Shown here: in pieces, positions 1-64,000 of the stretch
Numbering within the stretch: position 1 is the first letter of the stretch
How the letters are laid out: every line of letters starts with the position of its first letter
DNA from: Paramacrobiotus metropolitanus
Lineage: Eukaryota; Tardigrada; Eutardigrada; Parachela; Macrobiotidae
Direction of reading: 5' to 3'
NCBI RefSeq assembly: GCF_019649055.1
Contig: NW_026570257.1
Coordinates: 1,054,001-1,118,000, forward strand
DNA: 64,000 bases
Position numbers and translations under genes: made by a program
Notes under the pieces: generated by a model
What the model saw: the letters and a program-made list of their open reading frames with translations, nothing else
Databases searched by the model: none
Told to the model about the DNA's origin: nothing

Positions 1-1680
1 GGAAATAGACTGCGAGTTAAATGGAATGTGATTATTATGATAATTTCGCTACCGTTCTGACTTTTATATCCAATTGTGCTGTTATCGGTCTAACAGATAA
101 TGTGCCACGTTGTGCCATTCTACTTACTTTCGGTCGACTCTTTAAACGATTAATCGTATGGTGATTGTTCAACGTCTTTCGGCGTTCGCCGGCAACGGAT
201 AACATGAAATAACCTTGCCCGACGCATCCGCTGTTTTGTGTGATTCACAAAGAACGATAACAACAGCTATCAAATACTGCGCCTCTTACTGAAATGTGTC
301 TTTGTTGTACGAAGAATGGTCAGTCCAATATTTAAGGGGATCCCTATGAGATGAAAGTGGGTCTGGGAAAACATGAATAAGTTTGAAACAGTTGAAAGAT
401 CACTGTTGCCATTGTTCTGTCTGCATGCGCAAAGGGTTTGGCTATACAATGGTGTGCTGCGATCTTGTCTACGCTCTCTCTAGACAGGGCTATTCAAGAA
501 ACAAAGAAAAAACTTTGGAATCAAAAGTTGAATGAGAAAGTTTTCTCGAATTAGATGCAATACACATCACTGGATGTGTTTTAGCCTGAAAAGCTTATAT
601 TCTCCAACATGCTAATAAAAAATGTTGTTAACTTACAAAACAATTGAGAAAAACACTTTTCAAAAAGTGTTTTTTGGAGTTTATTCAAACATGCTTTGTT
701 GGACTATAGCGGAGTGTCGGTATATAAGCTTTCTAGAAAATAACACATTATCTGATGCCCTTTTGGAAAGTGTAGCAAGTTTTACAATGAAGTTATTGAT
801 TTTTAAAGCCCTTTAACTAGTTTTTGAAAAACGGCAGCTGAATGGAGGGCTTGTTGACTGACCGGCAGCAATGTGTGCCAGAGCCGGCTACCCATGCCCG
901 CGCTTTGCAGAAAGAGATCAGACAGGACATAGCTTGAGAGGGAAGAATGGGTATGCTCCGGCCACAGGACAGCATCAGGTGTTCTGTCTGAGATCTTCTG
1001 TGGCATATCTGCCATGAGGCTGGCCATGGCTAGCCGATAACATCACTGCATTTATTGCGCCGCTGTTGACCCAGCCTTGTTTTTTTACTTATAACTTGTG
1101 ATCACAGTGTACTGTGCCGTATCGGGGCACACTCTCTGGAAGCCCGAAAAATTTCCTACAGGCTGATGTAAAGTTCAAAACATATTTAAACGAAAAGTCA
1201 TCTCATAGTGGTCGCCTTAAAACAGCACCGACTGCTGTTATTATTGGACGAGAACTACGAGTTAGGGTAATTCAGATTTCAGAGTAGAAGTAAAACACTA
1301 CGAGTAGAATTTCTCATTTTTGTGCCAGTTTGATTTTTTATAAGTGGTTGGTCAAGACTCAAACAAAAAGGTGATTGAATCCACTGAAAATAATAATATT
1401 TGTTATAATTATTATTGCCTTTTAAAACACGTGCAAGTAGCACTGTTACACCGTAAACAGTGATAAATTAAGATAAATAAAATTTAGCACTATGCGCTAT
1501 ACATAGACCATTCAAGCGTCAAAAAATTGTGCTAGAACGCAGCTGTTCCTTAAAATGACTGGAAGAAACCCATTTGAAGGTGGTCGATGTGACGCTTGTA
1601 GAACGCCATAATAATCGCTTGATGAAATCTGTACAGAATTCGGATTTTAAAGGTTTGATCTTGCGGCCACTATTTTTCCA
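1..1680. other. Gene-poor flank
   Basis: No supportable gene on either strand. Short open frames have neither splice context nor recognisable motifs. A somewhat GC-richer patch near 830-1080 could be an old repeat, but I cannot identify it. Confidence 0.5.
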
Positions 1681-2582
1681 TCATATTCCGCTCGGTGTTC
1701 TCCATAGCGAAAGAAACATATTGATCTCGTCCTTCCGCCGCATCAGATGTTCAAGAATCCGACTGATTTCAGCAAAATCTGGTCGATCTTCTGGTTTAAA
1801 ATTCCAGCATTCCTTCGCAACAGAACGTCTGAAAGTATAATACGGTACACGGTATCGTGCTTCAAAGTTCAACGTAATCGCAAAAATAATATTGCTGTTT
1901 ATAGTATAACCTTTGTCTTTCAATATTTCATAAAAAATTGAATTAAACAGGCACTACTTACACTGGATGCGGACAAATAGCTGGTAATTCCAGTCTGTGA
2001 CCTTCTCGAAGAAAATTACACAGCTGTTCAAAAAGTACTCCTTTCGGGAACTCAGATACATAGGGCGTTTGTGCCAGAGTAAAAATTTCCCACAGTACGA
2101 CACCGAAGGACCACACATCGCCGGCTGTGGTAAATACTCCGCGGCCGGGAATTATGGCTTCAGGAGCCATCCAACAAACCGGTAGAGGAACCTGCATAAG
2201 CGGCTAGGTACAATCTTATGTTAGGCTGGTCGAAACTATTGGCACTATGGGCTAGCTGAAAGTGCTAGTTTAGTAAAAATGCAACTACCAGCTGCCGTTC
2301 CAGTATATATTCCGGTTGGGTTTTGGCCATTCCAAAATCAGCAACTTTCGCTGTTTTCCGCGAGTTCAGCAAAATATTCCTAGCGGCTAAATCCCGGTGA
2401 ATTACATTCATGGATGATAGAAACTCCATTCCACGGCTGATCTGATAGGCAAAGCGAGTCAGCTCCATCAACAGGTTTTCACTTGACTTGTTGGATTTGT
2501 TGAGTACCATCACATAGTAACCAGCAACAGCTGCCGTTCCGCAAGAGACGCTTTTGGCACTTAAATCTCGTAGATAGGTATG

Positions 2583-2699
2583 TGTCACGACCTGGCGCAT
2601 ATTTATTAGCAGCCAGGGAGCTGCTCAAACGCAGACTGAACTGAACAATTACTGACAGACTCAGACATGGCAACTCTGTTGCCATGTCACTACGCTACA
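2583..2699. repeat. LTR, left copy
   Basis: A 117-bp TG...CA repeat matching 3654-3770 base for base as far as I could compare by eye. The host duplication GTATG precedes it. Confidence 0.85.
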
Positions 2700-3653
2700 C
2701 CTTTCCATCTTATAAAAAAAACAACAAAAAAAACGTTCTGAACTCGCCATGAAAAATTCACAGGAATAGGTTGAATAACCACAATGTTATCACAATACTC
2801 GGCAAAATTCAAATTCATTCACAGTTCACGGAACGCTATATTAAGCTGCTTCGCGTAGCAACGGTTTCTGAATCCACATACACCATGACTTGCAGAGCGA
2901 CGACAACACGCTCCATGACCTTTTCGAACGTTCCGATCGTACTTAATTCCACGACCTTCGGTTCGGCGTCAATCCGCTCGTGCACTCTCTCTGGGCCACA
3001 CTCGGACGCTTTCTCACTCGGCCGGGTCTCGCTCATTCTCACCTTCACTCACACCACACGTGGGGCACATGGTACAACATCCACCGTCAGCGTCACTCTG
3101 TGCTTCGCTTTCACTCAGACGGCGCTCGCCGTCCTCGCTCACCATTCACCACACTGGTCCACACACGCAGTTCGCGGGGTTCCATCCTGTTCTCACCGCA
3201 GGACACTCCCGCTGGGCAGGGCGCTCGCTCTTCATGCACAGAAATTCTCGGCGGGACGGGCGTAGCCACAGTTCATACCACTGGCACCTCCGCCCACTGA
3301 CCGGCTCCACTGACCTTCCCACAGGTCGTCACACTGGCCTGGGTGCTCCATCCGTCTCACGGAATGGCTTCCCCTTTCTGCCAAGGGATCGGCCTTTCCG
3401 TCCCTTTTGCTGCCGTGGATCCCATCCACTGCAACAGCTGCGTGGCTCGCGCCACGGCTTCCTCCGGTCACGGGTATTCGCTGCTGCCCTCGTCCGCCCT
3501 TCTCACAACTTTCCTTCTGCGACCACGCCCACACTCTCTCTCCCACGGATTCACTACTACCTCCGTGAATACACTCTCCCATGCAGTACCACAACTCTGC
3601 CACAGTCTCAAGAATAATATTACAGCATAAGTTTACTACAGACTTCACGCCAC

Positions 3654-3770
3654 TGTCACGACCTGGCGCATATTTATTAGCAGCCAGGGAGCTGCTCAAA
3701 CGCAGACTGAACTGAACAATTACTGACAGACTCAGACATGGCAACTCTGTTGCCATGTCACTACGCTACA
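3654..3770. repeat. LTR, right copy
   Basis: Second 117-bp copy of the terminal repeat, followed directly by the host duplication GTATG. Confidence 0.85.
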
Positions 3771-6700
3771 GTATGCAAGGAACCGTGTTCGCAGTACTCC
3801 AGAACAATCATCATACGACCTGCATAAGAAAACGCATAGAAGTAGTACCGTGTAGCTGCAGGTTTTTTTCAGTTATCAACAAAAATGCTGGTTGTTTAAA
3901 TGGAAGCAATAAGGTCACATACCGGTAAGAACGATGCCAATAAGATTGACAATGTTGGAATGCTTTCCCAGTGTCATTAAGATACTTGCTTCTTTCAGGA
4001 AAGCAGGAATCTCTTTGCTGTTACGTGGTATCTTTACTGCCACATGCTGCCGATGGCGACGACTTTGCTTCGGCTTGCCCAGATCCCGAATATTCTTTTC
4101 TGCTAGTGACGCTTTATAAACATGACCTTGCACGCCACTACTTAAAAGGTAAACTGCAAAAACAACAGTCTGTTGAATTATCGTTGAAAAATATATCGGC
4201 AGTGATAAGTTATTTTACGTAAACTGATCGACCAGTGAGGCAGCTCGTGTTGTTGAACAACAATGGGTGGCACTAGCTTTGCGAGTCCAGTCCGGAAGTC
4301 CGATCGCATCTAAAATCGCGTCTTCCATTGAGTCTTATATATGGCGATAACGTAAATGTTTTGCAACTGAATGCACCTGTTTTACTCGTCTTCTCTTGTA
4401 GCATGTGTACAGCAGCATTGCTGCTAAAAGAAGGAATATGACAAAGCCCACAGCGATCCCACCCAGTATTCCATCTAGATGGTCGTCTGTAACTGGAATC
4501 CAGAAAATAATACGCAAATCATAAAGTGCAGGGAATTTCTAACTGCAGGTTGGAATAATGAACACCTTACCATCGGTAGAAGCAGGCGTATTTACCATTA
4601 AGATAGCGGTTGTTATTGTTGACGGCGCTGTGTTATCTGCTGTTACCCCGTACAGCCCAGTTTCAGAAGTGCCTGTACTAAATTCTGTGGTTGTTTCTGC
4701 TTTCGACGTGTACCAGGTAGAGGTGTCGGATTCAAATTCCGCTGTTGTCAAAAGATCTTCTGATGTTCCAGAGCTCCCTGTGATGTTGAAATATTCTTCT
4801 TCCGTAGTTGCAGTTACGGTATACGCTGTAGATTTTGCAGTGATTTCCGCGTGCGTGCTTGGCCTATGAGTGGTGCTTGGAAGGGGGCAATCTGGAATAG
4901 TTAGACTGTCCAGGGGCAGTCCAGAATATTCCGCTACTGCCGTGCCGCATGTGGCTTCTGAGTGGTTCCCGCATTCCCATAATTCGCCCTTTAGCAAAGG
5001 ATTTTCATAATAGCTTATTTCCTGATTAGCGGGAAATTTATGCATAAACTGCTGCACGGTGCAGTTGCAGAAAAATCGCTGGCCGCGCAGAGTCAAACAC
5101 CGGAGAGACGGCAGGCGACTGAGGTCACTCGCAAATAAATAATCCTGTATGCTTCCGAAATCCAAGTTGAGCCTTTCGACTGAATTCGCCCCGGCAAAAA
5201 AATGCAGTGGAACCGATTGCCACGCTGGGTCTAATATCTTAACATGAATTTCCAAAATTTTTAAACTGACCATTTTTCTCCAGATATCTGGTCGAATGCT
5301 TGACAACTGATAAGCATGAATATTTAATCTATGGATCAAACCGATCGCATTTTTCAGAAGGTTTTCTTCAACTATAAACGGTGCTAGCTCACCATAGTCG
5401 TCCCCGTTTATTCCATAATGCAACTCAAGGAACAGCAAGGGACGCGTTGAATTTTGACCAAACAGATTGGTATGTATCAGGTACTTCCCAAGGGCCCTCT
5501 GCAGCGACGTATCATCTGGATACCACTCGTACGGCCACGGGTTGGGTAACATGACTTCCGAATGGTAATCGAAAACCAGCTTGACCTGTTTCCCCCCTGT
5601 GCAGTAATAAAACGTGGAAGTGGCGGTATTAAATGCAGCAAATCCTGTGATGGCATTAGTGCAATTTGATTCTGTGCTTTGGATTTGTAGCTGACTTTCA
5701 GCATATTCTTCCATGTTTGGGCAGTCAGGAAAGCGGAACGCATGTAACGGCTTCCCGTTATGAAAGGGCATTCTGTCGTACGAACTTCCGCAAGTCGCTG
5801 CCGTAAATGTACCACACTCCCAAACATCGCCATTGAACAGAGGATCGATGAAAAGCCTCTTAGTTGTTTAGAGAGGCGACCGGTGCATAAATTCCATCAG
5901 TGCACAGTCACACACAAAACGACTGCCTCGCAAGTTAAAACATTTGAGATACTGGAGATGCTGGAGCGATTTAGGGAGAAAATGGTAATCTGCATCATTT
6001 CCGAGATCTAAACTCAAGCTTTCTATGGATAAAGCTCCGACATAGAAGTTTTCTTCCAAGATCGACAACACGTTCGTAATGTTCTTCACTTTAATTTCCA
6101 AGATTCTCAGAAATGGCATTTTGCTCTAGATGTCGCTGATGATGCTCGGGAGACGGTGCACTTCTATTGTCAGGCGGTAGATTACTCGCACTCCGTCTCC
6201 CAAAAGGTTAAGATCCACTACGAACGGATCATACAAACCCTGGATTAGCGCGCCGGTAAGATGAAGATACAGACCAACTCTTCTGCCGTTGTGTGCTCCC
6301 TTGCGGTAATAGTTATTTAGAACAGTGCGAATATGATCATTCATCATCGTAGCATGTAGGCCAGAATTGTTACAAACCAATCGGAATCTTTGACCACCAT
6401 CGCAATAAAACTGACAGTAAGCTGTGCTCATCTGCTTGATACGATACATGTAAAGGTCAGAAGTACAGTAAGGTACAATGTCGTCGCAATTCGTCAACGT
6501 AAGCAGGACCGCTCCAAAAATTCCACAATAAAGCAGTAAAGTTTTGGAAAAGGTCATGGTGGTTTTCGTTTTGACTACGCGAGCAGTTAAAGGTGCCTAA
6601 AGGCGCTAACTTGCCGCAGAGGTAACTGTCAGCGGCACCCACTGTAATCGAAAATTCCCATTGGTATAATTTTTTTGCCTTAGATATGTAAGGAAATATA

Positions 6701-7074
6701 CTGTAAGGGTTCCACAATACAGCATTTTCGATCAACGTTTTACTCGTCCTAATAATCTATTATCGTTGCGGTGTGTAGTCCGGAAATTACAAACATTAAA
6801 AACATGTTTGCTCTGGCTGCAAACAATGAGGGCCGTCAGATACAAAAGCGTCAAATACGATAACAGGACATGTTTTAACTGCTGGTTATGTATCTCGCAG
6901 CGTATAAGTAAACAAATCAAAGTGTACCTGTAGTACCTAATCATCGTCTGCTGATCACTATTAAAAGCAAACAAAATTTTTGCTTCTTAAATGAAAATTA
7001 TGAATGATTGCCGATATCTCATCAGCGCATTGTTATAATATTATTATTTGAACGTGTGAACAATGCGTACTCAC

Positions 7075-7250
7075 TTCGGTCAAGATCAATATAGGCATAA
7101 GAAACTTTATTATCCGCATTACGCTCGTGAAACCGCGCACCGTGTTCAATAAAAGAAATCGCAACGCTGTTGCATTTTGGTATCCAATTAAGCATAAAAC
7201 CGAAGGTTTGATTATAATTACAAGGTGAAACCGTTCTTCCGCTTTCCGGT
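7075..7250 (-). CDS. Possible orphan internal exon
   Basis: An open minus-strand stretch sits between a plausible acceptor (TTTAACAG) and a strong donor (A|GTGAGT), encoding about 58 residues with two cysteines. The composition looks coding-like, but I do not recognise the family and found no partner exons. It lies about 500 bp upstream of the kinase pseudogene on the same strand and could be a relic of a neighbouring receptor. Chance cannot be excluded. Confidence 0.25.
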
Positions 7251-7490
7251 CTGTTAAAGCGAGATGCGATACGTTGTCGTGATTTATAAATCTTGCAAAT
7301 CAGTAACACAAACGAATAACTAAAGATTTTGGCAGAGCACGGAGTATCATATCCCAACGGAGTTAGTTCTGCTCCAACGCCACAGGCTTCGCATAACTGT
7401 TTATTTAAAATTTCGACCTACAGAGTATTCCGTTGACATCACGGTCAACGCATTACAAGCAGGACCGTACTCTCACAGCCCGTCAGGTCA

Positions 7491-8450
7491 TCAATGCCGC
7501 TTAACTTTTCTTACGCTAAACATAACTATCAGAGGGTCGAACACACCTTGAACAGAATACAGGAGCATGACTACCGTAAAGGCCGTATCCGAGAATGGTA
7601 CATCAAAGAACAGGTACGCAGTATACATGAAATCAGCTGGCAGCCAGCAGATTGTCACGCTGATGATCGTTAGCGTTAATATCAACGATGCCTTTACTTT
7701 CTTGACGGGTCGAACAGCCGACTTTTTCGTAGCATTAGTTTTCTTAAATTTGGCTGAAATAATGCTCATTTCATGATGGTATGCCGAGACCGCATCCGTT
7801 CGTCGTCGCCTTCTCAGCCATATCGTCACGTTAACGTATACGTACAACAACAAGATGAGCATCAGCGGAAAAAGCCGGCCCACGACAACTTCGGTGCGGC
7901 TCCACTGCCGGATTGCCGGCGTATGCAGAACGCAGCCAAACTGCTTTTCGGGAAGATGATAGTACAACATATCCATGGTATAACCCGGTAACTCCACCAC
8001 GTGTGCGTAGCAGAATCCAAGTACGGATATCACAATTGCCCTGATGTACGTGTGGCGCCGTTTATACGTGTGCGGACGGGCAACCGCCCAAGTGCGACTG
8101 ACCGCAATCAACACATGCATCATCAACTGCCCCAGACTGATGACAAATTCGAAATAGTTGTAGAAATCACACACCCAGTGTCCCATCCACCAGCCACCGT
8201 ACAGATCACTAGCGATTTCTAACGGTGGACATACGGAGCAATAAATGATGTTGGTGACAAAAAGACCGATCAGGTAGACGCTGAACGGGTTGATCCGTAA
8301 TGGCGCCAACCGGTGATAAGCGATTATTCCGATGTTGAGACAAATGTACAGCGTCATGATAAAGGTTTTGACCACAAGCAAGAACGTCCAGTTCGTCTTT
8401 GAAAATGGGGATATTACCGAAGTGTCGTTTTCGTGCGTTGTGTTCATCAT
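7491..8450 (-). CDS. Rhodopsin-like (class A) GPCR, copy 1
   Basis: Single-exon gene of 319 codons starting at ATG 8448-8450. The protein has seven hydrophobic segments, a short N-terminus with N-glycosylation sequons, and a Cys after helix II (GHWVC) with a partner Cys in extracellular loop 2 (FGCVL). Helix VI carries a CWLP motif. Two class A hallmarks are altered: the DRY position reads VSRTW, and the helix VII NPxxY reads DPLIVMF. It is closely related to the gene at 10303-11256, so the pair looks like a local duplication. Predicted to be a plasma-membrane receptor; the ligand is unknown. Intronless receptors are common among lineage-expanded invertebrate GPCRs. Confidence 0.88.
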   Translation of the reverse strand: MMNTTHENDTSVISPFSKTNWTFLLVVKTFIMTLYICLNIGIIAYHRLAPLRINPFSVYLIGLFVTNIIYCSVCPPLEIASDLYGGWWMGHWVCDFYNYFEFVISLGQLMMHVLIAVSRTWAVARPHTYKRRHTYIRAIVISVLGFCYAHVVELPGYTMDMLYYHLPEKQFGCVLHTPAIRQWSRTEVVVGRLFPLMLILLLYVYVNVTIWLRRRRRTDAVSAYHHEMSIISAKFKKTNATKKSAVRPVKKVKASLILTLTIISVTICWLPADFMYTAYLFFDVPFSDTAFTVVMLLYSVQGVFDPLIVMFSVRKVKRH

Positions 8451-10302
8451 GGTAGATTGCTTAGCTTTTGTGATGGCTTATTCCTGTATGAGCGGGCGCA
8501 TGTTAACATAAACATTCAATCGGCTTTCCAGAAGGGTATAATAAAGCTTTGGTTTGATGCATTGCTTGTAACAGGTACCGTAGGTACCAGGTATCTCTTT
8601 CCTCGCTCACGCTACTGGTGAGCAGATGGAAAGAGTATATTCTAGAAGTTTTGCTTCCGCGGGTGCATAGATACAGTAGTAGTTTGGATAGATTGAGGCA
8701 GCTATAAGGAATATACTCATTGTTCAGCGCGACAATACTGACATGTTACATATGCAACCGTTAGGAGGATTATGTTCACACGTGTTCAGCTAACAGCGGA
8801 AACATCTGCGTTTCACAATAATTAATTCGTCGTAAAGGGAAGAACTAGAGAATTAATAATCGCGACAGTGATACGGAACATGTACAACAGCTGTCCGGGG
8901 TTATCTGGAACTGTCAACCATGACCAAATGTATTCTCTGTACGGTTTTCGATTTCCGGTATTTCACTGTGACGTAGGGGATATCTTATTGAGACTCATTG
9001 CCTAATTTCAGTAAACTGATCCGTATACCCGCACTACAACTCCTTATTACGTAGACTGCAGCTGGAGTCTTGCTAAATACTGTAACTGGACATAAACACT
9101 TCATCACAATAAACCGAATACGTTGTAATAAGCATTATCCGAAGTTTTATACTAAGTTCATGGTTAAGCTTTGCCTCCGTTTGTTCGTGGTATGGAGATA
9201 GACTGTAGCTCGGAAACGTAATAGATAACTTGGGGGAAGCCTTGTTGATTATGGTTCATAGTGGCTTGACTCTCAAATGGTAAGGCAGCTATTCATTCAC
9301 CCGCTGTCCAGACTTTTCGGGGAAAATTATCGGTTGTGAAATACAGCCTAACAATTTACTAAATCTAATCCCAGGTGGTAAATTGGATAATTAAATCTTC
9401 ACTTGGGCAGATTCGTGATACAGACATAAGACATTCTAGCATTTATAACGTAGGGCGTTCACTCACAGCAATTGATGAAAACACTCTGAAGATTAGACCT
9501 CGATGCTGTACATTTAAATTTTATAATCAGTACTTACTATTCAGAATTAGTATTCCAAAATATTTATCCATGAAAGCAATCCGTATGAAAATTTTATAAT
9601 CAGTACTTACTAGGCAGAATTAGTGCTCCGAAACAATTATCCATAAAAGGAGTCTATAAAAATGGTGCTACGCTTGTCTAAAAAAAAAGACGTCCCCGCA
9701 AAACAATTACACCGAAAACTGTTTTGAAATCCTGAAATGATTGACGGTGAGAGAAGAAAAGATGCAGTACTTCAAGTAGTCGAATTCAGTTCCGAGGTTT
9801 AGATGTACTAAAGGAAGTGAGTTTAAATTAAATTTAATTTTTGGAGAGTAAAACAGTTTCTTGACATTTATACAGCAGGATGTTTGTCCACTGATGATGA
9901 CACTTGTGCGCATAATTTTGCAGTCATACAAATGATTCGCAGTTTAATGTTAGCGACGTTGATATCCAAAAGGTGTTCTCAAGAAGAAAATTAATCCAAC
10001 TACCGCAGTGTGGATTAGTTACCGATTTAATGCAAGCACATTTAACCACAAGCAGGAACGTGCGGCACACTCTTGTTTATTACTTTGCTGATTCTGGGGA
10101 ATAACGAAGAATTTCCAATAGAACGTGACACTGTCTTCTCGTAAAGGAAGTGTGTCACTTCCGTTTAGCGGATGGATCTGTGCAGTTCAGGTATTTATGA
10201 AAGCTTCAGAATACATAGCATACAGCAGACCGCCAATTAATCTATTAACAATGTAATTTACTGTACGTACAAGGTTCTCGTTCAGATTACGGTTGGGAGG
10301 TA
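8451..10302. other. Intergenic region between the two GPCR genes
   Basis: No gene recognised. It must hold the promoter of copy 1, just above 8450, and the 3' end of copy 2, just below 10303. The only clear structure is the tandem duplication at 9516-9661. Confidence 0.5.
9516..9661. repeat. 73-bp imperfect tandem duplication
   Basis: The block starting AATTTTATAATCAGTACTTA near 9517 recurs at about 9590. The repeats of CAGAATTAGT and TTATCCAT follow in the same order, giving a period of 73 bp over two copies. Confidence 0.7.
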
Positions 10303-11256
10303 TCAGAACCACTTCACTTGTCTCATGCTAATCACCAGCATCAACGGATCGAACACACCTTGTATAGAATACAAGAGCATAACTAATGTAAAAGCTAGTT
10401 CTGATAAAGGTACATCAAAAAACAAGTAAACCGTATACATTAGATCAGCTGGTAACCAGCAAATCGTTACGCTAATGGTTGTTAATGTTAAAATCAGCGA
10501 TGCCTTTACTTCCTTTACCGGTCCAGCAGCCGCTTCTTTCGGGTTGGTGTCTGTTAGGGATTTCCCTGGGACGCTATTCATCTCATAGCTCCTCGTCGAG
10601 AAAATACCGGTGCGTCTTCGCTTTCTCAGCCAAATCGTCACATTGACGTACACATAAGAGAGCAATATAAACAAGAGCGGAGAAAGCCGGCCCACGATAA
10701 CTTCGGCGCGACTCCACTCTCTGACTGCCGCCGTATGCATCTGGCAGCCGAACTCCTTCTCGGGAATGTGATAATACAACATATCCAAAGCATAACCAGG
10801 TACATCCACCAAGTGCGCATAACAGAATCCGAGTCCTGACAATAAAAACGCCATTTTGTACGTATGACGGCATTTGTAGGACAGCGGATGGGCCACCGCC
10901 CAGATTCGGCTGACCGCGATCAGAGCGTGCAGCATCAGCGGACCCAGGCTGATGACAAATTCGAAATAGTTGTAGAAGTTGCACACCCAGTGTCCCATCC
11001 ACCAACCACCGTACAGGTCACGGGCGATTTCTAAAGGCGGACACACGGCACTATACAGGGCGTTAGTGATGAAAAGGACAATCAAGTACACACTGAAGGG
11101 AGTAATCCGTAATGAGAACCAGTAGTATACGGCCATTCCGACGTTCAGACCAATGGACAGCACCATAATGATCGTTTTCACCACCAGTAAGAATGTCCAG
11201 TGCGGCTGTGTAGACGGATTCGTAAGCGCACTATCATTGTAGTGTGTTTCATTCAT
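10303..11256 (-). CDS. Rhodopsin-like (class A) GPCR, copy 2
   Basis: Single exon of 318 codons. I chose ATG 11254-11256 (MNETHYND); the open frame runs further upstream, but only from a GTG. Seven membrane segments, an N-terminal sequon (NET), the conserved extracellular Cys pair (GHWVC; FGCQM) and CWLP in helix VI are visible. As in its neighbour at 7491-8450, DRY is replaced (VSRIW) and NPxxY is replaced by DPLMLVI. The cytoplasmic loop 3 segment before helix VI (KEVKASLILTL) is nearly identical between the two, which supports a recent tandem duplication. An orphan receptor at the plasma membrane; the substitutions suggest atypical G-protein coupling. Confidence 0.88.
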   Translation of the reverse strand: MNETHYNDSALTNPSTQPHWTFLLVVKTIIMVLSIGLNVGMAVYYWFSLRITPFSVYLIVLFITNALYSAVCPPLEIARDLYGGWWMGHWVCNFYNYFEFVISLGPLMLHALIAVSRIWAVAHPLSYKCRHTYKMAFLLSGLGFCYAHLVDVPGYALDMLYYHIPEKEFGCQMHTAAVREWSRAEVIVGRLSPLLFILLSYVYVNVTIWLRKRRRTGIFSTRSYEMNSVPGKSLTDTNPKEAAAGPVKEVKASLILTLTTISVTICWLPADLMYTVYLFFDVPLSELAFTLVMLLYSIQGVFDPLMLVISMRQVKWF

Positions 11257-13018
11257 CCCGATTGGTGACTTTGCGTACACTATATGGTAGCCTTATCAAT
11301 GAGAATAAAGCACGGTGGAAAACGAAAAATGGTCTTGCAACCCAGCTCTTCCTTAGACGTGACTAGACTAATTGGATACTTGATTCAAGCAGCTCTAAAG
11401 AAGTTTATATATTATATGCTCGTTACTCCAGGCCGGAAGTGAGGTACGACCGTTAGAAAATGGTAATTGGAATTAGTAGCATTACACCCGCGCTTCAGCA
11501 GCGGCGGCCGCGTTTGTTTTTCCGTATCAATGTAATTATTTCGTTTGAAAAGGCGCAGTCGGATCTCCATTACCAGATTCACCGCACAGCATGAATCATT
11601 TCATTCATGAGAAAAGGCCTGCTGGCGCTTCTATTTCAGACCGTTTTCTCTTTTGATGGAAACACGGACGATTGCGTCACTTCCCCTAGGTCACTATAAA
11701 TAAGACCTACCGCAAAGCACTACACAATACAACGCACTGCAAAGTAGTATATTATACAGCTGGAACATTGGGCTTTTTATGCCTGAAAAGTAGAGCTGAC
11801 TTGTAACTAAAACCGCGGGATCCTCAAATGGCTGCTTTAATATCTACGTTAGCACTTATGACCGGACGCAGTGCTGGATTAAAAAAAAATAGATCCTTTC
11901 ATTCCGTAATGGCATTCTGCAACAATTCTTTAATTGGCAAGACATTCACAACAAAACACAGACACGGCAATACATACGGCTACCGTTTCCAGGATTTCAA
12001 GCAACAGATGAACTGATCCGGTGCGAATGATACAGGCCTCGTTCTGATCCTGCCGAAACTCTGAACGAACACTGTAGCGATCATACCACCAGTAGGAGAC
12101 TTAACTGCCTTCCATTCCTGTTTATTGGTTGCTGTGTTACTACATTTTACCTACCGCACCTCACGGTGAGAATCATCCTGCAATTAGTCTTGCTGTGGTT
12201 TGGTCAGAGTTTTGCTAATTATTTCGTACTGTCGTTATCCTGCTCCGCGCCTTCTGCATTGCTCGCCCACGTTTATGCCTTCTTTCTCATAGCCTGTTAT
12301 AGCCTTCTCATAGATCCTCATATGCTTTGCTTGCTGAATCTTGCTTTGCGTACTTGCTAATAAGCGTCTTGCCAGTGCCGTTGTGTTGCTTGACCGCAAT
12401 GGGATGATCGCGCAGCCCACTGCTGTCACATGTGTAAACTCACCACCGCCGACTGTGCACGTCTTTTTCACACTAACAACCGACAGATTGTGGTAAGGTT
12501 GATTAACCAACCCACTAGAACAACAGCCAAACCGGTAACGGTTATGGTTATGCATTAAAAAATTGTATCGTACACAGTATATCGTTAAATCTGCGCTCAA
12601 ATTTGGGTTTCAAAAATGCGTGATCGCACACCTGCTATTGCACTGTTTACATTAAGCCACTTCCCCAGGAATGATTTTCAGTTGAGGGCAGGTCGCCACA
12701 TTTCGAATGGCAATCTGCGTATAATTAGTTCTTCTATCATTCTGTATTTTGTCCAAAAAATGCGCGCAACCGACATATCTGTATATGTTATTTTTATTCG
12801 GCAATTTTTGTTAACGTTCAAATGTTACACCGACAACTGCCAATGAAAACAAAACTAAAAAGCCGCTCATAGGCTGCTAAGGTTCAGTTACTGAAATCGC
12901 AAAGTCTCTGAAGCAGTGTAACATAATACGGCAAAACCATGGAGCGATGTGCATTTAAATGCCTGTAATTATATAGCGTATTTTGTTTTCTGAGTAAAAG
13001 TAACAACAAACAAATCAA
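11257..13018. other. Intergenic region, no gene recognised
   Basis: Holds the putative promoter of GPCR copy 2 and the 3' flank of the dehydrogenase gene below. A TATAAAT at about 11695 precedes a short open frame with ATG at 11828, but nothing downstream supports a gene. Other open frames here lack family features. Confidence 0.45.
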
Positions 13019-14637
13019 TTACAGGCCTTGTGGATATCTACTACCGGTATCGAGCCGTATAACTTCACCGTTAATTAAGGGATTTTCAATGATTGCCTGC
13101 ACCAAGTGGGCGAACTCATCCGGATGTCCAGGCCGGCGCGGAAATAGTGCTATTTCCGTAGCACGTGCTAAGTACTGTTCTTTAAGCATCGGGGTTCGCA
13201 TCATACCTTATAAAAAAAATAATATCAATAAGAAGCAGTATATCAATAAGAAACAGTATAGCAGTGAATCAATAAGGAGTCATTATAATATAGGTTGATG
13301 ACCTTAATGATGATGATGAACTAATCGATATAAGCCATATCTACAAAATTCCTGCGTATGTAGTTCGGTACTTGCGATTCATATGCAGTGTATGCTTCGT
13401 TATATGCATTGTACTTAAAGGTCAGTATGCACGTACGGTGCATTGTACTTCAAGGTCAATATGCACGTACGGTGCACGAGCAAGTAAATTGTGTGAAAAT
13501 GAACATCGTAGCAGTTAAAATACATATTTTAAATACACATTGATATCACTAGTGTTCGCATTTACACTAATAGCATGTAAAGATGATTCTACAGAGTATC
13601 GTACTCGTTTAGTAGGTTAATTACTAAAGGAGTAGAATAGTTAGTGACCTAGAGACCGGCATTCCAAAAGTCCAGCGTACCGGGTGAAATGGTCGCCACG
13701 CGTATTCCCACGGGACTGAATTCTCTGGCATACCCAAGGGTCATCCCAATTATGGCTGCCTTACTTCCACCGTAGCCGACGACACCCGGTCCCGACTCCA
13801 GACCCAGCGAACTGGCGACATTAATAATGACTCCTCGGGCGCCATCGGTGTTGGGCTGATTGCGCGACATCAAACCGACTCCCAACCGAATCACGTTGAA
13901 TGTACCGATTGTATTAACCTACACGACACAGCGACACATTTTTGAAAGGTTTCTGACCATCTTCAACCATTTAATGCAATAATGCCTAATAATGTGTGAA
14001 TGGTATGGTCTGGGTGTGGCACAATAGAAATAAAGTTGTTGCAATAAGTTATTACGTATTTACGCATTTCACAACCTGAAGCATTTTAGCGAAGTCTGAC
14101 AGACTATGGGGTGTATCGGTGGTGAAATCATAAACTGGCTGCGTCAAACATATCCCTGTAAAAAAATCAGGCTGTAATAATCGTAGAAAACACACTACTT
14201 TCTCCATACTGCAATGGGCATACCGGCACAGTTCACGATGATATCGAGTCTTCCATATGTTTCGGCTACGTACGCAATGAGATTCTGAATATCCCCTTCT
14301 GAACTAACCTAGACAAAATCCCGATTCTGTATATAAATATTATGAAATGCGGTATAATAAACAGCCAATATGCACATAAAAAAATCATAACAATACTGTA
14401 ATTTCTGACTAAGATTAATTATTTCACACCAACATTAAAACCGGGTGATTCTTTTGAACTTACATCTGCCGGGTACAACACTATGGGGGCATCGGTAGCA
14501 ACTGCCCTTTCGGTGTAGGAAAAATCAACGGAGATCACCCGTACATCCCGCGCTGCCAGCAGATCCACACAGGCCTTTCCCAGACCGGAAGCTCCACCGG
14601 TAACAATGGCCACTGCACCAGTTAAAGTACCATTCAT
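13019..14637 (-). CDS. HSD17B10-like short-chain dehydrogenase, gene A
   Basis: Five exons (minus): 14637-14464, 14308-14224, 14155-14076, 13918-13681, 13206-13019. Phases agree at every junction. The start is ATG 14635-14637; the open frame upstream has only a TTG. The product is a classical SDR closest to mitochondrial 3-hydroxyacyl-CoA dehydrogenase type 2 (17-beta-HSD10). It has the NAD-binding TGGASGLG, an acidic residue after beta-2 (SVDFS), the NCAG motif, the catalytic Ser in NVASSLG, YGGSK, and the C-terminal PLINGEVIRLD typical of that enzyme. Expected role: NAD-dependent oxidation of hydroxyacyl-CoA or hydroxysteroid substrates. The last intron boundaries match genes B and C, and the 238-nt fourth exon is the same length in all three. 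The donor ending exon 3 (CAG|GTTGTG) is weak. Confidence 0.85.
13406..13473. repeat. 34-bp tandem duplication in an intron
   Basis: Two adjacent copies beginning GCATTGTACTT and ending GCACGTACGGT, with two differences. They lie in intron 4 of dehydrogenase gene A. Confidence 0.7.
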
Positions 14638-15454
14638 TTTCAGAATCCCGTGCAAGGAACTGCTTGGCCGAATTTAATATAAATTACAGCTACAACAAGC
14701 AACTCTTTGACCGAAGGTTGTTCGTCATTTCGGCCGCCCTTGCACCAAAACTAAAAATATTGGTCCGGTGTTATGCTGCTGTATGAGGAAAAATTAATTC
14801 AAACCGACTTGTTTTGAAACCGTCGAATATGACTGACGAAATGCGGAAAAACTGCTTTTAATTAATTCTCCTTTTGGCTAATAGGTGTAAGTAAAAAATT
14901 TTTATCGCATATTTAACTTGTTGCAAAAAGCCTGCTCAACGACCCAGCTCCGTCGGTGTCTGTACAATCCTGTATTTTACAAAAATACAGATCAACGTTT
15001 GGACACATCATGGGAGTGTACAGATAGAACGCTTGCCTACAGTCAGTATACACTTACAGAGTACAGTGGAAACTGGAAACATTAATCTCTGGTAAGGATC
15101 GGAAAAAACAATATTCTGAGATTTTCAGCGAAACTGGAATGGCCTGTCACCATCCATCATGTAGATAAAAATCTACATACTTTATTCCATTAACAACACA
15201 TTCGAACCTGCGGAATGTAATTGCCACGCCCACGAGTGCACGAGTGCACAACTAATACGACATAAAAACTGTGAAAAATAAACAGCCAAATGTAAGAATG
15301 AAAAGTTTTATTGTCCCGGTCTCTATTAATTTGCGGATATATTAAAAGTAGAGATATACCACGTAGAGAAAAGAAGCTCGAACATCTGGCGGACTGGAGA
15401 CGGTTATTTACAACCGAAAGCACATCTTTATAACATATCCCGTCAACGCTATTT
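14638..15454. other. Intergenic region
   Basis: No gene recognised. It contains the upstream region of dehydrogenase gene A and the 3' flank of the amidohydrolase. Confidence 0.5.
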
Positions 15455-16486
15455 CTAATTGCCGGTTAATCTAGGAAACAATTTCAAAGCGTTTTGCGCA
15501 TTAATAGCGTCAATTTCCGGTCGGTTTTTTTTCTTGATATATTCATTAAATCTTTGCGTTTCCGCTTCGACTGCATGAATTGGATGATAAGGAAAGTCAC
15601 TCCCAAACAATATTCGATCCGTTTTGGCAAACTGCGTTAACAAATCCAGCGTTAAATCGTACTTCGACGTGGCCGTATCATAGTACAGCATCTGCACATC
15701 CTTCGTAAATTCTTCCGGCGATTTATTAATCCTCTTGGCGTCGTACAACGAATTCTCCAGCCGTCCGGCAATATACGGCAGCGTTCCACCGGCATGCGAA
15801 ACAATCACACTGACCTTTGGAAAATCCCGCAGAACATTGGCCGCCACCATGTCAACGATGGTCCTGGTGGTCTCCTGGGGAAATCAATCGTGGAAATACT
15901 CAAATTCGCGGAGACCGGCGTCAGACTGCATCCGTACGTCGGGTGGATGAACACCGTTGCGTTGCGGTCATTCAGCGCCGCCCAGATCTCCCGAAAATCC
16001 GGGTGCCCGAGATATTTCGTCGCATTGCCGTAGCTGGAAAAAAGGTCACACCGTCCGCGTGGAGGGTGTCCAGGGCGTACGCAATCTCGGCTAGTGTCGC
16101 GTCTTTTAAGAATAAGGACGGTAGCGCCGCGAAGAATCCGTATTTCGAGGGGTTTTGGCTGCGGATGGATGCGCCGTACTCGTTAACCCGCCGGACCAGC
16201 TGGATAGCCTGGGCGTCCGGCATGGCGTCCGTGCCGGGGGAGGAGATGGAAAACATGGCCGTGGTGATGCTGTTGTTTTTACAGAATTCGTCATCGCTTT
16301 CGAGTGACCATTCCGGGGTTCCGAAGTTGCCGGTATCGCCGCCGTTGGCGACCAGCGCATCCCGGTAGAAGTCGGAAGATAGTGGTGATGGACGTCGATA
16401 CGTGCCGGTGTCTTCGGCATGGGAATGGGATATCCGTTGATCAAATTAATCAAAACTGTGGGAAATAATACAAGGGGAAAATGCAT
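15455..16486 (-). CDS. Secreted-type amidohydrolase (Amidohydro-rel family), frameshifted, possible HGT
   Basis: An intronless, visibly GC-rich gene of about 344 residues. It resembles the metal-dependent amidohydrolase/decarboxylase group (ACMSD, 6-methylsalicylate and resorcylate decarboxylase relatives) common in fungi and bacteria. The metal and active-site landmarks are all present: IDVHHH near the start, FIHPT in the middle, SHAGG, and GSDFPY near the end. An N-terminal hydrophobic segment after ATG 16484-16486 looks like a signal peptide, which the microbial enzymes usually lack. Three single-base losses break the frame: in CC at 16374-16375, in the run of six A (plus strand) at 16038-16043, and in GGGG at 15877-15880. 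All lie in homopolymers, so they may be assembly errors. Otherwise it is a young pseudogene. The substrate is unknown. Confidence 0.75.
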
Positions 16487-17995
16487 GCTAGTTTTGCGTT
16501 CAACTATGTATGCGAATGCGCTATGTACAAACATGCCGCAAGCGATTATGTATAATGCAAGTCATGGAAATTCAGTAATTAGTTTTTCACAGAACGCGTA
16601 CAATTATCTGTAAACATGCAATTAGCCTTTTAATTAGCTCTATAAAAGTTTTTAAATAAAAGACAATTACCCAGAAAAGTCGCTTACGGCTATAACATTT
16701 CGTTCTGATTCTTTACTATAGCATGTGCTCGTCTGGATTTTCGCGTTGAAGCTCGGTAAACTGCGCGATCAAAGAGCATTCTATACGTAGGAATTTACCT
16801 GCATTAAGTGTAGTGTTTTCCCAAATACCGCCGCACTGACGGTTTGTCTTAATAGTTTCCACGCGAGTAGCAGTATTGTAACGTAGGTACAACTACAAGT
16901 ACAGTAAACATGGATTCCATGGCATTGATAAGTGCATTAGAATTTAGTGGCCGCAGTAACAGTACACACGGACCACGGTCACGATTATTTTTAGTTAACT
17001 AATTATTATCATAACGATTTTATCGGCATAACGATCGTCGTTGCCACACTGTCACAGTCATTTTTCAAAACCGGGTATCGTAAGCATGAAAGCAGCTATA
17101 TCAAATAATTTCCAGGCTACCGTAGTCTGTATTGCTTGTATATGGATACACCTAAAAATTTACACGCAAATATTTTTCATTGCCATCGTAGCGTGCGTGG
17201 TGTCACTGGTGTGTACTGCGTAGTATTGAAGTTCGAGCGAATTTGAGTATATATTGTAGATATCTATAAATAGAATATATGTGACTGTAGGTACTGGTGA
17301 ATTTGTTGCGGCGGCGGCATTGCATAATAATTGTTTCATATGTACAAATATATTATGTACGTATGCGTCCGCTGATAGCGCTGCTTGTATTGCAATTTGC
17401 AGCTGTGTTTGCTTTCTTTGACTGCGTGTTAGGCCCATTAAACGTTATAAAGTACGAGTACGTACATTATAGCGTAGCGCACATGGTTGGCTAGAAGCGG
17501 CATGTGGTTACCAGGAGCCGGTTGACACTTTTGCGAAACGTGCAGGCCGTCGAGGTACCGCTCCACATTTCCGGTGGCATGCTTTCAAACTTTTCAAAAC
17601 GGCTTTATGTGCTGCGATTGCAGGCATAAGTGGAGCATGTTTGGTGTGCAAGTATCCGTATATGCATTTATAATCAAAGGAATCCATCAAAAGTCACTGC
17701 GGTTGCGGCGGCTGCACCGCTATCGAAAACAGATTAGAAAAGTCGCGCGACTTCTAAATGTAGTGCACAAAAGTACTTACCAGTACTGTTATGATATTCA
17801 TCTACAGATACTATAATCCACAAATAAAAACGGAATAATTTTAGAAGTTAAACCCGCTCTTGCTTTCGCACCGATCGGATAATCACTATGAAGATAAGTG
17901 AAGCTGATGCGCTACCGCTAATATACTACTTATATTCTCGGTCCTTTATGTATGGTGCAGATCGTACGAACAGTGGATTTTTTATTTAAGCTCAG
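16487..17995. other. Upstream region of dehydrogenase gene B
   Basis: No confident gene. The first coding exon of gene B must lie here. A candidate is ATG 17637 to 17651 (five codons, MFGVQ), with donor CAA|GTATCC in the correct phase. Other ATGs, such as 16910, do not splice in phase. Confidence 0.35.
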
Positions 17996-20900
17996 GTTGC
18001 ACTGGTTACCGGTGGTGCTTCCGGATTGGGTTTGGCATGCGTGGAACACTTTTGTAAGCTTGGCGTCAAAGTGATCGCAGTAGACCTTCCGGGAGATGGA
18101 AAAGCAACAGAACTGGCAAAATTTGGCGATGCGGTTCAGTTTATGCCTGCCGATGTGAGTTTTGAATTGAATCTATGCGGACTGCATTGTTATGTTTAGT
18201 ATTTTTTTACAAGTGATACCTAATAACCATACCCTAGGAAGATGCACCGAAACTGGTACTAACACGATGTAGCTTTTTAGGCAGTCTGAGTTTGCTGTTG
18301 TATCAACGTTATATATCAATAGATTCATATATCCTTACGTCCTTGTTTTTTGGAAATTATCTTCTAAATCAAGATTGATTTTTTTAATAAGGTGATAATT
18401 TTGTAAAATAGAGCATCGCGCAAACGTTCCTACCTTTATATTTAAAAAAATCTCAAGTTTTGGAGAAGGTCTAACAAAATTTTTAGAAGCTGTAGTACTT
18501 AAAGGTTGTTAGTACTTAAAGGTTGTTAGTTTTGGAAATTATCTACTAATTCGAGATTCCATTGGTGAAGCTTTTGATTATTTTATAAAACCCAGCATCT
18601 TCTAAAGCTTCCTATCTGCTGCTTCGAAAAAAATTTTGGTTTCCGGAACGTTTTCAAAAACCCTTTCAAACTTTCCGTACTTAGCGTTTAAAGTTCATAG
18701 AAATTTCCAGTAAATTCTACAAACGTCTCGAATGAGCAAATACAAGTTTCGCAACTTAGCAACCTAAACTATAGTTATTTGAAATTGACAATCCTATCAA
18801 ACTTATAATTTTTTTAAATTCTTGAAACCTTTAAGATGTTTTTAAATCTGTTTGAATACCTCAAAATAACTATAAATGTTTTGAAAGTCGGCTCCAAAGC
18901 TTTTACATTTCAAGAATTTCTAAATATTTCTAAATATTTCGACTCGGCCCCGCGCAGCGGGGCCGTTACCTCGAATTTTTTGAGCCTCCAAAGTTTCGAA
19001 ATTTAAAATTATCTAGAAATCTAAGTACCTCAATATCTCACGGTCTAAATTGTCTGATTTATATGTAATTTCTAAATATCTAAAAGCCAGCCCGCGGCCC
19101 GTTCACCGTATTCACTCACATAGCGGCTCTGTGATACTGGTATTGTAGCTTGGGTATTCACTAAGTCCTACGTTGCTCTGTAATACTGGCGGTAGCTTGG
19201 GTATTCACTAACCTCAAAATTTAATAAATATGTATTTATTTTATTTTTATAAATACTCCAGAGCTTGACTGAATGGCTGAAAATCTTACAATTAGCAGCT
19301 GAAGATGCAGCCTCCCAGGTCACCTTGGGCAACCGTTATTCTGCGCTAAAATATCGGTTGAATGGTTTTTGTGGGCATCGTGTAAATGATCCCACTCCAT
19401 TCATTTAATCGATAATAATTATTTAAACGGCCGTTTAAATAATTATTATCGGTCGTGCAAAAAAATTCAAGTTTTCAGTTCGTTAGATCGGCAATACAAA
19501 GTTACATTAGAGTGCGTGCGATGACAATCTGCCGCTCGTGACAAAATACAAAATGCGCCATTAATTTGATTTACGCCCATTTTTTCAATGGAATTTTCAA
19601 TATTAAAAACTATTAAAAACGTGAATAAGAACCGTGAAAAATGCAAACAAAAAGAAAAACTGCGGAGGCTTTCACAGTTTTTATACCACTGGTCGAATTT
19701 GACCGGAAAGCTTGAAAACTGTCCTCATTTCTACATGTTAAAATATTTTCGTAGCTGGCCTCGCTGGGGGTTTCATAATTGAAATATAGATATATTTCTC
19801 AAAATCATTTTTATTGCTGTACGATGTGTATTTTGTGTTTTTTTTAATTCTTCCATACCTCGAACACAACTGGTCGCGCGCTAGCGCGACCAATACTTGT
19901 ATTATCATTACGACTATATCAAAACACCAATCATCCGTGCATGTTCAACAGAATGCCGCAACAGCCGTTAAAATAGCAACAGATCATGAACAACAGCCGT
20001 TAAAACACTCAAATTTTTAAATAAATATAGTTGATTTATTACGAATGTTGATACGGAAACGAGGAATAAGGCTTATTATACTGTACATTATGGCTTATTA
20101 TACTGTACATACTTTGTTTCATCTACGTACACCGTAAAGTGCAAACTCGCAGCAAATTTTAATTTACATGAACAATAAAAATAAAGAAGTATATACATAT
20201 ATATTATTATATGTCAAATATAATAAAATTGTATATATTTGTTATATTTTCGCTGTTCTACATTACTAAAAACTGGTTTTCCGATTTAATTGGTTTTTCC
20301 CATCTGGATGTCCCAGATTTTTTTGTGGTTAATAGTTATGTTATAGATCTGGTTCCTTGGTAATGTTCTCATGCTGCAGGTTACCAGCGAACAAGATATT
20401 AGTCAAATTATCGACCATATTGAAAAGCAGTATGGACATCTGGACGTGTGCATTAATTCGGCTGGCATCCAGGTGCGGCAGCTGGCATACGATTTCCAGA
20501 AACAAAAGCCTCATGATCTCCAATTATGGACCAAAGTTTTAACGGTTCGTAGAAAAGCACAGTATACCACGACAGATACTCTTATGTTGTACGAAAATGA
20601 ACGCATTTCGTATCAATTCTTGCAACAGGTAAACACCATGGGAACATTCAATGTCCTGTGTTTAGCTGTGGGACTGATGGCCAAAAACACGCCCAACGAG
20701 GACGGTGAACGGGGCGTGGTTATCAATCTATCCAGCTCCCTGGGTTTCGAAGGATCCGCGGGATTTTCGGCCTATGCGGCAAGTAAGGCGGCCATCAACG
20801 GGATGACATTGCCGTTGGCCAGGGAATTCGGACCAATGGGCATCCGGGTGGTCGCCATTGCGCCAGGTACTTGCTTTCACATCTCGCCAAATATTTGTGC

Positions 20901-21432
20901 TGCAAAAGACAGTTTCAAAATGTAGATGTTGTATAAAGTTACAAAAGAAAAGCCTTTGCAACATAAAAAAATGTGGACTGTAAAATTCGTTTGATTTATA
21001 ACTTCTTCGATTGCGTATGTATTGTACACAAATTCATGCACACAAAATACGTATGCGTTTCATAAGCTAAAATAAATATACCAAATTACAAATATTTTCA
21101 CTTAAAAGTTAGAGAAGCAAACGATTCAAATTGCACAATTATAGTGCATACAACTTAACTGTTTTCGCGTAACAACCTAAGTTTAAAGCAAACTTGTAGA
21201 GTAATGTGTCTATGGTTTTCCTTATTTTACAGGATTAATGGAAACGCCAATGACCACAAATTTTCCACCGCAGTTGAAAGACGCACTGTTTGAGCGATTT
21301 ACCAATATTGCCGCTTTTCCCAAAAGAGCCGGTAGAGCGGAAGAGTTGGCCAGATTTGTCCAGTCTGTCGTCGAAACACCGATGATCAACGCCGAAGTAA
21401 TCCGTTTCGATGGCGGATCCCGTAATCCTTGA
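17996..21432 (+). CDS. HSD17B10-like short-chain dehydrogenase, gene B (first exon uncertain)
   Basis: Exons: 17996-18154, 20380-20544, 20629-20866, 21233-21432, all in phase. A short initiating exon must lie upstream; ATG 17637-17651 is a candidate only. The protein has TGGASGLG, the acidic residue after beta-2 (AVDLP), INSAG, the catalytic Ser in NLSSSLG, YAASK, and a C-terminal MINAEVIRFDGG. Exon lengths of 165, 238 and 200 nt equal those of gene C, and the intron sites are shared with both sister genes. Likely an NAD-dependent hydroxyacyl-CoA or steroid dehydrogenase; its localisation cannot be judged without exon 1. The 2.2-kb first intron shown here is unusually long and full of repeats. 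Confidence 0.82.
19127..19211. repeat. Two copies of a 36-38-bp block
   Basis: Blocks at 19127-19164 and 19176-19211 both run from CTCTGT through ATACTGG and GTAGCTTGGGTATTCACTAA, with small differences. Confidence 0.7.
19410..19451. repeat. 42-bp perfect palindrome
   Basis: Arms 19410-19430 and 19431-19451 are exact reverse complements meeting at CGG|CCG with no spacer. The arms are AT-rich, built of ATAATAATTATTTAAA. Possibly the core of a fold-back element. Confidence 0.85.
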
Positions 21433-21602
21433 TACTGCGTTCAAAGTTGCATGGCCATTTTAAATTTGGTTGGCAGACATGCTTCGTATATTATATTATA
21501 AAGATACAGTACTTTGCCTGAGCCGTGAGAAATAAGGCGAAGTAAAGTAAATGGCTTACAATCAGCTGCGGCGTGCACATATCTGTACAGAGTACAATCA
21601 TG

Positions 21603-24113
21603 TAAACGTGTCAGTCGCAAATTTCAGGACGGGAACATCTCGGGGGCGGTGCAGCAGTTGATCAGCCAGGAAACAGTACTGCCACCGTCCCCAGAGACCC
21701 TCGTTGCCCTGAACGAAAAACACCCTCCCAACCCCCCGATCACACACCCGCCCCCGGGAGCCGCACTTCAGTCAGCTCCTGAGATTACCTCCAAAGAGAT
21801 CGTCGACGCTATTAAAGCTTTCCCTAATGGATCTGCAGCAGGTCCCGATGGCCTGAGGCCACAATACCTGAAAGAGTTGGTCGGGATAAAAAACCGTGAA
21901 ACAGCAAGAAAGCTTGGTGCGTCGCTGGCCAGCGTAACGAACATCATGTTGAGGGAGAAGTGCCCTCGGAAATCAGGCCCATGCTCTACGGCGCTTGCCT
22001 TTTTGCCTTTAGGAAGAAAGACGGTGGAATTCGGCCTATCGCCGTCGGTCTAGCTCTACGCCGCATCATGTCCCGCATTGTGTCGTTCCGCTCACGCCAT
22101 TTATCAGACATTCTGCAACCAGTTCAGCTAGGTTTTGCGACCAAAGGAGGTGTTGAAGCAGCAGTCCATGGCGCCAGATCCTTCATTGAAGACGGTTTGA
22201 AATGCGACAGGCCCCAGGTATTCCTCAAATTAGACGTAAAAAATGCGTTTAATTCTCTCGACAGAAACTGCATCCTTGAATCCACTAAAGAATTTCTACC
22301 AGACTATTATCCATATATATGGCAGTGTTATGGCGCGCCGTCTGTGTTGATCCATGGTGCTAACCGTATATCGTCCCAGGCGGGTATCCAACAGGGCGAC
22401 CCCCTCGGCCCGCTACTGTATTGTCTGTCAACCTTTGGATCGTATAAACATCTTAAATCCGCTTTCCGTGAAAGCTTTCTGGATGATGACGCTCTGGGTG
22501 GAGAGCGGACGATGTCTTCGACGACTTGTGTACGCTGAAAGAAGACTTGGAAAACGTGGACTGGTACTAAACATTGCTAAATGTGAGCTAGTGGTGGTTG
22601 GGAAGCGAAGCAGACCGCAACTCGGTTACGGCTGCCTTTCTCCAGTCATTTCCTGACCTGAAGTGCCCGTCGTTGAAGGATTTGCAGTACCTTGGCGCAC
22701 CACTTCATGATGATGCCGTTACCGGGGCGCTCGTCAGTGCAACGGAGGTAGTCGCCCGAATGACTGAACGTCTGCTAATTGTACCAGCCCACCAGGCACT
22801 CTATCTACTGCGATGCAGTATGGGACCGGTAAGGCTGCTTTACAAACTGCGTACCGGTCGATGTTACTTGCAGGAACCCTTGCTGGCTGAATTTGACACC
22901 ATGATACGCGATAGCCTGTCCAAAATAACTAACACTGCTATCACCGACGTTATCTGGGCGCAGGCGTCACTTCCGATTTCAAGAGGCGGTTTGGGCATTA
23001 GGAGCATTGTAAAGCTAGCACTGCCGGCCTTTCTGGCCTCGGCTTATTCAATAGCTCCCTTAGCCTGCGCCATTACGAATTTCCAGCCGGAGACGTATTG
23101 CAGTGAAGCGACCACCAAATGGCAGCAGATGGCGAATCAAAGCGCGCCACCATCTGAAGTTCGGGGAGTGCAGAAAGCGTGGGACGAACCTATCATAAGG
23201 TCACAACTGAGACTGTTGGAGCGGGCTTTTGAAAACGATATCGCCAGTCAGGCGCGGATGCTGGCAGTCAGCACCAAAGAGGCGGGCGCATGGCTCCAAG
23301 CACTACCGGCAGCATCCTCGGGAACTTACTAAACGACTCCAGCCTAAGGACGGCTGCAGCGCTGCGCCTTGGTGCACCGGTATGCACACCACACCAGTGC
23401 ATTTGCGGTGACCAAGCGGATGAGCATGGATATCATGGTTCAAGTTGCAAGTTCAGTGCCGGACGGAAACCGACCCACGAAAGCCTCAAAGCGGTAATAA
23501 AGCGCGCCTTTGCATCGGCCGGAATCGAAACTGAGCTGGAACCTCCCGGAATCTCCCGTACAGATGGCAAACGACCAGACGGAGTGACAATTACCCCGTG
23601 GGAAAGAGGAAAGGCGCTGGCCTGGGATGTAACCTGCCGCAGCACCATGGCATTGTCATACATCGCAGCCACATCCACTCAAGCCGGAGCGGCAGCAGCG
23701 CTAGCCGAGCGGAGCAAGACCGAGAAATACCGCAACATCACCCAGGATTACTGGTTCAAGCCCTGGCTTTTGAGACCTACGGAACATTCGGACCAGAAAC
23801 CACCCAGCTACTGAACGTGCTAGGAAAGATGATCCAGCAGCAGTCAGGCGAACCGCGAGCACTAGAGTTTCTGCGTCAACGGATCAGCATCGAAATACAG
23901 CGGGGAAACACAGCATCTATAATGGGAACAGCACCACCGGCGGCGAATTTAGACGAAATATTCTCTGTCATCCGCCCGCCTGTGTTTGTAGATGTTGTGT
24001 AACTCGCTTGTGTTTTAGTTTCTCACGATTTACGTAAAAAGTGCGAAAAATTTTGTTGCTACTGACGCGAATAAAAAAAGATGCTGTTTAAAAAAAAAAA
24101 AAAAAAAAAAAAA
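21603..24113 (+). mobile_element. 5'-truncated R2-type non-LTR retrotransposon, decayed
   Basis: The coding remnant runs through at least four frame changes (open pieces roughly 21649-21960, 21960-22500, 22598-23330, 23300-23814). It shows a reverse transcriptase with AGPDGL, KLDVKNAFNSLD (box A), GIQQGDPLGP (box B) and FLDDDALGG (catalytic box). These are followed by a CxC...H...C knuckle (CICG to HGSSC) and a restriction-like endonuclease with KRPDGV and a later DVTC. That order defines the R2/R4/NeSL-type elements rather than the APE-type. A poly(A) tract ends at about 24113. A 7-bp duplication AATCATG (21596-21602 and 24112-24118) probably marks the target site. The upstream RT/DNA-binding region is missing. 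Confidence 0.85.
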
Positions 24114-24118
24114 TCATG

Positions 24119-25146
24119 CGCTACATAATTTACAATTAGTACTGGAAGCGGAAACATTTATTCTTGTTTGCGTCTTTGCGACGCTATCAAGAGGTACAGA
24201 CTATAGACCATATTAATTTTGCTGGAGGCTCTGGCATTTAAAGATAAGTGCCTTTAAAAAAAACCGGATCAAAAGAAAAGCAGGTACGTACTGTGTTGTA
24301 TTAGTATTATACATTAATAACTGGAAAGCTGCTTGTGAACGCGGGAGAGAGCCCTTTTATTTGTCATTTGTTTGAACGTCTAAATTTAGAAATAATGCGG
24401 GATAATGGACGTTGTGTGCGATATGTTACGTTAATTGGGATTGAGGAACATTTTAATGGTAGCCCATAATTTGAGCGATGCTTGCCTGCTTAATTAAACA
24501 CAGGAATTTATAAAAAACAAGGAACTTACATATTTCTGTAATCAGAGAATGCTGTACTTAAAAATTTTTTGGTAGGCGCTTGATCTAAACTGTAGATCAG
24601 ATCCAACAAATGGTTGAAAACTATGAATTATTCGCAAATGTTACTGCACCGGAGTACTTAATGAAGGACCATTGACAATACAGTAATAAAATATGCTGTA
24701 CAGATATAACATTATGAGTCGAGCTGTCACGATTAGGCAATGCAAAACAAAAGGTTTTTAACGTAAAAGTGTGCGACATACATAGGCTTACGTATACACA
24801 CGATGGGTATTAAACGAATTAACAAAACAATTAAGAAAGGCATCAAAAACAAGCAAAAACAACATCAATCTTGGAATAATAAAGCAGTTATCAGTATCAG
24901 GGTCAGACAAAACGTATATATCTGCCGAAGACGCCAGCCAAAATTGAGCAGTCCGTATTGCCCCACCACTGCCCATGGATCGGATCCGTCGATAAAACGC
25001 AACGGACAATCGTCAACTGCAAAGAAAACAGTCTTCTACGCATTTACTGGCGTAATTACGTAGTTAAATAACTCAAGTACGTGTTTCTAAATTCAGTTAC
25101 CAAATTAGCAGCTGACCATGTCTATGTGTACCATTGCCGGCAAACC
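24119..25146. other. Intergenic region
   Basis: AT-rich sequence between the retrotransposon and the 3' end of the ten-exon gene. No gene or clear repeat was recognised. Confidence 0.5.
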
Positions 25147-28100
25147 TCAAATCTTACATAAACGCTCGTTCTCCCTGAGATCCAGCGCTAACGATGCACC
25201 GTACGAAAAATTTTGACTATCGGGCTCCTGGTGGATGCCACAAAAGGATGCGGCTCCCCTTGATAAAAGGATACGATTGTAGCTGATGCGGTTATAAACC
25301 TGCATAAAACAAATGTGACTTGGTCTGGTTTTTTGGATTGGTGTACAGTAGCTAAAACATGGTAAAAACCGCGTTAGAATGTAATTAAACGCAACCGGAA
25401 TGTAATACAATAATTTGTATTGCAACCAGATAGTTTTGCTGTTGTGATGTACCCAGCAGCGGAATGGACTTAGGGCGTCTTCCTTCTCATAAGTCACCAA
25501 AACGATCGGGCATTTTCCCTCCAGTATCCGATGCAATGCAGAATGTAATCGGGTTCGTCTGACATATGCGCAGAAGTATATAGAAATTGGTAAGAAAAAA
25601 TTATCGAAATAAAAGAATTGTTAAAGAATTTATAAGTGCGTTAGTACATATAAAACGGCATGTGGGTTCTCGCATATGTAGAAAAACCTTTCGGTACATA
25701 GATTTGTTTACCGTATTCGCCAATTGGTTTCGCTTGCCAGTCCAGTGTCATGCATTTATCCAGATCGATAAGGATTTGCTTAGTCGTGTACTGTTTGTAC
25801 CATTGCTGAGGACACACGGAAAAATCGGTTTCGTATTCTTTGCATTCGACTTGATCGCGAGGTGATTTCGTCACTCCGCCGCGTACACGTGTTTGTAAGG
25901 GAATGTCACCGGCCTGTGCGAAAATGAATTTTCCACCAATTGGGCACTCAACCGGAAATGGGTTGGAAGCTGGAAAAAAGCACCATGCAAATATGTACAG
26001 TAAAATTGCATATGTCTTGCAATGTCATGTACGAGGACATTTGGGTGCTGTGAACATACCCTGCACGATTAGGCTGCGATGAACAGCTGGTTAACCGTAG
26101 CTCGCAACGCTACTGATATCACAGTCTGAATGCAAACGCCTATAAATTTAGCCGGCTGTTCATCGCAGCCTAATCGTGCAGGGTATGTTCACAGCACCCA
26201 AATGTCCTCGTAGTGAAGTGAAGTGAAAGTGAAGTGAAGTTTATTGTCCTTGCAACGAGGCGGTTGCCCCCTCCAGGCTTCAGACAGCAGAAAGAAAACA
26301 AAGTGTAGCAACAACATCCAGAAATATAAACATGAAAACATGAAGGTCTTTTAAAACAAGCAGGAAACAAAACAAGCAAAGTAACACGCGTTGGCCATTA
26401 GCACATGAACAGGCAGAAAGGAAGTGAGTACTTTTACTGCGGTTTTGAAAAGTTGTTTTTACCAATGTGGAAAAAGGGAGGGAGACCTCAGACGATCGCG
26501 CTGGGGTCGATGCGTAATTTAGATAAACATATATACATATTATCAATTATTATGGTAATTCGCGACATACATAAGTGTTACGCAAATAAAGACGTGATTT
26601 TGTCGAGATAAGTATCTATATTATAATCTGAACGTTTAAGGCAAAAAGTGCGCATATATGCTTTTTCACTGACCAATGAGCAAATCAAATTTCCATTCGC
26701 GCTGTTGCAGGAAAGACGTCCATGAGCAGACCAGACGAAAGTCTTTCTGTGCGTAGGCAATTCCAACACGATAGCGAATAATGTTGTGATGTCGCGGAAG
26801 GAAATGCCAGCAGACGTAAAACACTTGACACCCGCCGACACCGACCCGGGCCATCATGAAGCGGTTCTTTTTCTGCTCCTGACAGACATACGTGGTCAAC
26901 ACCGCCACTCCTTGGTCTGGTTTCCGAATGTCGATCAAGTGTGTTGCATTCATTTCTACCTGTACAAGCCGGTTGCAGTAAAGTGAATTGTTACACTTTA
27001 CATATTTAACGTGTAACGAATTATGCATGATATTACACAGAAAAAAACTGCAGGATTCATGAGAATGATTCAAAATTAAACATAACGTTATTCTTCAGGC
27101 TGTTATACATTTATTCTATCAACTAGATCTCAGCAGTCATTAGCCACTTTGCACAATTGGACAGCTGATTTGACCTTTGAATCCACAGCAGCGTGCGCAG
27201 TATTTATCCATTTTCCCGTAAAATTTTTCGGTAGGTAACATGTTGCGTTAATTACCACTGGCTTAACTGCAACATTTAGAACATAAACTTGCGCTTGGTG
27301 ATCCATGCCGCCTGTAGTTAATATCGTTTATCATCGTTTATCCTATGCTAACCGGTAGCCATTCCAAAATTCAGTCGTTGCAACCAAATATTAGTACCGT
27401 CGCTTGCATTAAAGGTTTTTAGTGCTTTTACATACCGCGTTCTAAGCGTATTATCACCGGTGATCGACGAGGAGTCTTTAAATTAGCACAGGTTGCGGTT
27501 AAGGACTGACCAAGATATTGGTCATCGTCGCGGTTTTCGATCTGGAATTCAGTTACACACCATTCAATATACCTTGCAAGTTTGCAACGATGCACACAAC
27601 ATGCATGATAAACGACTGTACTTAAATATATGACAAACGACTGTCCTTAAATTTATGGAACTTCCCAATAATTAATCCACATTTTCAGAACAGAAAGTAT
27701 TTTCATTTGCCCTTACGAAGCAACGATATTTCTCTTCCGGTCGGTTTTCGCCCAAATTGGCAGCAGCGAAATAATGGTCCTTTCCGACGTACCAGTCACC
27801 CAAACACGTGAAAGTCATAGCTGTGAAAGCATCATTCAGTTGGAGAATTATTATAACACGTTTCAAATGCGTACATATTGACAGCAAATTTGCAAGGTTT
27901 CTTAAATCAGTTTTCTGATTTTAGCAGGTTATGATATTAATTCGATAAATTATAGCCAGCTAACTGGTGGTGATAATAAAAATTCATGCGGTAATAACCG
28001 TAACTGCCTGTGTTGTGCTATGTACATAATAATTGTAATTTTTTTTTGCACACTGAACTTGGTGATTCTCATTCATATTGTACAGTTAGTATATCTATCT

Positions 28101-29309
28101 GGTGGTGATCAAATCTGATACAAAAGTATATCACGTACAAGAATCACGAAAGGGTACAATTCCCGGATCTTCCTTCCTCCAAGACAGTTCCGAACAAGCA
28201 CCGTAGGAAATGTAGAATCTATTTTCGGTAGAATATCGATTTCCGGGATCGGGACAGGAAGTCAGGTTGTTCTTCGGATGTTTGCAGTGATGCCCAGAAA
28301 ACTGTTCTAAATGATACTGAAATTTCCACACCCCTTCGATGCTGGACCGACAGGATACCGGTGTGGGATTGACGGAGAACAGTGTCACCCACGGCACTGC
28401 ATAACGAATGAGCCGATCGCGTAAGGTCCGGCACAGCAGCGGTAAGGATTCGACCACATCGGCGGAATAGCATTCCGCTGTGCAAAGCATTCTCACTTTT
28501 TTCATAGGTAGACATTATTGCAACTGTGATCAAATTTAATTATAATTACAGTATAATCTTGATTAATGGTTTTAATGCCACGGATATTTCTAAAGCTCCA
28601 TAGCAAATTTTTGTAAGCATAATTAATTTACTTTTGAATAAATACTTAAAATTTCTAATAGCGCTTGAAAATATTGGGCTCACTTGTACGCACTCTGACG
28701 AAATTCCAGGACGTTAATTGTTCGGATAGCCAGCTCACGGCACCGGAAGCAATTTTTGGTACTGCGCAAGAATAAGATATACACGATAGAAAGGGCACAA
28801 ACTACAGAGTAGGTGAGCAAGTTGCTATTTATTCAATAATTCAGTACTGTACAGTACTGTACATAATTACAACCGACGAGAAAAATCTGTTAATAAAATT
28901 AACTGTTAAATCTTATAACTTACGTGTCTTTTATAAGAAGGCGATACATGTCGCTGTCGTAAACGGTTTGACCATTTTCCGCCAGTATCTGGCATTTGCG
29001 TGTGGCTTTGCTGGGCCGATTGCAGGTCATCTTCATGCAGACTTCGCTGGTAGTCGTGTCTTCCATGGCCGACGTGTCAACAATGGCACTGGCAATGGAC
29101 ACCACTGTTTTCCGCTCAAAAGACGAAGCCGCCACAACGGTCAACGTGTTGAGACCGTTTTCCCGGCTGTAATACTGATTGCGAATATATGGCGGCAGGA
29201 TGCATTCTTCCACTAGCTGATCATCGAAATCCCGGCTACACTGCGCTAATCCAGAAAGTCCATACCAAATGATAACTGCTGCAGCGGTTACGCTAGGTGC
29301 CAGGTTCAT
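25147..29309 (-). CDS. Large secreted Cys-rich protein (DUF7042/7043/7044/7045-like)
   Basis: Ten exons (minus): 29309-28924, 28761-28694, 28477-28139, 27820-27717, 27541-27436, 27311-27148, 26959-26674, 25969-25712, 25558-25453, 25299-25147. All phases agree, giving about 656 residues. A signal peptide follows ATG 29307-29309, and I see no membrane anchor. Landmarks resemble a large extracellular family well known in arthropods: KNCFRCRE, GVWKFQYH, HCKHPKNNLTSC, FTCLGDWYVG, KYRCF, CYLPKNFTGKW, GGCQVFYVCW and ECPIGGKFIF, a repeated module rich in conserved Cys and Trp. The family assignment is from memory of these patterns. Function is unknown; an extracellular matrix or surface role is likely. 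Exon 25558-25453 needs one extra base in the AAAA at 25499-25502 to stay open, either an assembly slip or real damage. Donors at 28693 and 27147 are weak. Confidence 0.75.
26030..26212. repeat. 58-bp perfect inverted repeat (fold-back)
   Basis: Arms 26030-26087 and 26155-26212 are exact reverse complements around a 67-bp spacer. It lies in the intron between exons 26959-26674 and 25969-25712. The transcript could form a long hairpin. It may be a MITE-type fold-back element; no clear target duplication was seen. Confidence 0.85.
26213..26243. repeat. GTGAA-type simple repeat
   Basis: GTGAAGTGAAGTGAAAGTGAAGTGAAG directly follows the inverted repeat. A GC-richer tail follows it (near 26246-26285), which may be the end of an unidentified element. 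Confidence 0.7.
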
Positions 29310-30357
29310 TTACAATCAATTTAGCAACGCAGTTAAAATTAATGAAATTATATAATATACAAGAAATAGTTAAATAGTTAGTTACCATTGCTTAGTATTA
29401 CAGCTGTCTTGTAAATCCGGCTGCCATTATTTACTGTGATCATGTTGTGTGCGACTGAAAAGTCTTTCAAGATGGCAGTCGTGTTTGTCAGTATTACGAC
29501 CGCTTAACATATGCGTCGCATAAATAGTGTAACAGTAATTACAATTGTATTATTCTGCGCCCTTGAAACGACTGTTTAATTTCTCTGACCTGCACTCTGA
29601 AAAGTTGACTTATATAATTATGTCGTCAAGAAAATTCTCGGAACTTTACATGTACTCTGTACAATGCCACTCGTGCCATGTCTGTAGCAGTTGTTTGCTT
29701 TTCACGGCATCCGCAGAAATTGGAACAACATTTAGACGTAATAAATACATATATACGTACAATTCATGTGTACTTATTCGAAAAATAAATACTAATAATT
29801 TTTACTACGGAATGTTAAATCTCTTCTGCATTAGAATGACATGCGCTAAACTAGTAGTATGGAAAGTGTGCGCATTGGTGAGTATGGAAAATCAACAAAA
29901 AGCTCCAACGTCGCTAAAAGAAACTAAACCAACCGGCATCCGGCCAAAAATTGCTGACTCATTAGGTGTCATGTCTACCGGCTTTCCGCTGGTTCTGCGG
30001 GTCTATAGTAAGTATGTGTGTGTATTTGTATATTCAACCGACAGGCACACCTAGACGAAATTTAAAGGTGCTGCGTCTGCCGCTGTCTGGATACATCGAT
30101 CGGTCTCTGCTTATGGTTTGCATTGATCGATGCTGCGCCGGAAACGCTGTATTTTGGTTTGCAAAGCAGCTTATACAGCGTAACAGCGGGTAAAGAAGCC
30201 CAGTGAATTACATCCAAGAATCCCGTTGGTGTACGTTCTTGTCAATTTTACGGAGTGCGAGTGCGCATCTTAATAGAGGGACTTGTTTTATTACCTCTGC
30301 CTGGGATAAGCAACACGGTAATAAAGCTGCGCAGGCCTGTTAACGGAAGCGCTAATC
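29310..30357. other. Divergent intergenic region
   Basis: Lies between the 5' ends of the ten-exon gene (minus) and dehydrogenase gene C (plus), so it must hold both promoters. A plus-strand frame from ATG 29884 ends at a good donor (A|GTAAGT at 30008), but I found no partner exon. Confidence 0.45.
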
Positions 30358-33256
30358 ATGACGGACGAAGCCGCAAAACCCGGACATAAAATGTTCACAT
30401 CGATGCAGGTACGTTTGAAGCGGTTAGAATATTTACTTGTTAGCTATTTCATAACTAGCTTTTAATTCTGTTTATGAGTTATTGCAGCGGTAATATCTTT
30501 CGCAATCCTGGAATTCATGGAACGCTACGTGCTCAATTTACAGAATTATTATCATAATAATACAGTCTTGCCGTATTTCCAGCTTAATATATATGGAAGC
30601 GCCCGCCAAGATACCAAAATGCTGCATGAGCGCTTTGTTATACAATTGGGCAATGTTTCAGTACAAGTATAACCGTATAAAAAACCAGTTTTCTGGGCAA
30701 TGCTTAAGATGTAGGATGCTAAAAAATTATGGCTGTTCCCTTGATGATCAGTAAAAAATCACATGATGGGATCGGTGTTTCCTCTACAATTCGTCAGCAA
30801 GCCTGGTTATAAAATTTTATAATAATTTAAGAGGATAATACTTTGTACCGTATAACACTCGAGGATAATAATTATTTTGTATAACACTATGCTGCTTTCG
30901 AGGAGAAATGTTTTGTGTTAGCATTCGCATTTTAATGTTATTTATTATCGAGACTGGTTTCCTATAACAGCAAACTCTACAGAGCGTTTCCGGAGTAATT
31001 TATAAAAAGACGGCTTATGATGTCCGCTTATCTGTTTTCGGCTTGTAGGTATAGTGCAAGTATGCCGTTTAAACAGTACTGAATCTTTGCGTATTTTACA
31101 TTTGTACATGCTTCTTCCAAATCAGGATGCCATCGCTCTGGTAACGGGAGGTGCATCGGGAATTGGACAGGCTTGCGCCGCCCGGCTAGCCGATCAGGGA
31201 GCCCGCGTCGTCATCGTGGATGTCCACTCCTCTCCCGGTCACAGCAGCATCGCTACAAAACACAAGAACCATGTGGAATTTGTTGTTGCTGATGTAAGCC
31301 ATGTAGTGTTTCCCTTGACCGTCAATATTATGTCAGAGCTGTATCTGACAAGTGAAAATCTAACGTAGTGTTTTTTCCTGCACTATATGTCTTGTTCTCC
31401 ACAATACTTACTTTATATGAAAATCATTCTCCCATTATGTCCAGATGTCCACACACGTAATATTGTTATTATGTACTCGCATTTGTGGTTAGGTAACCAA
31501 TGAGTCGCAAATGTTGTCGGTTGTGGAGTACATCAGAGGAAAGTATAGGCGTCTGGATATTGTTATTACATCCGCCGGCATCTGCGAATTTCAGCCAACC
31601 TTCAATTTCGACAATAACGAGCCACATAAACTCGATACATTCCAAAAAATTTTAACGGTAAGCCAATCGTGAAACTACTGTATCCGCTCGCACATCTTGA
31701 ACCACAGAGTGTGTGTACGGGAAAAACGCGCATTCAATATACACACTCTAACCGGGCCAAACGCGCGATTCGCGATTTGATAAATTTCTGATGTCTTTGC
31801 AAAATCTGGTCTGGAGAACTTCTTGAATATTAAAAACAATTGGAGCTCTAACAATTTTAAACTTGTTTATGCTCGATAGCAGCCATTAACATACAGCTTT
31901 GCCGTAAGCACGAGTTACAAACTGATTTGTTGTGGTTTTTGGGGTACCCCTGGAGGGGGATGGGTACGTTCAGCGTTAACATTCTTGATGGCGATGAGCC
32001 ACAGAACAATTCGAGCTTTCAGCTGCAGAACCTTTTTTCCAGAGTGAACTGCCATTTAAATGAAAATTCTTGGTTTATTGGACAAATTCACAAGAAGAAC
32101 TGTTCATCTTGAAACCAAATGAGCAATATTTCGTAGTCGTGCATTTTGCCCGGTTAGAGTGTGTATATTGAATGCGTGTTTTTCCTGTACACAAACTCTG
32201 TGGTTCAAGATGTGCGAGCGGATACAGTATAGGAAACTCGATTGATCGCCGGCTAGGCCTCTAATTCCAGCAAGTTAATGATAAGCGCGTGGTCACATTA
32301 ACCCAACTCGATGCTGTGTTACGTATGTAGGTACGGATGTGATACAATACAAGTATGCCATCGGTTATTATAAGTTTGAAATGATAAGGATCCAGATCGA
32401 GGATCCAGATTTTTTGCAAGTGCAGTGGTATTTCTTTTGGGCGGTTACCATAAGATGCCGTAATAATGTGTCACATATCATTCTAGCTTTTTACTGCATT
32501 TCCCGTCGTAGGTCAACACATTAGGTACATTCAATACCATCCGTCTGACGGCCGGACTGATCGGCCTGAATGCGCCGGATGCCGACGGTCTCCGCGGTGT
32601 CATTGTGATTATCGGCAGCACCACCGGCATCGAAGCAGAAATGGGTTTGGTGGCGTATTCGGCCAGTAAAGCGGCCATCCACAGTATGACCTTACCATTA
32701 GCCAGGGAATTCGCATCTGTGGGCATCCGCGTCGTTACCGTCGCTCCCGGTGCGTAGAATCTGCACATTAATTTCTGAGAACACATTACAACAGATTTCT
32801 ATAGTACGCATTTAAATTGATAAACGATAAATACCGGAAAGAAAATCACGTAATGAAATATTATTGCATGTGAACCAGGACAGCACGTGTGCATGTTATT
32901 CGGTACGTGTACTATACTGCGTTTTTAAGTCGGCATATACTCTTGTACCGTTGTGTATGATAGGGCTTCTGTCGCTTGTTAGAGTTACCGGATATAGTAT
33001 AATGTAGATGATCCCTAACCAGTTTCATTTTAATAACGAATACATTATTTTATTAGGATTAACCGATACGCCCATGTTCCGAGTGAATCCCGCCGCGGCA
33101 CAGGAAGGCGCCAAGAAAAAGTGGGCGTCCCTGGCAGCCGTGCCGAAACGCCTGGTAACCGCGGAGGAAGTGGCCCATATGGTTACGGCGGTTATCGAGA
33201 ACCGAGCGGTCAACGGGGAAATCATCCGCGTGGATGGCGCCGCCCGCAACTTTTAA
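30358..33256 (+). CDS. HSD17B10-like short-chain dehydrogenase, gene C
   Basis: Five exons: 30358-30408, 31126-31293, 31493-31657, 32512-32749, 33057-33256, all in phase, giving about 273 residues. Exon 1 encodes 17 residues (MTDEAAKPGHKMFTSMQ) with donor CAG|GTACGT, then TGGASGIG for NAD binding and an acidic residue after beta-2 (IVDVH). The catalytic Ser lies in IIGSTTG, YSASK is intact, and the C-terminus has AVNGEIIRVDG. The usual Asn of the NxAG motif is replaced: the sequence reads ITSAG where genes A and B have NCAG and NSAG. That Asn organises the proton relay in classical SDRs, so activity may be altered. The gene is convergent with epsin downstream. Confidence 0.88.
31676..32229. 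mobile_element. MITE-like element with long terminal inverted repeats
   Basis: About 78-bp imperfect inverted repeats form both ends. The left begins TACTGTATCCGCTCGCACAT and the right end is its reverse complement. They bound roughly 550 bp without recognisable coding sequence. If the repeats start at CTGTATCC, each end is flanked by TA, as in Tc1/mariner-type targets. The element lies in intron 3 of dehydrogenase gene C. Confidence 0.75.
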
Positions 33257-33970
33257 CTTCCGCATTTTTTTAAGCTTTCAAGGTCAGCTGACGACGAATG
33301 TTTCACAAAACCAATTATGGTACTGGTTTTTCTGATTTTTTTTTCTAGTTAGTAAGCTTTATTCATCTTTGTTTCGGTGTGCCTAGTAACCTCTTACTGA
33401 CTAGCGACTATCAACGCCAGACGTGTATCTCCTAATTATTTTACATTTTCAGGACTGTACAGATATGCGATCCAGTAGGCAAACATTTTTTTAAATATTA
33501 TATCTGTACGAGTATGTCTCTTAAATTTAATAAATAATCACGGAATACAAAAGTAATCTGTAAATGTTTTTAAATAACCTACAAATACGTATTTGGTTTC
33601 AATCGGGAACGCTAATTTTGAACGAGTATCTGCTTTTACTACAAACAAGAACAGAGAAATCATCGTCACACGATCAGTAAAACACGACAAGAACACTGGA
33701 CAAAAAATCTTTAGCTAAAAATTAAACAAAGCCAGGCAAATCCAACACGCAACCGTCCCCCGGGCTGCGGGGGGCGGAGAGCAACATGAGCCAATCAAAT
33801 CCCCGAAAATAGAATCAACGTGTAGAAAAACCGAAGAAAATCCATATAAAGAAAAACCAGTGGAAAGCATAAACGCGATACGGGTCAATCTGATAATCCA
33901 GACATGGCGAAAGAAAACACGATGAATAATTAAATTACACGCTTCAACACACCGCCGCGGGTTAGTCGTT
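33257..33970. other. Convergent 3' intergenic region
   Basis: Contains the 3' flanks of dehydrogenase gene C (plus) and epsin (minus). AATAAATAAT-type AT-rich sequence near 33530 could serve polyadenylation. No gene seen. Confidence 0.5.
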
Positions 33971-36900
33971 TTACAAAAACGGGTTATAATTATTGTTGTT
34001 ATTCTGCCCTACCCGGCTACTACTGCCCATGCCCATCCCGCCGCCGGACGACGGGACCAGGGGCGCCGGCAAGGTGCTGAGGGGGTCGTAGGGGTTGGGG
34101 GGCTGGCCGCCCTGGCGCAGCTGGTTGATGGTGGGCGGGGGCGCGGCCGCGGCGTGGAAGGGGTTGGGTACGCTGGGGGCGTTGTTGCCGGTGGGCGCCG
34201 TCAGCGGGCCGCCAAAGGGATTCAAGGCGAAGGCGGAGGTGGGCACCGGGGGCTGCGGGCGTGATGGGAGGGTGACCAGGGAGTCCAGATTGACCAGGTT
34301 GGAGTTCTGGCCCAGGAAGTCCACGGCCGGACTGGTGCTGGTGGGTTTCTTCGGCTGCGCCATGGTCGTTGGGGAGATGGAAAGGGGGTTGGAGGCGCTG
34401 GTGGGCGTCAGCTGCGACCAGGGGTCCAGGCTGGCCGCTACGGGAGGCGATGGGTGGGTGAAGGCTGCAGAGCAACGTGGAATTATTAGTTACCGGTATA
34501 CAACTTATACACATCAAATTAAATATTCCCAGCCGACTGTACTACAAGTATCGCTACTATGTGGCTTACTGTTACAATCGTATGTACTGCTACGTACGAA
34601 AAACCAATACGTAATTAGAATGGAATCATAATTACCCTATTATTATTTCGAAAGCACAGAACCCCTTATCAACGCTACTATATTAATCAATAACCCAAAA
34701 TTTAATAATATCCGAAAACGGAAAGTTCATAAGGATGTAAAGCTGTTTGTTAATGACAAAAAAAATGCACAGGGGAGCGTCTGTAGCAGGCGAATAATTC
34801 AGCAAAGCGTTCCTGGTACGTGATACCTAATGATTAGCGGACTGCGTACAAGTTATCCCAGGGATTCAAAAATGCTCATAACGCTAGCGCGGAGAATAAT
34901 CTCTCAGTCCAATACTTATTCTTACTCGGTTTGGGAGGTGAATTCGCCGGCGAAAAGCCATTCCCGAACGCTGACTGTGCCGGCACCGGCGGGGCGCCCC
35001 ACGGGTCACTGCGGCTGCTGCTCTCCACGAACCCATTCCCGCCGAACCCGTCATCGAAGCCTCCCCCTCCGAAGCCCCCATCACTGGCGCCCCAGGGATC
35101 CCCTCCACCCGGCCGCTTATGCTCCGCCGCCGGCTGATGAAAGACGTCGAACAGCTCATCCTGACTGCTGACCTGCACCGGGCGCTGCTTCTGGAAGTCC
35201 GTCTGCGACTCCTGCAGGGCCAGCTGCAGCCGCATATCATCCCGCTGCCGACGGCGCTCCTCCTCGTCGGCCTCCTCCTTACTCATGGCCAGCGCGATCT
35301 GCAGCTGGATCTCCTCCTCGGTCATGTTCTGCGGACGGACCTGCTCCAGCTCGGCGTTGAGTTTGTTCGCCCCGGGACTGCTGCCGCCGCCGTCCAAGGA
35401 TGCGAAGCGGGTGGGGTCCACCGTCCCGGTGAAGGGCTCGTCGGCTGGGTACTGGTCGCGGACGCCGGCGTTGCCCGAGTACTGGAAACGCTCACGGGTC
35501 TTGGAGGCTTTCACGCGCTCGTTCTTCAGGCGCTCTTCGTCGGTTAGCAGAGCAACAACCTGAAATAAGTGAATGCGTGCGTGAATTATTACAAACGTGG
35601 AAACATGTAAAACTTATGGGTTCATACGCCAAAGATAATTCTAGAATTTTACATACATGGTAGATATTAGGAAACATACCAACCCTAATAATTTTCTATT
35701 TATTAAATTAATTATTTTTCCTCCAGTTAAAATAGTGCAAATATCAACAGTGTTCAAGTTACGTATTTCCCTAATCGCATGTGAGCGACAGTTCATTCTA
35801 CTTGTTAAATTATAACCAGCAATGCAACTACGAAAACGACATACTGCTGTATATCTGATTGCTTACAATAAGTATATCTATATATTTTTTACTACTTGTA
35901 CTTTTATTACAAACTATCCCATATCTCTTATCAGTTTTGAATTTTTTGGTATCTTACGCGCCGTGGTAAATTAGCTTGTTCTAACATTCAAAAGATTTAA
36001 CATAAGTACAACTCACGTTCAAATTATTTAAATTTAAAATTAGGGTTTTTAATTGGAGTAAGGTGTGTGCGAACTTCATTACACTGCGTAGGTAAAACAA
36101 TTGTTTGTATTACGCATGTTTTTCTTTAGGAATACGCCAACACAAACGTCTGTCAGATTTTTGTCTGAGTAACGCACAATCAAATCACCAAATATGTGCC
36201 GTGAATCAACACAACAAAAGACCACACCGAGACCTTCCACGTGCTCAATAAAAGGATGAGTAAACCGACAATAAAGAACGAATAAACACATAAAACCCAG
36301 GTCGATCGCTGATATATCAATAAGCCTGGCCGACTGCTATATAAAATCATGCAACGTGTTATCTCCCCAGGAACATTCACAATGCTCACAGTCACAGATA
36401 AGACTGACAAGGGATTTCAACATTTCCGGCCGACAGACTGAGGTTTCCTTATTCTTATCGAAGAAGCAAATCAAAAAAATCTTCACTCCGGTTTATACAC
36501 ACATTTATATAATCGACTATCACATTTCTTCGGTAAAACACTTCAATAAAAGCACTTAATGAAACGCAGAAAACTGGCATGATGAAATTCAAAAGACGGG
36601 TTCGGCAAGCAAATCCCTAGTATAAATTACAGCAGATGAAAAGCAAAAAATCCGTTATTTTAAATCCGTTATCCGCTGATCAACCAGACGGGTACACAAG
36701 ATGCCCGACAAAGTAAGTAAGTACATTTCTGATATTTAAACTGTGTTCTAATACTGGCGATTTACTACAGTAATTTACTACGGTATTTAGTACGGATTTA
36801 ATAAAGCAGAGAAATGGATTCGGGTGTAAAGTTCAAAATCAAAATTCTATAAAACTGAAGAATGGCGACCTTCTGGTACTTTAAAGATCGCAAGCATAAG

Positions 36901-37998
36901 TGGCTACAAAACGTTGAAAGCACTTGAGGGAAGATATCCTATTCAACAACATTGTATAACGGTAAAGAACTCAACAAGCACGCTACAGCATCCCGCAACT
37001 CATCGAGCGAAATCCGCTCATTCAGCGTGTCAAGGTCGACGACCCCGCACAAAACATTACAGAATCCACATCCCGTTTACTCTAACCTACCCCATGGTAA
37101 TCTCATTCAAAAAGTTCTGCTGAGAAAATTTTAAAGAAGCCATTCTGAAATATCAAAAAAGAATTCATTCGATACACAAGAATCAAGCGCGATAAACAAG
37201 GAAAAAAATCACCGAAAGTCAAAGCTTGTCCGCGAAAGATTCTTTTCTTTAACTCTCAAGATTCTGGATACTACTTTCCCTAAAGCGTGCCTAAAACCTA
37301 TCAGTATATTTTAAAAATAAGATCTCCACAATCAAAGCCAAAATCGAAGAGAAATAAAAAATAAATTGACAGAACGTCTTACGTATTGTATTTTTACGTC
37401 TTCATCACTGCTTGTTTCACAGTTGAAACACTCACGCGCCATTTCTAGTTTCTCTACATTTTTTTGGCAAAAAAATAGATAAAAATTTCCGGATAAAACA
37501 ATACTGGAGCTAACTACCTAAACTAAAATAAAGCAAAAATTGTAGAAAACCTAGCAAACGTTAGAAACACGAAAAAGCTGAACAAAATGAAAAAAATCGA
37601 AGGTATCGTACCTGTTTGGCTTTTTCCCTGACATTCATGCCCAGATCCTTATTTTCCTCCATATGCTGGAAATTCGTCAGGGTCTGGATGAAGTACAGGT
37701 TCTCCTTGCAGTGCTGCGCCACTTTCTCCGTGCCCGACTTGATAATGTAATCCAGCACCACCAGCGCCTTGTACACATGACGCCAGTCCTTCCCACTGTC
37801 GTTCATCCGCTTCCACAGCATCTGCATAATGTCGGAGAAGGCCAGATGATTGTAGGTCATATCGCTGATGTCGGACATGAGGGAGGCCGCCGGACCCCAG
37901 GGGTCGTTGGAGGTGGCTTCGCGCACCTTCACCTGTGCGTCGTTGTAGTTGTGCACCACGTTGCGGACGGTACGCAGGCCCTTACGCACATCACCCAT
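33971..37998 (-). CDS. EPN/lqf: Epsin, endocytic clathrin adaptor
   Basis: Three coding exons (minus): 37998-37612, 35559-34926, 34464-33971. Phases agree, giving 504 residues from ATG 37996-37998. Residues 1-145 form an ENTH domain (RNVVHNY, EATSNDPWGP, YKALVVLDY), which binds PI(4,5)P2 at the plasma membrane. Two ubiquitin-interacting motifs follow at about 210-226 (EEEIQLQIALAMS) and 236-251 (MRLQLALQES). A Gly/Pro-rich tail has DPW motifs for AP-2, a clathrin-box-like LVNLDSLV, and NPF/NPY motifs for EH-domain partners, ending in NPFL. This is the complete order expected of epsin, a cargo adaptor in clathrin endocytosis and Notch-ligand signalling. A possible 5' UTR intron ends just before 38017 (TTCTTCGACAG). 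Intron 1 spans about 2 kb. Confidence 0.95.
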
Positions 37999-40638
37999 GG
38001 TTAACTGATTAGCGCTGTCGAAGAACAAAATAATTTGTCCACAAGGAGGTGTACAAATAATCGCTGGATGGGGATATAGCACAAAGGGGGGATTGTGGAT
38101 GGTCGCGGAAGTAGACAAGTTTGATTTACTACATTTGACGTGTTTATCAGTTTGTGTGGTGTTTTTTCTCAGCACAGCATGACTGTTCAGACTTTAGAGT
38201 AGACGGAAGGATGACGTTTACAAGGTTCCGTACTTACTGCGCAGAGTTATAAATACCGTAAACTCTCACAAGTCAGTTCAAATTTCAAATTCACCTCATA
38301 ATCTTTCTGTACGTAATACTTTAACCTGTGCTTTGACTTTTTAACAAGCTTGCTGCCTAGTTGCCTACAGTTTTCTTCTGGTGTGTTTTTGAAAACTAAT
38401 GTACTTACTTCTGGAATTTGGAGACAAGATTTTTTTATTCGTCTAAAATGGAAATGATGCCATCCTTATCTTTGAAATGGTTCTTCTTTGGAACGAGCAC
38501 TGAGCCGTGAATGCCAGTGATGGTCTGCGTGATACCATGGATAATTCCATCATGCGGCGAAACGCATTCAAATGATGCGGGCTAACAAGAAACCCCAAAT
38601 TATGGTGGCACTTACTAATGCCATCATAATATTGGATTTTTTGTTAGTTATTTGCGTCAGACTTGTGGCGGGATTATCACAACAGTATAGCTTAAATATA
38701 TACTAAACGATAATACGGAGCACCGTATTGTGATTTTGGATATTTTATTATTGCCTCTTCGAATCTGCGACTGCGAAAACTGGCATCCAGTTTCATGCAC
38801 ATATGGATTACTCTATCCGCCGATTTCTCCCCAACACCCGAATCGATGTATTTGAAACTTTGCAACCTACAGAGCTTCGGAACCCTGCGGGTCGAACAGC
38901 AAAATGATCTGGATGTACATCCTGGTCACTTGGCTCTTGATCCCTCACGGTTTTCATCCACCGCAGTCGTAAAGATGCCGTCCCTCCTCCGTTCCTAGCA
39001 TCCCGATTCCCGCATGCACTAAGGACTCGGGACAACCCCGGACAGCAAAGTCCTCCGTTCTGGCGTTTGATGGCACCCCTCTCGGCCTGTCCGACGTCAG
39101 GGAATCCTGGGCGACCATACCCAAGAAGGGAGAAGCAAGTACTTGCCAGACGCCTTGCAGTGTCAGCAGGGAAAGTCGTTACGCCGAGCCTCCAGCTGCA
39201 ACGCGTCCCTACAGGCGGAAAAGGAAAGGAGAAGAAAGACCTTTGCCTGACTGTGAGCTTACCATTTAGACAGAAGTCATTCTTCGCTTTTTCTGTCCTC
39301 CTCTCGGCCCTCTGGGCTCTGAAGCAGCTACCGGTCATCAAGCTCACGACGACAGCCAAATCTGGACCAGTAACAGGGAACCATCCGGAAATCCCAAAGT
39401 TTCCAAGTTGTACCTGTTCCGATTAACCGTGAGAATTACTTATGTAATAGGAATCGTGAGATAATAGGTACAGTTTCAGGAACTTACGTATTGTTTCGGT
39501 TTACCGATGCCCAGATCGTAAATTCGGACTAAGCCAGCCAACTAATTGGACGAGTAAAACCGTAAGACGCGATGACTGTGTACAGTACGTATACTGGCTC
39601 CGAGTACAAATACTGTAAAGTACGCGTACAGAGCTGACGGTTAAAAATCAAAATTATTCGTACTTAAGGATATTTGTTTACATTTCTTTTTAAATTTATG
39701 TTGTTTTAGTTTTTTCCCGTAGCTATGGATGAAGAGGCCTTTCATCCGCGAAGCTATATCCTGACTCTACTTATAGGTAGAGGAATGCACTTTAGTGAAG
39801 AGATCAGCGAAAATGAGCGAATTCGGCGATGTAATAAGTCGCAACGAAAATAATGTACGTGATAAGTCGGCGCGACGAATTTAGTCCAAAGTTAATGTGC
39901 CGGAGTAATTAGAACGCCTCTGAGTTTCGCAGAGTGCAAGGTGGAATAATGGATATGTCAAAAACGATGTAAATGGTTTTTACGATCCCTGTGCTTAATC
40001 CGTATCGAACCTTTTAAGCTTCACATATCGGAAAAAATTCTAGTCGTTTTTAATGTGCGGTACGCAGTTTATAGGGTGGTGAAAACTGTATTATCGGCAT
40101 TTTTTATGCGCTTTCGAAAATATTTTTAAAAATTAAACCGAAATAAAACTAAAGTGAAGTTGATCTACAAGTCACCTTTAGGGCATTCTCGAATCTCGAT
40201 AACACTCGAAGTCACCGAACAATTTACCGGTACATAGCACTGCATGTCCGAAGGGCTCGCAGACACGTACAGGTAACTATACAGTATACAGCACGCACTA
40301 CTGCGGATTGAGTTTTCAAGAAACCTGTAGAATGTGATCGCTCCTGCCTTATTTACGAGCAAATTTCGACCTGTTCACGTACAACACCAGTCTTTTGGTT
40401 GCTGTAATCAAGTTCGGGCATTTTATTGCTTACACCGATTACCATAATATTTGCTCATTGTAAGGAACAGACTCTGTTTGATACTTACTTCAACGTCTTA
40501 TATAATTTTCGTCACCTTTTTACAAATTTGTATGCGCTTATCCAAGGAATTACAGTGTGGGATGGACTTATCTGACGGTGATTAGGAGAATTGACAAAAC
40601 CAGTCTCTGATTGATGGGATTTCGCACATTTTGTGAAT
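37999..40638. other. Intergenic region with a GC-rich island
   Basis: Between the divergent epsin and ABHD16-like genes. From about 38800 to 39420 the sequence is markedly GC-richer than its surroundings and open on both strands, but matches no family I recognise. It may be a transposon fragment. The rest is AT-rich and featureless. Confidence 0.45.
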
Positions 40639-43510
40639 ATGGACAACAGAACGGCGCACTTTTTCGATTATCAAGCCAAGTTCGAGGATCTGGATGTGGC
40701 CTTTCGTGCCAAGGACAGGAGTCCGTCGGCGGCACAGAAGGCCGCGAAACGACAGGATGATCCAGTGGGCAGCTTCCTCGATAATATTGCCGTCAGCGTC
40801 AATCCCCTGCAGAAAATCGTCAGTCGCGCCATGTATCCGGGATCATGGAAGCGTATGCAGCGAATACTGACGGAACATCTCAATAATGGCCGTTTCAAGC
40901 TAGCCACGGAAGTAAGTTATACAGACATATTTATACTTATTTTTTTCTAATAATAATTATTATGCTGTGGTGCTAGTACATTATCCACTCTACGCGTAGC
41001 TCTTAAATATGCACAATTATTTAACCATAAGAACATTTAATTGCACTTCCTTGAAATAAAGAAAGCCCATTCGAGACGTAAAGTATATAATATCCTAATT
41101 TATTCAAAATATGTAATAATGTGTACTTCACAGTTTATACAGTAAACTAGAAGAAATTCAGAATGTAAAGTTGTAAACGTTGCAAATTAGCGGATACCGT
41201 ATGCTGTACAAGTATAAACGGAATTCATAAAAGTTGGCAATACGGAAAAAATATTAGCAATACGGAAATATTATAAAAAGCTTTTTGAACTTCTTTATGC
41301 ACGACATTTTCCGTGATGGATAAACCAGTTTGTACTAAAATCTGGAAACAAGGAAAATGATTCTAATTGTCACTCAGAATCAATTAATGCGAGCAACCGC
41401 TGCTCGAACTGTAATTAAAGTGCATCCGTCACGTGTGCCATTTGACTGGTAACTTATACAGCTTCTGGTATTATCTGTACTTGTATAATGTGGTGATAGT
41501 GTAAATATCGATGAACCTTGCATTTTACCCTGGTTGTGTTCACGGTTGTACCCAATTGTAGTTCGACGCCAAACGCGCCAAAATCGCTACCGCCGATGGG
41601 AACCTGCTGGACACGATGTGTGCCGACCGGCGCTCGGAGAGTGAGCAGGGCGAGATCCTGGTCGTGTGCTGCGAAGGAAACTGCGGCTTCTACGAAGTGG
41701 GGAATATGTTCACGGCCATTGCCGCCGGCTTCTCTGCCGTCGGCTACAATCTGCCGGGATTCTGCCGGTCCACCGGACATCCGGAGCCCAGCCAGATCCG
41801 CTACGCGGTCGATGCGGTGATGCAGTATGCCATTTCCTGCTTGAAATTTCCCGAGAAGAATATACTGATTCTCGGCTATTCCATAGGTAAATTCATCAGA
41901 ATTATAATTGTTCAAGCAGTGCACCAGTTTTCTAACAAACGGTGCGTTTTGAACAGTAACGTGCTTCATCAAAATTAAACGATAACATTTTCGGAAATGC
42001 AACTGAACACGTAAAATTTGGCAACTGTAATTCATACCGTGGAAATAATTTTACTATTTGAAACTTTCATTGTAGCCGTTGTGTTATTATTTTAGTTTTT
42101 TACATGATAAATGCTTTCATATGAGACTGTACTCGAACTGAAAGTGTGTTAGCTACAACTTGAATATCAAAATGTGCTCACAATGCATGGTTTTACAAAC
42201 TTGCAATGTGTTATTTTTGATGAAAACTGTAGCTGTCTGTATGTAAATGTATATGGACATGTACGTTCACTTTTATTCTGCTTGCAGGGGTTTGTGTAAA
42301 GTTCTTACATGTTGTAATACGTAGGTGGTTATCCAGCCGCCTGGGCAGCCAGCCAGTATCCCTCCATTCGCGGCCTGATCCTGGACGCTTCCTTTGACCA
42401 AGCGCTGCCGTTAGTGCTGCTGCATACAGAGAATAAAATGGAAGATATCCTACGAAAAATCCTGAAGGAAGACCTGAATATCAATCTCGTTGAACTGCTG
42501 TCAAATTATCACGGCCCGGTGACAATTATCCGCCGCAGTCAGGATCAGATTGTCGGGGTCAACCGGCAAGAAGGCTACGTTAACCACACCAATCTGCTTC
42601 TCAAGAATTTCCTCCATAGTCGGTATCCAGAAATCGTCAATGAGCAGACCTTTCAGGTGCTGGATGAGTGGTTGAACCTCTACGACTGGACGCAAGGTAA
42701 TCTAAATGTGATTGCGGTAATAAAGTTCGACATTCATGCGAATGCTTTAATCCGGAAACGGTTAAAATTTAAATATTCACAGCGGAATTAAGAGAAACGA
42801 CCCGGTACATGGTACCAAATTCGTGTACATATACGCAAACTTTAACTTTCATATATTTCCAAACAGTTTTTGCATTTTTATTGTGACAATCTGTAGTTCA
42901 CGATTTGTATACATTGGTGTATAACCGTTTCTGTGCGCAACTGCATCCGGTTGGAGAGTTACGGACGAAAAATCCAAAAATGCACGAAAAATCCAAAAAG
43001 TTTATATCTATACACATGCAGGTCTATCAAAAGTTTCAATATGTACCAAACTTCTTCAAATGTTGCTAAACAACGCACGTAAGTATAATAATCGTTTTTT
43101 TACGCCGAACCAGACTAGTTGCACCATTTTCTTCAATTTGAAATAATTCTTTAAAGTTTTCGAATTGATTTCGAAATTTCAAAATGACTGAAGTGTGGTT
43201 CGGTTCGGGGTATGTATGCTGTATTACAGTTTGTTGTCGTTGTAAAATTAGAGTATTTGCAGAGGTGATGTTAAATCAGTACGCCGTAAAATGTCCACGC
43301 TGTCCGTCGATGCTGGTGGAATACATGCGGGATCGGCGGCGCACCCCGCGACCTTTTCCAGTGAGTACAGGACGCTCTTGGGATCAGAATACACGCGAGC
43401 ACCTGACGCTGCACTTAGCCGAGCGTCATATGCGAACCTGTGCTGGAACGCACATCACGGAGCTACCGGCGTACTTTATCGCTGTGCCGTGGAATGCCTT
43501 TCTGGAATGA
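40639..43510 (+). CDS. ABHD16-like alpha/beta hydrolase (phosphatidylserine lipase type)
   Basis: Four exons: 40639-40911, 41562-41886, 42325-42696, 43263-43510, all in phase, giving 405 residues. The fold matches ABHD16A/B: LYPGS-like MYPGS before the core, VVCCEGNCGFYE, nucleophile GYSIGG (Ser about 198), LDASFD, acid RRSQDQIV (Asp about 272) and C-terminal GTHITELP (His about 387). Family members hydrolyse phosphatidylserine to lysophosphatidylserine at ER membranes. The start is firm: an in-frame stop lies just upstream of ATG 40639-40641 with no acceptor between. So the N-terminal membrane helices of the vertebrate protein (roughly its first 150 residues) are absent and the product may be soluble. 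A decayed duplicate of its 3' half lies at 45832-46450. Confidence 0.88.
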
Positions 43511-44070
43511 TGCACCTAGTACAGAGTACTTGCCAGTGCTGATGCATTATTTACGCAACTGTAGACAGGAACTCTTTTCCTTGGCTCTTTTGCTACAACA
43601 CATTGTGTTCCTTCAACAGTTCTTTGATTATTTTTATTCGCCATGCGCTTTTAATTTGTTCCTTAAATACACTCCAATAAGCTAAGCTAATGACTACGAG
43701 TACTTAACGCGTTCATTACCACGAAAATTAAAAATAGCCACTGTACAATTTGCTCAGTTGCAGCTTCGCACACCTTCGTTTCTTTAACTGTCGGACGAGT
43801 GCGCTTCAAAAAATAATAAATCTCGGGCCGGTTGGAATGTGCATAAATAATTTAAAATATCCGCTTACGTTTTGCTCGTTGTTACCGGTTAACAGAATTG
43901 GTACTGGCAAGTGTGGATAAAAGAAAACTGCAGAAATTTATTGTGTGTTCGCCGATTCAAGCATCGGTAGTTGGAACGATGCAAATAGCCCGAGCCAGGC
44001 GAAGGATGTGCGGTATTTATGACAGTGAATCAACTTGGCGCTGGGTTTGTTGACGGAATATTGACTGCGG
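43511..44070. other. Convergent 3' intergenic region
   Basis: Between the ABHD16-like gene (plus) and the first cluster gene (minus). No gene recognised. Confidence 0.5.
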
Positions 44071-45259
44071 TCACTCTGTGGTTGTCGTTGGACCACACTC
44101 GCTCTGGTCAACGTACTGGATTTTTAGCTGCAAAAACAGCCCCATAAACTCTTATTTATTTTATGCTTCAGTAACTACGAGTACTCGAGCTATGTTCATC
44201 GCGTTGCATATATATACGGACGATATGGCGCTGTGATTGGACTATGTATATGAAAATATAATAAATATTAAAATAATCGTTCTGACGTTAACTTACCCGA
44301 AACTGCGCTGTGGCATACAGCTCGTTATTTTGCTGACTATTCGTCAGCGTTAATGTGCACTGCAGCACGGTGTCCTGGGTGTAGATGACGGGTTCACAGC
44401 AACCGCATTCGGTGTGACCATAGAACAAATAGTAAGCCTGAGCATAAAAACACTTGTTATCTCCGCATTTCAGTGTGGACACAATTTTGGGCTCCGGATC
44501 GTTGTTGTAAATGCCGACATCCAGACTTTCATACCGTGTGCAAGCCTACAGAATATGTTTCTTTTTCGTCCATATTTAGTATTCACGTAATAATACAGAA
44601 TATGAAAAAATATATGTCAAGAACAAAATTCGATCATTGTACGTAACTTACACCAAATGTATAAAGCATGGCATTGGGATAGTCCTTAGTATTTTGCAGT
44701 TGGCATGTGGTGACGCACAGCTCTTCGGGCAGATTGACAATCACTGCCTTTCCGTATTCTGTAAAAACAGTTTTATTTGCGACGCATTGCAGATTAATAC
44801 TACTGCTAAGTGCTAACTAACTGCTCTTATAACATCGTTTACAAGTATATGATTAAAATAAACCTTCTTTTTGGCAGAAATGGCGCACCGTTACTGCGTT
44901 AACAATTATAAGCTTCTAGCAAAAGTCGCATATATCAGTAGAATTTGTGTACCGGCAGTTTTCGCCAAGAAATCAGCGCATTGTTCTGCCGAGCACGCAA
45001 AAGGCAAGGAAGGAAAATAGCAGGGATTATCGGAGCAGGTTGACGTCGAGGATACGGTTGCCTGCGCCGCCGGACACGGCGGTGGGCAGGTCGCACACGT
45101 AGGACAGGTCTTGGGAAGGGATTTTGTGCTGTTGCTGCTGTAGTAATTAGACAACGAGCGGCGCATGCCGGCACGCGGTGCTGCGCGATCCTCTTCCATG
45201 GAACCAGCGTCACATACCATGCTCAAACCGAAAAGGCCAAGCACTACCTGCGAAATCAT
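44071..45259 (-). CDS. Type A secreted Cys-rich protein, cluster gene 1
   Basis: Exons (minus): 45259-44953, 44758-44652, 44545-44297, 44127-44071, all in phase, 239 residues. ATG 45257-45259 opens a signal peptide (MISQVVLGLFGLSMVCDAG). Then come a basic linker (RRSL), the signature TCPTCATCPPPC, a CSDNPCYF...LPFACSAEQCADF segment, a GKAVIVNLPEELCVTTCQLQ segment, a long exon ending TVLQCTLTLT...ELYATAQFR, and an 18-residue last exon (LKIQYVDQSECG). About 19 cysteines imply a disulfide-bonded extracellular protein. It is nearest to cluster gene 3 (50772-51976). The family is unknown to me. An upstream ATG-less acceptor-like CAG at 45248 leaves open a separate 5' exon. Confidence 0.82.
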
Positions 45260-45334
45260 TTAATTAAGGGAATACTTTACCGGCGCAACCGTGGACCAAA
45301 AGGAAAAACTACAGATCGTGACAAGTACTGCGCG

Positions 45335-45341
45335 TTTTATA
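45335..45341 (-). promoter_or_regulatory. TATA box of cluster gene 1
   Basis: TATAAAA on the minus strand about 75 bp upstream of the ATG. It sits at the proximal end of a block (about 45338-45405) that resembles the upstream region of cluster gene 3 (50641-50708). Confidence 0.55.
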
Positions 45342-45831
45342 CTGTACCAGTATTATGCCATAAAAACGTCTGCTCTTCCATTGAATATTTCCTTCCATTC
45401 GTGAAGAATGTATAATTAAAATCTGGATGTACTCGAAATAAGACAAACCATTAGTTCCCGGTTACAACAATATTATCTAAAAATGGCCTTCTTACTGCAC
45501 GAGACAAAACACTGGATGGCTTGCGCTGAACATTCAAGATGCAGCTACCAAGGAGCTTAGATGACTCGGAAAAAAGGGCATCGCACCGGTGTCGAGTGTC
45601 GGCTAGGAATACAGTAAACAGACCTGACGAGCTAAATCGGGTCAATCAAAAACGTTTCGTTTTGCCTTACTGATAACATCTCACCGATAGCGTGTGGGAT
45701 ATATATTGATGAGGTACGTATGCCGTTTTGCGTTCGCTGCTCTACTCGTAATTTTATTATTGTTTAATTTTCTAACAATTGATGCTACGCTAACCGTGTC
45801 CCGCTCATGCAGGAGCGGTGTACGGTAGTAA

Positions 45832-46450
45832 GGCCCAGCGACTATTTTCACCGTATTTATGATCAGATGGTAAGGGTCAACCGGCAAAAGGGGTGCGTCA
45901 AGCTTAATAGCCGGCTGCTGAAAAATTGTTGTCAGCTAACAGGCCTTTCGGTCCTAGACCTGAATCTATGTGAGCAAGAGGTTCGATGTGGTACGATGTA
46001 CTTTTGTAGGAGGTAATTAACGCAGTCTTATCTATGTGCCAATGCGAGCAATCCGGAAACGGCTAAATTTTTACGGCGCAAAAAATAAAAAATGGTAGTG
46101 TAATCTGTAGAAGTGAGTTATCGTTACAAAATGCAGGGATCGGCAGGAAGTAATGCTAAATCCAGTGTGTGACATGCCGTAAAATGTCCATCGACGCTGT
46201 CCGTCGATGCAGGTGCATGGGCTTCATGCGTGACTGGCGCCGCACTCCACGACCTTTCCCGGTTAGTGTGAGTATCACCTTTCCCCGCGAACGCTTGAAA
46301 CTGCATTTTGCATTTAGACGAACGTCATCTGTGAATTATCTGTGCGGGGACAGTAGCACATCATGGAGCTGTACCGGCGTACTTTATTGTCATGCCGGGG
46401 AAACTTTCCTTTCCTGGACTGATACTACCAGTACTAACCACTTAATTACT
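45832..46450 (+). pseudogene. Decayed partial duplicate of the ABHD16-like gene
   Basis: Sequence near 45861 (GATCAGATGG, then GGTCAACCGGCAA) matches exon 3 of the gene at 40639-43510. 46060 matches its third intron (AATCCGGAAACGG). 46170-46440 matches exon 4 (AAAATGTCCA, CGACCTTT, CCGGCGTACTTTAT). Because intron sequence is included, it arose by DNA duplication, not retrocopying. Frames are broken and part of the intron is deleted; no product is expected. Confidence 0.8.
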
Positions 46451-47414
46451 TCAAGCATGAATTACGACTATAATATTATTTTGTATCTGACTGCAAACGT
46501 GAACTATTTCCTTAGCCCTTTTGTTTCCGTAATAGCTGCTCCCTTATCGACTTTTTGTTTATTTATATCCACCACCCTTTTAGCTCCTCGATTGCCAGTA
46601 CTCCTAAGTCCCTAACGACTGCTGAATACTCTGCTTAGATACGAGTACATAACAATTTAAATTAAATTATTCTAAATCTATTCAGTAAAATCGGATAGTC
46701 TTGCACTTTCATGTACTCTGCAGTCACTTGGTCTGTTTTTATTTGTCGATGGAATGTTCTTCACTTTTAACACCATGCCCTTTCGCAAAGTCAAAAGGTA
46801 CAATTCGTGCCGGCTACTCTGCATAATTTCATACGTTTACTTGGATTTTGTTAAGAAAATTTTTACCCAGTCGGCCAGTTCATGTAACAGAAATGCAAAA
46901 CACTTATATTCGAACAATGCAGATATTGGGCAAAGGTCGTCCTTACGCATTGCCGTTGCTCCTTAGTATCTTTGTATGGATACGCTACCGGCATCCGGTA
47001 GCGCGCTGTTTCAGAAACTGGCTACACTTGCCAATAAAATTACTCATGCTAAACATTCAAATACGCGCATCTATTTTCCAGTTGAAAAAAAATGACCATT
47101 GCGTATTTGTCTACGGTAACATCGGACGAGCGATCTGCAGAGCTATTAGAACGTTTTGAATGGGCTTACCACCGTCTAGATCCACGGAGAAGGAAAAACA
47201 TTTTGTTTCGTATTACCGCCCATTGTTTCGTTCTGATTGCACACACTGCAGATCGATCATTGCGACTCGTGGTACCCCGCATTAGAATTAATAATGCGCG
47301 TTTTGAGTCGTTTAACTTTGGCAACCCAACGTCAACGTAACACATTAATTAAGCAGAAATACTGAGCATCCGGTTTTCCCAGGTTATATTGGAACTTATT
47401 ATATAATATATCCC
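46451..47414. other. Intergenic region
   Basis: Upstream of cluster gene 2. Several overlapping open frames of 60-100 codons near 46750-47340 show no recognisable features. A TATA-like TTATTATATAATATA lies at about 47397-47411, just before the candidate start of gene 2. Confidence 0.45.
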
Positions 47415-49314
47415 ATGTTTGGCAGTTATGGACAGCTTTTGCAAGTGCGCCACAATCTTAAATGTAAAGGCATTACGATACTTATATAGTTAAAAAGTTT
47501 TATATATGTTAAGATGACCATTTGCTATCCTTCGTCTTGTAGCTAGGGTTATGGATCTTAGGTGCGTATTTCGTACCACACAGTGAAGGACTTTCACCAT
47601 CTCGATATCGACGGCAATCTGGTCCTTACTATGCTGCTTTATACCAACCACGATCACCGGCTTACAGTGGTACGTATTCAAGCATCCACACAAATATCTA
47701 TACAAAGTTTGTAAGATGTCATAATAATTTAATTGATCAATCTTCTTTTCAGGGTCATCGTATCAAAACCGTGTAAACTACAAAGTCCGCACCAGTGGCA
47801 CGTACAATCAAAACACCGACAACTATCCGGACACTTCCGGTTATTACGATTCCGGACGAGTAAACGTTGAATATGACAATGCGCCTAACGACTACCGGAA
47901 CACCGGCAGCTCTCCACAGCGAACAAGGAACACGACATTCAACCTGGGCGATTATTTCCCGTATACCCGAAGAAATTTCACCAACAGCGGAAATTATAAC
48001 CAGCGGCTGACATATGGCAGCAACACATACGGCCAGAGTTATTCTCGCAGCAGCAGTAATTATTCGCCATCGAATTACGCACAGAGTGGAAGCAAGGATA
48101 AATACCGCAACGTAAAATATACCCGCAACGACTACAGTTTTCGTTTATCGGATGATTATGGCAGCCGCAATTACGGCTACACCGACTACACCAATACCAC
48201 CTGTCCGAAGTGTCCGGATTGCCCGCCATCGTGTAATGCCAGCGTTATACCGCCACCGACGAATTCGACTATTCAGGATTTTCAACAGTTGCCGGATCTG
48301 TGTGATCCCACTCTGATCAACGAATGCACAACACCGTCGCTACCCTTTCGATGCACTACGGAGCAGTGTATAGCAACAGGTAGTGCAGACATACGGGCAC
48401 TATTTTATTCATTATTGTTTGATATTCAAATCTTTTGTATACACAAATATTCAAATATACAATATACCGTACACATATTTATATATATACAGATATACAT
48501 GTATACGTAATATTCAAATACTTTGAATATGCAACTATTATTTGAATATGCAACTATTTAAATTACATATATACAAATGTATATAATATACAAATATTTC
48601 GTAATGTACAAATATTGTGCGATACTCTTCGTAATATCTGTCCGTATTTTATCAACGTTTGCGGCTTTTTAAAGTGCTTTGATTTTTAGGAGAAGCCGGT
48701 CTCGGTGTACAGATCTTTGCGCCTGGTGAAGTGTCCGTTTCACAATGTATATTTCGAAAATACGTCGGAGCTGTATTGTATTCTTACAACGTAAGACTTA
48801 GTAATTACAGTCCTACTGGATACAGACGCTAAAATCAGTAGCTGTAAAACGCACAACTATGACGAGGGAAAACTGCCACTATAACACAAATTCATTTTTA
48901 GGTGTGTCAGGTTGGTAGCGAGACACAAGTGGATTTGACGCCCGACTACGTTCAGAACATTGACTGCTCGGAGACAGCTGATCCGGAGTGTCTATGGGCC
49001 GCTGCTGGATCGATTACCGTTCGGGATCCACTCCTCTGCAGTAATCTGTGGTCCGTCTCAGAGCCAGTGGTACTCTACTGCATTTTGTACCTGTGGAATC
49101 ATGACAATGGACAGACGAATGTGCTGGCCACGGCAAATATCAATGTAAGAATTCATGGGTTCGACCGTTCGATCATCATGATGATCTAATACACCGGGCT
49201 TATGGGATGGAGTTCCTCTAATGTTAATTATTTTGCATATCCTCCATATTAGCTGTTATTGTATATAATTTTTATATTTTACAGATAACAGTCAATCCTG
49301 ACTGCCGTTGTTAA
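47415..49314 (+). CDS. Type B secreted Cys-rich protein with Tyr/Asn/Ser-rich region, cluster gene 2
   Basis: Exons: 47415-47444 (candidate, MFGSYGQLLQ), 47543-47669, 47753-48379, 48690-48790, 48902-49144, 49285-49314, all in phase, about 385 residues. Exons 1-2 form a signal peptide (LGLWILGAYF). Exon 3 is a low-complexity stretch rich in Tyr, Asn, Ser, Thr and Arg, followed by TCPKCPDCPPSC, LPDLCDPTLINEC and LPFRCTTEQC. The next exon has VQIFAPGEVSVSQCIFRK. The fifth holds ten-odd residues around VRDPLLCSNLWSVSEPV. The last encodes only ITVNPDCRC plus stop. The intron phases parallel the type A genes. Probably an extracellular, partly disordered, disulfide-linked protein; its function is unknown. 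Exon 1 is the least certain. Confidence 0.8.
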
Positions 49315-50640
49315 GTGGGATGAAGCGCTACTTAGCAATTTTGTTTCCCCGGATGTTCCTAGTTCCTACAGCTAATTTCCTATGGGCGAAAATTACTGTC
49401 CTTATTATAATGTTTTCTGATAGAACAGGAACTCTGTTATTTATACAGTATTATTTATATCTCACAATTTAAAATTAATGTTACTTGTCATTATTTATAA
49501 TTATTCAAAATAGGAGATCTATGTAAGTAGTACTTCATGTCGTTCCGACTTGTTCGTAAAAGATACAAAATGGACAAATTGCTTCTGTAAAATGTTTATT
49601 AAACATAAGCAAAAAATAAGTCAGTCGTCAATTTCGCGTTGCGCTGCACCTGGTACAACCACTAGTTATCGTACGTTCATGAATTTGTTACATATGTATG
49701 CACTAGCTAATAATAGTAATATTTTATGATGTGCGAGAACTGTGGAATTGATAATACTTTTGTATTCAATCGTGTGTTTTATTTGGCATCGCAATCACCA
49801 CCAGCATCGAAAGATCATGACTAAGAAATCCGTAGACTCAGCCGACATTATTAATGCAGAGTTTGATAATTACGAGTAGTTGGAAGATAACCTTTTCCAG
49901 CTTTGCATGTGTTCATATATATTTCTTTATTATACTTAAATAATAGAGAATCAAACGTTTTTAAGGTTACCATAAATTTAACGCACAGTATAACACTATC
50001 AGCAAACTTCTACTACGTCGACACATATTAGCTTGTGGAAACAGTGAACGAAAGCAAGCCGCAACACCAAGCGGTCAGGTTTTTCGGTTACGAGAATCCA
50101 GCAAAACTGCCAATTCAGTAAGGGAACGTTGGTAACCTTGCAATAGAATTGTCGCATTATAATGGTGGAAATTCAGGTACATTTTGCGGTGTGTTTCTTC
50201 TGCTTACACCATGCAATGTCCTCAGCACTCCCTGCATAAGGCTAACAAGAGCTAACGTAGCAATAAAAGAATTGGTCGGAAGAAAAAAACAAAGGGCAGC
50301 GAACGCCGAACGGATACGCACCTTACCCGTATTCCACTTGGTCGCGCTAGCTGCATGTCATCTGTGAAGGAAACACGATTTTTTTATTTGACTCGCTCCC
50401 GCTCGCAAAGTCTGTTCGATCGGTATCCTTGAAAATTCGAAAATAACCATGTGTCGCATGGTCGTCAGTCGATACCCTTCAGAATTTATTACTTATACAA
50501 TCCCATTCATCTTGAGTAAACCATCCAGTTTGATTTTTACCTTAAGATAAGATGCCGGTTCTTGCATATTACTGAATCCAGAAAACCATTTGTTTCTATG
50601 ATAATTTAAAAATTTCGCGGTTTTAAAACTGTTTTAAACT
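49315..50640. other. Intergenic region
   Basis: AT-rich, between cluster genes 2 and 3. No gene recognised. Confidence 0.5.
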
Positions 50641-50708
50641 TTTCGCGAATGGAAGGGAATTTCCGTAGGATTAACTGCCTTTCTTATGGCCGGATGCCGG
50701 TACAGTAC
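50641..50708 (+). promoter_or_regulatory. Upstream block shared with cluster gene 1
   Basis: The block from TTCGCGAATGGAAGGGAA to CCGGTACAGTA resembles the reverse strand at about 45338-45405 upstream of gene 1. The TATA of gene 1 is not conserved here. Probably a common ancestral promoter of the two closest type A paralogues. Confidence 0.45.
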
Positions 50709-50771
50709 AGTCGTTGTCAGTCATAGTATTTTCTGCAGTTATTGTAGTAGACATTGCATAGTGTGCCCTGT

Positions 50772-51976
50772 ATGTGCACAGTTGCTGTTTTACCTCCCAC
50801 AACTACTCACATAAATCGTAATTTGCAGGTAATAATCCTTTGCCTTTTCTCAATCAGTACGGTATGTGGCGCTGGCTCGATGGAAGAGGACCGCGCAGCA
50901 CTGCGTGCCCGCATGCGCCGCTCGTTGTCTACTTACTACAGTAGCAACAACACCAAATCCCTTCCCAAGACCTGTCCTACATGTGCGACCTGCCCACCGC
51001 CGTGTCCAGCGACGCCGGCGACCGTACCTTCGACGTCGTCCTGCTCCGATAATCCCTGCTATTTTTCCTCCTTACCATACGCTTGCTCGGCTGAACAGTG
51101 CGCTGATTTCATGGCGAAAACTGGCGGTAAATATACTCTCAGGATAATGATGATATCATACGAATTTGGAGAGAAGCTTGTAAATAATGTTTACACAATA
51201 ACATCGCGCCACGTACGGCACAAAGCAAGGTATACAGAGGCATACTTATCCGTAAACGATCTTATAATTAGTTACGCGTACAAAAGCAGTTTCCACTGGT
51301 GCTGTTCTGCAGTGCATCGCAAAGTAAAATTTTCTTTGTCAATGTAGAGTATGGAAAGGCAGTGATCGTCAATCTTCCGGAAGAGCTGTGCGTCACCACG
51401 TGTCAACTGCAAGATCTGTCGGGGACAGAACCCGTTGCCGGCCTGTATGCATTTGGTGTAAGGGGCAACTCCTAAGGTTCTCTATATTATTCTTTTATGG
51501 AATCAGAATATTAACAAGAGAGGAACCTGTTTTAAGGCGTGTACACGGTACGAACGTTTGGACATCACGGTCAACGGTCAGGAGCCCAACGTGGTGTCCG
51601 TGCTGAAATGCGGCGCTGATCAATGCTTTCAAGCTAGTGGTTACGGACTGTTTTACTCCACCGACAACTGCAATCCCGTCATGTACAGCCAAGATACCGT
51701 GCTGCAGTGCACTTTATCGCTGATTAATGCACAAACCATGAATGGTGAATTATATGCCACAGCGCAATTTCGGGTAAAGTTTTACTGCGATCGTGTTTAG
51801 AATCATTATGTTACTACATTATTCGTCATTATTTGCAACGCCATCGACATACAATAACTGTGAGAGTTTGACTGATATTAAATTGGTTCTCTTTGCAGTT
51901 AAAAATCCAGTACGTTGACCAGAGGGACTGTGGACCAGTAATAATGGATCTAGTACACCGGAATAATTATGTATAA
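50772..51976 (+). CDS. Type A secreted Cys-rich protein, cluster gene 3
   Basis: Exons: 50772-51126, 51348-51457, 51537-51773, 51899-51976, all in phase, 259 residues. It shows VIILCLFSISTVCGAGS (signal peptide core), RRSLSTYY, TCPTCATCPPPC, CSDNPCYF, YACSAEQCADF, then GKAVIVNLPEELCVTTCQLQ, VSVLKCGADQC, SQDTVLQCTLSL and a last exon LKIQYVDQRDCG with a longer tail than its relatives. It is nearly parallel to cluster gene 1 in every exon. The chosen ATG 50772 gives a long N-region before the hydrophobic core. A separate first exon spliced at the CAG ending at 50828 is an alternative. Presumably secreted; function unknown. Confidence 0.8.
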
Positions 51977-53001
51977 CACGTATTGCACAATACCTTCGCC
52001 TGTGTAACATACTGTACATGGATTTATTACATAATTATGCAATCAGACTAGTCAGAGTGAATATTATCCTCAATCACCTGCCAGCTCGCATTCCGTGTGT
52101 ATCTGTACTCGATATGCGGATTATTGACTTACCATTAATTTTTGATAGTTGTGAATTTGTGAATGTTCTGCTAACATTTTAAATATAGTATCTAGTCGTT
52201 CGATTTGTGAAATCGCAGTACTCTGTGTGCACAGGAACGATGTCTTGCCGGCGGTACCGTCCGGAGTTTATTCACGGAAGTTTGGTCTGTACTTTTGCTG
52301 TACATTGAATTATTGTGATGGATGCGACAGCCGGAAATGTACGGGTTTTTCTTTTATAATTATCACAATGTTTTTATACGTGAAACCGTGGCATAGCCGG
52401 TACCAACTCACACAGGTACACTGTGACTAAACATGTCTATACACATTGTCGGCATGCTGACTGTAATTAGTAACCACCATTATCAGTTACGAACTTACGA
52501 AACACCTGCACCGCCCTCGTTAAAATAAACAAAATTCTGTTATACAATCGCTATACTGTTTTTGCACGTTGCGCACCACTTTCTATGTTCTTGTACAACT
52601 TTTTTAACTCATTTTTGCCTTCAATACATAAATTAGCTAAATGGCAATGCTGTTGTTTCGTGTATCTTATGACGATATGAATATATGAAAGGTTGCAATC
52701 AACATAAAGGTCTCTAATCCATGAAAGCGTCGAAAACGCCCGCGGAATTGTTTTCTGTCAGAAATCAGCGACTGCCATTCAGTTTATTGCATTTGAGCTA
52801 GTTTGCCATTTAGTTTACCGTTAGACCAGTTAATTTTGCAACCTGGAAAAATAATCGATTTCACATACTACTTAAAAACTCGTTATTTGTACAAAAATAA
52901 AAAATAAAAGTAACATAAGGCATGCAGAAATGAGGGAGATTTTGTTGGAAAACGACTGGACTGATTACTTTTGGTGGACTTAGTTGGCTGGTTAACAGCA
53001 T
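51977..53001. other. Convergent intergenic region
   Basis: Between cluster genes 3 (plus) and 4 (minus). No gene or clear repeat recognised. Confidence 0.5.
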
Positions 53002-54331
53002 TTACGCCGTGGGTATTCCGCAGTCAGCGGGGTTAACATATTGGACTTTCACCTATAAAGCAAATCCCACAACTATGTACAGCTGTATCATGACTGGACA
53101 TTTAACAAACATCCGATTCCGTGCCGAAACTCACCGTAAGATCTGACGTGGCTAGTAAATCGGTGCCCTTTTTAAGCTGCAGTGTGCACTGGAGCGTGGT
53201 ATCGGCTGTATATGTTTGTGTCGCACAGTTAGATTTAACATAGATAGTATCGACATAGGCGGCCAAACACGTTTCAGTCCCGCAGTTCAACGATGACACC
53301 ACGTTATCCGAAGGGGCTGTGCCGGTATTGAGGTTATCTCTAACCACAGGAGAAAGGTCACCGGTTTTGGTACATGCCTATCAGATTAATTTTTAACTGT
53401 TTAATTATTTATATCCGGATTAATCATGCAGTAATAGACAGCTAACTGCTTATACACATGATTCCGGGATTTAAGCGCAGTGAGTAATGTCATATAAAAT
53501 TGATAGTAAATTCAAACCGCACATGTCGAAGCAGAGCGTACCCCGTAACGGTAAAGCAGGAACGCGCTGTCCGTAGTCGCGGTGCCGTATTGTTGCAGCT
53601 GGCACGTCGTAATACAGACCTCTTCGGGAAGGTTTACAATAACAGCTCTGCCAAGGTCAGCCTTGTCTACAACGGCCAATTTTTTATAGGAACATATACA
53701 GTATAACACGGTGCATACACAAAGTGTGTACACGATTAAACTAACTTTGCCGGAAATTTTGCAGTCTACTATAACGTACCGCCCGCGCTTTTGATGAAGT
53801 CGGCGCACTGCTCTGCCGAACAAGCATAGGGCAATGAATTGAAATAGCAGGGATTATCCGTGCACGTTGAGGGAGGGGGCGCCGGAGTGGAGGCCGGACA
53901 GGGCGGAGCACAGGCGGCGCATGTCGGGCAGGTCTTGGAGCTGGTTTTTGTGTAGTTTTTGTAGTTGTAGTTATTGTAATACGATCGACGGACGCGGGCT
54001 ACTGGCTCGTCTGCGGCAGCGAAGGAGGCCAAGGCAATCACTAGGCAAAATATCTGCAAATATTTTGCTTAATTCCACAATTTAAAAAAAAAACTTTGTG
54101 TTAGATTGCCAGTTTTTGTAATTTAACGAAACAATGCCAATTAGAAAATGCAATATATTTAAAGTTACACTACGCAGCACACACACAGTTAAAATGCGCA
54201 GTGTATCGTTTTAGTTTAGAAAAACTAGTAAGCCATAACCTTTTTCTGCTTTAAACAAATTCTGCATCCGTTGTTACACTAGTACTTACCGGTTGCACAG
54301 AGAGCACTTTCATCCACAAATTTTTCTCCAT
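53002..54331 (-). CDS. Type A secreted Cys-rich protein, cluster gene 4
   Basis: Exons (minus): 54331-54290, 54053-53780, 53666-53542, 53377-53135, 53052-53002, all in phase, 244 residues. The first exon (42 nt, donor CCG|GTAAGT) splits the signal peptide, which continues as IFCLVIALASFAAA. Then come RRSYYNNYNYKNY, TCPTCAACAPPC, CTDNPCYF, YACSAEQCADF, GRAVIVNLPEEVCITTCQLQ, ACTKTGDLSP, VSSLNCGTETC, TADTTLQCTLQL and the last exon VKVQYVNPADCG. A run of Tyr/Asn before the signature hints at a miniature of the type B low-complexity region. Secreted and disulfide-rich; function unknown. Confidence 0.85.
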
Positions 54332-55481
54332 GGTGGGCAACTGATGGAATCGTATCACTGAGATCGTTTGCTTATTCGTAACAGGGAAATGCCGTATAAA
54401 CTAAAATACTATTGCTGTGATTCTGCACAAAATTCAATTAATAAGTCCAATCGAAACATGCAGGTACTTCTTGCACCGCTTAATACATTCGCACCCGCCG
54501 AAAGGATAGTTAAAGTTGACCTAAAAATTGTGTCGTGAATTGTGCAACAAAAGTCTACAAAAAATTTAAAAAAAGTATATTTTTGTTACGTCTTGGATTA
54601 TCAAGATGAAGACCATATGTGCGTAAGACGTAACGCTTGTGCAGGAAGTTAACGCATATATGCAAAAGTAAAAAAATGAGCAAAGGTCAATCTCATAAGT
54701 TTGATTCTCATTACCACGCTATCTTTGTATCTATACTCTTAGTGCTCTGTAATTTTACTCGACATATTTTGTAGGTGGCTTCGTCGTATCGTTTTGATCG
54801 TACATGCAACGTCCAGTTAATTTGTTTTCATATTGATATTGTTTGATTAATGCGTCTATTATTATAATATACCCTTTATTATACAAGGATCGCATTTCAG
54901 TAATACTCACTCTTTAAAATAATTTTGTCGCCTCTTTATCTGTTAAAGAACAGCTGAGTAATACTTTCTATCAGAGACTATCGCGGAATAGGCCTTGGAT
55001 AAATTTTGTCTTATATACGAAGTACTCTGTATTTGTTTACAATATTGTGCTTTTATGAAGAAATAAGGCAGTTAATCGTGTGTTTATATTAGTTTTTTGA
55101 TTTTTCGTAACCGTAACCAGGGAATAAAGAAAATTACATTAGGTGCAATTTTATCGTACATGTTGTGCTGTAACTAAACCGTCGTTTTCCACGTGATTTC
55201 TTGATACGTAGTACTGCGTTTTGCTGCTCTGATTTTGTGATCCACAGTATAAGTGTACCACCGCAAACGCTGCATGTACGGCATTATCTTTATTTCGATA
55301 AATGCAGATAAGATCAACCAGCGCATTGTACAAAATTACGGGCAAAGCAGACAATTATTGCTATGGTACATAGTAAACAGAAAAACTTTTGTGCAGCAAA
55401 ATCTACATCGTGTACACATAACCGGCGCAACCGGTACGCTAATTTCCGGGGTTCTGGTTTATGGTGACTCCTCGTAGTGTA
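54332..55481. other. Intergenic region
   Basis: AT-rich, holding the promoter of cluster gene 4 and the 3' flank of gene 5. No gene recognised. Confidence 0.5.
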
Positions 55482-57322
55482 TCAGCACCGGCAATCGGGA
55501 AAGACATTGATCTGCAAATTATTTTGATTAATTCCGGATTCGGATACACAGATATCTGAATGAATTTTTTCAACGACAGTAATTAAGGGTGCTTCATGCT
55601 TAATGGAAAGCCATCATTATTTTCAGTAGCTTACTTCGACATCTTCCGAGGCCTGAACTTGTCCCGAATCGTTCCAAATGTACAAAGAGCAGTGCAGTGT
55701 GACGGGTTGCGTCAGCGACCAGAGATTGAAACACAGCTGCGGATCGCGGACATAGACGGATCCTTTCTGGGCCCATAAACACTCCACCTGGGTTGTTTCG
55801 ACGCAGTCGATATTCTGCCGGTTGTCCGGTGTCAAGTTTAGAACGTTAGCGCTGGAACCAGTCTGCTGGCACACCTGCATCATTCAAAGAAAAGATATGA
55901 AACTAACTTATTATCGGCTAGAAGCTTTCCGCATGTTTATTACTTATGTCATAACTAAATAGCGGCTAAACGTTCATACACTTTTTGTTGCTTACATCAT
56001 AAATAAAAAGTGGCTAAAATTTTATAGACTTTATTGCTAGTTGCTTACGTCATAGGTAAAAAGCTCGGTCTGAAATTTCCGGAATACGCACTGGGAGACA
56101 TTGACCTGTCCCGGGGAGAAGATTTTTATGGGTAACCCTTCCGATGCTGCAAAAGCACCAGTGACCAATCAGACAAAATTGAGACGTACGTCTATTTAGT
56201 ATTGCGTGCGTACCGGCCTGTTCGCACTCGGCAGCTGTGCAGCGAAACGGAGCCGACGGTATGGCACACTGGTTGATGTAAGTCTCATCACAGAGATCCG
56301 ATAGCTGCGTAAAATCCTGGATTGTGGAATTCACCGGGGTGGTCGTAGTTACGTTGGTTGCGTTACAGGCCGGCGGACAATCCGGGCACTTGGGACAGGT
56401 GTTGTCGTACTTATAGTTGTACTTGTTATCATAACTCCGGTTGCGATAATTGGATGTATACTGGTTGTAGTCGTTACGGCCATATGAAGATCTTCCTGAT
56501 GTGTACGCTGTCGATCCCTGCCGTCCGTAATCCGAGCGAGAATAATCCTTCGAATTATAGTTATTATACGCATCGTTGTACCCGTACGTGTTATTGGAAT
56601 AGGACAGGCGTTGACCGTAGTTGCGGTTGTCGTTATAGGAGTAATCATTTCGGTTTCCGTAGCCATTATACGAATTGTCATTCCGGTCGTAGTTCAATGT
56701 CCGGTTTCCGCGTGGATAACTGATGCTGCCGGTATTGTCGTAACGCGATGAACTGCTGTAGTCGGCGTTACTGCGATCGTAAGAACCGTCGTAAGAACTG
56801 TATGCGCCGGACGCCGGTGATTCATAGTAGTTGACCTTTGAGCTGTACCGTCCGGTGTCGTAGTTGTCACGATCGGAATTATAATCGGGGTCAGGACCGT
56901 AGTCGTTACTGGTGCGGACTTTGTAGTTCATACGGCTACGGTACTCTGACCCTGAAATTTTATTTGATATGGTGGTATTCAAGGCTAAAGAATTCATAAG
57001 TAACTATAGATGCCTCACCGGCATACGGTGCCCGTGGTGGTTGGTAGGATCCCGGATAATTGTAGGCTCCGGCTTGCCGCCGATAACGGCTCGATAGGGA
57101 ATCACTCTGGTCATTCTCCGCCAAATATCCACTGAATATAGTTAGTAAAATCTATAAAAAATTAAACAGATTGTGTTTGAAAAATGTCGCCTTTTAAGTC
57201 CATTGTTTCATATTCTATAAGGCAAATCCAGTAGCTGCTAAACAATTTTAGGTTGACATTAACCCGTTATTGCATTTTACCTGTATCCTAAGGAGAGTAG
57301 AGTAGCATATGCCGTTATGCAT
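55482..57322 (-). CDS. Type B secreted Cys-rich protein with Tyr/Asn/Ser-rich region, cluster gene 5
   Basis: Exons (minus): 57322-57281, 57151-57019, 56951-56214, 56146-56049, 55874-55635, 55511-55482, all in phase, 426 residues. The 42-nt first exon (MHNGICYSTLLRIQ) plus ILLTIFSGYLA forms the signal peptide. A processing-like SRYRRQ follows. Then comes a 180-residue low-complexity region dominated by Tyr, Asn, Ser, Asp, Arg and Gly, then TCPKCPDCPPAC, SDLCDETYINQC, FRCTAAEC, VNVSQCVFRKF, NIDCVETTQVECLW and VRDPQLCFNLWSLTQPV. The last exon encodes only INVFPDCRC plus stop. Composition suggests an adhesive, gel-forming or cuticular extracellular protein that could be tyrosine cross-linked; that is inference. 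Confidence 0.87.
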
Positions 57323-59621
57323 TTTCCACGCAAATAATTAGATAACAATTCCCGATGCTGAAGTCTTGCTCCAAAATATACAGACTTCAATTCAACTCAG
57401 TTCTCATTTAAAATGCACAATAAATTAGCGCCCAGTTTCTCAAGGCGTTCATAAAGTTTGTTAGTACTTCAGAATAGTAGTTTGAATTTCTAACTACTAA
57501 ATCTTGCGCAACCGGAAGCAGTTAATGTTTCGCACATACATAACACCGTCTTTTTGCAAAAAAAGCGCCTCGTGATGTTTTTCTTGATAACATCGTGATA
57601 TATTTTATGGTGTTGCGTGAAGGATAAAAAGTTAATATGATCAACCCAAAAAATAGCTGCCGCTATAACATCAGTCTATATCCTTACACTTTCATCATGA
57701 CCTTGGCATTACGAAAGTTTGGATTAATTGGCTGTAGTAGTTGGATCGTTACTGCATGTTACTGCACGTCACAAATGCGTGTACGTAGGCTATACCAGCT
57801 ATACTATCCAGCAAATTTGCTGCGAAATAGCTGTATTCGCACATACTCGTATGTAAGAAAATCGGATTCCGGCAACAAAGTGCACCGAGATGCGCAAAAT
57901 TTGCAGATTTATTATAGAATTCTGCATTCAACATGCAATTGATTTCGGAAACATACTGTACATAGGTTCGCTTAGTTTGTGATTTCTACATATTTATTAA
58001 GCGTTACCAAAATTCTACATGTAGGGCAGGAGTGCAGGACTGTATTTGCTGGTATTCTACAGTATATTATCCTGTAGAATATCGATAGCGAAAAGGCAAC
58101 GGATTCAACGATAGTACGAGTACTCGTATTTGAACAAAATGTTTGCTCATTCTTAGTTTTAACTTGTAGTCGTGCTTGACAGAGTACATTCATCGTGCTC
58201 TACTCTAGAATTGTGTGATTAGTATATTTTGCATTTGTTAACGGCCTGCTTGTTGTCTCCGCATATTGTAGGTATCGTTTTTAAAAGCTGCATCATCGCA
58301 AAGTGTGCATGGAAAGGAAAACACATCGCAATCCAAGACCTAGTTAAAGCGGAAAATAAAGTCGGTAACACTTAATAATACCAGTATTAACGGCGCTGCT
58401 GGTTGCGAAGTTGTTCGTCGATGTTCCTCACAAGAGCTGCTGATTTTCAGTTTGTTCCTTACAATTTGTAACTACTCTGTATATAGTTGTAAATGTAATT
58501 AGACCTTCCAACGCATAATTTTGACCAATTAATTAGAGGGTAGCACGGGTGTCTATAATTAAGGATTTGAGGAATACTGCCAGTGTCGTGACAACCACCA
58601 AAACTTTCGCTTTCACGCACTCCCAAACATTTCATAGCGTCCATTTTACATCGCCATATTTCGGCAACCGCATAAAAGGGAATCGATCCGGTGTATTATA
58701 CAGATACAGAACACAGTACGAAATCCTTGCAATCAGTGATTTTTTGAGCGAATTCATTAGATAAGCTCAACGGAAGCTTAAAACCGCACTGCCATCATGA
58801 CATCCGAGCAATTTTTGTATGGTGACTAATAGTGTGGTGACTTTTCAGATTTACCAGAAACTGGTCATGCATTTTCGAAGTGTATAACATAATTATGTCT
58901 GTATTGTTTCGATCATTTGATCATTGTAACCATAAAACGCCAACTAAAGTGCTGCTTCTTAAATATCTCTTTAATGTAAATTCAGCTAAAACAAAGGCTA
59001 GATTGCAATATGGAGATACTTGTACGTGTTTTTTATAGTTCGTACATTGACGAACCTTTTAAGGCATTTATTAGTATATTTCTAATTAATGTCAGTCAGG
59101 TTCCTTATTGTGCCTTGCTGCTTGAAAATACCCTGTATTTGCGTAGCACGAACAAACTTTATACGACAGAGCTGTATGTGCTGATGCTATAATTGATATT
59201 TACACGGTAAGATATCGATGGCAAAATGGCGATTCAGCGATAGTTACAATAAGCTGATTGTTTGCTCGTTATTAGTGTGGGTACTGTATTTTTGACATCG
59301 AACAAAGCGGTTCCTGTTTTAGCGGTGCAGTTTCACTTAACAGAAATCTCCTGCTTCAAAATGAAATAAAGACTGACTGAATAATAACACAATAAGGACT
59401 AAATTAAGACACCTTCCAGCAAATAGTTATATTTAAATTAAATTAACCATAAGTTACATCAAGAATTATGATTGGCCCATCAGATCTTTTCGTCCATTAC
59501 TGGAATTACATAAATCCTATAATAGGCCTCACCGGCAGGCGGCATGCCAATCGCACCAAATGTTAACAATGGCAATTTAAAAGGAGGCAAAAACATTTAG
59601 GCTGGTCGATGGCTGATAATT
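57323..59621. other. Intergenic region
   Basis: 2.3 kb between the promoter of cluster gene 5 and the last exon of gene 6. AT-rich; short open frames only; nothing recognised. Confidence 0.5.
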
Positions 59622-62141
59622 CTACCATCTGGAGACTTTTCCACACTGGTCTTCGGGTACGTATTTGATGATCATCTGGAAAGAAACCAACCCGGCAAAA
59701 TTGTTCATGTCAGATACTGGAAATTTAGGTATTACAAAACGTGAAAGGGATAATATCCGGCACGGATGCCAAAAAGTAAATATGAAGTCCTCGATGCCGC
59801 AGCTCTTAATTATAAGTAAAGGTCAACTTATATATGTTTATTGTTTGGTGTTCTGCAGGTCATTTGCCAATAGATTATTACGTTCAAACATACTTTCTGA
59901 AAGGTTCAGAGTTTATCCTATAGTACTTATTTTATACTGCTTAAAGATCAGGGTTTATCCTTGGCGTGCACGAACCTTGAAATCTGCCGTGGCGAGCAAT
60001 TCATTATTCAGCTGATTATTATGCAGTTCAAGCGTGCACTGAAGAACGGTGTCCTCGTAATAATGCAGGCTGCCCATACTGATACGCGAGTAGAGGATCT
60101 GATCTATGAATGCACCAAAACTGATGTCCGATCCGCACCGAATAAGAGAGTTAATCACTGGTTGGGGAGTGGCAGACGTTCCCTGCGCCACTACCGCCGT
60201 CAGATCTTCGTAGCGTGTACAAGCCTACACAACAAACGCTTTTTTCTACTCTGGAATTGGAAAGCAAAAATATTTAAGTATTCATGCATGATAAAGACAA
60301 ACTTGAAAAAATATGCATTATGACTTTTGTGGACATAAAATAACTCAACTCTAGAAAAGAATGGTAACCTATCGTTTGATGTCATGCACGGGAGGGCGGC
60401 TGCCATGGTGACAGATGCGCGTTTTTGTCTGTTAACTCTGTTTTCTCAGCATCTCTTCTATTTCTAGCCCCACAAATACGAATGTCTATATTCAGTATGA
60501 TCTCTTGGAATATCACAAATCTTATGATGAGAAAAACTTGATAATATCTCATAAAAAGGACAACAAAATCTGTGGAACTATGATAAGCTTAAATCAACAA
60601 AAGGACGCTGGGCGACACAGGAAATGAACAGCATCGCTAAAAGTTGTTGCGAAAGCAGGTTTTCCAAAATAGTTGAACCTGTGGGCTTATCAAACGACGG
60701 GACAAGACCTGATGGTATGACGCTGATTCCTGTCCAGCAAGGAATGCCAATAGTGGGAGACGGTGCACTTTATCGACTTATCCAAGGAGCCTGAAAAGCT
60801 GGCAGGTGGCCCACCTAGCAGAAAGCGCGAAGCGATACGGGTAAGTTTAGAAACCGATACCCTTCTATCCTTTAGTGGTTGAAACGTTTATGCGTTTTCG
60901 GTCCAGCTTAAGCGAATTGTTGCACTTTATGGGCCGGAAAATTCTGTGACCTGACTGGAGAAGCGCACCTACTGCTTTTCTTAAACAACGTTTCAGTTTG
61001 GCTGTTATTAAGGAAACGCTACGGCTGCATGTTAAGTACGCTACCATTTAACCCACGGGTGGATAGAGATTTTGGTTGTTTTTTCAATGTTTGAAATTTT
61101 AACAGTAACGTAGTGTGCCTGCGCTTGCACTTCTTGTTACATTCTTAATAGCTATAACGGTGATAAGCTTAATAGTGCACAATGCACAGCAGTGCTTGCT
61201 GTATGCGAGCGTGATGACGTTGTGTTTTTCCAGTTCTTACAGCTATAGTAAGACTGTTTATTCTAGTATTGTACATACTGCATATATTTTTGTGAAATTA
61301 CGTAAAATAGTCGTAAGTACGGAGCTATAGTACATTTGTAATTAGGTAGGTAATAACCGTCTAAGTAATGATATTTGGAAGCGCGGGCAGACTATGGGAG
61401 AGTGTAAACTGAATGTTTATCTGTTACGTGAGGAGCTACGGAAAATCGCTACCCCAAATCGATGGATCACGAAGCCATAGTTGGTGTACGACTGCATTTG
61501 GCACGTTGTTATGCACAGTTCATCAGGAAGGTCGATGATAATTGCTTTGCCAATTCCTGTAGTACAAGTACACATGTACGTTATTAACTTCGTATATATA
61601 GCTAGCATGCAAAATTTAGCAGCGATAAGCATCCAGGATTTTTGCTGTTGTTTGTTGATTATTTAGATAAACAGCTTAGACCATATAGTAAAAAAAACAG
61701 CGGTACCTGGGAAATATAGATAATTCACAACATGATAATTAAAATTGTATCAAGTATAGCGACTGTACTGACTGACCGTTTGTACTGTTGACAAACTCTT
61801 GGCACTGCTGGGCTGAGCAGGCAAACGGCAGCGAACGGAAGTAGCATGGATTATCTTGACAGGTATTCGGTGGCGGTGTTGATGGTGCTGTGACAGAGCA
61901 CGGTGGTGGACAGACTGCGCACGTATGACAGGTCTTTTTGGATGAGGAAGAGTACGGATGAGATCCCGTCTGGATGACGATCATGAGCAGAAAGACCGCT
62001 ATCTAACGTACAACGACGTAGCCTTACAGAATGAATTGTGTATCCATTGATGAACATGAATACACAATTCATTTTGTACCAAGGGTGAGCCTTAAACGTT
62101 TGTATGACACGGATAACTTTTAGCTAGCTGCATCTTACCAT
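59622..62141 (-). CDS. Type A secreted Cys-rich protein, cluster gene 6
   Basis: Exons (minus): 62141-62139 (the ATG alone, donor ATG|GTAAGA), 62002-61777, 61556-61453, 60224-59976, 59675-59622, all in phase, 211 residues. The signal peptide would read MIAVFLLMIVIQTGS. Then TCHTCAVCPPPC, CQDNPCYF, FACSAQQCQEF, GKAIIIDLPDELCITTCQMQ, ACTRYEDLTAV, EDTVLQCTLEL and a last exon IKYVPEDQCG. It is the shortest and most divergent type A member, with only a short Ser-rich linker before the signature. Intron 3 (1.2 kb) holds a retrotransposon fragment. Secreted; function unknown. Confidence 0.82.
60601..60850 (+). mobile_element. Fragment of an R2-type retrotransposon endonuclease
   Basis: A broken plus-strand frame in intron 3 of cluster gene 6 contains TRPDGMTLIP followed by a Gly-Asp where the family has Trp-Asp. 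This corresponds to the KRPDGVTITP...WDVTC restriction-like endonuclease core at about 23570-23640. Stops follow. It derives from a related but distinct element. Confidence 0.65.
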
Positions 62142-63161
62142 GGTGGCAAGTGACCGGAAATGCCGCATACAGTTGTGTTCACAATCAGCCATAATGTAGC
62201 CAGTCTAGCATATACAGTGTTAACAACAAAAGTATAAACATGAAGCTATGATTGAAAAGAGTACGTGCAGTCGGCATTTGGAGATTAACAGTTGGAAACT
62301 ACACAACTCATCGATGGGCGATATTGTGCTTGTGTTTGCATATTGAGTATCGCAGCCCTTTGCATAACGTCTTTTGTGGTTAACTAGTTGTGTCGATGGG
62401 CAGCAATGATCGCTCGTTGATTTGAAAAAATTCCCGGTACTGTACTTCCGCGATGCAGCCGTTTGTGCGATACAGTTATAAGCGACTAAAGGTCACTATA
62501 AAAGCCGACAATTTACTGGACAAAAAATAGATGCGCTGTTTTGTGAGAATGCCGTTTGTGCGTTCACCTCAGCCAGCGAGGCAAGACCAACGAGTTTCAG
62601 GTTTTCAGTCCCAGAACCAGCGGTACTAATCTATTTAATAACGCCGATATGATGTCGATTCCACGTTTTATTTATAATGTTTTATTTGTTTTGTTTATAT
62701 TTTTTTTCACCAGTCAGACTATCAGTATCAAAACAGAAAGCATCTTAACTAACAATTTTAAGGTACTGCAGCGAGAGATCAATGAATTCCCTACCTGAAA
62801 TATTTTTAGAATGCTACAGCTGAATACTAAGTAGTGCGAGAAGTGAACAAAATGCATACGATAAGCATTGTGAGCCATCCTGTTTTTTATAGCGATATTT
62901 CAGTACAAAAGTACTCGCTACGAGTAATTACTGAATTACTCGTACTATCAAACAAAATAACATGTTGCATTAAACATGCGTAACTTTGCTGTGCAAGAAT
63001 GATTGCCGAAGCCAGACGTCATAATTACCAGGTACAAGTACACGTGTACAACAATCAAAATAATTATGTGTATGCACCTAAAAATTAGAGGAGCAGACAT
63101 ATCCAAATTAAGAAATCTCCACGTTTGCAGAAGATGAATTTGAATTTTCTAATCCGTATGG
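62142..63161. other. Intergenic region
   Basis: Between the promoter of cluster gene 6 and the last exon of gene 7. Nothing recognised. Confidence 0.5.
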
Positions 63162-64000
63162 TCAGCAGCGACAATCGGGATTGACGGTAATCTACAATAA
63201 AACAGATTTTCATCACGGTCCCACGTCATGCTAATTGGGACAAATTTTTCATTGGAGTGTTTTTATTGAGCGAAGCTCGCCTATGACTGCACGAAAACTG
63301 CTTTACATTGTCTGAATTGGCGTTATAATACACTGCAATGCATATAGTGCAACTGCACAACAGTTAAACATGGAAAAGAATATTTTTTCTAAAAATTCAA
63401 CTAGCAACATTTAGTTCTGCATTAATAGCATGGGACCGAAACCGCCCAGTACGTAATATTATGCAAATAGTATTATTTTACTATTTACCTGAATTCCGGT
63501 CGAAGCGAGCAGATTCCCGTTGGAGTCCGCAAGGGACAAACTACAGTGCAGTACTGTCGGCTGGCTAACAGACCACAGATTGGTGCAGGAACGGGGATCC
63601 CGGACAAAGACCGTAGTGCCCATTACAGAAAGGCACTGAGAATCGGCCATCTCCGGGCAGTCGATACTCCCGCGAGTGCTGAGGTCGTTTAACTGCCATT
63701 TTGACGCTGGACGCTGACAAGCCTACGAAAACAATTGCAAGTAACACTACGGGTAGCCATACATTTGCACTCCCATGCAACAGACCATGAACAAAACCTT
63801 ATATATTTTAATTTTGGTATTTATTATGACACAATGTCATCAGGTGCAGGGCTTACGTCAAATGCAATAAGATCACCGAAGAATTTGCGAAAGACACACT
63901 GGGAGACGTTGAGATTCTGGGGTGCAAAAATCTGCACTTTAACACCGGTGTCGGCTAACAAGCAATTATTCGGAGTTATTGACCGTGTGCGTATCGCATA
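63162..64000 (-). CDS. Type B secreted Cys-rich protein, cluster gene 7 (5' part outside the window)
   Basis: Three 3' exons (minus): 63954-63857, 63722-63489, 63191-63162, in phase. They encode VQIFAPQNLNVSQCVFRKFF, then ACQRP...SIDCPEMADSQC...VRDPRSCTNLWSVSQPT and LHCSLSL, and a terminal exon ITVNPDCRC plus stop identical in peptide to that of gene 2. By comparison with genes 2 and 5, the signal peptide, the low-complexity region and the CPxC signature should lie beyond 64000. Function unknown. Confidence 0.82.

Follow-up and report, generated by a model that had tools for sequence, protein, structure and literature searches.

The tardigrade Paramacrobiotus metropolitanus carries, side by side on contig NW_026570257.1, genes of two Cys-rich types, here called A and B, and the question raised by this locus is what these two types are to each other and whether their products could act together. 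We analysed a 64,000-nucleotide stretch (positions 1,054,001 to 1,118,000 of the contig, forward strand; hereafter the window), which a sequence-only reading had described as holding a seven-gene cluster of two related, secreted and apparently undescribed families whose products might assemble outside the cell.

Gene models and extent of the array

All seven genes of the proposed cluster were recovered as open spliced frames (A1, B2, A3, A4, B5, A6 and B7), but the array turned out to be larger. It comprises 11 genes, seven wholly or partly inside the window and four past its end (A8, B9, A10 and B11, all on the minus strand), and spans about 37 kb, from 44071 to 80668 when the window numbering is continued past its end. 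Gene 7 has its Cys-cluster exon outside the window, at 64034-64462, and not within it as previously thought. Conserved exons, splice sites and reading frames served to predict the spliced models, which for the window genes are as follows:

44071..45398, minus strand: gene A1, GT-AG introns and open frame; exon 0 45348-45398, exon 1 44953-45247, exon 2 44652-44758, exon 3 44297-44545, exon 4 44071-44127
47092..49314, plus strand: gene B2, with RYRRQ and the C-terminus PDCRC; exon 0 47092-47115 (tentative), 47543-47669, long Tyr-rich and Cys-cluster exon 47753-48379, 48690-48790, 48902-49144, 49285-49314
50649..51976, plus strand: gene A3; exon 0 50649-50699, 50829-51126, 51348-51457, 51537-51773, 51899-51976
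53002..54331, minus strand: gene A4; exon 0 54290-54331 (GTAAGT donor, leading to a hydrophobic leader), 53780-54053, 53542-53666, 53135-53377, 53002-53052
55482..57322, minus strand: gene B5; exon 0 57281-57322 (tentative), 57019-57151, 56214-56951, 56049-56146, 55635-55874, 55482-55511
59622..62192, minus strand: gene A6; exon 0 62139-62192 (similar to exon 0 of A8), 61777-62002, 61453-61556, 59976-60224, 59622-59675
63162..64000, minus strand: gene B7, part inside the window, modelled over window and flank; exons 63857-63954, 63489-63722, 63162-63191
beyond the window end, minus strand: remainder of gene B7; exons 64034-64462, 64793-64943, exon 0 65106-65141

The last exon of A1 ends exactly at 44071, and this gene, which stands alone in inverted orientation, is related to A3 (73% identity, dS 0.56); its exon 0 has the weaker evidence of likeness to A3 plus the common donor GTACAG. 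Introns between modelled exons were of the GT-AG type in 41 of 41 cases in 13 genes (37/37, plus 4/4 in B7). As the boundaries were set at GT-AG sites near conserved frame ends, this count is not an independent test; what it shows is that in-frame splice sites exist at equivalent places across the genes. Intron phases were 0, 1, 0, 0 in type A and 0, 1, 1, 0, 0 in type B, where an additional intron separates the Tyr-rich exon from the one with the convertase site. Thus, both types show phases 1, 0, 0 at exon junctions 1/2, 2/3 and 3/4, just as had been proposed.

Exon 0, which holds the start codon, was located for A1, A3, A4, A6, A8, B7 and B9 and tentatively for B2 and B5, on the basis of position, donor and (A4 excepted) likeness between close copies. 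Searches for the start exons of A10, A12, A13 and B11, and for exon 4 of A10, did not find them. In the genes with exon 0 resolved, a phase-0 intron is present inside the hydrophobic segment.

Relatives elsewhere were sought in all 169.8 Mb of the genome with A3, B2, two genes of a third subtype (C), B11 and A10 as queries. Two further type A genes, A12 and A13, were identified on contig C7 (A12 has a frame break in exon 1, and its exons 2-4 alone were used), the two C genes on contig C39, and a broken B-A copy on contig C42. The family total in this genome is therefore at least 15 genes and one fragment, a lower bound given that the search scores the best candidates only. Both C genes retain the exons with their phases and the greater part of the Cys pattern; the L006 gene has the first Cys signature and the L005 gene part of it only. 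Weak further matches were observed on C8 (E 0.57), C83 (E 0.02) and C255 (E 0.23). The genome search detected no B gene beside the two A genes on C7 or the two C genes on C39.

Kinship and architecture of types A, B and C

Judged by profile comparison, A, B and C are homologous. Profile-profile alignment by hhalign gave a probability of 99.0 for A-B (E 6.9e-18), 97.7 for A-C and 98.0 for B-C. An A-only profile scored the five B cores at 23.6-39.6 bits, as against 13.4 bits at most in the 995-1000 scored shuffles of each, and the B profile beat every shuffle for six of the seven A cores, the exception being A6 (10.4 bits versus 13.1 for its best shuffle). The C genes outscored their own shuffles with both the A and B profiles in 4/4 comparisons. 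In a 12-sequence alignment, 11 invariant Cys are common to A and B, and the joint tree places the two types on opposite sides of one branch with support of 100/100. Taken together, the profile matches and the common exon phases point to a derivation of A and B from one ancestral exon set.

The family features (an exon with the first signature and PFxCxxxxC, then two exons, phases 1, 0, 0, and an LxC core) were found in 12 genes, namely A1, A3, A4, A6, A8, A10 (exon 4 not found), A13, B2, B5, B7, B9 and B11. The signature that A and B were thought to share is indeed common to both as C-x2-C-x2-C-x3-C, but its strict C-P-P-x-C form is absent in A4, A10, A13 and B11.

The predicted proteins begin with strongly hydrophobic N-termini, putative signal peptides judged by hydropathy, in all eight joined models, one of them with a tentative exon 0 (KD(11) maxima 1.97-3.49). 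After the leader, a convertase-type R-x-R/Q-R site, at which cleavage is predicted, is present in every B protein (R-Y-R-R-Q in B2, B5, B9 and B11, the last in its ORF, and R-F-Q-R-Q in B7) and also in A3 and A4 as R-x-R-R. No such site was seen in A1, which has only GMRRS, or in A6, A8, A10 and A13. Type B then has an arm rich in Tyr, Asn, Ser and Arg of 103-203 residues (B11, whose model is incomplete, has 112), with 16-20% Tyr in 5/5, and some A genes have a short Tyr-rich stretch. The Cys cluster C-x2-C-x2-C-x3-C ... PFxCxxxxC follows, and after it a domain of about 120 residues over three exons. All five B proteins end in I-T/N-V-x-P-D-C-R-C. The existence of two related Cys-rich and apparently secreted families, as first suggested, is supported.

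The number of Cys in the core is 16 in all B proteins and varies in A: 18 in A1, 16 in A3 and A4, 14 in A6 and A8, and 15 in A13 (A10 shows 16 without its last exon). Of the 11 genes whose core is complete, 10 have an even number. Fifteen positions are common to A and B in the 12-sequence alignment, the extra Cys lying in exon 2 in A and at the C-terminus (PDCRC) in B. Because each type has an even number, this suggests that A and B may differ by one reshuffled disulfide. A6 and A8 lack the same two Cys of exon 3, and this joint loss fits a pairing of those two; a simple rule of this sort is disfavoured by A13 and A12, in which just one of the two is missing, and the 15 core Cys of A13 argue against a fully paired monomer.

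The candidate families were then compared with known ones. Pfam-A returned no family for A3 and B2 at E up to 10, and with 12 members only ATP-gua_PtransN (E 0.1) and ZNF512_C2HC (E 1.5), unrelated and in one member each. NCBIfam, which is prokaryotic, gave three isolated weak matches, and the PDB profile search gave five (E 0.85-8.5), four of them ferredoxins on the Cys motif and the fifth BtpiA. As a control, four of six other window ORFs were clearly assigned by Pfam (RVT_1, 7tm_1, ENTH and Amidohydro_2), with one weak LRR_8 match and one ORF without any. ZP domain egg-coat and cuticlin proteins are disulfide-rich extracellular modules that polymerise; they differ from A and B in size and Cys pattern, and no ZP match was obtained in Pfam at E up to 10 (12 members) or in the PDB profile search (best E 0.85). 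The insect chorion profile (Pfam presumably includes a chorion entry) likewise had no match with A3 and B2 at E up to 10 or in the scan of 12 members, and neither did the Rebers-Riddiford (RR) chitin-binding consensus of arthropod cuticle proteins in Pfam. The secretory abundant heat soluble (SAHS) proteins of tardigrades are secreted, lineage-expanded and lipocalin/FABP-like, and have no Cys cluster; neither A nor B has a lipocalin match in Pfam. Thus, known-domain readings (ferredoxin-like CxxCxxC, zinc finger, ZP, chorion, lipocalin) have no support in Pfam, NCBIfam or PDB, and the description of these genes as apparently undescribed stands for this genome and these libraries. A/B/C is a previously unnamed family, which hypothetical proteins of other tardigrades may well match. 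We found no description of it in a non-exhaustive survey of the open-licence literature, based on parts of the papers, nor any mention of these genes in the covered parts of PMC11191345.

Order and duplication of the B-A pairs

The sequence-only reading had spoken of mixed orientation. Both strands are used, but the order is a regular one of five same-strand B-then-A pairs plus the lone A1. The minus strand reads B11 A10 B9 A8 B7 A6 B5 A4 and the plus strand B2 A3; for each of the five B genes, the next family gene downstream on its own strand is an A. This B-then-A order is a new observation beyond the earlier reading. It was reached in 0.12% of shuffles of type and strand and in 0.22% of type-only shuffles (200,000 each), fractions that are not strict probabilities because duplicated copies are not independent. 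Three A-then-B neighbours are also present, and most of the array alternates on one strand. From the B stop to exon 0 of the following A, the distance is about 1.3 kb for B2-A3, 1.2 kb for B5-A4, 1.0 kb for B7-A6 and 1.3 kb for B9-A8; from B11 to exon 1 of A10 it is about 2.3 kb.

Two observations bear on how the pairs multiplied. First, synonymous divergence is equal in A6/A8 (dS 0.61, dN 0.17) and B7/B9 (dS 0.60, dN 0.16), the DNA likeness of the B7-A6 and B9-A8 units being mainly in exons. Second, the C42 fragment (L008 3466-5056) matches parts of B11 and A10 at 80-98% identity and keeps their order and strand; it has lost internal segments and contains frame breaks. The equal dS and the order on C42 point to duplication of a B-A unit as the origin of these younger copies, which is claimed here for B7-A6/B9-A8 and the C42 copy only. 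Local duplication and divergence, as previously suggested, is supported.

The deeper history appears less simple. In the separate B tree, B2 and B5 group at 89/88; in the separate A tree, A4 lies outside the group of A1, A3, A6, A8 and A13 at 91/91, such that A3 and A4, the partners of B2 and B5, do not group together. The A6/A8 node has support of 100/99, and the B7/B9 node only 44/11 in spite of 73% identity, because the long B11 wanders. The A and B trees are therefore not mirrored in depth, a disagreement that is moderately supported. It reflects either reshuffling or conversion among the oldest pairs or a distortion of the trees by the long rows of A10 and B11. Some pairs may therefore be younger than the genes that form them.

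The disagreement of the trees slightly lowered our odds for the matrix interpretation and for its stronger version, both discussed below, and raised those for the alternative that A and B are independently useful paralogues, with the B-A order a trace of array growth. Tandem duplication alone yields alternating arrays, and the lone A genes on C7, the A-like C genes on C39 and the disagreement of the two trees in depth are all in agreement with such a history. On the other hand, five of five B genes retain a downstream A although most pairs have saturated dS, which speaks, if only suggestively, against this alternative. We regard the absence of any partnership as possible but doubtful; it overlaps the other explanations considered below, so that their odds are not exclusive.

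Non-coding sequence is also repeated in the array:

45433..45898, minus strand: stretch upstream of A1, also found upstream of A8 (63% over 519 columns) and, as a shorter stretch, upstream of A3
50283..50453, plus strand: the copy upstream of A3 (68% to A8 over 187 columns)

A genome search with this stretch matched two places, A8 itself and A1, and missed the A3 copy, indicating limited sensitivity. With only two genome places matched, a common transposon is disfavoured.

Possible roles of the apparently secreted products

As to selection, dN/dS of the core was 0.22 for B7/B9, 0.26 for A6/A8 and 0.32 for A1/A3. Before the Cys cluster it was 0.54 for B7/B9 (the Tyr arm), 0.94 for A6/A8 and 0.50 for A1/A3, the latter two values coming from 23 and 46 codons with the leader included. 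Whole-gene values in four close pairs, including A12/A13, were 0.27-0.35; all are counting estimates and not site tests. These values bear on the idea that the products are defence or recognition molecules, directed at microbes or gametes and diversified by tandem duplication. A tandem array of Cys-rich secreted domains, with 33-53% protein identity among A genes outside the three close pairs, would suit such a role; however, the whole-gene values, coarse as they are, do not point to positive selection, and no lectin, defensin or immunoglobulin match was obtained in Pfam. We consider this role distinctly unlikely.

In the Tyr arm, the ungapped B7/B9 comparison kept Tyr in 19 of 20 columns versus 59 of 83 for other residues (Fisher p 0.038). 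For the distant B pairs, the alignment was blinded to Tyr: Y/Y columns were about twice the chance level in four of six pairs (B2/B5, 10 versus 4.9) and at chance in the other two (B5/B9, 4 versus 4.1; B9/B11, 4 versus 3.8). An apparent position-wise conservation in distant B proteins (26/27 in B2/B5) was rejected as an alignment artefact on the same grounds. The arm retains its Tyr content, and the Tyr positions in part only.

The proposed pairing of structural genes has a known counterpart. In the parts of PMC13409908 covered, most silkmoth chorion genes are described as A-B pairs, with disulfides hardening the chorion of the moth Hyalophora and dityrosine that of other insects. As in silkmoth chorion A/B and HcA/HcB, two related, putatively secreted and structural families occur here in repeated gene pairs. 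Silkmoth pairs diverge from a shared promoter, whereas here A follows B head-to-tail on the same strand at a distance of about 1-2.3 kb; no divergent A-B pair with a shared promoter was identified among the pairs. A1 and B2 are oriented divergently, yet A3 follows B2 on the same strand as well. The Tyr-rich chorion proteins of Aedes, Drosophila and Rhodnius (same source and parts) are secreted eggshell proteins cross-linked by dityrosine. Here, by contrast, the putatively cross-linked Tyr arm is joined to a domain of 14-18 Cys that matched none of the searched libraries. Suitable chemistry may exist in tardigrades, since the covered part of a Milnesium proteome study (PMC3459984) reports proteins similar to insect chorion peroxidase; vitelline membrane proteins are also mentioned there.

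Our preferred interpretation, to which we assign a probability of roughly 0.45, is that the locus is an array of B-then-A pairs encoding secreted, co-assembling and cross-linked subunits of an eggshell- or cuticle-like matrix. The core of A and B would be a disulfide-locked, beta-rich extracellular domain, and convertase cleavage would release the Tyr-rich arm of B. The two proteins, made together from adjacent genes, might co-assemble via their homologous cores, with the Tyr-rich arms oxidatively cross-linked into a resistant matrix, for instance a layer of the eggshell or cuticle, and the pair would be kept together because both subunits are needed. In favour of matrix subunits we counted the B-A pairs, the equal dS, the C42 copy, the low core dN/dS, the leaders, the Cys and the Tyr. 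Against them we counted the non-mirrored trees, the lone A and C genes, the odd Cys number of A13, the partial Y/Y excess, the looser Tyr arm and the three A-then-B neighbours. With these points weighed, the best reading seems to be a matrix cross-linked by disulfides and perhaps also through tyrosine, an analogue of silkmoth chorion A/B with unrelated sequences. The idea that A and B work together receives indirect support from the B-A pairs. Kinship of the two types was rightly proposed, secretion is probable, and partnership is plausible.

Soluble or mucus-like Cys-rich proteins secreted by gland or gut, for feeding, the buccal apparatus or adhesion, would equally show hydrophobic leaders and furin-like sites and form a small tandem family, and Tyr-rich arms also suit adhesives. 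Independent secretions, however, need no joint duplication of two different subunits, and we hold such products, in place of an A-B matrix, to be unlikely. A stronger version of the matrix proposal would make A and B obligate partners that co-polymerise via a new disulfide domain, with the Tyr arm of B as the cross-linking strand of a new two-component structural material of tardigrade eggs or cuticle, and would have the B-A pair duplicating and partly driven by the shared upstream element. We consider this improbable on present evidence.

In a non-exhaustive survey of the open-licence literature, we found little about which proteins form the egg envelopes or cuticle of tardigrades, and a two-subunit family with precise gene models offers direct candidates for such proteins. 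If A and B are partners, joint spreading of paired structural genes would have occurred independently here, in proteins unrelated to silkmoth chorion.

As separate observations, Catalase_C matched three places in this genome and, among 14 control genomes, only two, both of them bacterial. Catalases of parachelan eutardigrades resemble the bacterial clade II type and carry an additional C-terminal domain (PMC6652013), presumably this region. A genome search for SAHS genes with Lipocalin_7 yielded one gene, by eye an ordinary FABP-like ORF.

Non-coding sequence upstream of A genes

Upstream of three A genes, members of subtype A of the Cys-rich family, lie non-coding stretches that resemble one another:
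Window 45433-45898, A1 copy
Window 50283-50453, A3 copy
L001 (beyond the window end), about 311-781 bases 5' of A8 exon 1, A8 copy
They are 63-68% alike, in contrast to the synonymous sites of A1/A8 and A3/A8, which are saturated or nearly so, and a genome-wide search gave matches at A8 and A1 only. A shared enhancer or gene conversion could possibly explain this likeness.

Family members on other contigs

Further copies were located on three contigs of the same genome:
L003 (C7) 2254-2404, A12 exon 1 (Cys-cluster exon) with a frame change inside
L005 (C39) 2737-3605, subtype C gene
L006 (C39) 2194-3111, subtype C gene
L008 3466-5056 (C42:33466-35056), disrupted duplicate of B11-A10
The later exons of A12 look intact and A12/A13 dN/dS is 0.27; either A12 is a young pseudogene, or an assembly error underlies the frame change. 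Subtype C, the third of the family, has reduced Cys clusters with unchanged exon phases, and an RYKRQ motif lies upstream of the L006 gene. The C42 copy matches the B11-A10 unit in four blocks (80-98% identity) in the original order and strand, with frame breaks and internal deletions.

Retroelement and other features

Other features were as follows:
Window 7491-8477, receptor gene (Pfam 7tm_1)
Window 10303-11292, neighbouring receptor gene resembling the first (Pfam scan covered the first only)
Window 21529-24002, GC-rich retroelement, non-LTR-like by eye, whose reverse transcriptase ORF matches Pfam RVT_1 (E 5.5e-13)
Window 60225-61452, A6 intron 2
C5:2963142-2963597, C23:572732-573121 and C154:178230-178574, Catalase_C domains
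In seven further A genes intron 2 is 70-317 bp long; that of A6 measures 1228 bp, and its weak tblastn match to the retroelement ORF at 23233-23814 (24% identity, E 0.003) suggests that a fragment was inserted. The two receptor genes probably encode rhodopsin-family GPCRs and form a tandem pair. Catalase_C, found at three places in this animal genome, was present among 14 control genomes in two bacteria only.
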